A stretch of 64,000 nucleotides of DNA from Protonemura montana (lineage: Eukaryota; Arthropoda; Insecta; Plecoptera; Nemouridae), in NCBI GenBank assembly GCA_947568835.1, contig OX387608.1:17022535-17086534 (forward strand), written 5' to 3'. The notes below the pieces were generated by a model. It did no database searches, was not told the DNA's origin, and was given only the letters and a program-made list of their open reading frames with translations. The position numbers and the translations under genes were made by a program. How positions within the stretch are numbered: position 1 is the first letter of the stretch; each line of letters opens with the position of its first letter. Shown piece by piece: positions 1 through 64,000 of the stretch.

Positions 1-360
1 TATCTTTCAATATGTTCCCTGATCGATCTCTCCCCCCCCCCCCCAACCCTCCAACAAACCAACCCCAAGCCCTCTTTGACGTAACTCGCTTCCGGAAATC
101 ATCCAAGGGTGAAAATGCAATCAAATAAATCGTTTCAAATCGACATGACTCGTCTCGCACGGAAAGCCGCCGACCGCGAGGATCGAACCGGGGACTTTCC
201 GTGCGTCACGCGGTCATCCCGTCGTGGTCTGGACCTCTGCCGCGAGGGGCGCCACCAGCGAGCGGAAACCCAAAGCAATTTCACAGGGAATTAGTCACGT
301 GACTCTCAAAGATGGCTTGCATTTTGATTGGAAATGCCACATGAGCTGCAAGGCTAATGT
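1..360. other. No gene seen; poly-C tract
   Basis: A run of about 14 C lies near position 31-44. A tRNA B-box-like match occurs on the minus strand near 177-195, but I see no A-box or cloverleaf with it. Nothing else can be assigned. Confidence 0.6.
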
Positions 361-361
361 C

Positions 362-735
362 ATAGAAAGCTTCTGCTGAGCAAACGAGGCCGGCAATACG
401 TGGTAACGGTAGATGCCACTAGATGGCGCTTGCTGCTGAGCAAACGAGGCCGGTAACACGTGGTGACCGTAGGTGCCACCAGATGGCGCTTACTGCTGAG
501 CAAACGAGGCCGGCAACACGTGGTAACGGTAGGTGCCACCCGATGGCGCTTGCTGCTGAGCAAACGAGGCCGGCAACACGTGGTAACGGTAGGTGCCACC
601 CGATGGCGCTTGCTGCTGAGCAAACGAGGCCGGCAACACGTGGTAACGGTAGGTGCCACCCGATGGCGCTTGCTGCTGAGCAAACGAGGCCGGCAACACG
701 TGGTAACGGTAGGTGCCACCAGATGGCGCTTGCAC
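362..735 (+). repeat. 60-bp satellite array, about 6 copies (copy 1 of 2)
   Basis: The monomer is 60 bp and nearly identical across the last four copies; the first two differ at a few bases. Each monomer carries a CACGTG palindrome and a short dyad (TTGCT, 4-nt spacer, AGCAA). Because 60 is a multiple of 3 and the unit lacks stops in several frames, it creates spurious reading frames on both strands. The same monomer recurs at 24121-24667 in the opposite orientation, so this is a dispersed satellite family rather than a one-off duplication. Confidence 0.95.
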
Positions 736-1017
736 TAGCATTGGTTCTCTGTCTAGACTTATAAACCCAATGGTGGGCGTCTCAGGTTGCTCGGAGATTA
801 AGACATGTTGGTACTTTGTCTCCCGGGGCAAGATCGGTATATCATTGTTGCTATGGTAATCGAAGGTATTTTTCACGCGTGGTTATAAGCTCATAAAAGT
901 GGGTGGTTCTAGACTGAGACAGGATAATGGTGGGCAAATCGGTGATATTAGCGCGACTGGTGGACGGAGTCGGAGACTTCACTTCGCTCAGAGGCTTCTT
1001 GAAGCAATGGCCGCTGT
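736..1017. other. Spacer, no gene seen
   Basis: Moderate-complexity sequence between a satellite and a family B fragment. I see no recognisable element. Confidence 0.5.
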
Positions 1018-1178
1018 ATGATGGTTTTTGGACTCAGGTCTACTTGATTTATTCTTAGCAGTAGTTTTAACAAAAACTACTTAAAATTGGCGTTTTTTCC
1101 ATGTACATAACTGGTTAGTTTAAAACAAACGCCAATTCATCAGGGTTTTTATTTCAGAAAATCCAAAAAACGTTAGTT
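1018..1178 (-). mobile_element. Family B fragment (diverged)
   Basis: It begins with a diverged version of the family B terminus (ATGATGGTTTTTGGACTCAG), followed by the TTTTAACAAAAACTA segment and the part with a short hairpin around TTGGCGTTTT that other copies also carry (for example near 50225-50290). It is an old, internally deleted copy lying directly before the 21-bp array. Confidence 0.7.
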
Positions 1179-1181
1179 TTT

Positions 1182-1400
1182 TAAGATGGCCGCCATGACA
1201 GACAAAATGGCTACCATGACAGACAAAATTGCCGCCATGACAGACAAGATGGCCGCCATGACAGTTAATATGGCCGCCATGACAGATAAGATGGCCGCCA
1301 TGACAGACAAGATGGCCGCCATGACAGACAAAATGGCTACCATGACAGACAAAATGGCCGCCATGACAAACAAGATGGCCGCCATGGCATACAAGATGGC
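1182..1400 (+). repeat. 21-bp minisatellite, about 10 copies
   Basis: The unit is 21 bp, approximately AAGATGGCCGCCATGACAGA plus one C. Every unit includes AAGATGGC and, in the opposite sense, GCCAT around a single central C, giving a near-palindrome ATGGC-C-GCCAT. AAGATGGC matches the core of the animal YY1 binding motif. The open frame across it (Met-Ala-Ala-Met-Thr-Asp-Lys type) is a consequence of a unit length divisible by 3, not evidence of a gene. Confidence 0.93.
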
Positions 1401-1439
1401 CACTCCATGCCCGTACAAAGCTCTCTACGGCTAAATTAA

Positions 1440-3155
1440 GTTGTGAATTTCGTTGTAATGGATGAGTTAGTTTTTTTTGACGTACGATTGAAGATCACGG
1501 CCGAGTGGGTTTGTTAATTTCTTCCGCGAATGTTTTGCATGCTTTTTTTTCCCGCGCGGTTCAATTTGTTTCTTTACGAGCGGCGAATTGCGATCGAGAA
1601 AAGTTTTTGCCTGCGATCGCCATTTTTAAAGTCGAAGTAAAATTGGCAAAAAAGAAGCCTAAACCGTCAACTTATTGGCGCGGTTTAACGATCAATTAAC
1701 TCGATTTCAACTGATTTTTGTTATAATTGTGACAATTCAATTGTTTCAGACAAACAACGATGCGTATTTTCAGAAAATCATCGACTTTTGGTTAAAAAAA
1801 AACACAACATTTTCATTAATTTTTTGATTTTTCAACATTAATTTCTAAAAATGCATATTTTTATTCACGTTGAGATCCAAGACAGCGACAAATTAATCTA
1901 AATAGCTTAAAAAATACTCTATTGGACCGCAATTTTATTATTTTTCAATATTTTATCATTTAATTTAATCATATTTATCAATAATTATTTATCATTAATC
2001 ATTACTTGGTTATCAACACCGTATTTCCAGCGGAAATATGCAAACAATCTCCACCAACAATTGCCTGTAAGAACAAAGAAACATTTGCAAGAATTCAACG
2101 ATTTAAACAATTGACCTTCCATCAAAGTATCGATTCTATTGTTGCCAATAAGCCGTGTACAACAAAGCAAAAGCAAAATGTATTATTCATAAAATCATTT
2201 AATTTTTCGCTGTATTAAATTTTAGTGAAAAGTTAAAATTAAACTAATTTCCAATAAATTCTAGACTGATTTTAATTTCGCTAAAGTTTAAGTCCAACGT
2301 TTTTCTGAATATAAACCGAGTTTTCAGAAATTTCTCTACGCAACTTCAAATGTTAAACCATCACAAAATTCCGTTTACAGTCCCAGAAAATCACAGCGAG
2401 AAGCGAAACTGTCACAGGTTTAGTCACCTTATTCCCCCAAGCTTTTCACGGTTAGTTCCCAGCCATAAAACCAGATCATCCCACAAATATTTCCCTGGAT
2501 TCAAAAAAAAAAACCCCAAATCCAAGTTGATTAAAAACATACGACAGCCAATCGTTAAACGAGCCGTGAAATCGCTTTGCATCCCGAGCTTCGGGCACAA
2601 GATTGCAAACCATTTCACTAACTTTAGATCAACTTTATATAAAAGCTATCAAACAAACTTCAGATGTCAACATTTTGACAGCAAAAATAAGTTTCAATAA
2701 AGATATCTCTTCATCAGGCAATTATCTATAGTTTTTTTTCCTGTCTGTTTTTTTCAGTTTTGTTTCTCTAGCTTTGCCGGCTCTAATGAGCCGTGAAGCC
2801 TAATGCTCAATTAAATATGACAGATGTACTAATAATGACCGCGTGTGCGTGAGTGCGTGTTGCGTGCGTTTTTGTGCGTCGCTAGCTACGAGCGGAAATG
2901 CTTTGCGCGTGAACACGGAAAGTTCGTTCGGCTCGGCAAGGAAATTACCAAAGGAGGAATTTTTTTTTTTTGGGGTTGGTGTCAAAATTCGGACAACGCT
3001 TCAAAGTGGCCGGTAGCGAAATTCAAAATGAGTTTCGCTCGATTTTGCATAAATGGGGTTATTTTCGAAATGTTTGGTCGAGGGGTGTTTAACTAATTTG
3101 TAGCGCCGTAACGTTTTTAGAAGCAAAATTATGCATAAATTTATAAATACAGCTT
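1440..3155. other. AT-rich spacer, no gene seen
   Basis: Mostly AT-rich sequence with several short open frames on both strands (for example 2350-2700) that show no recognisable domain, no low-complexity bias and no repeat structure. I cannot assign a function. Confidence 0.5.
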
Positions 3156-3173
3156 CTAACAAGACAGAAAGTA
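3156..3173. other. Target-site duplication, left copy (family A)
   Basis: This 18-bp sequence matches 3727-3744 at 17 of 18 positions and flanks the family A element exactly, marking its insertion boundaries. Confidence 0.85.
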
Positions 3174-3726
3174 TTTTATTATTATCAACACTATAACCGT
3201 CTCAAAAATTGATGTCCAAACGGGGATTCGAACCCCGATCTCCACCTGTCGCGGGTGTTGCTCTAACCAATTGAGCTACTTGAACCCCGATCTCCACCTG
3301 TCGCGGGTGTTGCTCTAACCAATTGAGCTACTAGGACCCCGATCTCCACCTGTCGCGGGTGTTGCTCTAACCAATTGAGCTACTTGGACCCTGATCTCAA
3401 TTAGTTTTAGTTAATTAATTTAATTAGTCAATTATATAATTCAATTAGTTAATTCAATTAGTTAATTAAATAGCTCAATTGGTTAGAGCAACACCCGCGA
3501 CAGGTGGAGATCGGGGTCCTAGTAGCTCAATTGGTTAGAGCAACACCCGCGACAGGTGGAGATCGGGGTCCAAGTAGCTCAATTGGTTAGAGCAACACCC
3601 GCGACAGGTGGAGATCGGGGTTCGAGTCCCCGTTTGGCCATCAATTTTTGAGACGGTTATAGTGTTGATAATAATAAAAGACCACGCGCATTGCAAGCGT
3701 TTGCAATTTAAATAAGATGTCATCTA
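3174..3726. mobile_element. Family A element, inverted dimer with tRNA-like arms
   Basis: The element runs from TTTTATTATTATCAACAC on the left to the mirrored arm and a 3' tail ending in GATGTCATCTA. Both halves hold copies of a tRNA-like sequence in opposite orientation: the left half is on the minus strand with about three 52-bp units, the right half on the plus strand with about three. They are separated by an AT-rich palindromic spacer (about 3395-3475). The right half ends in a complete tRNA-like core (3568-3640) with an A-box (TAGCTCAATTGGTTAGAGC) and a B-box (GGTTCGAGTCC). The whole could fold into one long hairpin. An 18-bp target duplication on both sides shows it inserted as a unit. 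Confidence 0.85.
3568..3640 (+). pseudogene. tRNA-like core of family A
   Basis: It can be drawn as a cloverleaf: acceptor GTCCAAG against TTTGGCC (one base off), D-arm GCTC/GAGC, anticodon stem CACC/GGTG with a 7-nt loop CGCGACA, and T-arm CGGGG/CCCCG with loop TTCGAGT. The loop places CGA at 34-36, but position 33 is G rather than the near-invariant U. With its repetition in every family A copy, this argues for a SINE head rather than a working tRNA gene. Confidence 0.7.
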
Positions 3727-3744
3727 CTAACAAAACAGAAAGTA
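3727..3744. other. Target-site duplication, right copy (family A)
   Basis: Partner of 3156-3173 with one mismatch. Confidence 0.85.
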
Positions 3745-4688
3745 ATCCCTGTTTATCTTGTAATTACAAACAACAAAAGAAAGAATAATACGACTTAAAA
3801 TTGTACAAAATGTCCATTCATCGCAGCTGGTATCTCAAAAAGCAAATAAATTTCTTTGCCTTTCATGCGTTTGTCAAAATGACACAATCGCTAAATTCCC
3901 ACAAATGGTTTATAAATCTAATCCGTATTAACATTTGCACCATTTTGTAAATCCCTATAATCTTCTTGTGTAGAAAGATCGTTCCCAGGCAAGCAACGCT
4001 AGAGCTTTTGTCCTGGTATATCAAGGTTCCTGTCAAATACCTGACAGAATACCTCAACATTTCAACTAAACACCTTTCAATACTCACCGAATTAGTCAGA
4101 CTTTTCTCGGATTTGCTGAGTTTCAATCCTTTTAGGTGATACCAGATCTAGAAAAAAAAAAACATACAGAATGTCACATTTATGTACTTTTATATAAAAG
4201 ATCCTAAATAGCAATATGCCAAAGTTATTGGACAAAAAACTTAATTTTAAAGATCATTAACATCAAACTAGATCAGAAAACCAAGGCTAATAATAATATA
4301 TTTTATAGAGAAGTAAGAAAGTCTTTTGCATTATCTGCAAATATTAAATATGATCGAATAGGTTGTTAAATTTAGTAGAAAATTGAAAAGCCAGGTTGGT
4401 ATTTTAGTAAAAATTTAAGCCAAGAAATTTCAAACATTAAAAATGAACTGTGAACAGCATATTTTTGTTAAATGTCAAAACAAGTCGCATTGAAGGATGA
4501 ACTTTTTTTAAAGTGACCGACCAAACAACGGATAGTTTCAAGCGACCGAAGTTAAGTTAAGTTAAAAGTCAGGTGATGTATTCGGGGGACTGTTTTGATG
4601 GCGGTTCATTCAAAAATATTCTACAAATTGAATCGACTTTGCCAACTAATCCAAGATTTTACAGCGACTGCTCAGTGAGATTTTGCAC
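3745..4688. other. AT-rich spacer, no gene seen
   Basis: An 87-codon minus-strand open frame at 3863-4126 shows no recognisable domain. No repeats were seen. Confidence 0.5.
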
Positions 4689-4960
4689 GATTGTTTCCAG
4701 ACTCATGTCTACTTGATGTAAACTTAGCACTAGTTTTAACAAAAACTATTTCAACTGGGTTTTGAATGCTAAGTGAAGAACAACTAAATTTCCCGACTGC
4801 TCAAACCTCTGAAGAAGTAACTTAACTAGTAGGTATATGTTGCGAAACGTCGGGAAATTCAGTTGTTCTTCACTTAGCATTGAAAACCAAGTTGAAATAG
4901 TTTTTTGTTAAAACTAGTGCTAAGTTTAAATCAAGTAGACATGAGTCTAAAAACCATCAT
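4689..4960. mobile_element. Family B element, short foldback with hammerhead-like core
   Basis: Both ends are complete: the left reads towards the centre from GACTCATGTCTACTTGATG and the right is its inverted copy ending AAAAACCATCAT. The arms are about 100 bp and pair almost throughout. The centre (about 4787-4859) differs from other copies: it has CTGAAGA at 4809-4815, a potential stem GTAAC/GTTGC (4817-4821 with 4839-4843), then GAAA at 4844-4847, and outer strands TTTCCCGAC and GTCGGGAAA that pair. This order resembles a hammerhead ribozyme core (CUGANGA, stem II, GAAA, stem III), but a standard cleavage triplet is not clear. Confidence 0.75.
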
Positions 4961-5269
4961 AACCCTAGCACTAGTTTTAACAAAAACCGATTTAAAATCT
5001 AGTTTTAATCGGTTTTTAAGAAATTAAGCTAAATTTTGCCAGGAAATATGAATTGAGTTCCCAGGAAGAATTCAGTGACGGATTCGCATGACATTCCGAG
5101 GACAGAGACCTGCGCATTGAACTCTGTAAGAAGCTGGCTTTAAAACAAAGAAACACCTGTCAATCATTTCAAAGTCATTCGTTTGATTTCAAATCACCGT
5201 TTTGTCCATTTTATTAAATAAATATTTGACAACTTGAATTCATCCCCAAAGTTTGGCTGCAATCTGCGG
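4961..5269. other. Spacer with a small family B fragment
   Basis: A second piece of the family B arm (CTAGCACTAGTTTTAACA) lies at about 4964-4990. The rest has no recognisable content. Confidence 0.5.
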
Positions 5270-5722
5270 ACATCGGTGGACATTTGGTGGACATTTGGTG
5301 GACATTTGATGGACATTTGATGGACATTTGGTGGACATTTGGTAAACATTTGGTGGACATTTGATGGACATTTGGTGGACATTTGGTAAACATTTGGTGG
5401 ACATTTGATGGACATTTGGTGGACATTTGGTAAACATTTGGTGGACATTTGATGGACATTTGATGGACATTTGATGGACATTTGGTGGACATTTGGTGGA
5501 CATTTGGTGGACATTTGGTGGACATTTGATGGACATTTGGTGGACATTTGGTAGACATTTGGTGGACATTTGGTGGACATTTGGTGGACATTTGGTGGAC
5601 ATTTGATGGACATTTGGTGGACATTTGGTGGACATTTGGTGGACATTTGGTGGACATTTGATGGACATTTGATGGACATTTGGTGGACATTTGGTGGACA
5701 TTTGGTGGATATTTGGTGGACT
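5270..5722. repeat. 12-bp minisatellite, about 37 copies
   Basis: The unit is TGGACATTTGGT with frequent variants TGGACATTTGAT and TGGTAAACATTT-type changes. The G/A variant units are irregularly interspersed. Because 12 is a multiple of 3 it reads open in all three minus-strand frames as Met-Ser-Thr/Ile-Lys-Cys-Pro type repeats; I regard these as artefacts. Confidence 0.95.
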
Positions 5723-6403
5723 TCTATCCAGTTTCTACGGGAAAATCAACAAAGCAAATAGTCCCACATAACTCTGTGTTTAGGATACGAAGGTATTGTG
5801 CGGACAAAAGACATCGCTCGTCCAACTGGCTCTAAATATCAAGTGACAATCGACGTGAGGGGAAGTGTGGATAAAAGCGTTCAACAGAATGGCGATCTAG
5901 CAGGCGGTGGGAAGCTGTTGCCAGGTCGCATTGTTGAGCGAGGTTATTTAACAATTGCATTGAAAATCCGGTGAAAATAAAGAAAGAATTGCTTGAGAGA
6001 AAAAGAATCTGAAATATTTCTTCACTTGGTTAAATTTCTTCCGTCAATCCCGTGAGAGAATTGAAATGTTCTGATGAAAAATGACGCATGTTTTAATGGG
6101 AAACAGAGAGATAAAAAATATTCTCGATGAATCACAAGTTCTGTTAGTCAATAGGATGCAAGTTTATTTTTTATATGATTTGTTCACGGAGTTAAATTGC
6201 TTAAAATTCAATTTCCGAACTCCAACCTGCGCTTTCTTGATCGCTACTTGGCTAAACATTTCCCTGATTTCCAAGCGAAACCACGCGATGATTGACATTT
6301 CGTAGCTACCCCCTCCCCTTTCATCCCCCCCCCCCCCCCAAAACACCGACACAAATCGATATCGAAGTGGGCCACCAAAAATATCTACCACCGAATTGAC
6401 AGC
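5723..6403. other. Spacer, no gene seen
   Basis: Contains a poly-C tract near 6327-6340 and short open frames without recognisable features. Confidence 0.5.
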
Positions 6404-7005
6404 CGTCCAAAGGGCATCCAACACCCGACCCAGCGAAGTGTTGCTTAACTTTCATCCCTCCAACCTCTCTCCCGAACAGAACTGGTCATGTGTATGATGG
6501 TCACCCATCCAATACCTGACTCAGCGCAGTGTTGCTTAACTTTCATCCCTCCAACCTCTCTCCCGAACAGAACTGGTCATGTGTATGATGGTCACCCATC
6601 CAATACCTGACCCAGTGCAGTGTTGCTTAACTTTCATCCCTCCAACCTCTCTCCTGAACAGAACTGGTCATGTGTATGATGGTCACCCATCCAATACCTG
6701 ACTCAGCGCAGTGTTTCTTAACTTTCATCCCTCCAACCTCTCTCCCGAACAGAACTGGTCATGTGTATGATGGTCACCCATCCAATACCTGACCCAGCGC
6801 AGTGTTGCTTAACTTTCATCCCTCCAACCTCTCTCCCGAACAGAACTGGTCATGTGTATGATGGTCACCCATCCAATACCTGACCCAGCGCAGTGTTGCT
6901 TAACTTTCATCCCTCCAACCTCTCTCCCGAACAGAACTGGTCATGTGTATGATGGTTACCCATCCAATACCTGACCCAGCGCAGTGTTGCTTAACTTCGG
7001 CTTAA
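6404..7005 (-). repeat. 91-bp 5S rRNA-derived array, 6-7 copies
   Basis: The monomer is 91 bp. Read on the minus strand each has GTTAAGCAACACTGCGCTGG and ATTGGATGGGTGACC, matching the middle and 3' part of animal 5S rRNA (GTTAAGCAAC and TTGGATGGGTGACC are 5S internal promoter sequences). A non-5S stretch with GAACAGAACTGGTCATG on the + strand completes the unit. It is the same monomer as at 9847-10242, 54515-54887 and 57236-58003, so I place it in family C. Confidence 0.9.
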
Positions 7006-7240
7006 GATTTGGTAGTTATTGCAATAATGCTGCCTGCTTTGGAGGAAAAGTTCAACTAAGATTGCCATCAATGTAGCTGTTGAAATGGGCGTGTCCTCCC
7101 CGGGCATCGAAGCCGGCACAGCGTGCCATCAAAGAACGCCGCGATCGCGGATAAAAAACCAAGAAGATCATTTGTATTGTTGTCGATTATCTTCATGGAG
7201 TGGCCATCTCCTAGCAACAGCTGCCATGTTGGCTCTGACA
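7006..7240. other. Spacer, no gene seen
   Basis: Includes the phrase GAGTGGCCATCTCCTAGCAA, related to short pieces near 23850 and 54200. No gene is apparent. Confidence 0.4.
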
Positions 7241-8190
7241 AGCGTACACTAGGATTAATTTGAGTTCGCCACTTTTTGGGATGCTTGTACCAACCTAGAA
7301 AACATGACACCATGATGCTACTGTTACACTAGGATTAATTTGAGTTTGCCACTTTCTGGGCTGCTTGTACCAACCTAGAAAACATGACACCATGATGCTA
7401 CTGTTACACTAGGATTCATTTGAGTTTGCCACTTTCTGGGCTGCTTGTACCAACCTAGAAAACATGACACCATGATGCTACTGTTACACTAGGATTAATT
7501 TGAGTTCGCCACTTTTTGGGATGCTTGTACCAACCTAGAAAACATGACACCATGATGCTACTGTTACACTAGGATTAATTTGAGTTAGCCACTTTCTGGG
7601 CTGCTTGTACCAACCTAGAAAACATGACACCATGATGCTACTGTTACACTAGGATTCATTTGAGTTTGCCACTTTCTGGGCTGCTTGTACCAACCTAGAA
7701 AACATGACACCATGATGCTACTGTTACACTAGGATTAATTTGAGTTTGCCACTTTCTGGGCTGCTTGTACCAACCTAGAAAACATGACACCATGATGCTA
7801 CTGTTACACTAGGATAAATTTGAGTTTGCCACTTTCTGGGCTGCTTGTACCAACCTAGAAAACATGACACCATGATGCTACTGTTACACTAGGATAAATT
7901 TGAGTTTGCCACTTTTTGGGCTACTTGTACCAACCTAGAAAACATGACACCATGATGCTACTGTTACACTAGGATTAATTTGAGTTTGCCACTTTCTGGG
8001 CTGCTTGTACCAACCTAGAAAACATGACACCATGATGCTACTGTTACACTAGGATAAATTTGAGTTTGCCACTTTCTGGGCTGCTTTTACCAACCTAGAA
8101 AACATGACACCATGATGCTACTGTTACACTAGGATTAATTTGAGTTTGCCACTTTCTGGGCTGCTTGTACCAACCTAGAAAACATGACAC
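7241..8190 (+). repeat. 80-bp tandem array, about 12 copies
   Basis: The monomer is exactly 80 bp (for example CTGTTACACTAGGATTAATT starts at 7321 and the next unit at 7401). Copies differ mainly at a few positions (AATT/CATT/AAATT after GGAT; CTGGGCTGC versus TTGGGATGC). The last unit breaks off within AACATGACAC. No match to families A-C was seen. Confidence 0.95.
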
Positions 8191-8514
8191 AGTCAAATAA
8201 AGTTAAAATTAATATATTTTGGATTACTTTTAACATTTATCCGGTTTAGGCAGGAAACCAAGCTTGCAAACCGCTCTTTGGCAGCCATTGCTAGAATCCG
8301 CTAGTGTACGGTAGGTATTTAGCAGAAGTCATTAGGACTTTTAGTTTTGTATTCAAGATCTTATTTTTCAATAGATTTAATTTCATGTAAATAAACTGAT
8401 AAATTCACAAAGAATTAAAATGCGAGATATTTTGTTTCTTCATAATTTTCTGGTTAGTTTTCAAACTCCCCGGTGAAGACTGGCTTTATTTTGCATTCTA
8501 AAGTTGGCAACATT
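8191..8514. other. AT-rich spacer, no gene seen
   Basis: No repeat or gene is recognisable. Confidence 0.5.
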
Positions 8515-9622
8515 TAGTCAGAGTCTACCAGGCTGTGGCAAGGTTAGGCTAAAACAACTGTAGTCAGAGTCCACCAGGCTGTGGCAAGGTTAGGCTAACA
8601 CAACTGTAGTCAGAGTCCACCAGGCTGTGGCAAGGTTAGGCTAACACAACTGTAGTCAGAGTCCACCAGGTTGTGGCAAGGTTAGGCTGACACAACTGTA
8701 GTCAGAGTCCACCAGGTTGTGGCAAGGTTAGGCTAACACAACTGTAGTCAGAGTCCACCAGGCTGTGGCAAGGTTAGGCTGACACAACTGTAGTCAGAGT
8801 CCACCAGGCCGTGGCAAGGTTAGGCTAACACGACTGTAGTCAGAGTCCACCAGGCTGTGGCAAGGTTAGGCTAACACAACTGTAGTCACAGTCCACCAGG
8901 CTGTGGCAAGGTTAGGCTAACACAACTGTAGTCAGAGTCCACCAGGCTGTGGCAAGGTTAGGCTAACACAACTGTAGTCAGAGTCCACCAGGCTGTGGCA
9001 AGGTTAGGCTAACACGACTGTAGTCAGAGTCCACCAGGCTGTGGCAAGGTTAGGCTAACACAACTGTAGTCAGAGTCCACCAGGCTGTGGCAAGGTTAGG
9101 CTAACACAACTGTAGTCAGAGTCCACCAGGCCGTGGCAAGGTTAGGCTAACAGGACTGTAGTCAGAGTCCACCAGGCTGTGGCAAGGTTAGGCTAACACA
9201 ACTGTAGTCAGAGTCCACCAGGCCGTGGCAAGGTTAGGCTAACAGGACTGTAGTCACAGTCCACCAGGCCGTGGCAAGGTTAGGCTAACACAACTGTAGT
9301 CAGAGTCCACCAGGCTGTGGCAAGGTTAGGCTAACACAACTGTAGTCAGAGTCCACCAGGCTGTGGCAAGGTTAGGCTGACACAACTGTAGTCAGAGTCC
9401 ACCAGGCAGTGGCAAGGTTAGGCTAACACAACTGTAGTCAGAGTCCACCAGGCTGTGGCAAGGTTAGGCTGACACAACTGTAGTCAGAGTCCACCAGGCA
9501 GTGGCAAGGTTAGGCTAACACAACTGTAGTCAGAGTCCACCAGGCTGTGGCAAGGTTAGGCTAACACAACTGTAGTCAGAGTCCACCAGGCTGTGGCAAG
9601 GTTAGGCTGACAATACTGTAAG
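8515..9622 (+). repeat. 46-bp tandem array, about 24 copies
   Basis: The monomer is 46 bp, beginning GTAGTCAGAGTCCACCAGGC. It contains two short dyads: CCAC/GTGG around CAGGCT, and GTTAG/CTAAC around one G. Variation is concentrated at a few sites (CTGTGG, CCGTGG, CAGTGG; CTAAC, CTGAC; ACAACT, ACGACT, AGGACT), and variant units recur in similar order, suggesting multi-unit duplication. Confidence 0.95.
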
Positions 9623-9846
9623 TAAGCAGACCAACATTTTTAAGTGATAGCAACTCCCTGGTCAAGTCTTTCTATCTGTCAATGTGAGTGGCACCCTGGT
9701 ACCGGGTCTGGGTTCGTGTCCCGGGGCCGACTCTTGCCACCCACAGCGACCCCAGGATGTCTCCCTACCCTTTGTTTCGTCACACCTGTAGCTTCCAGTG
9801 GCGCGCGATCAAGTAAAGTAGACCAAACCGTTTGGCGTTTTGGAAA

Positions 9847-9912
9847 AACCGGTCCTCGTGTGATCACCGAAATTAAGCAACACTGCGCTGGGTCAGGTAG
9901 TGGATGGGTGAC
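9847..9912 (+). pseudogene. 5S rRNA-derived SINE head (best-preserved)
   Basis: AACCGGTCCTCGTGTGATCA followed by CCGAAATTAAGCAAC and GTGGATGGGTGACC matches animal 5S rRNA from about position 30 to 90 with scattered changes. The 5' portion before it is diverged and the 3' end of 5S is replaced by the family C sequence ATCATACACATGACC. This is the only copy in the window that keeps the CTCGT-GATCACCGAA segment, so it marks the start of a family C element with a 5S head, as in SINE3-type elements. Confidence 0.85.
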
Positions 9913-10527
9913 CATCATACACATGACCAGTTCTGTTCGAGAGAGAGGTTGAAGGGATGCAAGTTAAGCAACACTGCGCCGAGTCAGGTATTGGATTTTT
10001 GACCATCATATACATGACCAGTTCTGTTCGGGAGAGAGGTTGGAGAAATGAAAGTTAAGCAATACTGCGCTTGGTCAGGTATTGGATGGGTGACCATCAT
10101 ACACATGACCAGTTCTGTTCGGGAGAGAGGTTGGAGGAATGAAAGTTAAGCAACACTGCGCTGGGTCAGATATTGGATGGGTGACCATCATACACATGAC
10201 CAGTTCTGTTCGGGCGAGAGGTTGGAGGGATGAAAGTTAGTACAGCAACTTCACTCGCCTTGCTTATCAACCTCTCGACAGCATAGATTTGTGGAGGAAT
10301 CCTGTTGTTCGCGTTGTACCGTCTTTCGGAAGGGACGTTAAGCCGGTGGTCCCCTTGGTCTTCGACAGGAGTAGGCTACGTGCCGGCACCGGGTTTCCCC
10401 TCCTCCCTTCTAGGCTAGGTTAGGTTCATCATCCTCATCATCATCCACTCATTCACCGACGCCATTAGACCAGTGCCGCATGACCAGATATCAAAACAGT
10501 GCGTCGTTAAACACCACAAATAAGATG
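9847..10527 (+). mobile_element. Family C SINE copy 1 (5S-headed), nearly complete
   Basis: Order along the + strand: 5S-derived head repeated as four to five 91-bp monomers (9847-10242), one 36-bp segment (about 10243-10283, CAACTTCACTCGCCTTGCTT), then a body and tail containing GGAAGGGACGTTAAGCCGGT and CACCGGGTTTCCCCTCCTCC, ending near TTAAACACCACAAATAAGA. This copy shows the ancestral order linking the two segments that occur elsewhere as separate arrays. It faces copy 2 across a 275-bp spacer. Confidence 0.85.
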
Positions 10528-10802
10528 AAAAAAATCAAGGTAAAGTGGCAACACTGCAGATTCAATGGCTGATCGCAAGAAGCTGTGAACTGCGGTCCTT
10601 GTTCTTCAGAAGGACGTTGTCTCTGCGATCTAAGCAATGTCGTCTTCACATTCCTCGGACAAATTGAAACGCTTTGTGTGGTTGGCATTCCTGCAGTGAA
10701 CCGTGTCGCGGCCTTTATACAAGTGTCCAACATGGCAAGCATTTGTTTCCACAACACGCTTTATGTTCTGCCTTATTTATATTTTATTTTTATATATTTC
10801 TA
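10528..10802. other. Spacer between two inverted family C copies
   Basis: Overlapping open frames occur on both strands (10491-10757 minus, 10585-10803 plus) with no recognisable domain. It forms the loop of a large inverted repeat. Confidence 0.5.
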
Positions 10803-11752
10803 GTGTTTAACTTAGCACTGTTTTGACATCTGGCCATGCGGCACTGGTCTAATGGCGTCGGTGAATGAGTGGATGATGATGAACCTAACCTAGCCTAGAA
10901 GTGAGGTGGGGAAACCCGGTGACGCCACATAGCCTACTCCTGTCGAAGACCAAGGGGATCACCGGCTTAACGTCCCTTCCGAAGGACGGTACAACGCGAA
11001 CAACAGGATTCCTCCACAAATCCATGCTGTCGAGAGGTTGATAAGCAAGGCGAGTGAAGTTGCTGTCGAGAGGTTGATAAGCAAGGCGAGTGAAGTTGGT
11101 GTCGAGAGGTTGATAAGCAAGGCGAGTGAAGTTGCTGTCGAGAGGTTGATAAGCAAGGCGAGTGAAGTTGGTGTCGAGAGGTTGATAAGCAAGGCGAGTG
11201 AAGTTGCTGTCGAGAGGTTGATAAGCAAGGCGAGTGAAGTTGCTGTCGAGAGGTTGATAAGCAAGGCGAGTGAAGTTGCTGTCGAGAGGTTGATAAGCAA
11301 GGCGAGTGAAGTTGCTGTCGAGAGGTTGATAAGCAAGGCGAGTGAAGTTGCTGTCGAGAGGTTGATAAGCAAGGCGAGTGAAGTTGGTGTCGAGAGGTTG
11401 ATAAGCAAGGCGAGTGAAGTTGCTGTCGAGAGGTTGATAAGCAAGGCGAGTGAAGTTGCTGTCAAGAGGTTGATAAGCAAGGCGAGTGAAGTTGCTGTCG
11501 AGAGGTTGATAAGCAAGGCGAGTGAAGTTGGTGTCGAGAGGTTGATAAGCAAGGCAAGTGAAGTTGGTGTCGAGAGGTTGATAAGCAAGGCGAGTGAAGT
11601 TGCTGTCGAGAGGTTGATAAGCAAGGCGAGTGAAGTTGAGTGGATGATGATGAATCTAACCTAGCCTAGAAGTGATGAGGGGAAACCCGGTGCCGGCACG
11701 TAGCCTACTCCAGTCTAAGACCAAGGGGACCACCGGCTTAACGTCCAGGATA
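10803..11752 (-). mobile_element. Family C SINE copy 2 with 36-bp array
   Basis: Read on the minus strand: a 36-bp array of about 17 units (11031-11638) followed by the family C body and tail (10803-11030) ending in GTTAAACAC-type sequence. A second truncated tail in the same orientation (11639-11752) abuts the far side of the array. The 36-bp unit is the segment present once in copies 1 and 4. No 5S head is present here. Confidence 0.85.
11031..11638 (-). repeat. 36-bp array, about 17 copies
   Basis: The + strand unit includes GAGAGGTTGATAAGCAAGGC and GAGTGAAGTTGCTGTC. GCTGTC and GGTGTC variants alternate irregularly. The 12-residue open-frame repeats on both strands come from a stop-free unit divisible by 3. 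Confidence 0.95.
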
Positions 11753-12394
11753 GACGACAAATGAAAGCAGAGATGCAACACAAATATTTGACATAACCTA
11801 GAAGTTTACGAAAGCACGCAACTCATCACTAGCACATTTCCTTCACGCACTTTTCAGTGCGTGCATTACGTCACCACGTCACCACGTCGCGTCAAACTTT
11901 ATCACTTTATCAAATTAGTGCGTGGGGTCCACGACAGAGCGCAGCAGAGTGCAGGGGACGGTCCTGGGTTTGAAGCCCCAACATAATTGTGTTGAAATAT
12001 ATGGTATGTTGAAGTCTCTTTGCAGCTAATTATAAACAATTAAACTTTAGCTGACAGCCTCCGGTTTTCCCCGGCGTCTTCATTTGATTGATGCTTCTGT
12101 CAAGACTGATTTCAGTTAACTCCATTATAAACAAAGTCCTGTTCCCATAGCAACATCACATGATAAACTTTATTGGGAAATAGATGATGATATTTTCCTG
12201 ACTTGACGCTTTCTCAAATTTGCACAACAATTAAAAAGCTGTCAGTTGATTTCTACTAAAACTCGAATAAAAAGAATATTTGAAAAGAAATGTTCTCAAA
12301 GTTCTACTAGAAATCGTCACAAAACTGTAAAGTTAGGAGAGAATGCAAAACGGTTTGAGGCAACAATCCTTGTACTTTAGGAAGGTTAAAAAAA
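11753..12394. other. Spacer, no gene seen
   Basis: Includes a weak B-box-like stretch near 11955-11985 (GGTCCTGGGTTTGAAGCCCC) without a convincing A-box. Confidence 0.4.
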
Positions 12395-12406
12395 ATATCA
12401 GGGACT

Positions 12407-12576
12407 AAGAAAAACTATTTCAACTGGGTTTTCAATGCTAAGTAAAGGACAACTAAATAAATTTAGTTGAGGGAAATTCAGTTGTTCTTCACTTGGCATT
12501 GAAAACCCAGTTGAAATAGTTTTTGTTAAAACTAGTGCTAAGTTTACATCAAGTAGACATGAGTCTAAAAACAATC
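12407..12576 (+). mobile_element. Family B element, minimal hairpin with target duplication
   Basis: It consists of a short 5' inverted arm starting AAGAAAAACTATTTCAACTG, a few bases of centre and the complete 3' arm ending GAGTCTAAAAACAATC. It is flanked by ATATCAGGGACT (12395-12406) and ATATCAGGAACT (12577-12588), a 12-bp target duplication with one mismatch. The 5' end stops inside the arm while the 3' end is complete, as expected for 5'-truncated retroposition. Confidence 0.85.
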
Positions 12577-12588
12577 ATATCAGGAACT

Positions 12589-12860
12589 TTTGGCTCCTGA
12601 GCTGTAATCTGTATTCAAGTTATTAAAATGCCGGTCATTACGCCACTGTTTCTGAAAAGTGAAGCCTGCAGATTGTGTTCCTCTAGGATTCATGGGCTGG
12701 CAATGTTCATCAGACAGAAGGACAAAGCACGTCGAGTCCGAGGACAAGAATCTGCAATGGACCTCGAGAAGCATTCAATGTGATCTTCACGATCAAATCA
12801 TCTGTTCAGATTATTTCATGGTCTGTTGAACGGATTGAGATTTAGTCCGAAGATAAAATG
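12589..12860. other. Spacer, no gene seen
   Basis: Nothing assignable. Confidence 0.4.
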
Positions 12861-12861
12861 G

Positions 12862-12968
12862 CGTGAAGTTCGCGTGAAGTTGGCGTAAAGTTTGCGTGAA
12901 GTTGGCGTGAAGTTTGCGTGAAGTTTGAGTGAAGTTTACGTGAAGTTTGCGTAAAGTTTGCGTAAATC
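12862..12968. repeat. 12-bp minisatellite, about 9 copies
   Basis: Units are of the form GCGTGAAGTTTG or GCGTGAAGTTGG with single-base variants (GCGTAAAG, GAGTGAAG). Diverged compared with the other arrays. Confidence 0.85.
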
Positions 12969-13781
12969 GAGTATCACTCGAGTTGATCGACAATCAATGG
13001 CCGATAACTTCACGAGAACTTCATGAGAAGTTTTCTCAGAGGAAAATACGATTTTCCATGCGGAAAATACGACATTTTGCAGCCCAGAATAAACCTTAAG
13101 GAGCCTGAATTTCACTAAATAACTCGCCATTAGAAACGCTTTTTCTAAAATATAGACAATCACAAGCAATATTCTAAAAAAATAACAATTTTATGGATTT
13201 TTGACTTGTGACCTTTTCATCTAGTTTCATTTTTGGTAAGGCACGAAGAAAACAAAAATATAATCTAAAACAGCTGTTTTTCAGTTCAATTATATTAATT
13301 TTCACGGCCATCTGGTTCTTGACTTTCAGCGAGGATACAAAAGACCAATTTTTGCACAAAAAACTCCGGTTAATTTTTCTTTGAATCTGGAAAGTGTTGG
13401 TTAAAATATAAATGAAGAAATTAAGTGGTTTTAAAAATAACAAACCTCTCAATTTCCTAACATTAAATATACAAGTTTTGCCTGAAGCTAGAATTGCTAC
13501 AGCTTTATTTTAACAGTTGATTAGTTGTTTTAACGGACAGTTAGCCACTAACAAAGGCCGGTCGCACTCGACGTCAACTGCGCACGAGCGACGATCGCAC
13601 GCGCAGAGTTTTCAATTTTCCTTAATGTCTTCCCACGAGGGAAATTCCGCGCGCGTCCAACAAAATTTGAAAGTAAATTTAATGCTGTTTGACTTTACGG
13701 GTACCGCTCCAGGCCACGTGACTTTATGCAATCGATATCTACTTTATTAGAACACTTATAAAAAAAAAGATTTTTCACAAA
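12969..13781. other. AT-rich spacer, no gene seen
   Basis: Short open frames on both strands, none recognisable. CpG-containing sequence lies at about 13555-13600. Confidence 0.5.
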
Positions 13782-14425
13782 ATGTTTGCACGAGGTGCGG
13801 GTCACATTGCAAAATGTTTGCACGGGGTGCGGGTCTCACTGCAAAATGTTTGCACGGGGTGCGGGTCACATTGCAAAATGTTTGCACGGGGTGCGGGTCA
13901 CATTGCAAAATGTTTGCACGGGGTGCGGGTCACATTGCAAAATGTTTGCACGGGGTGCGGGTCACATTGCAAAATGTTTGCACGGGGTGCGGGTCACATT
14001 GCAAAATGTTTGCACGGGGTGCGGGTCACATTGCAAAATGTTTGCACGGGGTGCGGGTCTCACTGCAAAATGTTTGCACGGGGTGCGGGTCTCACTGCAA
14101 AATGTTTGCACGGGGTGCGGGTCACAATGCAAAATGTTTGCACGGGGTGCGGGTCACAATGCAAAATGTTTGCACGGGGTGCGGGTCTCACTGCAAAATG
14201 TTTGCACGGGGTGCGGGTCTCACTGCAAAATGTTTGCACGGGGTGCGGGTCACATTGCAAAATGTTTGCACGGGGTGCGGGTCTCACTGCAAAATGTTTG
14301 CACGGGGTGCGGGTCACAATGCAAAATGTTTGCACGGGGTGCGGGTCTTACTGCAAAATGTTTGCACGGGGTGCGGGTCACACTGCAAAATGTTTGCACG
14401 GGGTGCGGGTCACACTGCAAAATCC
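13782..14425 (+). repeat. 32-bp minisatellite, about 20 copies
   Basis: The unit is 32 bp, containing GTTTGCACGGGGTGCGGGTC and CACATTGCAAAAT. Two unit types alternate: TCACATTGC and TCTCACTGC. The junction of adjacent units forms a dyad TGCAAA-ATG-TTTGCA. Since 32 is not a multiple of 3 but the sequence lacks stops, all three plus frames are open; these are artefacts. Confidence 0.95.
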
Positions 14426-14950
14426 ATTCACGAAATCTAAAAAAACCTGCTGCCGAAATCGATAAAATAAATTTAAGCCCAACATCGCAAAGCCATGAAT
14501 ATGTAAAAGATGCGTCTGAAAATCAGCATATCTTCGATTGAATGCCTTACCACGAGCCAGCACCGGTATCATCGATATAAGAAGGGATATCGACACACCC
14601 CAAAAAACAGGCATAGGAAACCAAAAATAAAACCAGCATTTTGTAAACCACCCCTTGTGTACCGGATCCCCACTCTCCCCTATGTTGACCTGGGGTGCTG
14701 AACCTACTTTCATCACAGAGCTAACTTCAAAGGAACTGCAAGGACTTCCAAGGATCCTGCCGATCCGACGACAAAGCTGCTCCTTTCCCTTTCTCACAGG
14801 AATAGAATGAACAACTTAAATATTTCTTGCATTTATGATTTCTTGGGATAATAGTATTCAGTTCGTAAACTGAATTGAGTTTTCTGTCCAATTGATCTCA
14901 AAATAGTAAATAGCAATTTTTAAACCCGTAAAACCAGCTTGCAATTCACA
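14426..14950. other. Spacer, no gene seen
   Basis: No repeat or gene recognised. Confidence 0.5.
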
Positions 14951-15425
14951 GTCTCTTGGTTCTACTCCTTGCAGATCCGTCATTCTCATCAATTCCACTA
15001 AAATCGTCTCGAAAAGCCAGTGTCCAAGTAGCTCAATTAGTTAGAGCAACACCCGCGACAGGCGGAGATCGGGGTCCAAGTAGCTCAATTGGTTAGAGCA
15101 ACACCCGCGACAGGTGGAGATCGGGGTCCAAGTAGCTCAATTGGTAAGAGCAACACCCGCGACAGGTGGAGATCGGGGTCCAAGTCGCTCAATTGGTTAG
15201 AGCAGCACCCGTGACAGGTGGAGATCGGGGTCCAAGTAGCTCAATTGGTTAGAGCAACACCCGCGAAAGGTGGAGATCGGGGTCCAAGTAGCTCAATTGG
15301 TTAGAGTAACACCCGCGACAGGTGGAGATCGGGGTCCAAGTAGCTCAATTGGTTAGAGCAACACCCGCGGCAGATGGAGATCGGGATTCGAGTCCCCGGG
15401 TGGGCATCAATTTTTGAGAGAGTTG
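14951..15425 (+). mobile_element. Family A element with 52-bp array (about 7 units)
   Basis: The 5' region contains TCTTGGTTCTACTCCTTG and the inner arm ACTAAAATCGTCTC, shared with the copies at 18925-19320 and 41959-42585. A tandem array of the 52-bp unit (GTCCAAGTAGCTCAATTGGT through GGAGATCGGG) follows, then a complete tRNA-like core (15334-15406) and the start of the 3' arm (CATCAATTTTTGAGAGAG), which decays at about 15425. Each 52-bp unit holds the A-box but not the B-box; only the last unit has both. Confidence 0.85.
15334..15406 (+). pseudogene. tRNA-like core of family A
   Basis: A 73-nt tRNA-like sequence: acceptor GTCCAAG with the mostly complementary GGTGGGC, D-arm, diverged anticodon arm (CGCGGCA loop), T-loop TTCGAGT. 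A retroposon head, not a clear tRNA gene. Confidence 0.65.
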
Positions 15426-16255
15426 TAGTATTCCTAATGAAAAACTGTTAAACCCCGTCTTATTTCGTCGGATTTAGGAATCCGCCACGACATATGGGAC
15501 TAAAAACCAAATTCAAAACACAAAACAACAAAGAAATTGTCAAGTGGCACATCCTGGCAGAGCAGACCGCAGCCAAGCTTTACATACCGTACGTTCCTGA
15601 CCCGCATCCTGATCTAAACCTTACAAAAACAAACCGACCCCAAACCGGACGACGCGCGCATCCAATTTGCCGGTCGCTTTGTGAGGTGTGATCTCAAGAT
15701 GCCGCCGTCTGGGCTCATTACACCCCGAGGTGTTAACGCCCCCCTCCCCCCTCCCCCCACCACCCTTGTGTGGCAGGACGAGGGTCTGCTTGGGTCTAGG
15801 GGGTCCCACCGCGAGCTGCCTAGACCCTCTAGCCACGCTGAGAAGCCAGGCTCGCACAGACCAACGACTCATTGAAAACAAATTGAAAATAGCAGTTTTG
15901 AAATATTCCTATCATTGAAAACGAACTGGAAAGATGTGCTACCGAACCGGGATATTGTATTGTATTGTATTGTATTGTATTGTACCTTTATTTGTCCATA
16001 ATCACAGGGCTTACATTCAAATTGTAAAAGGATGTGGACCTGTCAAGATTAAAAATACACTATGATTACAAATAAATTGCAAAAAAACAAAGACAACGCT
16101 TAATACTAAAATACTAAGATAGTCATGTGAAATACTGAAGTAACAACAGTCATATCTTTATCCAATCATTCCCAACTAATTTATAAAATTCGTTAATATT
16201 ATGAAAACCTTTGTATAATACCAAGTTTTTAAATAGTGCGTCTAAACTTTGAAAA
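15426..16255. other. Spacer with C-rich and (ATTGT)n tracts
   Basis: A C-rich stretch lies at 15735-15765 and a pentanucleotide (ATTGT)n microsatellite at about 15953-15984. No gene recognised. Confidence 0.6.
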
Positions 16256-16256
16256 A

Positions 16257-16392
16257 TCAGCTACGAACCCAGGACCTCAGAATTACCGGTCGGTTTCCCT
16301 ATCAGTTAAGTTGAACATTGTTAACACCTTTGATTTTCGGCGGTGACTTGCTAGCAAGACTTCCTGTTGATAAGAAGTAGGTATTGAAAAGA
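16257..16392 (-). repeat. Direct duplication, left copy; tRNA-like promoter (family D)
   Basis: About 130 bp that recurs at 16640-16769 with few differences. On the minus strand it contains GAGGTCCTGGGTTCG, like the variable region and B-box of a tRNA, preceded by a degenerate A-box-like TTAACTGATAGGG. It may be a fourth tRNA-derived SINE family; the evidence is thin. Confidence 0.55.
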
Positions 16393-16402
16393 TCCACATA
16401 TT

Positions 16403-16612
16403 TTGATGGTTTTTAGATTTGATTTTTAGATTTAATACATTTAGGAAGCTTGAACTTGGTAATTGTTATAATTTTGTGTGGTTCTTTTGTTATTGGAAAA
16501 TTGTCAGGACTGCTTTTACCCTTGATAAAGTAACAGGTACAAGTTACGAAACGTTGGGAAATTTAGTTGTTCTTCACTTAGCATTCAAAACCTATTTCAA
16601 ATAGTTTTTGTT
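16403..16612 (+). mobile_element. Family B element, truncated
   Basis: Contains GGAAGCTTGAACTTGGTAAT, the segment with GTAAC/GTTAC and GAAACGTTGGGA, and the arm TTAGTTGTTCTTCACTTAGC. The outer 3' terminus is missing. It lies between the two copies of the family D duplication. Confidence 0.8.
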
Positions 16613-16639
16613 GGAAAAATATGCTACCGAACCGGTATA

Positions 16640-16769
16640 CGAACCTAGGACCTCTGAATTACCGGTCGGTTTCCCTATCAGTTAAGTTGAACATTGTTAA
16701 CGCCTTTGATTTTCGGCGGTGACTTGCTAGCAAGACTTCCTGTTGATAAGAAGTATGTATTGAAAAGAT
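16640..16769 (-). repeat. Direct duplication, right copy (family D)
   Basis: Second copy of 16257-16392, with the B-box-like GGTTCGTATACC on the minus strand. Confidence 0.55.
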
Positions 16770-17742
16770 GAACGTTTTGTCCCCTGGTAAGCCCGATCCC
16801 TCTGCATCTCTGGTTGGGATAGAGTGTGGGTAGCTTGGCCCAGGTACCGACAGTACCCTTCAGGTTCACAACGCGGTCCAAGCGGTGGTCGGGCATCAAA
16901 GCACGCCATGCGGTCAAACCGATCGCCACCTTTTAGTTCAACAAAGACGAGATGGAATGAGGCAGGAAGGAATGCATGTGATCACTTTTCATGGCAACGC
17001 AAGAACGCAGTTTTGTCGAGGAAATATAGGGAGGTCCGGTATTGCATCAAGTTTAAAATAGTTTTTGATTCCAAATTGATTACAGTTTTAGAACGTCATT
17101 TATAAAAATTACAAGCTTTTCATTATAGAATAAAACAATGTACCGGTCAAAACATTTTAACTCAATTAGAACGTTTTTGTCATCTGCCTAACTTTGAATT
17201 TCATAAAGAAGTTTGTTAAAAATATCCACATCTCTCAACGCATTACATTTCCTTTCAGCAATTCTGGTCGGTTCAAAATTTAGCAATTTACAATTGGTTG
17301 TTTGCTATCGATTCTTTAAATATGTTAACAATATTTTGCATAATTTGGGCAAATATTAAACTGTCACACTGCACTTTGTAGGTCGATAGCAGCCATTACA
17401 ATTATTCTTTTTGGTACTGAGATTTCAACTGCACACATTTAAATTCCCCTTCAATTGCTTTATCTGTTACATAATTTCTAGTATTATTTTCAATATTTTA
17501 ATTGCTATTTACAAATATGCTTAGTCTATTTGTTCAAAGAAACTTGTGCATTTCACTGCCTGCGATTGAAAGTCACCATGATATTGGTGTAAAATCGTGC
17601 CTCTGGTTCGGTGTGGTTGGAATATCAACTAATTCCACACAAAACCCTTCGCTGGACCAAAGCATCCAACATCTAATTTGTCCAACTTTTTGTTTCAACA
17701 CTTTGATGCTAATGTAAGGTAGACATCGCCGACAATTCTTAA
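16770..17742. other. Spacer, no gene seen
   Basis: Short open frames only. AT-rich after 17040. Confidence 0.5.
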
Positions 17743-18475
17743 CATTATCAACACTATAACCGTCTCAAAAATTGATGCCCAAACGGGGACTCGAACCTCG
17801 ATCTCCACCTGTCGCTGGTGTTGCTCTAACCAATCGAGCTACTTGGACCCCGATCTCCACCTGTCGAGGGTGTTGCTCTAACCAATTTAGCTACTTGGAC
17901 CCCGATCTCCACCTATCGCGGGTGTTGCTCTAACCAATTGAGCTACTTGAACCCCGATCTCCACCTGTCGCGGGTGTTGCTCAAACCTATTAAGCTACTT
18001 GGACCCCGATCTCCACCTGTTACGGGTGTTGCTCTAACCAATTGAGCTACTTGGACCCCGATCTCCACCTGTCGCGGGTGTTGCTCTAACCAATTGAGCT
18101 ACTTGGACCCCGATCTCCACCTGTCGCGGGTGTTGCTCAAACCAATTGAGCTACTTGGACCCCGGTCTCCACCTGTCGCGGGTGTAGCTCTAACCAATTG
18201 AACTACTTGGACCCCGGTCTCCACCTGTCGCGGGTGTAGCTCTAACCAATTGAGCTACTTGGACCCCGATCTCCACCTGTCGCGGGTGTTGCTCAAACCT
18301 ATTGAGCTACTTGGACCCCGATCTCCACCTGTCACGGGTGTTGCTCTAACCAATTGAGCTACTTGGACCCCGATCTCCACCTGTCGCGGGTGTTGCTCTT
18401 ACCAATTGAGCTACTCGAACCCCGATCTCCACCTGTCGCGGCTGTTGCTCTAACCAATCGAGCTACTTGGTCACT
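17743..18475 (-). mobile_element. Family A element with 52-bp array (about 13 units)
   Basis: The arm ATTATCAACACTATAACCGT is at the left. The tRNA-like core follows (17776-17848, minus strand), then a long array of 52-bp units to about 18473. Several units carry independent changes (TCGAGGG, TTACGGG, GTGTAGCTC), showing that the array is not recent throughout. The 5' inverted arm found in other copies is missing here. Confidence 0.85.
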
Positions 18476-18924
18476 AGCCCTGTGTCCTTCAAGAATACAA
18501 CAAACAGCAACTAAATTGTGCGGTGATATTCAGTGGTACCAATTCAACAAGCAAGTATTTTGCAATTCCGTTCCAAATCCAGATCGCCGCTTGGCCATCA
18601 ATCGAACGTGACTTCGACTCCCAGTTTCCAGTCAAACCCGGTGTTTGTGAAAGACGCTGACCCTTGCACGGTTCATGGCAGAAAATAAAAGTGGGCTCTT
18701 TGAAGTTTAGAACGAGCCTGTTAGCGAGTCTGTACCCAGAGGACTGCGACCTGAAGTCCAGACTCGATTGAACGGGACTTCCTGGAATACAAATCCAGAG
18801 ACCGAACATAAAGTGCATGCCAAGCTCACGGCAATCTTGATTCCAGACGCTTCAAGCTTTCACAAAGTAGCAAAGTCACTGGACTGGCATTTTGTTAAAT
18901 AAAAATAAAACCCCTCGTGTAGTT
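18476..18924. other. Spacer, no gene seen
   Basis: Open frames on both strands without recognisable features. Confidence 0.45.
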
Positions 18925-19320
18925 TTAGTTGAAATCTCATTTAAATTACAAACGCTTGCAATGCGCGGGGTATTTTATTATTATCAACACTATAACCGTC
19001 TCAAAAATTGATGCCCAAACGGGGACTCGAACCCCGATCTCCACCTGTCGCGGGTGTTGTTCTAACCAATTGAGCTACTTGGACCCCGATCTCCACCTGT
19101 CGCGGGTGTTGCTCTAACCCATTGAGCTACTTGGACCCCGATCTCCACCTGTCACGGGTGTTGCTCTAACCAATAGAGCAACTTGGACCCCGATCTCCAC
19201 CTGTCACGGGTGTTGCTCTAACTAAATGAGCTATTCGGACACTGGCTTTTTGAGACGATTTTAGTGTATTTTATGAGAATGGGCATCAATTTTTGAAACG
19301 GTTTTAGTGTTCATAATAAT
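18925..19320 (-). mobile_element. Family A element, full architecture
   Basis: From the left (3' end): GAAATCTCATTTAAATTACA, the palindrome-like ACAAACGCTTGC, the 3' arm, a tRNA-like core (19012-19084), three more 52-bp units, then the 5' region with CTTTTTGAGACGATTTTAGT and the outer inverted arm GGCATCAATTTTTGAAACGG ending in CATAATAATAAAAC. The two outer arms are inverted copies of each other. The flanks are similar (CCTCGTGTAGTTTT and TCCGTGTGTCGTTA) but too diverged to be a sure target duplication. Confidence 0.85.
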
Positions 19321-19812
19321 AAAACAATCCGTGTGTCGTTATTTTTGAGCCAGAAAAGCTCTTTTACTGTCATCTAACCGTTCAAACATTGGTCAAAATA
19401 TGGAGACGTAGAACGGCGTAAGATGTTGCTAAGGCAATGACCAGAAATCCAACACTCATAACCTAACTCCAGCCTCCTGGTACATGCCCAACTCCAACGC
19501 CTTCATGTCTTCTTGGAGGCAACATCTCGATCTCCACGGTGCACTGGTGCCGGCAACGGGTACAAGTACAACGTGGTATACCGGCTTGTCGACCGTCCAT
19601 CAACTCTGACCATGTCGCTGCTATCGTTGGATCTTGCCCGCCGTGTACATGAACCCACAGAGGCATGTGATTTACAAACTCTATATCTTAAAATACAGGA
19701 AGCAGTAGCTGTCATATGTCTTCAAGACATGGCCTTCGATTGGACAGCGTCTCATTTTAAAGAAGACAATTGAAATTAAACGATTAAATAAGAGGGTGGT
19801 TCGGGTCACCGC
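19321..19812. other. Spacer, no gene seen
   Basis: An 86-codon open frame at 19513-19773 has no recognisable domain. Confidence 0.45.
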
Positions 19813-20388
19813 TCTATGTCAGGGTCACTGCTTGGTGCTATGGTGGTGTTAGTTAGCATGGTGCTACTGACAGTAATACCAGGGTCACTGCTTGGTGCTA
19901 TGGTGGTGCTAGTTAGCACAGTGCTACTGACAGTAATACCAGGGTCACTGCTTGGTGCCATGGTGGTGCTAGTTAGCACGGTGCTACTGACAGTAATACC
20001 AGGGTCACTGCTTGGTGATATGGTGGTGCTAGTTAGCACGGTGCTACTGACAGTAATACCAGGGTCACTGCTTGGTGCTATGGTGGTGCTAGTTAGCACG
20101 GTGCTACTGACAGTAATACCAGGGTCACTGCTTGGTGCTATGGTGGTGCTAGTTAGCACGGTGCTACTGACAGTAATACCAGGGTCACTACTTGGTGCTA
20201 TGGTGGTGCTAGTTAGCACGGTGCTACTGACAGTAATACCAGGGTCACTGCTTGGTGCTATGGTGGTGCTAGTTAGCACGGTGCTACTGACAGTAATAAC
20301 AGGGTTACGAATCACCGCTCTAGGTCGGGGTTACTGCTTGGTGCTATGGTGGTGCTAGTTAGCACGGTGCTACTGACAGTAATACCTT
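19813..20388 (+). repeat. 60-bp tandem array, about 9 copies
   Basis: The unit begins AGGGTCACTGCTTGGTGCTA and contains the dyad GTGCTA-GT-TAGCAC. It is unrelated by eye to the 60-bp satellite at 362-735. The last unit is separated by a diverged half-unit near 20300-20340. Open frames on both strands follow from the unit length. Confidence 0.95.
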
Positions 20389-20931
20389 GGTTTTATAGAA
20401 CAACCCTTTCCTCTGGCACCTAGCTCAAACTTTGTCGCCGGCATAATGAGGGTCGCCGTCCACCACACGTTTGTAATCGGGGACCTGATCTCCGTGCGGT
20501 AGCCGGACTCGGGCGGCACGGGACAACGTGACTAATGACGAACTGGAGGCTAGCGATGATGATGAATCGACTACGATTGGTGGTCGGTGATAGGACCCCG
20601 GTTCACGTCGCGGTCGCGGTCGGGGGCGATTGACATTCGTCCGCCGGCCGCGAAAACGCGTTCGAAGCTGATTTAATGGGAGTTGTTTCGACGAACTGAA
20701 GCGATTTTATCAATCAAATTGTATAAATAGACAGTCTTTCTGTCTGGTTGATGCCAGGACGGCTATTAAAGCTACACCGTGTGGACTCCCAGAGCCTGAG
20801 TGGACCTAGCACCTATTAAACGGGGATTTCTCATTTCTTTTACACTGACATTTCGTCAAGTCTTGAGGACCACACAAAAAGAATTTCAAATTTTTATCTT
20901 CTGAAAGACAGATTCGTTTGCTCACTTTCCG
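20389..20931. other. Spacer, no gene seen
   Basis: A CpG-rich part lies at 20590-20660. No gene or repeat recognised. Confidence 0.45.
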
Positions 20932-21185
20932 TTTTTAGACTCATGTCTACTTGATGTAAACTTAGCACTAGTTTTAACAAAAACTATTTCAACTGGGTTT
21001 TGAATGCATAAGTGAAGAACAACTGAATTTCCCGACGTTTCGTAACTTGTACCTGTTACTTTATCAAGGGTAAGAGCAGTCCTGACAATTTTCCGATAAC
21101 AAAAGAACCACATAAAATTATAACAATTACCAAGTTCAAGCTTCCTAAATACATCTAAATAAAATAATCAGGGTCAATAACTGAA
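20932..21185 (-). mobile_element. Family B element, one arm
   Basis: Begins at the conserved 3' terminus (TTTTTAGACTCATGTCTACT) and runs through the hammerhead-like segment (minus strand) to AATCAGGGTCAATAACTGAA. The opposite inverted arm is absent. Confidence 0.85.
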
Positions 21186-21544
21186 AAACTAATGTATTTG
21201 TTGTATTATTTGTGATATGGTAATTACCATATACCAATTTACCGTCTATGTGTTTGGTATTCACTGGTAAATTTTGTGCAGAAATTATTTGTAGTCAAGT
21301 GATTTATGGCGAGTAATTACTTATTAGGTAAACATTTGCTTAAAAAGGTAAAACATCGAGCAAACAGACCTAGAACTGTCTCTTCTATGTTGGGAGAGAA
21401 AGGAATCGAAACCATTCCGGAACCAATAAAATTAAAAAAAATCAGAAATCACGCAAAGATATGTGAGAAACGTTATCCGATTTCTCGCATCTAAATCGCC
21501 GTGATTTTATCGGCCAATTAGATTTAAGTCGGGCATCTTGCAAG

Positions 21545-23475
21545 GAAAGAGATGAGAGATTGGTGCAAAGCAACGTGGAAAGAGATGAGAGATTGGAGCA
21601 AAGCAACGTGGAAAGAGATGAAAGATTGGTGCAAAGCAACGTGGAAAGAGATGAAAGATTGGTGCAAAGCAACGTGGAAAGAGATGAAAGATTGGAGCAA
21701 AGCAACGTGGAAAGAGATGAAAGATTGGAGCAAAGCAACGTGGAAAGAGATGGAAGATTGGAGCAAAGCAACGTGGAAAGAGATGAAAGATTGGAGCAAA
21801 GCAACGTGGAAAGAGATGAAAGATTGGAGCAAAGCAACGTGGAAAGAGATGAAAGATTGGAGCAAAGCAACGTGGAAAGAGATGAAAGATTGGAGCAAAG
21901 CAACGTGGAAAGGGATGAAAGATTGGAGCAAAGCAACGTGGAAAGAGATGAAAGATTGGAGCAAAGCAACGTGGAAAGAGATGAAAGATTGGAGCAAAGC
22001 AACGTGGAAAGAGATGAAAGATTGGAGCAAAGCAACGTGGAAAGAGATGGAAGATTGGAGCAAAGCAACGTGGAAAGAGATGAAAGATTGGAGCAAAGCA
22101 ACGTGGAAAGAGATGAAAGATTGGAGCAAAGCAACGTGGAAAGAGATGAAAGATTGGAGCAAAGCAACGTGGAAAGAGATGAAAGATTGGAGCAAAGCAA
22201 CGTGGAAAGGGATGAAAGATTGGAGCAAAGCAACGTGGAAAGAGATGAAAGATTGGAGCAAAGCAACGTGGAAAGAGATGAAAGATTGGAGCAAAGCAAC
22301 GTGGAAAGAGATGAAAGATTGGAGCAAAGCAACGTGGAAAGAGATGAAAGATTGGAGCAAAGCAACGTGGAAAGAGATGAAAGATTGGAGCAAAGCAACG
22401 TGGAAAGAGATGGAAGATTGGAGCAAAGCAACGTGGAAAGAGATGAAAGATTGGAGCAAAGCAACGTGGAAAGAGATGAAAGATTGGTGCAAAGCAACGT
22501 GGAAAGAGATGAAAGATTGGTGCAAAGCAACGTGGAAAGAGATGAGAGATTGGAGCAAAGCAACGTGGAAAGAGATGGAAGATTGGAGCAAAGCAACGTG
22601 GAAAGAGATGGAAGATTGGAGCAAAGCAACGTGGAAAGAGATGGAAGATTGGAGCAAAGCAACGTGGAAAGAGATGAAAGATTGGAGCAAAGCAACGTGG
22701 AAAGAGATGAAAGATTGGTGCAAAGCAACGTGGAAAGAGATGAGAGATTGGTGCAAAGCAACGTGGAAAGAGATGAAAGATTGGAGCAAAGCAACGTGGA
22801 AAGAGATGGAAGATTGGAGCAAAGCAACGTGGAAAGAGATGAGAGATTGGAGCAAAGCAACGTGGAAAGAGATGAAAGATTGGAGCAAAGCAACGTGGAA
22901 AGAGATGAAAGATTGGAGCAAAGCAACGTGGAAAGAGATGGAAGATTGGAGCAAAGCAACGTGGAAAGAGATGAAAGATTGGAGCAAAGCAACGTGGAAA
23001 GAGATGAAAGATTGGAGCAAAGCAACGTGGAAAGAGATGAAAGATTGGAGCAAAGCAACGTGGAAAGAGATGAAAGATTGGAGCAAAGCAACGTGGAAAG
23101 AGATGAAAGATTGGAGCAAAGCAACGTGGAAAGAGATGAAAGATTGGAGCAAAGCAACGTGGAAAGAGATGGAAGATTGGAGCTAAGCAACGTGGAAAGA
23201 GATGGAAGATTGGAGCAAAGCAACGTGGAAAGAGATGGAAGATTGGAGCAAAGCAACGTGGAAAGAGATGGAAGATTGGAGCAAAGCAACGTGGAAAGAG
23301 ATGAGAGATTGGTGCAAAGCAACGTGGAAAGAGATGGAAGATTGGAGCAAAGCAACGTGGAAAGAGATGAGAGATTGGAGCAAAGCAACGTGGAAAGAGA
23401 TGAAAGATTGGAGCAAAGCAACGTGGAAAGAGATGAAAGATTGGAGCAAAGCAACGTGGAAAGAGATGAAAGACA
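21545..23475 (+). repeat. 33-bp tandem array, about 58 copies
   Basis: The unit is 33 bp (GAGATGAAAGATTGGAGCAA followed by AGCAACGTGGAAA). Variants are limited to a few sites: ATGAAAG, ATGGAAG, ATGAGAG; GGAGC, GGTGC; GAAAGA, GAAAGG. One unit has GGAGCTAAGC, which introduces a stop in one frame only. Open frames of 540-745 codons on both strands, reading as 11-residue repeats, are products of a stop-free unit divisible by 3. There is no signal peptide, unique domain or codon bias to favour any frame. Confidence 0.97.
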
Positions 23476-24120
23476 GACGCGGCGGAATGAAATCCACTTT
23501 TCACACCACGGCACGGGACTGATTGGGGGAGGGGGAGGGAGGGGGAGGAAGACAACATTCCCCCCCTGTCCCCCCCTAACATTGGCACGAGTTGATGGAT
23601 TTATACGACGCTCGGTCGCCCGATTTACACCGGATTTCCCCGGAGTCCACTCGACTCCACTTGCACAGGCGCCAGTCAATTGTTATGGTTGATCGTTCAC
23701 CTCCTCGCCGATTCATCCCCCCCCCCCCCTTCCCGCCCCTCGACAGCTTCCATATCACCGACACATGCTACAGAGTAACCATCTCCTAACGACGACCGCC
23801 ATGTTGAATTGAAAACGCTTGCAATGCGCGGAGTTTTGTTATCACGAGATGGCCACTCCCTAGCGCTGGACTCTCTATGCAATTCCATATTTGTTTTGAA
23901 TTTTCTCTGGTTGGCCAATGTGGCTCTAGGAAGCTTTCTGAGGTCGAACGCTTGATCTTCTTGATAAGGAGCTACAACTTTCTCTTGACCCATCGGATGG
24001 TTTGCCTTTGATGGCATGGACTGGTACCAATATGCTGGGAAAACTCGGACAGTGAATTTAGGGCTTTGCTGTTTCTTCCTAATTTAATTATTTAATTGTA
24101 GACGTTTGTTAAAAAGCACG
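23476..24120. other. Spacer with G-rich and C-rich tracts
   Basis: A G-rich tract (23524-23549, several runs of 4-5 G) could form a quadruplex; a C-rich tract lies at 23717-23740. Near 23810-23850 is a fragment of the family A 3' tail (AAAACGCTTGCAATGCGCGG). Confidence 0.6.
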
Positions 24121-24667
24121 GCAGCAAGCGCCATCGGGTGGCACCTACCGTTACCACGTGTTGCCGGCCTCGTTTGCTCAGCAGCAAGCGCCATCGGGTG
24201 GCACCTACCGTTACCACGTGTTGCCGGCCTCGTTTGCTCAGCAGCAAGCGCCATCTGGTGGTAGCTACCGTTACCACGTGTTGCCGGCCTCGTTTGCTCA
24301 GCAGCAAGCGCCATCTGGTGGTAGCTACCGTTACCACGTGTTGCCGGCCTCGTTTGCTCAGCAGCAAGCGCCATCGGGTGGCACCTACCGTTACCACGTG
24401 TTGCCGGCCTCGTTTGCTCAGCAGCAAGCGCCATCGGGTGGCAGTTACCGTTACCACGTGTTGCCGGCCTCGTTTGCTCAGCAGCAAGCGCCATCGGGTG
24501 GCATCTACCGTTACCACGTGTTGCCGGCCTCGTTTGCTCAGCAGCAAGCGCCATCGTGTGGCACCTACCGTTACCACGTGTTGCCGGCCTCGTTTGCTTA
24601 GCAGCAAGCGCCATCGGGTGGCACCTACCATTACCACGTGTTGCCGGCCTCGTTTGCTCAGCAGCAA
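24121..24667 (-). repeat. 60-bp satellite array, about 9 copies (copy 2 of 2)
   Basis: Reverse complement of the array at 362-735: same 60-bp unit with CACGTG and the GCTGAGCAAACGAGG segment on the minus strand. Differences are confined mainly to the GGCACC/GGTAGC/GGCAGT/GGCATC site. Its presence at two loci about 23.5 kb apart in opposite orientation means it moved or was inverted as a block. Confidence 0.95.
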
Positions 24668-25098
24668 GTTTAAAGTGAAGACTTAACCTCAAATACTCGA
24701 TGGCAGAATCGAATCCTTGCTTTCCACGACATACGATCGACAAAACGTCTATTTTTTAACTTAAAATCACACTTTTCACTTGACAGCTACTTCTTCTGAT
24801 TTGACGGATTATATTTCCTCACAAGAGCAGCGCGTTGTCTCCTTCCTGCCAACAACGGCGTCCTCTCGACGTCCTCCCCTCCCCTCCCCTGCCTCCCTGT
24901 TTAGCATGCAGTGACTGACTTTACTCTATGAAGACAGAATCTCTACAAACACAAAGCTTTCTTGAACTTAACGAGTTCATTCCGTTGTACGTGACTCCAC
25001 ATGGCTCTGTGGTTCTAAATGATGATACGACTCGAGAATGTTTTCTGAGGAATTTTTGGAGAAATCACGAAATTAAGATTTAGTCAACGTCTCGAATT
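24668..25098. other. Spacer, no gene seen
   Basis: Contains CCTCCCCTCCCCTCCCC at about 24875-24892. No gene. Confidence 0.45.
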
Positions 25099-25109
25099 AA
25101 GTTAGCCTC

Positions 25110-25256
25110 GTTTTTTAGATGAAATCTTATTTAAATTGCAAACGAATGCAATGCGCGGGGTATTTTATTATTAACAACACTATAACCGTCTCAAAAATTG
25201 TTGTTCAAAACGAGGACATTGATTTTTGAGATGGTTATAATGTTGATAATTATAAA
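25110..25256 (-). mobile_element. Family A element lacking the tRNA-like core
   Basis: It contains the 3' tail (TTTAAATTGCAAACGAATGC), one arm (ACACTATAACCGTCTCAAAA) and the inverted arm (TTTTTGAGATGGTTATAATG) separated by only about 20 bp. It is flanked by an exact 11-bp target duplication AAGTTAGCCTC (25099-25109 and 25257-25267). So the element inserted as a minimal foldback with no A- or B-box. Confidence 0.85.
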
Positions 25257-25267
25257 AAGTTAGCCTC

Positions 25268-25519
25268 AATTTCTGTTGATTGCGTCACTGGCCTTAAATT
25301 GCATCGAATTGCAGTCGGATTGCACTTGGATTGCACTTGGATTGCACTCGGATTGCACTTGGATTGAAAATTATAACTGTGTTTCCCTCGTCCGCCACTT
25401 GGCGCGCTTCCGTCGCCGAGTGGGACAAGGCGGCCAACTTGCCGGCGATTTATATTCGTCGCATTGCGAGGCTTGCTTCCGAGAACAATCCGGGGGGGTC
25501 TACCCCCTCCCTTGTCCCC
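25268..25519. other. Spacer with short repeats
   Basis: Several copies of GGATTGCACTTGGATTGCAC (about 25315-25365). The rest is unassigned. Confidence 0.5.
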
Positions 25520-28500
25520 CCTTGCCCCACCCTGTCCCACCCTGTCCCACCCTGTCCCAACCCTGTCCCAACCCTGTCCCAACCCTGTCCCAACCCTGTC
25601 CCAACCCTGTCCCAACCCTGTCCCAACCCTGTCCCAACCCTGCCCCAACCCTGTCCCCACCCTGTCCCAACCCTGTCCCAACCCTGTCCCAACCCTGTCC
25701 CACCCTGTCCCACCCTGTCCCAACCCTGTCCCAACCCTGTCCCAACCCTGTCCCAACCCTGTCCCACCCTGTCCCACCCTGTCCCAACCCTGTCCCAACC
25801 CTGTCCCAACCCTGTCCCAACCCTGTCCCAACCCTGTCCCAACCCTGTCCCAACCCTGTCCCAACCCTGTCCCAACCCTGTCCCAACCCTGTCCCAACCC
25901 TGTCCCAACCCTGTCCCAACCCTGTCCCACCCTGTCCCAACCCTGTCCCAACCCTGTCCCAACCCTGTCCCAACCCTGTCCCAACCCTGTCCCACCCTGT
26001 CCCACCCTGTCCCACCCTGTCCCAACCCTGTCCCAACCCTGTCCCAACCCTGTCCCACCCTGTCCCACCCTGTCCCAACCCTGTCCCAACCCTGTCCCAA
26101 CCCTGTCCCAACCCTGTCCCAACCCTGCCCCAACCCTGTCCCAACCCTGTCCCCACCCTGTCCCCACCCTGTCCCAACCCTGTCCCAACCCTGTCCCAAC
26201 CCTGTCCCAACCCTGTCCCAACCCTGTCCCAACCCTGTCCCAACCCTGTCCCAACCCTGTCCCAACCCTGTCCCAACCCTGTCCCACCCTGTCCCAACCC
26301 TGTCCCAACCCTGTCCCAACCCTGTCCCAACCCTGTCCCAACCCTGTCCCAACCCTGCCCCAACCCTGTCCCAACCCTGTCCCAACCCTGTCCCAACCCT
26401 GTCCCAACCCTGTCCCAACCCTGTCCCAACCCTGTCCCAACCCTGTCCCAACCCTGTCCCACCCCTGTCCCAACCCTGTCCCAACCCTGTCCCAACCCTG
26501 TCCCAACCCTGTCCCAACCCTGTCCCAACCCTGTCCCAACCCTGTCCCAACCCTGTCCCAACCCTGTCCCAACCCTGTCCCAACCCTGTCCCACCCTGTC
26601 CCAACCCTGTCCCAACCCTGTCCCAACCCTGTCCCAACCCTGTCCCAACCCTGTCCCAACCCTGTCCCAACCCTGTCCCAACCCTGTCCCACCCTGTCCC
26701 AACCCTGTCCCAACCCTGTCCCAACCCTGTCCCAACCCTGTCCCAACCCTGTCCCAACCCTGTCCCAACCCTGTCCCAACCCTGTCCCAACCCTGTCCCA
26801 ACCCTGTCCCAACCCTGTCCCAACCCTGTCCCAACCCTGTCCCAACCCTGTCCCAACCCTGTCCCAACCCTGTCCCACCCCTGTCCCACCCTGTCCCAAC
26901 CCTGCCCCAACCCTGTCCCAACCCTGCCCCAACCCTGTCCCAACCCTGTCCCAACCCTGTCCCAACCCTGTCCCACCCCTGTCCCAACCCTGTCCCACCC
27001 TGTCCCAACCCTGTCCCAACCCTGTCCCAACCCTGTCCCAACCCTGTCCCACCCCTGTCCCACCCTGTCCCAACCCTGCCCCAACCCTGTCCCAACCCTG
27101 TCCCAACCCTGTCCCAACCCTGTCCCAACCCTGTCCCAACCCTGTCCCACCCCTGTCCCACCCTGTCCCACCCTGTCCCACCCTGTCCCAACCCTGTCCC
27201 ACCCTGTCCCAACCCTGTCCCAACCCTGTCCCAACCCTGTCCCCACCCTGTCCCACCCCTGTCCCACCCTGTCCCACCCTGTCCCACCCTGTCCCAACCC
27301 TGTCCCACCCTGTCCCAACCCTGTCCCAACCCTGTCCCAACCCTGTCCCAACCCTGTCCCACCCTGTCCCAACCCTGTCCCCACCCTGTCCCACCCTGTC
27401 CCAACCCTGTCCCAACCCTGTCCCCACCCTGCCCCAACCCTGTCCCAACCCTGTCCCAACCCTGTCCCAACCCTGTCCCAACCCTGTCCCAACCCTGTCC
27501 CAACCCTGTCCCAACCCTGTCCCAACCCTGCTCCCACCCTGTCCCAACCCTGTCCCAACCCTGTCCCAACCCTGTCCCAACCCTGTCCCAACCCTGTCCC
27601 AACCCTGTCCCAACCCTGCCCCAACCCTGTCCCAACCCTGTCCCAACCCTGTCCCAACCCTGTCCCAACCCTGCCCCACCCTGTCCCAACCCTGTCCCAA
27701 CCCTGTCCCAACCCTGTCCCAACCCTGTCCCAACCCTGTCCCAACCCTGCCCCACCCTGTCCCAACCCTGTCCCAACCCTGTCCCAACCCTGTCCCAACC
27801 CTGTCCCAACCCTGTCCCAACCCTGTCCCAACCCTGTCCCAACCCTGTCCCAACCCTGTCCCAACCCTGTCCCAACCCTGTCCCACCCTGTCCCAACCCT
27901 GTCCCAACCCTGTCCCAACCCTGTCCCAACCCTGTCCCAACCCTGTCCCAACCCTGTCCCAACCCTGCCCCAACCCTGTCCCCACCCTGTCCCAACCCTG
28001 TCCCACCCTGTCCCAACCCTGTCCCAACCCTGTCCCACCCCTGTCCCAACCCTGTCCCAACCCTGTCCCAACCCTGTCCCAACCCTGTCCCAACCCTGTC
28101 CCAACCCTGTCCCAACCCTGTCCCAACCCTGTCCCAACCCTGTCCCAACCCTGTCCCAACCCTGTCCCAACCCTGTCCCAACCCTGTCCCAACCCTGTCC
28201 CAACCCTGTCCCAACCCTGTCCCAACCCTGTCCCAACCCTGTCCCAACCCTGTCCCACCCTGTCCCAACCCTGTCCCAACCCTGTCCCAACCCTGTCCCA
28301 ACCCTGTCCCAACCCTGTCCCAACCCTGTCCCAACCCTGCCCCAACCCTGTCCCCACCCTGTCCCAACCCTGTCCCACCCTGTCCCAACCCTGTCCCAAC
28401 CCTGTCCCACCCCTGTCCCAACCCTGTCCCAACCCTGTCCCAACCCTGTCCCACCCCTGTCCCAACCCTGTCCCAACCCTGTCCCAACCCTGTCCCAACC

Positions 28501-30185
28501 CTGTCCCAACCCTGTCCCCACCCTGTCCCACCCCTGTCCCAACCCTGTCCCAACCCTGTCCCAACCCTGTCCCAACCCTGTCCCAACCCTGTCCCAACCC
28601 TGTCCCAACCCTGTCCCAACCCTGTCCCAACCCTGTCCCAACCCTGTCCCAACCCTGTCCCAACCCTGTCCCAACCCTGTCCCAACCCTGTCCCAACCCT
28701 GTCCCAACCCTGTCCCAACCCTGTCCCAACCCTGTCCCAACCCTGTCCCCACCCTGTCCCACCCTGTCCCACCCTGTCCCAACCCTGTCCCAACCCTGTC
28801 CCAACCCTGTCCCCACCCTGTCCCAACCCTGTCCCACCCTGTCCCAACCCTGTCCCAACCCTGTCCCAACCCTGTCCCCACCCTGTCCCAACCCTGTCCC
28901 ACCCTGTCCCAACCCTGTCCCAACCCTGTCCCACCCCTGTCCCAACCCTGTCCCAACCCTGTCCCAACCCTGTCCCACCCCTGTCCCAACCCTGTCCCAA
29001 CCCTGTCCCAACCCTGTCCCAACCCTGTCCCAACCCTGTCCCCACCCTGTCCCACCCCTGTCCCAACCCTGTCCCAACCCTGTCCCAACCCTGTCCCAAC
29101 CCTGTCCCAACCCTGTCCCAACCCTGTCCCAACCCTGTCCCAACCCTGTCCCAACCCTGTCCCAACCCTGTCCCAACCCTGTCCCAACCCTGTCCCAACC
29201 CTGTCCCAACCCTGTCCCAACCCTGTCCCAACCCTGTCCCAACCCTGTCCCAACCCTGTCCCAACCCTGTCCCCACCCTGTCCCACCCCTGTCCCAACCC
29301 TGTCCCAACCCTGTCCCAACCCTGTCCCAACCCTGTCCCAACCCTGTCCCAACCCTGTCCCAACCCTGTCCCACCCCTGTCCCAACCCTGCCCCAACCCT
29401 GTCCCAACCCTGTCCCAACCCTGTCCCCACCCTGCCCCAACCCTGTCCCAACCCTGTCCCCACCCTGCCCCAACCCTGTCCCAACCCTGTCCCAACCCTG
29501 TCCCAACCCTGTCCCAACCCTGTCCCACCCCTGTCCCAACCCTGTCCCACCCTGTCCCAACCCTGTCCCAACCCTGTCCCAACCCTGTCCCAACCCTGTC
29601 CCAACCCTGTCCCAACCCTGTCCCAACCCTGTCCCAACCCTGTCCCACCCCTGTCCCAACCCTGTCCCACCCTGTCCCAACCCTGTCCCAACCCTGTCCC
29701 AACCCTGTCCCAACCCTGTCCCAACCCTGTCCCAACCCTGTCCCAACCCTGTCCCAACCCTGTCCCACCCCTGTCCCCACCCTGTCCCAACCCTGTCCCA
29801 ACCCTGTCCCAACCCTGTCCCCACCCTGTCCCAACCCTGTCCCACCCTGTCCCAACCCTGTCCCAACCCTGTCCCACCCCTGTCCCAACCCTGTCCCAAC
29901 CCTGTCCCAACCCTGTCCCAACCCTGTCCCACCCCTGTCCCAACCCTGTCCCAACCCTGTCCCAACCCTGTCCCCACCCTGTCCCAACCCTGTCCCACCC
30001 CTGTCCCACCCCTGTCCCAACCCTGTCCCAACCCTGTCCCAACCCTGTCCCACCCCTGTCCCAACCCTGTCCCAACCCTGTCCCAACCCTGTCCCAACCC
30101 TGTCCCACCCCTGTCCCAACCCTGTCCCAACCCTGTCCCCACCCTGTCCCAACCCTGTCCCAACCCTGTCCCAACCCTGTCCCAC
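25520..30185 (+). repeat. 11-bp C-rich minisatellite, about 4.7 kb
   Basis: The basic unit is CCCAACCCTGT (11 bp), repeated roughly 400 times. Variants are a 10-bp unit CCCACCCTGT and 11-bp units CCCACCCCTGT, CCCCACCCTGT and CCCAACCCTGC, distributed in recurring orders that suggest multi-unit duplication. The + strand is C/A/T-rich with very little G; the - strand has GGG runs separated by TT and ACA, a pattern suited to G-quadruplexes, with i-motif potential on +. No stop occurs in any of the six frames, so open frames of about 1,560-1,650 codons exist in all six; I treat none as a gene. Confidence 0.98.
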
Positions 30186-30612
30186 CATCTCCACAGAAAG
30201 AGCAGTTATTTATCCAAGCGTCGAATGAATGTAGCTGCAGGGTGCAAAGTGCCAGTGAATTTTGCTGCAGTTGAAAATAAAGCACATGTTTTATTGCGGG
30301 AAAATACTGAATTCATTGAATAGAAGTATTTTTATTGTAGTGTATTTGTAGAAGTTCGATGAATTTGTATGGGATTAAGACTCACGTGGGCTTCAACTGA
30401 ACTAATTGTGCCTGAGAATGGCAAGAGTCTTCATGAATTGACCCCACGTGTTGCTGGTCTTCCATCCGAGCGAATGCACAAAGCAATATCAGGTCATGTC
30501 ACAGAAGGAGGGGGCGAGGGGGGGGGGGAGGTCCAGGAGAAGATCAGTGGACCTCAATGAAGCTCTGAGACAAATTGTAGCGACTACAAGAGGCTTGATT
30601 GATTTCCTGACA
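30186..30612. other. Spacer, no gene seen
   Basis: A G-rich tract lies at 30509-30533. No gene recognised. Confidence 0.45.
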
Positions 30613-31497
30613 TGGCAAGGCATGGCATGGCATGGCATGGCATGGCATGGCATGGCAAGGCATGGCATGGCATGGCATGGCATGGCATGGCATGGCATGG
30701 CATGGCAAGGCATGGCAAGGCAAGGCAAGGCATGGCAAGGCAAGGAAAGGCATGGCAAGGCAAGGCAAGGCATGGCAAGGCATGGCAAGGCATGGCATGG
30801 CATGGCAAGGCAAGGCAAGGCATAGCATGACAAGGCATGGCATGGCATGGCATGGCAAGGCATGGCATGGCATGGCATGACAAGGCAAGGCAAGACATGG
30901 CATGGCATGGCATGGCAAGGCATGGCATGGCATGGCATGGCACGGCAAGGCATGGCATGGCATGGCATGGCATGGCATGGCATGGCAAGGCAAGGCATGG
31001 CATGGCATGGCATGGCATGGCAAGGCATGGCAAGGCATGGCATGGCAAGGCAAGGCAAGGCATGGCATGGCATGGCATGGCATGGCATGGCATGGCATGG
31101 CATGGCATGGCATGACATGGTAAGGCATGGCAAGGCATGGCAAGGCAAGGCAAGGCAAGGCATGGCATGGCATGGCATGGCATGGCATGGCATGGCATGG
31201 CATGGCATGGCATGACATGGCAAGGCATGGCATGGCAAGGCATGGCATGGCAAGGCATGGCATGGCATGGAATGGTGGCATGGCAAGGCATGGCAAGGCA
31301 AGGCAAGGCATGGCAAGGCATGGCATGGCAAGGCAAGGAATGGCATGGCAAGGCATGGCATGGCATGGCAAGGCATGGCATGGCATGGCATGGCAAGGCA
31401 AGGAATGGCATGGCAAGGCATGGCATGGCATGGCATGGCATGGCATGGCATGGCATGGCAAGGCAAGGCATGGCATGGCATGGCAAGGCATGGCAAT
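30613..31497 (+). repeat. Pentanucleotide array (GGCAT/GGCAA)n, about 177 units
   Basis: Almost every 5-bp unit is GGCAT or GGCAA, with rare GACAT, GGTAA, GGAAT, GGCAC. There is hardly any indel variation, apart from one interruption near 31268-31277 (GGAATGGTGGCAT). The two unit types are mixed in runs. Cys/His/Met/Ala/Leu/Pro-rich open frames on both strands are artefacts. Confidence 0.97.
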
Positions 31498-32810
31498 TAG
31501 CAAGTCACTTTCAGAATCTTTGAACCCAGGTCTAGCATGATTTTAAAAACAATAGACCAATTTTTTCGAGCTTTTTGAATTTAAAAAATTTTTTATTTAA
31601 AAGCTTTGAACAAAGCAAAACCAAAATTTGCCAACAATTGATCGCATTCTAGTTTTATTCACATATTTTCAAGCGTTTGTCGTGATTTTCAATCATTTTC
31701 ACGCAAAGTCCAGCGGGGAATCGAACCCAGTGACGTTTCCTGGCCACGTTTTACAGAAAAAAAATCGATTTTTTTCTTCACACACTAAAAAAAAAGGAGG
31801 GGCCTATTTTTCAAAACGCTCATCACTCAACGCTACCGACTGACGGAACGAAACAAAAGAAAGCAAACCTAGAAGCCACGCCCCTAATCTTGCCCTCCGG
31901 TGAAACCAGAAGACAATCGCCAAATTGACTTTTTCCTTACATATATAAAACACGCGCACCGAACTTCGATTTCAAAGCAAATCTCTTGAAATCCTCTTTC
32001 AAAGTTGACATCCACTTCCCCAGGAGCAATCACACGAGTCTTTGTGAGTCCCATTTCTATCCCTAGATCCTTCAGGACATCGCCAGGATCCTGATCCTGA
32101 TCCTGACTTCCGGTGTCCTGAGCAAACCGGAAGCTCACTGGACCGTGATTTCACCAAAATCGTTTTACTATTTTTACTCGGGGGAACATTTCCGATTCAC
32201 GAACCCATCTGGTTTTAATTTAGACCTAAGAACATTACAGTAATTCAGAAAATAAATTCAGAGAAAGTGAAAATTGAAATGTTATTCAAATCGAATGATT
32301 CATAAAAACAACCGCTGATCTCCCATAAAAGGTGCCGGACAATGAGATAAACGTCAAATAGCTTTGCGCTCCTAGAGACCGTTTCTAAATTTAATACCTT
32401 TTATGATTTTTTTTATCGCTTCTGCTGCATTTCTCCAGACGCGCTGGATCTTTGACAATAAAACAACATAAGATGATAGATGATCTGGGCGGGTTTAGCC
32501 TGGCACGGCCACAGAGAACACCCACAAAGTCAACCATTTTAACACCATACCAACATTCACATGCATTTATACTTTATATCAAAAATAAAATATAAATATA
32601 AACAGATTTAAGATTATTTCACAGCAACAACAACCTGTTTATTATGACAGCTAGATTTCATGGCAAAGAAACAGGTACACAGAGGTAATAAATTAAAACG
32701 AGTCCATTGTCCAGTCATTGCTACAAATCTGACTTTTACTGAACTAGGTTTAATAACCATAAGTAGCAAGAAATCTTGAAGATAATTGGACCACCCTAAG
32801 CCAAACCAGG
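31498..32810. other. AT-rich spacer, no gene seen
   Basis: A B-box-like match on the minus strand near 31708-31728 (GGGTTCGATTCCCC) has no clear A-box partner. TCCTGATCCTGATCCTGAC repeats near 32085-32106. No gene recognised. Confidence 0.5.
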
Positions 32811-34175
32811 ATAGCTGGGCCACCAGGATTGAACCTGGGACCTCCTGAATGCAAGGCAGACATGGCGCTCTCACTACCAGGATAGCCGGCCACCAGGATC
32901 GAACCTGGGACCTCTCGAATGCAAGACAGACATGGCACTCTCACTACCAGAATAGCCGGCCACCAGGATCGCACCTGAGACCTCCTGAATGCAAGGCAGA
33001 CATGGCGGCTCTCACTACCAGGATAGCCGGCCACCAGGATCGAACCTGGGACCTCCTGAATGCAAGGCAGACATGGTGCTCTCACTACCAGGATAGCCGG
33101 CTACCAGGATCGAACCTGGGACCTCCCGAATGCAAGGCAGACATGGCGCTCTCACTACCAGGATAGCCGGCCATCAGGATCGAATCTGGGACCTCTCGAA
33201 TGCAAGGCAGACATGGCGCTCTCACTACCAGGATAGCCGGCCACCAGGATCGAACCGGGACCTCTCGAATGCAAGGCAGACATGGCGCTCTCACTACCAG
33301 GATAGCCGGCCACCAGGATCGAACCGGGACCTCTCGAATGCAAGGCAGACATGGCGCTCTCACTACCAGGATAGCCGGCCACCAGGATCGAACCGGGACC
33401 TCTCGAATGCAAGGCAGACATGGCGCTCTCACTACCAGGATAGCCGGCCACCAGGATCGAACCTGGGACCTCTCGAATGCAAGGCAGACATGGCGCTCTC
33501 ACTACCAGGATAGCCGGCCACCAGGATCGAACCTGGGACCTCTCGAATGCAAGGCAGACATGGCGCTCTCACCACCAGGATAGCCGGCCACCAGGATCGA
33601 ACCTGGGACCTCCTGAATGCAAGGCAGACATGGCACTCTCACTACCAGGATAGCCGGCCACCAGGATCGAACCTGGGACCTCCAGAATGCAAGGCAGACA
33701 TGGCGCTCTCACTACCAGGATAGCTGGGCCACCAGGATCGAACCTGGGACCTCCCGAATGCAAGGCAGACATGGCGCTCTCATTACCAGGATAGCCGGCC
33801 ACCAGGATCGAACCTGGGACCTCTCGAATGCAAGACAGACATGGCGCTCTCACCACCAGGATAGCCGGCCACCAGGATCGAACCTGGGACCTCCCGAATG
33901 CAAGGCAGACATGGCGCTCTCACTACCAGGATAGCTGGGCCACCAGGATCGAATCTGGAACCTCCCGAATGCAAGGCAGATATGGCGCTCTCACTACCAG
34001 GATAGCCGGCCACCAGGATCGAACCTGGGACCTCCCGAATGCAAGGCAGACATGGCGCTCTCACTAACAGGATAGCCGGCCACCAGGATCGAACCTGGGA
34101 CCTCCCGAATGCAAGGCAGACATGGCGCTCTCACTACCAGGATAGCCGGGCCACCAGGATCGAACCTAAGACCTC
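32811..34175 (-). repeat. 70-bp tRNA-like satellite, about 19-20 copies
   Basis: The unit is 70 bp (69 or 71 in some copies). On the minus strand each monomer reads GAGAGCGCCATGTCTGCC, then TTGCAT, then GGGAGGTCCCAGGTTCGATC and CTGGTGGCC. The GGTTCGATCC stretch is a good B-box/T-loop, with T-stem CCAGG/CCTGG. The TTGCAT loop resembles a tRNA-Ala(UGC) anticodon loop. An acceptor stem CCGGCTA/TGGCCGG can be drawn, but its 3' strand overlaps the 5' strand of the next monomer by CCGG. The A-box region is degenerate. It looks like a tRNA-derived sequence that became a satellite of tRNA length. Confidence 0.85.
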
Positions 34176-34508
34176 CTGAAACGCATCGCATGTCCGTTAA
34201 GAGGATTTGCCAGTTGAACCGGAAGTTGAAATCGCACTTTATGTTTGCTTTTGGTCCCAATGTACGTGACGTGAGAGATTGTTTTCTCGCATGTCGGTAA
34301 TCTCTGAAAGTTGCCTCGATGTTCAACTCACAGCCATCTTTATAAATAGCTGGCCGCTAGAAAACTTGCAAGTTTTACCAAACATTCTTGCTTTTTCAGT
34401 GCATGTGGATTTTATTAATTGATAAAAACAAACAAGAGTGCTGTGGATTACATACGGATACCGTGTTAGCTGCATTTGTTTTTCCGAAACGGTTCAAAAC
34501 CAAATTGT
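34176..34508. other. Spacer, no gene seen
   Basis: Nothing assignable. Confidence 0.45.
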
Positions 34509-34685
34509 ATAAGCATTTTAATGATTATCAACAATAAATGATGGCCAAACGGGGACTCGAACCCCGATATCTAACTCGATATCACGTTTGTGCATCAATT
34601 TTTGAGACGGTTATTGTGTTGATAATAATAAAATACCCCGCGCATTGCAAGCGTTTGCAATTTAAATAAGATTTCATCTAAAAAG
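34509..34685 (+). mobile_element. Family A element, internally deleted
   Basis: A diverged 5' arm (TGATTATCAACAATAAATGA), the beginning of an inverted tRNA-like T-arm (GGGGACTCGAACCCCGATAT), a short remnant, then the 3' arm and full 3' tail (ATAATAATAAAATACCCCGC to AAATAAGATTTCATCT). No 52-bp array. Confidence 0.8.
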
Positions 34686-35885
34686 TTTGAACTTTTTCCG
34701 ATAGATCGCATTGCATTTGCACTTCTTCTCTTTTATGGTTGCTATAGCAACGCGCTCCTGTGGCGGATTTCTAAACTAAAAAGCGCATGAAATGTCTGTG
34801 CAAGCTGCACGGTTCCGGTTCTGGTTCCGGTTCTGGTTCCGGTTCTGGGTCTATGTGTATAGGAGCTAAAATAGCAATACACTTGAAGTTGCAATGTAAG
34901 CTACGTTAAGATTGATGTGGCAAGAAGTGGGTGTCTGGTATTGCAAGGGGAGACATTGGGTTGTCTCTGTCTGGTATTGCAAGGGGAGACAATAGGTTGT
35001 CTCTGCAGTGATTTGTTATCACTGGTAGTGGTCCACGGGACGGTAATCCACCGAAGATTACCTCGGATGAAGGTGCGACGAAGAGAATCAATTTACTAAT
35101 TGCTCTGAAACGTGCGACCCTAAAATGTCTCGGAAGATAAAACCTATAAATTGCATTCGAGCTTCGAAATGTCATCGTTGAGCTGCATTACTTTATTTTG
35201 ATTGCATTAATTAAAGCCAGTTGGATTAATAAAACAAGCTAATTAGGAATTTTATCACATTTATCAAAGTTGTTATTGACTCTGCCAAAGAGGTTGTTAA
35301 TATTTCATGATTTTCACTGCCCAGTGACAAATTTATAAGAAAAAAAACGCCAGCGCCTTCTGTATTTGAAATTTTTTCACTGCTCTGATCGGAAAATTGG
35401 ATTTAGAAGGCTGTGATATTTATATTCTCTCAAGAAACAAACAGATTTGTGCTTTTTTCCATTATTTAAGCATGTTTTCTGAAAGTTTTTTAAATATCTC
35501 TGCAGAAAATCACTGCTAAGTTAAATTAAATTAAATTTCTCCAGAAATTCGAACCGATTCAACCCCTGATCTTTACATTACTAAAATGCCACGTCTAAAT
35601 TGGTCCCTTTTGACATCAGAGCTTCACCGTTCTGACGACAGCGCCTCCAACGAGGTATCACGAACTACAAAGGGCCAAGTTTTGTCTGACAGAAGCACTT
35701 AGCACTTGCTTAGTGCCCCAGCATCTTGCCTCAGCATCTTGCCTCAGCATCTTGGTATCGATGTCAATCTTGGCTCTTAAGATCAACTTGAATATCTCAT
35801 TGACAGGATCAATATTTTCGTCGCCACCTTCGAGAATAGATATTGTGATGAACGAAATCTTCAACTAGTTCCCAAACAAAGCTTC
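34686..35885. other. Spacer with short local repeats
   Basis: 12-bp GGTTCCGGTTCT repeats lie at 34813-34850, and a direct duplication of about 40 bp at 34927-35010 (GGTATTGCAAGGGGAGACA). Otherwise AT-rich with no gene recognised. Confidence 0.5.
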
Positions 35886-36306
35886 TAGTTTTAACAAAAA
35901 CTATTTCAACTGGGTTTTCAATGCTAAGTGAAGAACAACTGAATTTCCCAACGTTTAGTAACTTGTACCTGTTACTTTATCAAGGGTAAGAGCAGTCCTG
36001 ACAATTTCCACACACATAATTGGTTAGTTTATACCTAAAAAACGCCAAAATATGTTCGGAATTGTATTTCAGAAAATACGTAATACATTAGTTTTTGAGT
36101 TATTGACCCTGATTATTTTATTTAGATGCATTTAGGAAGCTTGAACTTGGTAATTGTTATAATTTTATGTGGTTCTTTTGTTATTGGGACATTGTCAGGA
36201 CTGCTCTTACCCTTGATAAAGTAAGAGGTACAAGTTACGAAACGTTGGGAAATTCAGTTGTTCTTCACTTAGCATTCAAAACCCAGTTGAAATAGTTTTT
36301 GTTAAA
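35886..36306 (+). mobile_element. Family B element with both long arms
   Basis: The left arm (TTTTAACAAAAACTATTTCA to CTGACAATTT) is partly repeated in inverted orientation by the right arm (GTTATTGACCCTGATTATTT to AGTTTTTGTTAAAC). The right arm holds the GTAAG...GTTAC-GAAAC segment. Outer termini are missing at both ends. Confidence 0.85.
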
Positions 36307-36737
36307 CAACTTGACTCTTTCAGAAATTGTAACTTCGCAAATAAGAAGATAGTTCCAGGACGACACCTCGGATCTTGGTTCCTAAGCCAAGTAAATCGCA
36401 GGAATACCAACATTACTAACACGCACATTCTCTCTCTCTGTTGCTGTTCTCAAATTAACTGCGTTCCTCTTTTACTTTTCGCAAGGAACTAATCTGTCAC
36501 TTTGTCTCTGCGTTTTGTTCCCGTGCCAAGACTTGAGCGAGACTAAAGCCAGACAAATGGTCGATTAGAAGATGTTTCTCCACTCCACGTTTACACCAAG
36601 AGACAGAAATAACAACTAAATATTCATAGGACTCTAAAGTTGACCCACAAAATACGGTGCTAAAATTATACCTTTCACCATTCAGGTTCAAATAGTTAAC
36701 TATGAAATTAAGTATACAAAAATTAATTAATTATTTA
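36307..36737. other. Spacer, no gene seen
   Basis: Nothing assignable. Confidence 0.45.
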
Positions 36738-37180
36738 TAGATGAATTCTGATTTAAATTGCAAACGCTTGCAATGCGCGGGGTATTTTATTGTTATCAAC
36801 AATATCAAAGTCTCAAAAATTGATGCCCAAACGCGGACTCGAACCCCGATCTCCACCTGTCGCGGGTGTTGCTCTAACCAATTGAGCTACTTGGACCCCG
36901 ATCTCCACCTGTCGCGGGTGTTGCTCTAACCAATTGAGCTACTTGGACCCCGATCTCCACCTGTCGCGGGTGTTGCTCTAACCAATTGAGCTACTTGGAC
37001 CCCGATCTCCACCTGTCGCGGGTGTTGCTCTAACCAATTGAGCTACTTGGACCCCGATCTCCACCTGTCGCGGGTGTTGCTCTAACCAATTGAGCTACTT
37101 GGACCCCGATCTCCACCTGTCGCGGGTGTTGCTCTAACCAATTGAGCTACTTGGACACTGGCTTTTTGAGACGATTATAC
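36738..37180 (-). mobile_element. Family A element with 52-bp array (about 6 units)
   Basis: From the left: 3' tail (TTTAAATTGCAAACGCTTGC), 3' arm, tRNA-like core from about 36822, about six highly similar 52-bp units, and the inner 5' arm (GGCTTTTTGAGACGATTATA) at about 37157. The near identity of the units points to recent expansion or homogenisation. Confidence 0.85.
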
Positions 37181-37595
37181 AACTATGGTGTGGATAATAA
37201 TAAAGTTGAAACTATTGTGCAACTCTGCACGATGTTGCAAGGAAATTTTGACCCACAACAGAAAAATAAATGCAAACTTAATCTGCGACTTTACACCAAA
37301 TTCTCTACGCCACCGCGACCAAGATGCACCGCCACTGGAATCTGTTCCCATAATAGCTCACGTACCAACTTGCTAAAGACAAACAGTCTGGCAGAGTCGA
37401 GAGCAAACAAACGACGATCAGCTGTGCCACTTGGCAGCACCCACAGCAGCACCCACTCATTATGTACAGAAGCTACCAGCTGGCAGCTGTCTCGAATCAC
37501 CGCCAGCAAGACACGACACGGTACGCCCCTTTGAGCACACTTTTCAAAATTCATTGACAAGGCCGTGCTTTTTGGTAGTGGAAAATAAATGGAGA
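37181..37595. other. Spacer with overlapping unrecognised open frames
   Basis: A 130-codon plus-strand frame (37142-37534) starts inside family A sequence and shows no recognised domain. Probably not a gene. Confidence 0.4.
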
Positions 37596-37848
37596 TGATA
37601 ACAAAAACTATTTCAACTGGGTTTTCAATTCTAAGTGAAGAACAACTTAATTTCCCAACGTTTCGTAACTTGTACCTGTTACTTTATCAAGGGTAAGAGC
37701 AGTCCTGACAATTTTCCAATAACAAAAGAACCACACAAAATTATAACAATTACCAAGTTCAAGCTTCCTAAATGCATCTAAACAAAATAATCAGGGTCAA
37801 TAACTTAAAAACTAATGTATTTTGTATTTTCTGAAATGAATTTAAATA
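37596..37848 (-). mobile_element. Family B element, inverted arm only
   Basis: AACAAAAACTATTTCAACTG through the hammerhead-like segment to ATCAGGGTCAATAACTTAAA. The conserved 3' terminus is absent. Confidence 0.85.
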
Positions 37849-38020
37849 AGTAAACAGCTCAAAACTTTCCTAATCCATTTGTTTGATATAAAATATGACA
37901 AATTGATCACCTTTTAAATTCAGTCCCATAGCATTAAGACGCCTAAACCGTTCCATCTGGCGATTTACTCCCCCGTTGTATATTAAAAAAAATAATAATA
38001 ATAATAATAATCTAAACTTT

Positions 38021-38131
38021 ATGATGGTTTTTAGACTCATGTCTACTTGATTTATCCTTAGCACAAGTTTTTAAATTTAGTAGCCCTTAACTTAGCATTC
38101 ACAACCCAGTTCAAATACTTTTTCTAAATAG
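38021..38131 (-). mobile_element. Family B element, minimal copy with target duplication
   Basis: The conserved 3' terminus is at the left (ATGATGGTTTTTAGACTCAT), then a short centre and a truncated inverted arm ending AACTTTTTCTAAA-like. TCTAAACTTT at 38011-38020 is repeated exactly at 38132-38141. Truncation is at the 5' side, as in the plus-strand copies. Confidence 0.8.
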
Positions 38132-38141
38132 TCTAAACTTT

Positions 38142-39094
38142 GGATGCAATTACCGCTACGTCTGAAGCACCAAGATCCATGCGTCGTGAGATGACCCATC
38201 TACGTCAGTTTGTCGTTAAACAGCTATGCAGTCGTTAAACATAATTAGTCTGGAGACAGATGCGTTGATGGATTGACTCGTGTAACGATTTCACTTGGAC
38301 GACAATAACTGGACGAAGTTGGATGGGAGGTCGTAAATCATAACTTCAATCTGAACACGATGCTCGATGATTGTCGCTGGAGTCTGCTTGGTATTTGTTT
38401 CAAGTTTCAAACAAAGAACTTTCGAGTATTTTACAAAGAAATCATTTTATTTTGAGTCTAAATATGTGAGAAAAAAAAACCCTGTGTGCCTAATCATAAA
38501 GCAGTTTTTTAATATTTTAAAATTTAAAAAATTTTTTTTCCACAAAAAAACCTGTTATTGCAAAAAATACTTTCAACTGTGCTTTAATTTATTTATTTAA
38601 TTTATTTATTGGTCTTTTTTACACGAGGCGAAGTTCGGGTTACGCCGCTCTTTCACTTTAGCTCTACAATATTGCAAGTCAGATAAGAAAATATATTATA
38701 TATATTTGTGCTTGATTTCAAATGTCTTATGCTTGAATTTTTTTTTGCCAAATTTTTTAATGAAAATGAAAAATTTCTGTACCTACACCTCACTTTGTCT
38801 TCACAACCAAAAACTTCGAAACTCTAGTTCAAAAATTTTTTTTTTCGAAAACTAAATCTAAGGTAAGATTAAAATAGACATGGGACCTGACATTGCGTAT
38901 TTCTTTCCCCGGCGTCGCTACCCAGCAATCCACTGAACCGAAATAAAATCCGGACGCATGAGCGGTAAGGGAAGGGGGGTTGTAGGGGGCGCCTCGGGGC
39001 AGTTCGGCCCCAGTACATCTGCACACGACAAGTTTCAACAAAACAAAATGTCTGTATTTGAATTCCGCGAAGAAAGACAAAATTAAACCACGTT
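38142..39094. other. AT-rich spacer, no gene seen
   Basis: Very AT-rich from 38450 to 38830. No gene recognised. Confidence 0.45.
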
Positions 39095-39266
39095 ATGATT
39101 GTTTTCAGACTCATGTCTACTTGATGTAAACTTAGCACTAGTTTTAACAAAAACTATTTCAACTGGGTTTTCAATGCTAAGTAAAGAACAACTAAATTTC
39201 AAAATTTCAAAATTTCAGTTGTCCTTTACTTAGCTTTCAAAACCCATTTCAAATAGTTTTTGTTAA
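39095..39266 (-). mobile_element. Family B element, short hairpin
   Basis: ATGATTGTTTTCAGACTCAT at the left, arm, brief centre with duplicated AAATTTCAAAATTTCA, and inverted arm ending TTTTTGTTAAAC. Confidence 0.85.
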
Positions 39267-40920
39267 ACCCAAAAAAAATCAATTTTTTACATAAAGTCCC
39301 TATAAATTACTGAAATCCATCCAATCCCAAGGGCCTGTCCCCCTCGAGTTATGTTATTACGTATGCTAATTTAACGCCCTGTTACGGAGATCGTAACGGT
39401 CCGTCAATTTAAAACCGACCCTGCAGTGGTCCAAGCCAACTACGACCGAGAGGAATTTCCTGATATCTTCCTTCAAGATCTCTGATCTTTGTAATATTAT
39501 CGTTGATCTCGGCTGCTAATCGTAGCGCCCAGATAATTTCTATCGCAGAGCTTCTTACAAAACCAAACGTTCGACCAACTTTCTTCACCTGAGGTCGCAA
39601 CTAAACGAATGTAATTGAGCTTGTAATTCAAGGAATACGCTGCATCAACGACGAGGCTGAGTGCTTCTAAATCCTGCAAGATATTATTTCGTTGGGGGGC
39701 GAAACATAGCACAGAAAACTACGCATAAAAAGTGTACCAACATAGGCATCGAATTATTTCCTGACCCCCCCCCCCCCCCTGGCGTTTCAACCTACTCTCA
39801 GATAAATAAATTAGAATGCTTCACTCTTAATTATATAGTTTATCCCTCATTTAAAGGAGCGAAGAGTTGCAAGTTCTTATAACTTGGCTTCTCCACCGAG
39901 ACCAAAGCTCAGCTGGAGCTGTCCCACAAGATTCAGAACTGTACTAAATGGTTCAAAACTTGCCCAAAATGGTTCAAAATAAGACCAAATGGCTATAAAT
40001 TGGTCCAAAATGATTCAAAATTGGATAAAAATGGTTGAAAACATGCCCGAATATTTGCAAACATTGTCGAATTGTTCCGAATTTAAGGCCTGTTCGCTGC
40101 GGATAAATTTGTCAGCGATTCCGCCGACGTCTCTCGGAGCACAACGACGCCGTTTGGTTTTGTGTTGTCTGGCGTCTCCGTCCGTCGTCAACAACGGCGC
40201 TATTTAAAGCTCGACGTTCGGCGTCGCGACGCGACAATGTGTGCAGCGAACGGCGTCGAGCGTCGGTGTAGTGGCGTCGGTGTAGTGGCGTCTGTGTGGT
40301 GTGCCGCAAGGATCGACGTCGGTAACCTTGAGTTACTCGTATTACGCGCTGATGAGGGATGAAGTTGACAGAGACAAGGAACCGAAGAATAAATCCATTT
40401 CAACTGTAGTCCTAATTTGTTTTCATCAATCAATTGTAATTGCATCGTATTTATACCAGGAGAGTTTGAAATGAATTTAAGAAAAACCTCAAATGCTCAA
40501 AACGACATTTTACATATTTAGACTTTCGACAACTTTTCCAGACGATTCGTGCGCGGGGAAACTTTCTAAACACTTCCGGTTACCGATTTCCGGTAGAGAC
40601 ACTAAATTTTCCAGCTTCCGACTCGAAGATGCCGTGAAAATGTGTTGATTTCAAGAGATTCTAACGTCGTCAAGGCGCCCATTCAAAGCACTTTCTGAGC
40701 TGGCTCCAAGGAAGGTTGAGTGTCACCGGTGTAGGCTTCTTATATTCAACAAACCAGCAGAACCCGCTGCCAAGCGGCCGATGTTGGTGTCGACCACGTC
40801 TCCCTCTCAATTAGTTTATAAAAACTATTAATTAAATCATCAATTTGCACTTTGGACAACCATTTGTATAACAACAATTCATAAATACCATAACCATAAT
40901 CATAATAATATTATTAATAA
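39267..40920. other. Spacer, no gene seen
   Basis: A poly-C run lies at 39765-39779. A loosely repeated stretch rich in AAATGGTTCAAAA occurs at 39940-40045. A CpG-rich segment with repeated GGCGTC motifs lies at 40115-40330. Small open frames are not recognisable. Confidence 0.5.
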
Positions 40921-41150
40921 GATGATTGTTTTTAGACTCATGTCTACTTGATGTAAACTTAGCACTAGTTTTAACAAAAACTATTTCAACTGGGTTTTCA
41001 ATGCTTAGAAAAAGACAACTAAATTTCCCATAAAACGCCTACAAACACAATTAAGACGCTTAAATACGCCAACAATCGCCTGTTCAACGCTTTAAAATTG
41101 AGCTGTCCTTTACTTAGCATTCGAACCCCATTACAATTAGTTTTTGTTAA
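40921..41150 (-). mobile_element. Family B element
   Basis: 3' terminus at the left (GATTGTTTTTAGACTCATGT), a diverged centre, and inverted arm GTCCTTTACTTAGCATTCGA to GTTTTTGTTAAAC. Confidence 0.8.
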
Positions 41151-41944
41151 ACTTAAACCCTTGTTAAATGAAGATAATTTCTATTGAAAACGCTTGCAAA
41201 AGACAGGGCATTATATAATTATAAACAATATAATATATTATTTTAGCCGAATTTAATTGAAATCAAATAATAATTACCGAATTGCCGAGTCTGGCACCTG
41301 GAATCCTTCACATGCCAAACAGGTACAAACATACGCCAAGGTATTCAGAGTGCGTATCACCGTCCCCTTTACCATTAACCTCCACCGCTCAACGTCCCAC
41401 CGTACCTTTCAACGGCAACCCCATGACGTGCACGTCATCCCCCCCCCCCCCCCCCCACACAGACAGACATAGAGTTCATTGTGCACAACGCTTCGCCTGA
41501 AGGCAGCTAAACGCTCCCCCCTTATGAGCAGGGCGCCGATCCTCCAGCCAAAACAGGGAAGAAGAACGCTGTGATTTTCAGAAACATGTCGCTATCAAAA
41601 ATGGAAAAACGCGCAAAGGGGAAATTTCAAAGATGGGCGAAGGAGAAAATATGTTTTTGGACGATGAATTGGTTTCTGAATTTGTGGCCTGTGGATTGTG
41701 GAGCATCAAACGGAGTTGGGCGGCGTGCACCATGGTGGGTTTTTAATGAGATGGTTTTACTGGTATATTTCATGTCAGTCTCTAGGCTGGCTCATTCCAC
41801 GACCATCTACCACCACCCCACCCTGTCTACCCCCTGTTAGGTTTTTTAAATGAACGCACCGATGAATTCACCCTTTTCATTTCTTTTATTTTCAAATGGA
41901 ACTCGACTGATCTTGAAAATTGCTGCACAGTCGCAATCATTAAC
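41151..41944. other. Spacer with poly-C tract
   Basis: A poly-C run lies at 41440-41456. A fragment resembling the family A tail occurs near 41185-41200 (GAAAACGCTTGCAAAAGACA). No gene recognised. Confidence 0.45.
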
Positions 41945-41958
41945 ATTTGAATAAAGTT

Positions 41959-42585
41959 GAAATCTTATTTAAATTGCAAACGCTTGCAATGCACGGGTTA
42001 TTTTAATATTATCAACACTATAACCGTCTCAAAAATTGATGCCCAAACGGGGACTCGAACCCCGATCTCCACCTGTCGCGGATGTTGCTCTAACCAATTG
42101 AGCTACTTGGAACCCGATCTCCACCTGTCGCGGGTGTTGCTATAACCAATTGAGCTACTTGGACCCCGATCTCCACCTGTCGCGGGTGTTGCTCTAACCA
42201 ATTGAGCTACTTGGACCCCGATCTCCACCTGTCGCGGGTGTTGCCCTAACCAATTGAGCTACTTGGACCCCGATCTCCACCTGTCGCGGGTGTTGCTATA
42301 ACCAATTGAGCTACTTGGACCCCGATCTCCACCTGTCGCGGGTGTTGCTCTAACCAATTGAGCTACTTGGACCCCGATCTCCACCTGTCGCGGGTGTTGC
42401 CCTAACCAATTGAGCTACTTGGACCCCGATCTCCACCTGTCGCGGGTGTTGCTCTAACCAATTGAGCTACTTGGACACTGGCTTTTCAGACGATTTTAGT
42501 GTATTTTATGAGAATGACGGATCTTCAAGGAGTAGAACCAAGAGGCATCGAATTTTGAGACGGTTATAGCGTTCATAATAATAAA
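41959..42585 (-). mobile_element. Family A element, complete, with 52-bp array and target duplication
   Basis: Flanked by ATTTGAATAAAGTT (41945-41958) and ATTTGAATAACGTT (42586-42599), 13 of 14 matching. From the left: 3' tail, 3' arm, tRNA-like core (about 42040-42112), about seven further 52-bp units, inner 5' arm (GGCTTTTCAGACGATTTTAG), the linker with GGAGTAGAACCAAGAG, and the outer 5' arm inverted relative to the 3' arm (GAGACGGTTATAGCGTTCAT). The best single definition of a full-length family A element here. Confidence 0.9.
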
Positions 42586-42599
42586 ATTTGAATAACGTT

Positions 42600-43183
42600 A
42601 CTCTGAGATATGTTTTGAAACTGACAAACGAGTGGTCTTCCATATACATGAATGTCTCACATGATATACGACTTCGGAGTCTGCATATGAAGCAATATTT
42701 AGAATGAATTGCATGGCATGCGATGCACTGGTCGCCATGTTGATTTATCGCACGTCGGAGCCGATCTGTCGCTCTGTGAGCGGTGAGCGCTCGGAGAGTG
42801 CACGCGGTGATTGATTCGTGCTAAGATACAGATGGGGGGTCGGGGAGGTGGGGGTGGCTCGAAAGTGGATTGAAATGTTATTTTGCTGAAACTTGGTCGG
42901 CGAGTTGGAAACTTTTTGGATATTTGAGGGAGTTGCATCGTATTATAGGTTTTAAAATACTTGCGTTCACAAAAGTTAGTTACAAATGTTAACGAGCTCA
43001 TTAAGATTAGAAGTTGTTGACAGAATCTTTGTTGAGCTTTGCTTTGTTGCTCGAAATATTTTAATTTATATTTTCGAACAGTAAAGCAGAGAAAAATTTC
43101 GTTTCTTACTTGATTTCCTGTAGATTTGACTTTCATTTGAATGCTAAAATTGATAATTGGTATATTAATTGGGTTTGTCGGAC
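42600..43183. other. Spacer with an unrecognised open frame
   Basis: A 170-codon minus-strand frame (42699-43211) runs into the telomere-type repeat. It has no recognisable domain and I do not call it a gene. Confidence 0.4.
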
Positions 43184-43520
43184 CTAACATAACGTAACCT
43201 AACCTAACCAAACAGAACCTAACTTAACATAACCTAACCTAACCTAACCTAACCTAACCTAACCTATCCTAACCAAACTTAACATAACATAACCTAACCT
43301 AACCTAACCTAACCTAACCAAACGTAACCTAACTTAACATAACCTAACTTAACCAAACCTTACCTAACCTAACCTAACATCACCTAACCTATCCTTACCT
43401 AACCTATCCTTACCTAACCTAACCTAACCTAACCTAACCTAACCTAACCTAACCTAACCTAACCTAACCTAACCTAACCTAACCTAACCTAACCTAACCT
43501 AACCTAACCTAACCTAACCT
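43184..43520 (-). repeat. Internal telomere-type repeat (TTAGG)n
   Basis: On the + strand AACCT is repeated. The left part (43184-43415) is interrupted by variants such as AACATAACCT and TATCCTTACCT, while 43416-43520 is an almost perfect run of about 20 units. (TTAGG)n is the telomeric repeat of most arthropods. Both flanks continue as ordinary sequence, so this is an interstitial block, not a chromosome end. Confidence 0.92.
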
Positions 43521-44110
43521 GACATAGGCCCAATAAAAGGCATAATTAATTCGGAGATAAATAAATAAAAACTCACGGTCAGTCGAAGTACAGCTGGTTG
43601 TCATGGCAAAAATTTCCCAGCGACCGCAAAACAATCTGAAAAACAAACAAAAAATCATGAAATTTCAAAATAATTTCAATCCAACTAAAAATGAAATGAC
43701 TTCCTAACTTTAAAGAACTAAAAAAATATTGTTAACTCTCCTAACTTTAACAAAAACTCAACCTAACAACGCGTTGTTAACTTCACAAGCTTAACGTCTC
43801 GTTAACGAGCTTAACGAGCTCCCCGCAGGTCGCCGGCACGAGATGCTAAATGATCCATGTTACGTCACGCCGGGTGGTTGCCACGGACAACGGCGAGTTA
43901 ATTAAAGCGGCGAGTCGTGTCACAAATTAGACGGACGGAAATGCTTTGTTAAAATGTTGGTAAGCTTTGCAGACCAACTCGTGGAAATCTTGGTCCGAGT
44001 GAGATTTATTGTATCTACCCTCGTAATTCAGACGTGAATTGTAGGTTATGTCTCGGGCGGGGCGTTGCAACGTCTCTGTTACGGTATTAATAACTTTAGC
44101 CAAGTTTTTA
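43521..44110. other. Spacer, no gene seen
   Basis: Contains repeated GTTAAC/GCTTAACG motifs at 43770-43825. No gene recognised. Confidence 0.45.
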
Positions 44111-44225
44111 TTATTATCAACACTATAAACCGTCTCAAAAATTGATGTCCAAACGTGGACTCGAACCCCGATCTCCACCTGTCATCCCCGTTTGGCCATC
44201 AATTTTTGAGACGATTTTAATAATA
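44111..44225 (+). mobile_element. Family A element, internally deleted foldback
   Basis: TTATTATTATCAACACTATA arm, inverted T-arm remnant (GGACTCGAACCCCGATCTCC), then a direct jump to the opposite arm (TTGGCCATCAATTTTTGAGA). All A-box sequence and the array are missing. Confidence 0.85.
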
Positions 44226-44499
44226 ATGTTATTAATTGTCTCAGAATCAAATAACAGACTAATATTTCAACAGTCATCAAATATTTACATTTAAAAAAAA
44301 ATACTTTGACATTTAAAAAAAAGAAATCTTCCTTGTAATAAAAGAAATGTTCTCACAAGAAGTCATAGAGTTTAGTTTTTTAAAATCACATTTTTTTCCT
44401 ACTTTAAGATGCGATTGGCAAAGCATTGTAAAGTTTACTGCCAAGATATTCTGGCCCTTGTGACGCAAGTTTTGTCAAAAGAGTTTATTGTCCAAATAC

Positions 44500-44575
44500 T
44501 GTTGATAATAATAAAATACCCCGCGCATTGCAAGCGTTTGCAATTTAATTACAGATTTCATCTAAAACCTTGTCC
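44500..44575 (+). mobile_element. Family A 3' tail fragment
   Basis: GTTGATAATAATAAAATACC through GCAAGCGTTTGCAATTTAA to GATTTCATCTA. It is 5'-truncated, consistent with reverse transcription from the 3' end. Confidence 0.8.
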
Positions 44576-44667
44576 AAGATGTTTAAATTGGTCGCAACGA
44601 CTGCAAAGTGAATCGTACATTACCTGCTTAGCTGTCAAAATGATTTTTCTATAATAACGTGAAATGT

Positions 44668-45184
44668 TTAAAAAAAAACCATTTCAACTGTGTTTTGAAT
44701 GCTAAGTGAAGAACAACTAAATTTCCCAACGTTTCGTAACTTGTACCTGTTACTTTATCAAGGGTAAGAGCAGTCCTGACAATTTTCCAATAACAAAAGA
44801 ACCACATAAAATTATAACAATTACCAAGTTCAAGCTTCCTAAATGCATCTAAATAAAATAATCAGGGTCAATAACTTAAAAACTAACGTATTTTGTATTT
44901 TCTGAAATAAGAACTCGAACATTAGTTTTTAAGTTATTGACCCTGATTATTTTATTTAGATGCATTTAGGAAGCTTAAACTTGGTAATTGTTATAATTTT
45001 GTGTGGTTCTTTTGTTATTGGAAAATTGTCAGGACTGCTCTTACCCTTGATAAAGTAACAGGTACAAGTTACGAAACGTTGGGAAATTTAGTTGTTCTTC
45101 ACTTAGCATTCAAAACCCAGTTGAAATAGTTTTTGTTAAAACTAGTGCTAAGTTAACATCAAGTAGACATGAGTCTTAAAAACA
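44668..45184 (+). mobile_element. Family B element, long palindrome with exact 17-bp target duplication
   Basis: Two arms of about 245 bp pair almost end to end around 44905-44930. The left arm is truncated inside AACCATTTCAACTG; the right arm continues to the full 3' terminus GAGTCTTAAAAACA. Flanks at 44651-44667 and 45185-45201 are identical over 17 bp (ATAATAACGTGAAATGT). The right arm carries TTGATAA (45047-45053), GTAAC/GTTAC (45055-45059 with 45068-45072), GAAA (45073-45076) and CGTTGGG. A long, precise target duplication and 5' truncation argue for retroposition rather than cut-and-paste. Confidence 0.9.
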
Positions 45185-45201
45185 ATAATAACGTGAAATG
45201 T

Positions 45202-45488
45202 CTTCATATTCTATGATAAGCGATGAAACTTTTATGTTCTAGCCAAGTCAGGTAATAACTACACTTAGCGTACATAATTATAACACCTGTCCGCGTGCAA
45301 GTCGAAGCTCTGCACGGTGTATTCTTGTGATCGTCACGCACGCGACCCGTGGCAGGAATCAGAAGCTCATTCGTGTTTTGTTTTCTTTGTTGCAGGTAAG
45401 AATCTTGATCGAAACAAACTGAAACGCAGCCGTCACTGCTCTGGTATCTTCAACTCAACTGATCTGGTGAGACAATTGGCTCATTTTG
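45202..45488. other. Spacer, no gene seen
   Basis: Nothing assignable. Confidence 0.4.
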
Positions 45489-45895
45489 CTTAGTAACCGA
45501 CATAGCAACCAGAATAACAACTAGCATAGCAACCAGAATAACAACTAGCATAGCAACCAACATAGCAACCAACAACTAGCATAGCAACCAACATAGCAAC
45601 CAGCATAGCAACCAACATAGCAACCAACAACTAGCATAGCAACCAACATAGCAACCAGCATAGCAACCAACATAGCAACCAACAACTAGCATAGCAACTA
45701 GCATAGCAACCAGCATAGCAACCAACATAGCAACCAGCATAGCAACCAACATAGCAACCAACAACTAGCATAGCAACCAACAACTAGCATAGCAACCAGC
45801 ATAGCAACCAACATAGCAACCAACAACTAGCATAGCAACCAACATAGCAACGCTTAGCAACCAGAATAACAACGCTTAGCAAGGAACGGTTTGAA
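45489..45895. repeat. Nested 12-bp-based array (CATAGCAACCAA type)
   Basis: Units of CATAGCAACCAA and CATAGCAACCAG combine with the insert CAACTAG to form larger repeats of about 30-65 bp. The edges decay to AGAATAACAACTAG. Confidence 0.9.
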
Positions 45896-46235
45896 AACAA
45901 AGTGGCACAGAATCGAGCAATGACGGAAACAGCTAAACTAATTGGCAGCACTGTCGGGTGGTCAACTTTTTAAGTAGCAAGTTGCAAAGTGAAAGTTTCT
46001 CCGATTAACTTTGTTCTCGCGGCAAGTTGGAAGTAGTGGTTTCAACGCTCTGTCTTGGTGTGGTCTTCTAGGGGAGTGGAAGGGGAAGGGGAAGGGGAAG
46101 GGGGGGAGAGGGGGGGTCAGAGACCAGGAAACTTTCAAGGGATGTCCAGGCGATGCGGCGTAGATCACTCTACTTTTATTTGTTTCTATCAATTTATTGT
46201 CTTTCATACTCGAACGTTACCAGCTTGCAATTGTA
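45896..46235. other. Spacer with G-rich tract
   Basis: 46075-46118 is G/A-rich with runs of 4-8 G, which could form a quadruplex. No gene. Confidence 0.5.
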
Positions 46236-46237
46236 CT

Positions 46238-47175
46238 TTTATCAACACTTAACCCGTCTCAAAAATTGATGCCCAAACGGGGACTTGAACCCCGATCCCC
46301 ATCTGTCGCGGGTGTTGCTCTAACCAATTGAGCTACTTGAACCCCGATCTCCACCTGTCGCGGGAGTTGCTCTAACCAATTGAGCTACTTGGACCCCGAT
46401 CTCCACCTGTCGCGGGTGTTGCTCTAACCAATTGAGCTACTTGGACCCCGATCTCCACCTGTCGCGGGTGTTGCTATAACCAATTGAGCTACTTGTACCC
46501 CGATCTCCACCAGTCGCGGGTGTTGCTCTAACCAATTGAGCTACTTGGACCCCGATCTCCACCTGTCGCGGGTGTTGCTCTAACCAATTGAGCTACTTGA
46601 ACACCGATCTCCACCTGTCGCGGGTGTTGCTCTAACCAATTGAGCTACTTGGACCCCGATCTCCACCTGTCGCGGGTGTTGCTCTAACCAATTCAGCTAC
46701 TTGTACCCCGATCTCCACCTGTCGCGGTGTTGCTCTAACCAATTGAGCTACTTGAACACCGATCTCCACCTGTCGCGGGTGTTGCTCTAACCAATTGAGC
46801 TACTTGGACCCCGATCTCCACCTTTCACGGGTGTTGCTCTAACCAATTGAGCTACTTGGACCCCGATCTCCACCTGTCACGGGTGTTGCTCTTAGCAATT
46901 GAGCTACTTGGACCCCGATCTCCACCTTTCACGGGTGTTGCTCTAACCAATTGAGCTACTTGGACCCCGATCTCCACCTGTCACGGGTGTTGCTCTTAGC
47001 AATTGAGCTACTTGGACCCCGATCTCCACCTGTCGCGGGTGTTGCTCTAACCAATTAAGCTACTCGGACCCCGATCTCCACCAGTCGCGGGTGTTGCTCT
47101 AACCAATTGAGCTACTTGGACCCCGATCTCCACCTGTCGCGGGTGTTGCTCTAACCAATTGAGCTACTTGAACAC
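46238..47175 (-). mobile_element. Family A element with the longest 52-bp array (about 17 units)
   Basis: Left arm TTATCAACACTTAACCCGTC, tRNA-like core from about 46270, then an array to about 47172. Sub-blocks of two to four units with shared variants (CACCTTTCACGGG with CTTAGCAATTG; TTGAACACCG; TTGTACCCCG) recur, evidence of higher-order duplication. One unit is 51 bp (GTCGCGGTGTT). The 5' region is missing; the array ends at TTGAACACAGTGG. Confidence 0.88.
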
Positions 47176-47493
47176 AGTGGCGTTGACTCTCGCTCTGTTT
47201 CGCTTCTGTCGTCTCCTCGACTTGGTGCTCGTGGAGCAATCAATCATTCTTAGCTGCGGTCCCAAATTTGGAAGTCTTACTTTGACACTAATTGTATTTA
47301 GCCAAATTGGTTACCAATAATTGCCGTGGGAGCTGGGGGTGGGGGGGGGGATAGGGGAGGAAAGTTCTTAAACAATTTGTGGTTACTGTCTTATGTTCGT
47401 GGAGGAGAATGTTTCGACGTGGCCGCTACCAGCATCGCCAGGACGCATCTACGTGGCCAAGTTTTAAACTGAATGGGAATTTTTGAAACTAAT
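47176..47493. other. Spacer, no gene seen
   Basis: A G-run lies near 47335-47350. Otherwise nothing. Confidence 0.4.
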
Positions 47494-47507
47494 ATAATAT
47501 TTGTGAT

Positions 47508-47795
47508 AACAAAAACTATTTCAACTGGGTTTTGAATGCTCAGTGAAGAACAACTGAATTTCCCAACGTTTCGTAACTTGTACCTGTTACCTTATCAAGG
47601 GTTAGAGCAGTTCTGACAATTTTCCGATAACAAAAGAACCACACTAAATTATAACAATTACCAAGTTCAAGCTTCCTAAATGCATCTAAATAAAATTTAG
47701 TTGTTCTTCACTTAGCATTGAAAACCCAGTTGAAATAGTTTTTGTTAAAACTAGTGCTAAGTTTACATCAAGTAGACATGAGTCTAAAAACTATC
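47508..47795 (+). mobile_element. Family B element with 14-bp target duplication
   Basis: Flanked by ATAATATTTGTGAT (47494-47507) and ATAATATTTCTGAT (47796-47809). The left arm begins exactly at AACAAAAACTATTTCAACTG; the right arm reaches the 3' terminus GAGTCTAAAAACTATC. The middle of the right arm is deleted. Confidence 0.88.
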
Positions 47796-47809
47796 ATAAT
47801 ATTTCTGAT

Positions 47810-48799
47810 GTTTGTTTTATGACAAAGGCCAAATTTTTTCGCTTTAAAAAAGCGCAGAACAATGTCGCAGTTGTATTTCTGGTTTTTTTTTATCTAAAAA
47901 AAAAACCTAACCTCATGGAAAAATAGCATCGAATCGATTTAAATAATGCAACGGAAAAAATGGTTGAAATCAGAATAAGTTTATCTTTTTTACCCCAATT
48001 TGCCAAAACCTGCCAATAGAAGCATCTGTCACCATGGTGATAAACACCTTGTTAAACGCCTTGTTAAACGCCTTGTTAATCACCATGTTAACATCGATGG
48101 CGATTTAGTTCCAGCTCACGGACATCCTGACAGATGCTTCTGGTAACCCTGGGAACCCTGGTAACATAGTTTGACATAAGATGACATGAGATTGCATAAG
48201 ATGGCATAGTTTGACATGAGATGGCATAATATCAATGCAGAAACGGTGATTTTACATTTAAAAACCGCCCCATAATCGCTGGAATAAAAAATATTTGACA
48301 AAAAAGTTAAAAAATGTTGTGTTTTTTCGAATGGCGTGAAGCGCAAGTCTCTATTACGTAAGACAACACTGTTTTCTTGTGTAGTTTAGTTGAGATAATG
48401 TGAAGCCGAGCGCTGCTAATTGGAACTCGCCAGCAGATCTCTGTCCGAGGCTGGTCCTAGGTTCGACCCTCGGTGTCGGGGTTAATTAGACTGACGACGG
48501 GTGGGCACCTTGTGGTCGAGTCCCGCGCACGCGTGTAGGTGCATTCCTTCTCACACCTCCAACACGATTATATAAAGTGGAGGTCGAGAACTGGTTTTTT
48601 GCTGGGCATGTGTTTTATTGGTCTCATGGTACCTGCACAGTGCGGCGTCCTGTCCATGTTAACTAAACTTAGAACGTGTTACTCACTTATTTGTTTCATT
48701 TTTAAATATTTACAGAGTTCGGGACTCGAATTTTGTAACTCTTTTGATACATTTAATGATATATACATTTGTCTTTCATATGGCCGAACAAATTGGCGT
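47810..48799. other. Spacer with a 14-bp inverted repeat and a B-box-like site
   Basis: AGAAGCATCTGTCA (48018-48031) is repeated in inverted orientation at 48128-48141, with CCTTGTTAAACG repeats between. A B-box-like stretch lies at 48455-48475 (GGTCCTAGGTTCGACC) without a sound cloverleaf. No gene recognised. Confidence 0.5.
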
Positions 48800-49125
48800 T
48801 TTTTTACTAACTAACCAATCGTGTGTTCGGGATTTTATTTCAGAAAATACATAATACATTATTTTTTGAGTTATTGACCCTGATTATTTTATTTAGATGC
48901 ATTTAGGAAGCTTGAACTTGGTAATTGTTATAATTTTATGTGGTTCTTTTGTTATTGGAAAATTGTCAGGCCTGCTCTTACCCTTGATAAAGTAACAGGT
49001 ACAAGTTACGAAACGTTGGGAAATTCAGTTGTTCTTCACTTAGCATTGAAAACCCAGTTGAAATAGTTTTTGTTAAAACTAGTACTAAGTTTACATCAAG
49101 TAGACATGAGTCTAAAAACTATCAT
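48800..49125 (+). mobile_element. Family B element, 3' arm
   Basis: Starts near ATTGGCGTTTTTTTACTAAC, runs through TATTGACCCTGATTATTTTA and the hammerhead-like segment to the complete terminus GAGTCTAAAAACTATCAT. It has no inverted 5' arm: a longer internal sequence instead of a foldback. Confidence 0.88.
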
Positions 49126-49945
49126 ATGTATAATTAACTGTAAAATTGCTATTTATGAGTGAAAAATGTTTCGTCGAAAGTGTTTTTTCCATACGTGGCC
49201 ATCAAATTCGTTACAAAATACAATTGTTTTTACCTTGAATTGATAAAAAGATAGATTATAAAATAAATAAATAATAGAAGCAATAATAACAATTTTTTTG
49301 GTTTGAAAATATCGTATTCAAGATTTGTTGTTTAAAAGTCTGGCAAATTTCGCGTGTTTCACGGTTATTGAGCAAATCAAGATCTAAGATGCAGAAGTTA
49401 AGACGAAATAAAACGAAAATACGCAATAAAACGCAACAATAAATGAAATCTAGGTTAATACCTGTAATATTCCCAACACAAAACCAGATTCTACTTTCAA
49501 CAATTCTACTAATTCTAGAAATGTTCCTAATTTTCACCCGCACGGCGACTTTGACGTAAATAAAGCGACCTTGCGAGGGATTAACAGGGCTTATTGTTGC
49601 GTGAAACAACCCACTCAATCAGGAACGAAGTCGCGTGAACCACAAGGCGGTGGAAAACATTAATCACAAGCAATTTGACACAAATTTCGGTCGAAATGTC
49701 GGTCGAAATGTCGGTCACAAAGTAAAGTCCTGTCATATAGAAGAGCAACAAAGAGTTTTTAATCAATCAAAAGTTGCACGGATTTTAATTTTATTTTAAA
49801 GTTTGACTGACTTCATCACAGAACCTACTTGTTTTATAATTGAAAATAAATTAATAAAATAAAATAAATAAAATAGTCTAACATTTTTCAGTCACATTAC
49901 GAGCCGGCAAATCTTGGTGTAATTTCTTATGAGAAAACCAAACAA
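49126..49945. other. AT-rich spacer, no gene seen
   Basis: A 120-codon minus-strand frame at 49256-49618 is not recognisable. Confidence 0.45.
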
Positions 49946-50295
49946 CATTTCTACTTGATGTAAACTTAGCACTAGTTTTAACAAAAACTATTTCAACTGG
50001 GTTTTGAATGCTAAGTGAAGAACAACTGAATTTCCCAACGTTTCGTAACTTGTACCTGTTACTTTATCAAGGGTTAGAGCAGTCCTGACAATTTTCCAAT
50101 AACAAAAGAACCACATAAAATTATAACAATTACCAAGTTCAAGCTTCCTAAATGCATCTCAATAAAATAATCAGGGTCAATAACTCAAAAAATAATGTAT
50201 GATGTATTTTCTGAAATAAAATCCCGAACAAATTGGCGTTTTTTTACCAACTAACCAATGATTTGTATGGAAAAAAAAACGCCAATTTTTCGACG
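49946..50295 (-). mobile_element. Family B element, 3' arm
   Basis: Mirror of the copy at 48800-49125: ACATTTCTACTTGATGTAAA at the left through to GAACAAATTGGCGTTTTTTT, followed by a small hairpin TTGGCGTTTTTT / AAAAAAAACGCCAA. Confidence 0.88.
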
Positions 50296-51620
50296 TTGAC
50301 TTCACATTTTCTGCAAATGATAACAAGATTGACAAAGTTTATAAAAACCTCGCACCCAACAAGATTCATGAAATGTCGGCAACTTCACACGCATGGAATG
50401 CGTCTCTATATTCGCTGCGTTCAAACCTGCGTCTGGGAATAATCGACGTCACGTTTCGCTGCGTGCTTTGTCAGATTGAAAGAAGCCGGCGCTAGAGCGG
50501 GTCACATATAGGTGGCAAAACATGGGTGCCGATTAGGGTTGCCATAATTAAAATTTCGGAAGGTGGGACAAATTTTAGCAAACGAAAAGTAGTTGAGCCG
50601 GAGGCTCGGGGGACAAACATAGCTCCACAGAAAATAAGGGTGTGGATGTTTGAACAGGATTTGAGGGCCATTTTCAGCAAATTTACGCGTTTTAGATATA
50701 TTAAGGTTTTTCTTGGCACTTGAAATCCTGAGTCATATTTATGCATCAACTTTCAATTTATTAGCAGGATATTTAGGTAAAATTCGTATAATTATTAAAA
50801 AAATATCTACATTTCATCACAGATTTTTAGATTTTGTTGTTGGTGACAGTTCACGTACAATCATAATGTCATTGGCGCAATTAGAGGAACAATTAGCTAT
50901 TTATAAGGAATAATGCAAATGCAATGATCGATTTCGCGATTTTTTAAAAGAAAATTACGATCGAGCGGGACATTTGAGTGAAGAGCGGGACTGTCCCGCC
51001 GTGAGCGGGACGAAATAATAATAATAATTTTAATGTCACAAATTTAACAAATACATGTTACTTTGACAGTCAAACATATGTACATATAAATGTCATATAT
51101 ACATATGACAGTCACGCATATGGCAAACCTAGTGCCGGTCGCACGAGACGCCTTCATCATTTACCCCTCTTTGTGTTGTAATGTTACCGGCTTGAAAGGG
51201 GCGTGGCCAACACCTCGTATACAAGTGGTTTCAAACATCGATACCAAGTCAACATTAGTTAGACATTTCGCAACTCGTTATTTTTGCAATGGGAAGCAAT
51301 ATTTTTGTGCTTTTTGCGTATAAATTCAATGATAATATAATTTAATGTTTATATATATAGCATATTTATATTTAGAATTCAAAACCATTTTCAAATAGTT
51401 TTTTCTTAAAATAATGTTTTTTTTCAAAGTGATATTGTACAGATATTGAGACGTCATGTAATGTACAATACATAATAATATCTCATATATCATAAATCTA
51501 AAAATGAAATGCAGTTGTCATTAGAATTCGTCGTTTATTAACAATTTCTTAAAAATAAGGACAGAATTCTTTAATGGAACAGAAACATTTATCTACTAAA
51601 AATTATTTTAATTGGGATCA
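50296..51620. other. AT-rich spacer, no gene seen
   Basis: A GCGGGACTGTCCCGC palindrome lies at 50986-51000, with GAGCGGGAC repeats on either side. A dyad-rich stretch with ATATGTACAT and CATATGACAG lies at 51065-51125. A 66-codon open frame at 50713-50913 is unrecognised. Confidence 0.45.
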
Positions 51621-51870
51621 ATGCGGGTGTTGCTCTAACCAATCGAGCTACTTGGACCCCGATCTCCACCTGTCGCGGGTGTTGCTCTAACCAATTGAGC
51701 TACTTAGACCCCGATCTCCACCTGTCGCGGGTGTTGCTCTAACCAATTGAGCTACTTAGACCCCGATCTCCACCTGTCGCGGGTGTTGCTCTAACCAATT
51801 GAGCTACTTGGCCACTTGCTATTTAAGACTATTTTAGAATATTTGATGAGAATGACGAATCCTTTTAGCC
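51621..51870 (-). mobile_element. Family A element, partial, about 4 units of 52 bp
   Basis: Begins inside a unit (GCGGGTGTTGCTCTAACC) and ends in a diverged inner 5' region (CTATTTAAGACTATTTTAGA followed by GATGAGAATGACG). The 3' arm, tail and B-box are all missing. Confidence 0.82.
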
Positions 51871-52046
51871 GCTCCGCCACTGGTCCAATCCGTCAAGGCA
51901 ACAAATCTTAGCTGTCAAACTCGACGAGCGTCAGCAACGTCATCTTCAACAAGAATCCAAGAAATATTATAATAATGTTTGGTAAAGGAGTGTTCTTACG
52001 TAGAGACGCCTGATATCACATTACAAGAAGATAAATTAAAAACTGT

Positions 52047-52160
52047 ATGATGGTTTTTAAACTCATGTCTACTTGATGTAAACTTAGCACTAGTTTTAAC
52101 AAAAACTATTTCAACTGGGTTTTGAATGCTAAGTAATGGGCTACTAAATTTCTAGAAAAT
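52047..52160 (-). mobile_element. Family B element, truncated, abutting a family C array
   Basis: 3' terminus at the left (ATGATGGTTTTTAAACTCAT) to GAATGCTAAGTAATGGGCTA, then directly into the 36-bp array of family C. Confidence 0.82.
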
Positions 52161-52163
52161 TTA

Positions 52164-53632
52164 ACTTCACTCGCCTTGCTTATCAACCTCTCGACACCAA
52201 CTTCACTCGCCTTGCTTATCAACCTCTCGACAGCAACTTCACTCGCCTTGCTTGTCAACCTCTCGACACCAACTTCACTCGCCTTGCTTATCAACCTCTC
52301 GACACTAACTTCACTCGCCTTGCTTATCAACCTCTCGACAGCAACTTCACTCGCCTTGCTTATCAACCTCTCGACACCAACTTCACTCGCCTTGCTTATC
52401 AACCTCTCGACACCAACTTCACTCGCCTTGCTTATCAACCTCTCGACACTAACTTCACTCGCCTTGCTTATCAACCTCTCGACAGCAACTTCACTCGCCT
52501 TGCTTATCAACCTCTCGACACCAACTTCACTCGCCTTGCTTATCAACCTCTCGACAGCAACTTCACTCGCCTTGCTTATCAACCTCTCGACACCAACTTC
52601 ACTCGCCTTGCTTATCAACCTCTCGACACCAACTTCACTCGCCTTGCTTATCAACCTCTCGACACCAACTTCACTCGCCTTGCTTATCAACCTCTCGACA
52701 GCAACTTCACTCGCCTTGCTTATCAACCTCTCGACAACAACTTCACTCGCCTTGCTTATCAACCTCTCGACACCAACTTCACTCGCCTTGCTTATCAACC
52801 TCTCGACAGCAACTTCACTCGCCTTGCTTATCAACCTCTCGACAACAACTTCACTCGCCTTGCTTATCAACCTCTCGACAGCAACTTCACTCGCCTTGCT
52901 TATCAACCTCTCGACAGCAACTTCACTCGCCTTGCTTATCAACCTCTCGACAACAACTTCACTCGCCTTGCTTATCAACCTCTCGACAGCAACTTCACTC
53001 GCCTTGCTTATCAACCTCTCGACAGCAACTTCACTCGCCTTGCTTATCAACCTCTCGACAGTAACTTCACTCGCCTTGCTTATCAACCTCTCGACAGCAA
53101 CTTCACTTGCCTTGCTTATCAACCTCTCAACAGCAACTTCACTCGCCTTGCTTATCAACCTCTCGACAGCAACTTCACTCGCCTTGCTTACCAACCTCTC
53201 GACACCAACTTCACTCGCCTTGCTTATCAACCTCTCGACAGCAACTTCACTCGCCTTGCTTATCAACCTCTCGACAGCAACTTCACTCGCCTTGCTTATC
53301 AACCTCTCGACAGCAACTTCACTCGCCTTGCTTATCAACCTCTCAACACCAACTTCACTCGCCTTGCTTATCAACCTCTCGACAGCATAGATTTGTGGAG
53401 GAATCCTGTTGTTCGCGTTGTACCGTCTTTCGGAAGGGACGTTAAGCCGGTGGTCCCCTTGGTCTTCAACAGGAGTAGGCTACGTGCCGGCACCGGGTTT
53501 CCCCTCCTCCCTTCTAGGCTAGGTTAGATTCATCATCATCCACTCATTGACCGACGCCATTAGACCAGCGCGGCATGACACGTTGTCAAAACAGTGCTAA
53601 GTTAAACACCACAAATAATAATAATAATTGTC
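52164..53632 (+). mobile_element. Family C SINE copy 3 with 36-bp array (about 34 units)
   Basis: The array of the 36-bp unit (AACTTCACTCGCCTTGCTTA) fills 52164-53388, then comes the family C body/tail (TAGATTTGTGGAGGAATCCT, GGAAGGGACGTTAAGCCGGT, CCGGCACCGGGTTTCCCCTC) and the end TTAAACACCACAAATAATAA with an (AAT)n tail. There is no 5S head; the array replaces it. Unit variants CACC, CAGC, CAAC and CACT after CTCGA are mixed. Confidence 0.9.
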
Positions 53633-54299
53633 GTGGAGTTAAGATCATCTTGTGTGATCTTATTTCAAGATTAAGTTTTCTTGCCAAGAAACTGGTGAAG
53701 ACAGATTCGTGTTTATCGATTTCTGCTAACTTTGCCGTTTTGAAGATTTTCTTCACGTTTGTATATCAAGTGAGTTTTAAGATCCAGTTGGCAGTGAATA
53801 TTTCCGTTGTTAAAGAAGCTTAGTCTGGCAAGCGCGGGAAAAACATATACAATTTCAACCATAAATTGGTGGGAATTTCCAAATTAATTTCCCTCAAATT
53901 GAAAGGAGAAAATGTATTTAGAGAAATTACAAAATTAAAAATTATTAAAAATTAAAATTATTATTATTATTATTATTATTAAAATAAAAAATTCAGATTT
54001 AAAGATAAAAGATCAACACATTTTTTTTTTAAATAAACTTTAAAAAAGAAACAGGGAAGCAGCGCACCTTGAGTTTCTCGACAAAACACGTCCGAGTAAT
54101 TTCCACTGGCAATCTTCGTTCTACGCATGCGTACAGAATGGAAATCAGCTCACGTCCATCTTGTCTCTAATGTACGAGAAGAGTCCTCTGTACTGTCATG
54201 GAGTGGCCATCTACTAGCAAGGGTCGCCATCTTGTCTCTGACAAGCCAAGTTATTCAATGTGGAGTGAATAGACCAGTGGCACTAGTTTGATGGCATCG
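53633..54299. other. AT-rich spacer, no gene seen
   Basis: An (ATT)n microsatellite lies at about 53957-53979. No gene. Confidence 0.5.
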
Positions 54300-54887
54300 A
54301 TGAAAGAAAAGTTGAAAGTGCGGATGATGAGCCTAACCTAGCCTAGAAGGGAGGAGGGGAAACCCGGTGCCGGCACGTAGCCTACTCCTGTCGAAGACCA
54401 AGGGGACCACCAGCTTCACGTCCCTTCCGAAGGACGGTACAACGCGAGCAACAGGATTCCTCCACAAATCCATGCTGTCGAGAGGTTGATAAGCAAGGCG
54501 AGTGAAGTTGCTGTACTAACTTTCATCCCTCCAACCTCTCTCCCGAACAGAACTGGTCATGTGTATGATGATCACCCATCCAATACCTGACCCAGCGAAG
54601 TGTAACTTAACTTTCATCCCTCCAACCTCTCTCCCGAACAGAACTGGTCATGTTTATGATGGTCACCCATCCAATACCAGACCCAGCGCAGTGTTGCTTA
54701 ACTTTCATCCCTCCAACCTCTCTCCCGAACAGAACTGGTCATGTTTATGATGGCCACCCATCCAATACCTGACCCAGCGCAGTGTTGCTTAACTTTCATC
54801 CCTCCAACCTCTCTCCCGAACAGAACTGGTCATGTTTATGATGGCCACCCATCCAATACCTGACTCAGCGCAGTGTTGCTTAACTTT
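54300..54887 (-). mobile_element. Family C SINE copy 4 with 5S-derived array
   Basis: On the minus strand: about four 91-bp 5S-derived monomers (54515-54887), one 36-bp unit (about 54475-54512), then body/tail to about 54300. Same order as copy 1, confirming that the 5S-derived array and the 36-bp segment belong to one element. Confidence 0.88.
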
Positions 54888-55120
54888 AATGAGGTCGCAA
54901 CAGAACAAACATGGCGGCCATTATGGAGATCGCCTCTCCCTGTTCGTGACTCTCGCCTCCAGCTGGACGCGTCAGCAATTGCATTCACAGATGCAACTGC
55001 AATGGGACGTAGATTGCATCGTACCATGAATGTTGACTGGCATGGCTAAACATTCTGCCAGATGCGTACAAGTTGCACCGCCCACTTGATGTGTGAATTG
55101 TGTTAACAAGTGATATTCTT
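54888..55120. other. Spacer, no gene seen
   Basis: Nothing assignable. Confidence 0.4.
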
Positions 55121-55472
55121 GGCAAGTTCTGGCATGTCCTGACATGTCCTGGCATGTCCTGACATGTCCTGGCATGTCCTGGCATGTCCTGACATGTCCT
55201 GGCATGTCCTGACATGTCCTGGCATGTCCTGGCATGTCCTGACATGTCCTGACATGTCCTGACATGTCCTGGCATGTCCTGACATGTCCTGGCATGTCCT
55301 GGCATGGCATGGTATGTCCTGGCATGTCCTGACATGTCCTGACATGTCCTGACATGTCCTGGCATGTCCTGACATGTCCTGGCATGTCCTGGCATGTCCT
55401 GGCATGTCCTGGCATGTCCTGGCATGTCCTGACATGTCCTGACATGTCCTGGCATGGCATGGTATGTCCTGA
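55121..55472. repeat. 10-bp array (GRCATGTCCT), about 35 units
   Basis: Units are GGCATGTCCT or GACATGTCCT in exact 10-bp phase, with two identical interruptions GGCATGGCATGGTATGTCCT at 55301-55320 and 55451-55470, 150 bp apart. The phase TGRCATGTCC matches the p53-family half-site RRRCWWGYYY at 9 of 10 positions, with adjacent half-sites and no spacer. Confidence 0.95.
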
Positions 55473-55498
55473 CTCGCTTTTTAAATACTTAGCTAGAT

Positions 55499-55662
55499 GA
55501 TTGTTTTTAGACTCATGTCTACTTGATGTAAACTTAGCACTAGTTTTAACAAAAACTATTTGAAATGGGTTTTGAATGCTAAGTAAAGGACATCTAATTA
55601 AGTTGTTAATTTAGTTGTTCTTCACTTAGCATTCGAATCCCATTTCAAATGGTTTTTGTTAA
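55499..55662 (-). mobile_element. Family B element, minimal hairpin
   Basis: 3' terminus at the left (ATGATTGTTTTTAGACTCAT), short centre, inverted arm ending TTTTTGTTAAAAC. The flanks AGCTAGATG and AGCTGGATG are a possible short target duplication. Confidence 0.82.
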
Positions 55663-56054
55663 AACCGAGCTGGATGCTTGTGAAACGAAATGACAGTTCT
55701 CAATCTCTTGACAAATGGTTTTAAATTTTTTACAGCATCTTGGACTATTTTAATTAATAATAACAATCAGGTGTGCGTTGGCTGACGTCAGAGTCAAGTA
55801 TCGGCGCGAATTTTACGTTTAAAATTCTAACCAAAATCATTCGAATAAAAATTGAGCCAAACAGAACAAAATGTATCATTGTTAAGCTCTTTTTTAAAGG
55901 CGTAAACCACGTTTTTTTTTATCTAGAAAGATAAAAATAGTTTGTGTTGCCATTTTTGTATTTCTAAAATATGTATTTTCAGGATTTAAAACTTTATTTT
56001 CTGTTTTTTTGTGAGCTATGTAATCAAATCACCGAACTGACCCATGTCAGACCG
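55663..56054. other. Spacer, no gene seen
   Basis: AT-rich; nothing assignable. Confidence 0.4.
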
Positions 56055-56298
56055 CACAAACCAAGCTTGTGCACAAACCACGCTTGTGCACAAACCAAGC
56101 TTGTGCACAAACCAAGCTTGTGTACAAACCACGTTTGTACACAAACCAAGCTTGTACACAAACCAAGCTTGTGCACAAACCACGCTTGTGCACAAACCAA
56201 GCTTGTGCACAAACCAAGCTTGTGCACAAACCAAGCTTGTGCACAAACCAAGCTTGTGCACAAACCAAGCTTGTGCACAAACCAGGCTTGTGCACATG
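56055..56298. repeat. 17-bp array of linked palindromes, about 14 copies
   Basis: The unit CAAGCTTGTGCACAAAC joins the palindromes CAAGCTTG and TTGTGCACAA, which share TTG. Variants (CACGCTTG, CACGTTTG, TGTACACAAA) include compensated changes that keep a palindrome (GTGCAC to GTACAC). Confidence 0.93.
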
Positions 56299-57235
56299 AT
56301 TTTAACAGCCATTGTTAACGTGAACAAAGTTAACGCGTTGATTAAACTTTAACAATCACAAGAATCTCCCCAACGACCCAGATATTAAAACTCCAAGCAG
56401 CGGCATTTTGTGAATACACACAACAGCCAGGATCCAGCGCATTGTTGAACCACTTTACAAGATATCCGCTTCACAAGACGTGTCGATCCTCTGGTGAGAT
56501 GCTATCGGCTTCACATTGTCTACAACATGTTTAGCATTTAACCAATGGACACTTAAGATCTGTCGAGCGCCCACCGCTTTGTACTGGAAGCCGAGCTAGC
56601 AGCCGAGGAATTTCAATCCGATCCTTGGCACTAGGGTCATGACTCTTAGTGGAAGATATAGAAGATGGATTTCAAACCAACGGCCCGACTTATCGCTTTA
56701 AAGCGTCTAATAGCTACACATTTGTTGTCAGGTATTCAGATTCTCAATAGAAGTGACATGCATTTTCAAATCTGTAAGCGACTTTAAAAAAACAGAACTT
56801 TCATTCTACTAAAAACCATCTTGCCCAGGCTTCCTGGATGCATCAAACCAACAACCATCTTGCCCAGGCTTCCTGGATGCATCTTACTAAAAACCAGAGT
56901 CAATAAATCAATAAATTATATCCGCACAACTTTTTTCCTATATGAATTCGTTGAAAGAACATTTAAAACCAAAAAAAAATTGAGCTATTTTGTTTCAAAT
57001 TGAGATGCAACGTTCTTATAAAAAGCTGCGTCGTATTACTACCACATCCTTGTTTATCGAAGACATCTGTTCTGATATCTTCAAGGTAAGCTTGGTAACT
57101 ACAAAGGTAAACATCTAATTGGTCAGTATCTCGGTGTCGTGCAAACAACACCTCGAACCGTGGCGCTCCTATATGTACTCTGTCCAGTCATCGGTACCTT
57201 CACTTGCTAGACCTTCTAGAGGTGGACTATCATGT
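56299..57235. other. Spacer, no gene seen
   Basis: A direct duplication of about 45 bp occurs at 56814-56890 (CTTGCCCAGGCTTCCTGGAT). No gene recognised. Confidence 0.45.
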
Positions 57236-58003
57236 TTATACACTGTGCTGGGTCACCGTATTGCATGGGTGACCATCATATACATGACCAGTTCTGTTCG
57301 GGAGAGAAGTTGGAGGGATGAAAGTTAAGCAACACTGCGCTGGGTCACCGTATTGCATGGGTGACCATCATACACATGACCAGTTCTGTTCGGTAGAGAA
57401 GTTGGAGGGATGAAAGTTAAGCAACACTGCGCTGGGTCACCGTATTGCATGGGTGACCATCATACACATGACCAGTTCTGTTCGGGAGAGAGGTTGGAGG
57501 GATGAAAGTTAAGCTACACTGCGCTGGGTCAGGTATTGGATGGGTGACCATCATACACATGAGCAGTTCTGTTCGGGAGAGAGGTTGTAGGGATGAAAGT
57601 TAAGCAACACTGCGCTGGGTCAGGTATTGGATGGGTGACCATCATACACATGACCAGTTCTGTTCGGGAGAGAGGTTGGAGGGATAAAAGTTAAGCAACA
57701 CTGCGCTGGGTCAGGTATTGGATGGGTGACCATCATACACATGACCAGTTCTGTTCGGGAGAGAGGTTGGAGGGATGAAAGTTAAGCAACATTGCGCTGA
57801 GTCAGGTATCAGATGGGTGACCATCATACACATGACCAGTTCTGTTCGGGAGAGAGGTTGGAGGGATGAAAGTTAAGCAACATTGCGCTGAGTCAGGTAT
57901 CAGATGGGTGACCATCATACACATGACCAGTTCTTTTCGGGAGAGAGGTTGGAGGGATGAAAGTTAAGCAACACTGCGCTGGGTCAGGTATCAGATGGGT
58001 GAC
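57236..58003 (+). repeat. 91-bp 5S rRNA-derived array, about 8-9 copies
   Basis: Monomers of about 91 bp contain GTTAAGCAACACTGCGCTGG and GTATTGGATGGGTGACCATC. Two sub-types are present: the first units have GTCACCGTATTGCATGGGTG and the rest GTCAGGTATTGGATGGGTG. Family C body and tail are not present downstream; the array ends in GGGTGACCACCGAACGGTTT. Confidence 0.92.
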
Positions 58004-58851
58004 CACCGAACGGTTTGGCTGGTATTTTGAGGTCAGGTGGTAATTAAGATTAATCGGGCGTTAGGAAGTCATATTCAACGAACAAATGAACCGCGACGTT
58101 GGCTGAAACTGCAGGTGAAGTCTGGAGTCGGGTGTAAAATTTTAGACAAAGTATTTATGATAAGTTAATTGACAAAAGCCTAATAATTTCTACCCACGAA
58201 CTGCCGAACAATTGTCCAGCCCATTCTTTGAGCTTGAACATCACAAAAACCATTCAAACATAACCTAAATTTGTCGACTTTTTTACTTGAAAAAAACACC
58301 CCTTGACATCTGACAAGCGCCAACCTCACAGCCTATTGCGATCACGTGTCAATGCACCGCCTTCCGAATCGTGACCACGTGTTGCTCGGCAGCTCGTTTA
58401 GAAGGCGTCAGGTTTCTGACGAAGCCCACGCTAAACGAGGTGTTTAGTCGAGCTAACAGGTCGTTAAGTTAAGTCGGTGACACGGCGATTACAGGCATTA
58501 AAACACGGCCTTGTTTTTCCATGACAACGCATGTCGCGTTACTGGAGGAGCGTCACGTGACAGAATTCAACTTCTTGTTTAAACTGGGAATAACAAAGAC
58601 AAAAGAAAAAGTGAAGTTGAGTTAAAATTAGATTAAAAAAGCTCAAAAATAATTTAAAATAATTATGCAAAAAGCTAATAAATCCGGATCTTTAATTTGC
58701 AAGTAAATTACTCCTCAATTAAATCAGAATTTTGTAGAAGTTTTATAAAGTTACGTTCTGTACTTTGCATCAAAAATGTAATTGAAATCAGAATAAACGA
58801 GCAAAACAAATAAAACACTTTGAATTGTATTATAATTAATCATAAATATGA
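58004..58851. other. Spacer, no gene seen
   Basis: Nothing assignable. Confidence 0.45.
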
Positions 58852-58975
58852 CGCGACAGGTGGAGATCGGGGTTCGAGTCCGCGTTTGGGCATCAATTTT
58901 TGAGACGGTTATAGTGTTGTTAATAATAAAATAACCCGCGCATTGCAAGCGTTTGCAATTTTAATCAGATTTCAT
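58852..58975 (+). mobile_element. Family A element, 5'-truncated single copy
   Basis: Starts in the anticodon arm (GCGACAGGTGGAGATCGG), includes the B-box (GGTTCGAGTCC), the full 3' arm and 3' tail ending CAGATTTCATC. There is no array. The 5' truncation supports target-primed reverse transcription. Confidence 0.85.
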
Positions 58976-59384
58976 CACAAACCGCTTCATAAGTTAAACG
59001 GAATCACCAAACAGCAACGAATTGTCTGCGAAATCTGTTAATTTCCAACATGAAAATGTCACCAAATTAAACTGACAAGAAAAAGCTTCTGAAAGCAAAC
59101 AACAGTCGAGTTAAATAACTTGTAATTAATTCAATTTAATCAAACATTCGCTTCGAAGCAATTAGTTACCGATCTTACAATATGCCACCCTAAACACATG
59201 TCCCAATAACACACAAATATCACACAAATATCACACAAATATTATACAAATAAGAATCAGGCGGAACCAGCAAAGATTCCATCTCTCCACACATAAGTGA
59301 TGACATTAAGAGAAACGTCTTCCCACGCAACTCACTTTGCAATGCAAATTACAAGTGTGTTTGCATTTGTGAGAGCAGATCACT
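58976..59384. other. Spacer, no gene seen
   Basis: Short CACACAAATAT repeats at about 59210-59245. Confidence 0.45.
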
Positions 59385-62300
59385 GCTCCCTGGAAACACA
59401 TCGATGCATCTGAGAGCAGATCACTGCTCCCTGGAAACACATCGATGCATCTGAGAGCAGATCACTGCTCCCTGGAAACACATCGATGCATCTGAGAGCA
59501 GATCACTGCTCCCTGGAAACACATCGATGCATCTGAGAGCAGATCACTGCTGTCTGGAAACACATCGATGCATCTGAGAGCAGATCACTGCTGTCTGGAA
59601 ACACATCGATGCATCTGAGAGCAGATCACTGCTGTCTGGAAACACATCGATGCGTCTGAGAGCAGATCACTGCTCCCTGGAAACACATCGATGCATCTGA
59701 GAGCAGATCACTGCTCCCTGGAAACACATCGATGCATCTGAGAGCAGATCACTGCTCCCTGGAAACACATCGATGCATCTGAGAGCAGATCACTGCTCCC
59801 TGGAAACACATCGATGCATCTGAGAGCAGATCACTGCTCCCTGGAAACACATCGATGCATCTGAGAGCAGATCACTGCTACCTGGAAACACATCGATGCA
59901 TCTGAGAGCAGATCACTGCTCCCTGGAAACACATCGATGCATCTGAGAGCAGATCACTGCTCCCTGGAAACACATCGATGCATCTGAGAGCAGATCACTG
60001 CTCCCTGGAAACACATCGATGCATCTGAGAGCAGATCACTGCTCCCTGGAAACACATCGATGCATCTGAGAGCAGATCACTGCTCCCTGGAAACACATCG
60101 ATGCATCTGAGAGCAGATCACTGCTCCCTGGAAACACATCGATGCATCTGAGAGCAGATCACTGCTGTCTGGAAACACATCGATGCATCTGAGAGCAGAT
60201 CACTGCTCCCTGGAAACACATCGATGCATCTGAGAGCAGATCACTGCTGTCTGGAAACACATCGATGCATCTGAGAGCAGATCACTGCTGTCTGGAAACA
60301 CATCGATGCATCTGAGAGCAGATCACTGCTGTCTGGAAACACATCGATGCATCTGAGAGCAGATCACTGCTCCCTGGAAACACATCGATGCATCTGAGAG
60401 CAGATCACTGCTCCCTGGAAACACATCGATGCATCTGAGAGCAGATCACTGCTGTCTGGAAACACATCGATGCATCTGAGAGCAGATCACTGCTCCCTGG
60501 AAACACATCGATGCATCTGAGAGCAGATCACTGCTCCCTGGAAACACATCGATGCATCTGAGAGCAGATCACTGCTCCCTGGAAACACATCGATGCATCT
60601 GAGAGCAGATCACTGCTCCCTGGAAACACATCGATGCATCTGAGAGCAGATCACTGCTCCCTGGAAACACATCGATGCATCTGAGAGCAGATCACTGCTG
60701 TCTGGAAACACATCGATGCATCTGAGAGCAGATCACTGCTCCCTGGAAACACATCGATGCATCTGAGAGCAGATCACTGCTGTCTGGAAACACATCGATG
60801 CATCTGAGAGCAGATCACTGCTCCCTGGAAACACATCGATGCATCTGAGAGCAGATCACTGCTCCCTGGAAACACATCGATGCATCTGAGAGCAGATCAC
60901 TGCTCCCTGGAAACACATCGATGCATCTGAGAGCAGATCACTGCTCCCTGGAAACACATCGATGCATCTGAGAGCAGATCACTGCTCCCTGGAAACACAT
61001 CGATGCATCTGAGAGCAGATCACTGCTCCCTGGAAACACATCGATGCATCTGAGAGCAGATCACTGCTCCCTGGAAACACATCGATGCATCTGAGAGCAG
61101 ATCACTGCTCCCTGGAAACACATCGATGCATCTGAGAGCAGATCACTGCTCCCTGGAAACACATCGATGCATCTGAGAGCAGATCACTGCTCCCTGGAAA
61201 CACATCGATGCATCTGAGAGCAGATCACTGCTCCCTGGAAACACATCGATGCATCTGAGAGCAGATCACTGCTCCCTGGAAACACATCGATGCATCTGAG
61301 AGCAGATCACTGCTCCCTGGAAACACATCGATGCATCTGAGAGCAGATCACTGCTCCCTGGAAACACATCGATGCATCTGAGAGCAGATCACTGCTGTCT
61401 GGAAACACATCGATGCATCTGAGAGCAGATCACTGCTCCCTGGAAACACATCGATGCATCTGAGAGCAGATCACTGCTACCTGGAAACACATCGATGCAT
61501 CTGAGAGCAGATCACTGCTCCCTGGAAACACATCGATGCATCTGAGAGCAGATCACTGCTCCCTGGAAACACATCGATGCATCTGAGAGCAGATCACTGC
61601 TCCCTGGAAACACATCGATGCATCTGAGAGCAGATCACTGCTCCCTGGAAACACATCGATGCATCTGAGAGCAGATCACTGCTCCCTGGAAACACATCGA
61701 TGCATCTGAGAGCAGATCACTGCTGTCTGGAAACACATCGATGCATCTGAGAGCAGATCACTGCTGTCTGGAAACACATCGATGCATCTGAGAGCAGATC
61801 ACTGCTCCCTGGAAACACATCGATGCATCTGAGAGCAGATCACTGCTGTCTGGAAACACATCGATGCATCTGAGAGCAGATCACTGCTGTCTGGAAACAC
61901 ATCGATGCATCTGAGAGCAGATCACTGCTCCCTGGAAACACATCGATGCATCTGAGAGCAGATCACTGCTCCCTGGAAACACATCGATGCATCTGAGAGC
62001 AGATCACTGCTCCCTGGAAACACATCGATGCATCTGAGAGCAGATCACTGCTGTCTGGAAACACATCGATGCATCTGAGAGCAGATCACTGCTCCCTGGA
62101 AACACATCGATGCATCTGAGAGCAGATCACTGCTCCCTGGAAACACATCGATGCATCTGAGAGCAGATCACTGCTGTCTGGAAACACATCGATGCATCTG
62201 AGAGCAGATCACTGCTCCCTGGAAACACATCGATGCATCTGAGAGCAGATCACTGCTGTCTGGAAACACATCGATGCATCTGAGAGCAGATCACTGCTGT

Positions 62301-63004
62301 CTGGAAACACATCGATGCATCTGAGAGCAGATCACTGCTCCCTGGAAACACATCGATGCATCTGAGAGCAGATCACTGCTACCTGGAAACACATCGATGC
62401 ATCTGAGAGCAGATCACTGCTCCCTGGAAACACATCGATGCATCTGAGAGCAGATCACTGCTCCCTGGAAACACATCGATGCATCTGAGAGCAGATCACT
62501 GCTCCCTGGAAACACATCGATGCATCTGAGAGCAGATCACTGCTCCCTGGAAACACATCGATGCATCTGAGAGCAGATCACTGCTCCCTGGAAACACATC
62601 GATGCATCTGAGAGCAGATCACTGCTCCCTGGAAACACATCGATGCATCTGAGAGCAGATCACTGCTGTCTGGAAACACATCGATGCATCTGAGAGCAGA
62701 TCACTGCTCCCTGGAAACACATCGATGCATCTGAGAGCAGATCACTGCTCCCTGGAAACACATCAATGCATCTGAGAGCAGATCACTGCTGCCTGGAAAC
62801 ACATCGATGCATCTGAGAGCAGATCACTGCTCCCTGGAAACACATCGATGCATCTGAGAGCAGATCACTGCTGTCTGGAAACACATCGATGCATCTGAGA
62901 GCAGATCACTGCTGCCTGGAAACACATCGATGCATCTGAGAGCAGATCACTGCTCCCTGGAAACACATCGATGCATCTGAGAGCAGATCACTGCTACCTG
63001 GAAA
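59385..63004 (+). repeat. 41-bp satellite array, about 88 copies
   Basis: The unit is 41 bp: CTGAGAGCAGATCACTGCTC then CCTGGAAACACATCGATGCA plus T. It contains the hairpin GAGCAG-ATCA-CTGCTC and the palindromes ATCGAT and ATGCAT. Almost all variation is at one dinucleotide after CTGCT (CC, GT, rarely AC or GC); isolated exceptions are ATGCGT near 59650 and ATCAATG near 62765. The uniformity over 3.6 kb implies recent expansion or strong homogenisation. Stops occur in all frames, unlike several other arrays. Confidence 0.98.
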
Positions 63005-64000
63005 CTTATTTCAAAAGTTTCATCTCATAAAATGAACATAGAAAACACTTTCGATACTTTAACCTTAAAATAGATTCAACTTCCCTATGTTTTAATCCTG
63101 CTAGCTTTTGACTCTGACTTTATCTAACAAATATTCATCGACTCTGTAATACATTTAAACTCGACGATGCCGTTTTAACGGCATTTTGTTTCAAAAATCA
63201 GATCAAAACTATTGCAAATCGTAATTAAATTTGAAAACCGTACGAAATTTAGATTGATTGTTTCTAAAACACATCAAAGTTCGGCCTCGAAGTGATTTTC
63301 TACTCAAAATGTAAGACAGTTTGCAATTTATTTCCAAGTACATATAAAGTAGCGCCAACTTGTGTCGCTTTTATGTAAAACAAGATGAAAGCAAGCAGCA
63401 TTAGATTAGTAACTTGAGACAGATGGAACTGAAGATATATATATGTATGCAAGTATTCTAAGCATTGTATGCTAATTACCAGGCCCGTGATGTTACCATG
63501 GTGAAGACCCCGCCTCGAGGACCATCTTCTGCAATAGTCCCAGCTGTTCAAGAGTTTGCAAGTTCTAATGTTGAACGATATTGCTAAACTTGGCCAATAT
63601 GTGCCAAGATTTAGTTCATCTGTTTCATTCAGATTTGAATTCAGAGCAAGTGAGCGATTGTAAAAGCAATAATGAGTCGTTGTTGGGTTTCAGAGTTGAT
63701 TTAATTCTTGGAAACTTTGGGTTCTTGAAGGAGATTGTTGGGGAAATACATCTCATTCGAGACTCGGTAGAAGTTGCAGCTGCAAAAAGATGCTTTTACA
63801 TGAAAATATCAACGACATTTTTTAGCTTTTTCAGTGCACATTGGCATATTTTAATCAATAAAAACGATCACGTATACCGTAAACTACGTAAGAATCATGA
63901 AAAAGTGGGATTTTCACTTTTAAAATACTTTGCAAAAGCGTTTAGAATAAATTTAAGAAAAAATTTCAAATAGAAAAACACCGCGCTCTTTTGAAAGGCG
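63005..64000. other. AT-rich end region, no gene called
   Basis: A 130-codon plus-strand open frame at 63581-63973 is the best non-repetitive frame in the window, but it has no domain I recognise and no supporting signals. Confidence 0.4.

What the first reader, a model, noticed from the sequence alone, without database searches (positions are those of the whole stretch)
41945..42599. Family A: a tRNA-headed retroposon with inverted arms whose A-box half expands into a 52-bp array
Seen: the element is bounded by a 14-bp target duplication, with a tRNA-like core, a 3' arm with a conserved tail, a 5' arm that is the inverted copy of the 3' arm, and 52-bp units containing the A-box but not the B-box. 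The same plan recurs at 3174-3726, 14951-15425, 17743-18475, 18925-19320, 36738-37180, 46238-47175 and 51621-51870, with 3 to 17 units. Known: tRNA SINEs carry A and B boxes once. Inference: only the last unit has both boxes, so the array multiplies TFIIIC/Pol III A-box sites upstream of a single B-box. I know of no SINE family with this combination of inverted arms and a variable A-box array.
Basis: partly seen in the sequence, partly recalled or inferred. Interest (0 to 1): 0.85.

Follow-up and report, generated by a model that had tools for sequence, protein, structure and literature searches.

The report
tRNA-carrying hitchhiker of Penelope retroelements
A very common short mobile DNA in an unnamed animal-like genome carries a broken tRNA-like piece and has the two-ended signature left by Penelope retroelement enzymes, while its repeated 52-letter units mostly look like local copying after the element landed.

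Summary
The element at 41945-42599 is real, but not a tRNA-headed SINE with fixed inverted arms. Its unit is a ~331-nt non-coding monomer: a 169-nt block, a tRNA-like domain, an arm and a tail. Of the first 71 tail sites on contig C1, 43 have a 5' inverted segment of variable length, whose outer end falls at one internal position (M277-285) in 31 of 43, ~45 nt short of the other end. Target duplications are clear in 20 of 34 two-ended copies, median 13 bp. This is the "tail" signature of Penelope-like elements (PLEs), whose enzyme starts at two adjacent internal RNA sites and extends both DNA strands (PMC11167929). PLE genes are present; one locus has an 856-aa frame, direct and inverted pLTRs and the same end plan. 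Family A is best read as a non-autonomous PLE; its specific helper is not identified. It carries a tRNA-like domain roughly where two local PLEs carry a hammerhead-like motif. The 52-bp arrays are rare among tail sites (2 of 71 in view), lie towards contig ends and share private variants within loci, so they probably grow in place. Upstream sequence and a five-T run argue against a Pol III SINE cycle.

The parts
41945..41958 (.). left copy of the target-site duplication
   Evidence: sequence; TSD statistics
41958..42000 (-). tail, between the inner (M281) and outer (M324-331) end positions read as reverse-transcription start sites; holds stem-loop TTGCAAGCGTTTGCAA
42000..42043 (-). 3' arm (AT-rich, ends AATAATAAAA at the inner site in most copies)
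42040..42112 (-). tRNA-like core with the only B box
   Evidence: ARAGORN; Rfam RF00005
42059..42476 (-). array of eight 52-bp units (tRNA 5' part with A-box-like stretch)
   Evidence: TRF
42470..42546 (-). 3' part of the non-tRNA block X (M99-169)
42544..42587 (+). inverted 5' segment (M239-282), outer end at the inner site
42586..42599 (.). right copy of the target-site duplication (overlaps the last two letters of the arm match)
3171..3724 (.). two-ended copy; both strands carry 3 units (outermost right one partial) and share a GTCCTAG variant; TSD TAACAA[G/A]ACAGAAAGTA by eye
14944..15444 (+). copy with 7 units, ends at the inner site (M280), no tail, no inverted segment
17744..18478 (-). 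copy with 13 units, ends near the inner site (M274), no inverted segment
18930..19324 (-). two-ended copy {M324, M281}, 4 units, no convincing TSD
36740..37204 (-). copy with 6 identical units, tail at one end and a short inverted arm at the other
46230..47175 (-). copy with 17 units ending at the inner site (M282), no inverted segment
51623..51861 (-). fragment: 4 unit matches plus block X, no core
25118..25257 (-). two-ended copy without array {M326, M281}, exact 11-bp TSD AAGTTAGCCTC
44674..45191 (.). PLE (P2 family) pLTR relic with the same {inner, outer} end pair and exact 17-bp TSD

Best explanation
Family A is a short non-autonomous element moved by Penelope-like (PLE) machinery. Its monomer is block X, tRNA-like domain, arm, tail. 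The enzyme nicks the two strands of an often AT-rich target 9-20 bp apart. It starts cDNA at the outer site (M324-331) on one strand and at the inner site (M281) on the other, copying overlapping parts of two template RNAs or of two repeats of a tandem RNA. The two cDNAs meet head to head, giving the variable inverted 5' segment; the ~45 nt between the start sites is the tail. Tandem source copies yield dimers. The 52-bp arrays probably began through the GTCCAAGT / GTTCGAGT similarity, can pass through RNA, and mostly grow in place towards chromosome ends. Shown: end positions, TSDs, dimers, PLE structure in the same genome, array statistics. Inferred: that a PLE protein moves it, that two RNAs or repeats are copied, how arrays begin and that they grow in place.
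For: First 71 tail sites listed on C1: 43 have an inverted 5' segment, outer end at M277-285 in 31 of 43, at M220-276 in 4, at M324-331 in 8; all 8 belong to tandem dimers. Recount with one duplicate dropped: 30 of 42 inner/outer, 0 resolved as outer/outer (2 unresolved), and inverted and sense segments overlap by >10 nt in 36 of 42. TSDs: 20 of 34 against 2 of 400, median 13 bp, 72% AT. Published PLE biochemistry: two adjacent internal start sites, both strands extended, tail = stretch between them (PMC11167929, abstract and main text). Published PLE copies: direct pLTRs, a 5' inverted pLTR 37 bp shorter, 9-bp TSD, 31-bp tail (PMC3846280, passages). PLE RT query: 107 match rows in the genome. 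L143: 856-aa frame with RVT_1 and GVY...YIG (by motif), direct and inverted pLTRs, TSD TGAACCTATTT by eye. P2 pLTR relics in the window: of 11 two-stranded clusters, 9 have both ends at the two sites, 7 of these inner/outer. Arrays.
Against: No PLE sharing the family A tail was found: the P2 and P1 tails are no closer than shuffled sequence, and the monomer has no match of note in seven PLE loci, five of which are one family (P2). The flank next to the inner site ends in T in 16 of 34 (TT in 10), against 0.18-0.38 at positions -14 to -4, so annealing of a T-rich nick to the A-rich inner site, as in twin priming, is not excluded; PLE endonuclease preference for ATT would give the same. The GIY-YIG Pfam model finds one match in the genome, of undetermined nature. 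14 of 34 two-ended elements have no TSD scoring 9. 6 of 42 inverted copies have outer ends elsewhere, two of them cut by the view. Family A has no hammerhead-like core. Subtelomeric bias is partly shared: 18 of the 40 best arm+tail matches lie within 3 Mb of an end, and X-bearing copies 10 of 25 in the first 1.5 Mb of C1 against 7 of 9 arrays, one-sided P = 0.06. Unit divergence within and between loci differs little, 0.050 against 0.060.
Confidence: 0.8

Rival explanations
1. A tRNA SINE moved by a LINE; inverted 5' segments come from twin priming, in which the second nicked strand anneals to a preferred A-rich point of the RNA.
For: tRNA-like core with A and B boxes, variable TSDs, conserved 3' tail with 5' truncation, many RT frames in the genome (not classified here), T at the end of the inner flank in 16 of 34.
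Against: Twin priming on one RNA should give non-overlapping segments; here they overlap by >10 nt in 36 of 42. 18 of 34 inner flanks do not end in T. PLE copies of the same genome and window show the same end pairs. The tRNA-like part is not at the 5' end. No frame of 150 aa or more lies in the 3 kb around two tail-only copies, but only those two were looked at.
Confidence: 0.12
2. The 52-bp array is a selected device that multiplies A-box (TFIIIC/Pol III) sites.
For: Each unit keeps an A-box-like stretch; the array can be carried through RNA (shared GTCCTAG variant on both strands of the copy at 3171-3724); 8700 exact unit junctions in the genome.
Against: 36 of 40 array-rich matches lie within 3 Mb of a contig end, 27% expected; identical non-consensus units share a locus in 34 of 68 pairs against a shuffled mean of 3.8, as slippage or unequal exchange would give. 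Unrelated minisatellites of many periods share the window. At most one B box per core remains, and a five-T run lies just downstream.
Confidence: 0.08
3. A foldback or MITE-like DNA transposon with terminal inverted repeats.
For: Inverted arms with flanking duplications.
Against: The two ends are different points of one sequence (M281 and M324-331), inverted lengths vary, TSD length varies 9-20, and 28 of 71 tail sites have no inverted segment.
Confidence: 0.02

Closest known systems
Penelope-like elements (PLEs), canonical EN+ Penelope/Poseidon type
   Same: Two adjacent end positions with a tail between them, a 5' inverted copy ending at the inner one, often AT-rich variable TSDs, tandem repeats; local PLE relics in the same window show the same end pairs.
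   Different: No coding capacity; no hammerhead-like core. A tRNA-like domain ends about 39 nt before the inner site; L143 and L145 have a CTGAAGA...GAAACGTC motif 60 and 72 nt before theirs (distances by subtraction; Rfam reports no hammerhead there).
Metazoan non-LTR retrozymes
   Same: Short non-coding monomers in tandem, suspected PLE helpers (PMC7761336, passages).
   Different: Retrozymes are defined by hammerhead ribozymes and circular RNA; no such motif found here, circular RNA not testable.
tRNA-derived SINEs
   Same: tRNA-like core with one B box per monomer, thousands of copies.
   Different: tRNA-like part is in the 3' half, followed by a five-T run; inserted sequence extends upstream of it; ends are PLE-like.
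Short non-autonomous Penelope elements of heliconiine butterflies
   Same: Short non-autonomous Penelope elements are reported to accumulate (PMC6685494, two passages).
   Different: The passages mention no tRNA-like domain or array; no sequence was compared.

Membership tests
Penelope-like element (as non-autonomous member) | Pair of adjacent start positions with a 30-50 nt tail between them | tested here: met
   inverted outer end M277-285 in 31 of 43; sense 3' ends mostly M320-331; read from copies, not from an enzyme assay
Penelope-like element (as non-autonomous member) | Direct copy plus shorter 5' inverted copy, flanked by a variable TSD | tested here: met
   43 of 71 tail sites with inversion; TSD in 20 of 34
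Penelope-like element (as non-autonomous member) | Tandem (pLTR-type) arrangement | tested here: met
   head-to-tail M331|M1 joins in L042, L048, L049, L105, L128
Penelope-like element (as non-autonomous member) | Sequence link to an autonomous PLE of the same genome | tested here: inconclusive
   PLEs present but no shared tail in the seven loci read, five of one family
Penelope-like element (as non-autonomous member) | Hammerhead motif in the pLTR (reported in many PLEs) | tested here: not met
   no CTGANGA...GAAA core in the monomer dimer; no Rfam ribozyme at E<=1 in 9 loci, though Rfam is also silent on L143 and L145
Autonomous PLE | RT and GIY-YIG frame inside the element | tested here: not met
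   331-nt monomer cannot hold one
LINE-mobilised tRNA SINE | tRNA-related head at the 5' end of the inserted sequence | tested here: not met
   X block of 169 nt upstream
LINE-mobilised tRNA SINE | 3' end shared with a LINE | not tested
Metazoan retrozyme | Self-cleaving hammerhead | tested here: not met
   motif scan; Rfam
Metazoan retrozyme | Circular RNA | not testable with these tools
   no RNA data
Twin-primed LINE copy | Inverted and sense segments do not overlap on the template | tested here: not met
   overlap >10 nt in 36 of 42

The most novel reading that the evidence does not exclude
A tRNA-like RNA domain has taken the place of the hammerhead ribozyme in a Penelope-mobilised satellite element, and the genome's copies reveal a rule of the PLE reaction: an insertion uses the inner start site on one strand and the outer on the other, whereas the in vitro study saw no difference between strands. 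Independent choice of sites cannot easily give both no resolved outer/outer pair among tail-selected copies and so few inner/inner pairs (at most L135) among the 9 resolved two-ended copies selected for lacking an exact tail. One PLE relic of each exceptional kind exists in the window, so the rule is not absolute.
Probability: 0.33. Interest if true: 0.78.

Novelty: new variant of a known kind. Interest (0 to 1): 0.6.

Why it matters
PLE transposition is poorly understood; the key published result I read is an in vitro observation of two internal start sites on both strands in one lizard element. Here a genome with an arthropod-type telomere repeat shows what looks like the same signature across a family with thousands of tail copies, so the reaction can be read base by base from genomic copies, including a preferred one-inner-one-outer pairing that would point to unequal roles of two enzyme subunits. 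A high-copy PLE satellite with a tRNA-like domain would also widen what PLE enzymes can move in trans, and suggests that some inverted-arm 'SINEs' may be misfiled PLE satellites.

Tried and rejected
Regular-expression annotation of loci timed out and was replaced by blastn. A hammerhead-like string upstream of the element in L014 lies outside it (by eye). I looked in L061 and L068 for a partner frame because they carry the tail without the core; both look like 5'-truncated copies, and L061 is a 55-bp tail-only insert flanked by TAAAGGCAATTTG (duplication by eye). The GIY-YIG Pfam model found one match, yet L143 has a GVY...YIG motif, so the model's silence says little. Tail similarity between family A and the P2 or P1 PLE: no better than shuffled. 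Arrays much more alike within than between loci: weak (0.050 against 0.060); the private-variant test was the informative one. A sharp cDNA stop at the tRNA-like fold: only partly held. Inner ends of inverted segments fall at M231-242 in 14 of 34, but sense 5' ends do so in 1 of 34; over the 71 sites 39 of 114 ends lie in M225-248 against 9.4 if uniform, but the 24-nt bins from M193 to M288 are all raised (18, 29, 19, 14), so truncation near the 3' end explains part of it. A B-box pattern search with a wrong first letter gave 0 and was replaced. Foldback transposon and patchwork readings rejected. Not resolved: which PLE moves the family; what the tRNA-like part does; whether the RNA is circular.

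Full report
What is there. The copy at 41945-42599 reads on the minus strand as: inverted segment, part of a block X, eight 52-bp units, a full tRNA-like core, an arm, a tail, with ATTTGAATAA[A/C]GTT on both sides. It has 8 A-box-like and 1 B-box-like stretches. The genome (258.5 Mb, 34 contigs) has 3174 exact copies of the 24-nt tail and none of its reversed control.

The monomer. Longer copies and dimers show a ~331-nt repeat, called M here: X 1-169, tRNA-like 170-242, arm to 281, tail 282-331 (M is a composite typed by hand). Head-to-tail joins M331|M1 occur in several loci. The L042 monomer folds at -96.9 kcal/mol, z -3.9, with the end of X pairing with the arm around the tRNA-like part. 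By my reading the anticodon loop has no U33, so this is not a working tRNA. A run of five T begins 5 nt after the tRNA-like end.

The ends. I took the first 71 exact-tail places listed on C1 (L039-L068, L083-L122, L018). Two pairs of sites (L042/L043, L045/L046) belong to the same elements. 43 of 71 have an inverted 5' segment. Its outer end lies at M277-285 in 31 of 43, at M220-276 in 4, and at M324-331 in 8. The 8 were checked: in five the sense run continues past the tail into a further repeat (L040, L046, L049, L098, L109), in three the inverted run does (L045, L093, L105); L045 and L046 are one element. Recounting with that duplicate dropped gives, of 42: 30 inner/outer, 6 with the outer end elsewhere (L045 and L105 cut by the view; L052, L092, L093, L110 not), 4 with the outer site on the inverted side and a continuing sense run, 1 inner with the sense end at M315, 1 inner with a continuing sense run. 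In the longer view, L040, L045 and L049 end at M275, M281 and M281 on the other side, so they too pair inner with outer; L098 and L109 stay unresolved. Inverted and sense segments overlap on M by more than 10 nt in 36 of 42. In an overlapping set of 34 two-ended elements from the loci then held and the window, TSDs scored >=9 in 20 against 2 of 400 shuffled flank pairs, median 13 bp, range 9-20, 72% AT. The flank at the inner site ends in T in 16 of 34 and in TT in 10; T makes up 0.44-0.47 of the last three positions and 0.18-0.38 before them. That fits either PLE preference for ATT sites (PMC11167929) or annealing of a T-rich nick to the A-rich arm end.

Copies selected the other way. Of 32 C1 arm clusters without an exact tail nearby I fetched the first 20. 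Seven two-ended ones again pair M281-284 with M326-331 (L124, L126, L130, L131, L132, L138, L140); L135 pairs 284 with 292, L136 pairs 281 with 306, and L141 runs off the view. L127, L128, L133, L137 and L142 end at M281-284 without a tail and without inversion, so sense strands can also start at the inner site. The arm 24-mer occurs 2316 times exactly.

Comparison with PLEs. PMC11167929 (abstract and main text read) reports that a purified Anolis PLE cuts and extends both strands, starts at two adjacent internal RNA sites in an AC-rich stem loop without difference between strands, and that the genomic 'tail' is the stretch between the two. PMC3846280 (passages) describes rotifer Penelope copies with direct pLTRs, a shorter 5' inverted pLTR, a 31-bp tail and a short TSD. 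L143 has an 856-aa frame with RVT_1 (2.8e-13) and a GVY...YIG motif, direct pLTRs 98.6% alike, a 471-bp inverted copy at 100%, TSD TGAACCTATTT and a ~50-nt tail at the frame's start (by eye). L145, of a second type, has a 70-bp inverted repeat and TSD ATATATACTTAT (by eye). In the window 17 clusters match the P2 pLTR; 11 are two-stranded, of which 2 (1017, 48785) have an end elsewhere; of the other 9, 7 pair inner with outer, one inner with inner (35887-36307), one outer with outer (4689-4962); 4 of the 9 have a TSD scoring >=9. 7 of 9 alone is not strong (P = 0.09 at one half). L143 and L145 carry a CTGAAGA...GAAACGTC hammerhead-like core 60 and 72 nt before the inner site (positions, distances by subtraction); the slice of L148 scanned has none, and Rfam reports no hammerhead in L143 or L145, so this rests on the motif alone. 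The monomer has no such core; its tRNA-like part ends about 39 nt before the inner site. Shuffled M dimers match the core in 11 of 500.

Where cDNAs stop. In the 34-element set the inverted segment's inner end lies at M231-242 in 14, sense 5' ends in 1. Of 114 ends in the 71-site sample, 39 lie in M225-248 (9.4 if uniform), but the 24-nt bins from M193 to M288 are all raised (18, 29, 19, 14). A stop at the tRNA-like fold would explain the recurrent ~45-bp arm but is only a suggestion.

Arrays. The unit-unit junction occurs 8700 times exactly, yet only 2 of the 71 tail sites show one in the ~700-nt view, and 40 of 71 do not reach the unit. 36 of 40 array-rich loci listed lie within 3 Mb of a contig end, where 27% of sequence lies; the same holds for 18 of the 40 best arm+tail matches. 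On C1 up to 22.19 Mb, 7 of 9 array loci are in the first 1.5 Mb against 17 of 100 tail copies (Fisher P = 0.0003). Against X-bearing copies (10 of 25) the contrast is weaker (one-sided P = 0.06), and X-bearing copies are themselves enriched there (P = 0.03). In 24 arrays with 205 units, identical non-consensus units share a locus in 34 of 68 pairs against a shuffled mean of 3.8 and maximum of 13. Mean divergence is 0.050 within and 0.060 between. In the copy at 3171-3724 both strands carry a GTCCTAG variant at the second unit from the core, so arrays can also pass through RNA.

Literature. Searches for Penelope with hammerhead, tandem, inverted and pLTR, with non-autonomous, tRNA, SINE and tandem (20 of 25 listed), named forms of non-autonomous Penelope, SINE with A box, B box and minisatellite, Penelope with SINE, mobilized, tail and GIY-YIG, and subtelomeric minisatellites with tRNA-derived, arthropod and Penelope listed no paper that I recognised, from titles and abstract starts, as describing a tRNA-bearing PLE satellite. 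PMC6685494 mentions short non-autonomous Penelope elements (two passages). The library lacks most subscription papers, so absence is weak evidence.

Verdict.

Noticed in passing
window 6415-6997, 9869-10239, 54517-54887, 57240-58005: 91-bp arrays of a 5S-rRNA-like sequence (Rfam 5S hit at 9826-9938); those at 9869 and 54517 adjoin a shared block that contains a 36-bp piece which is itself arrayed at 11025-11638 and 52163-53387.
   Followed up: partly
window 32805-34180: 70-bp array of ~20 units with a B-box-like stretch by eye; neither ARAGORN nor Rfam reported it.
   Followed up: no
window 43182-43520: Interstitial (ACCTA)n, the TTAGG telomere repeat, 68 copies at 87% match.
   Followed up: no
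window 1017-55663, 17 clusters: Relics of a PLE (P2) pLTR, nine with both ends at the two sites.
   Followed up: partly
G000 C11:54367-932285 and C16:29378161-29528256: Many of the 150 listed reverse-transcriptase matches crowd at these contig ends, perhaps telomere-homing LINEs.
   Followed up: no
L145 1646-1691 and 3177-3222: Sub-threshold histone 3' stem-loop matches in the inverted ends of a PLE (24.9 bits, cut-off 34).
   Followed up: no
G000 C1:30-33 Mb: Exact copies of an X-block 23-mer become dense towards the right end of C1.
   Followed up: no
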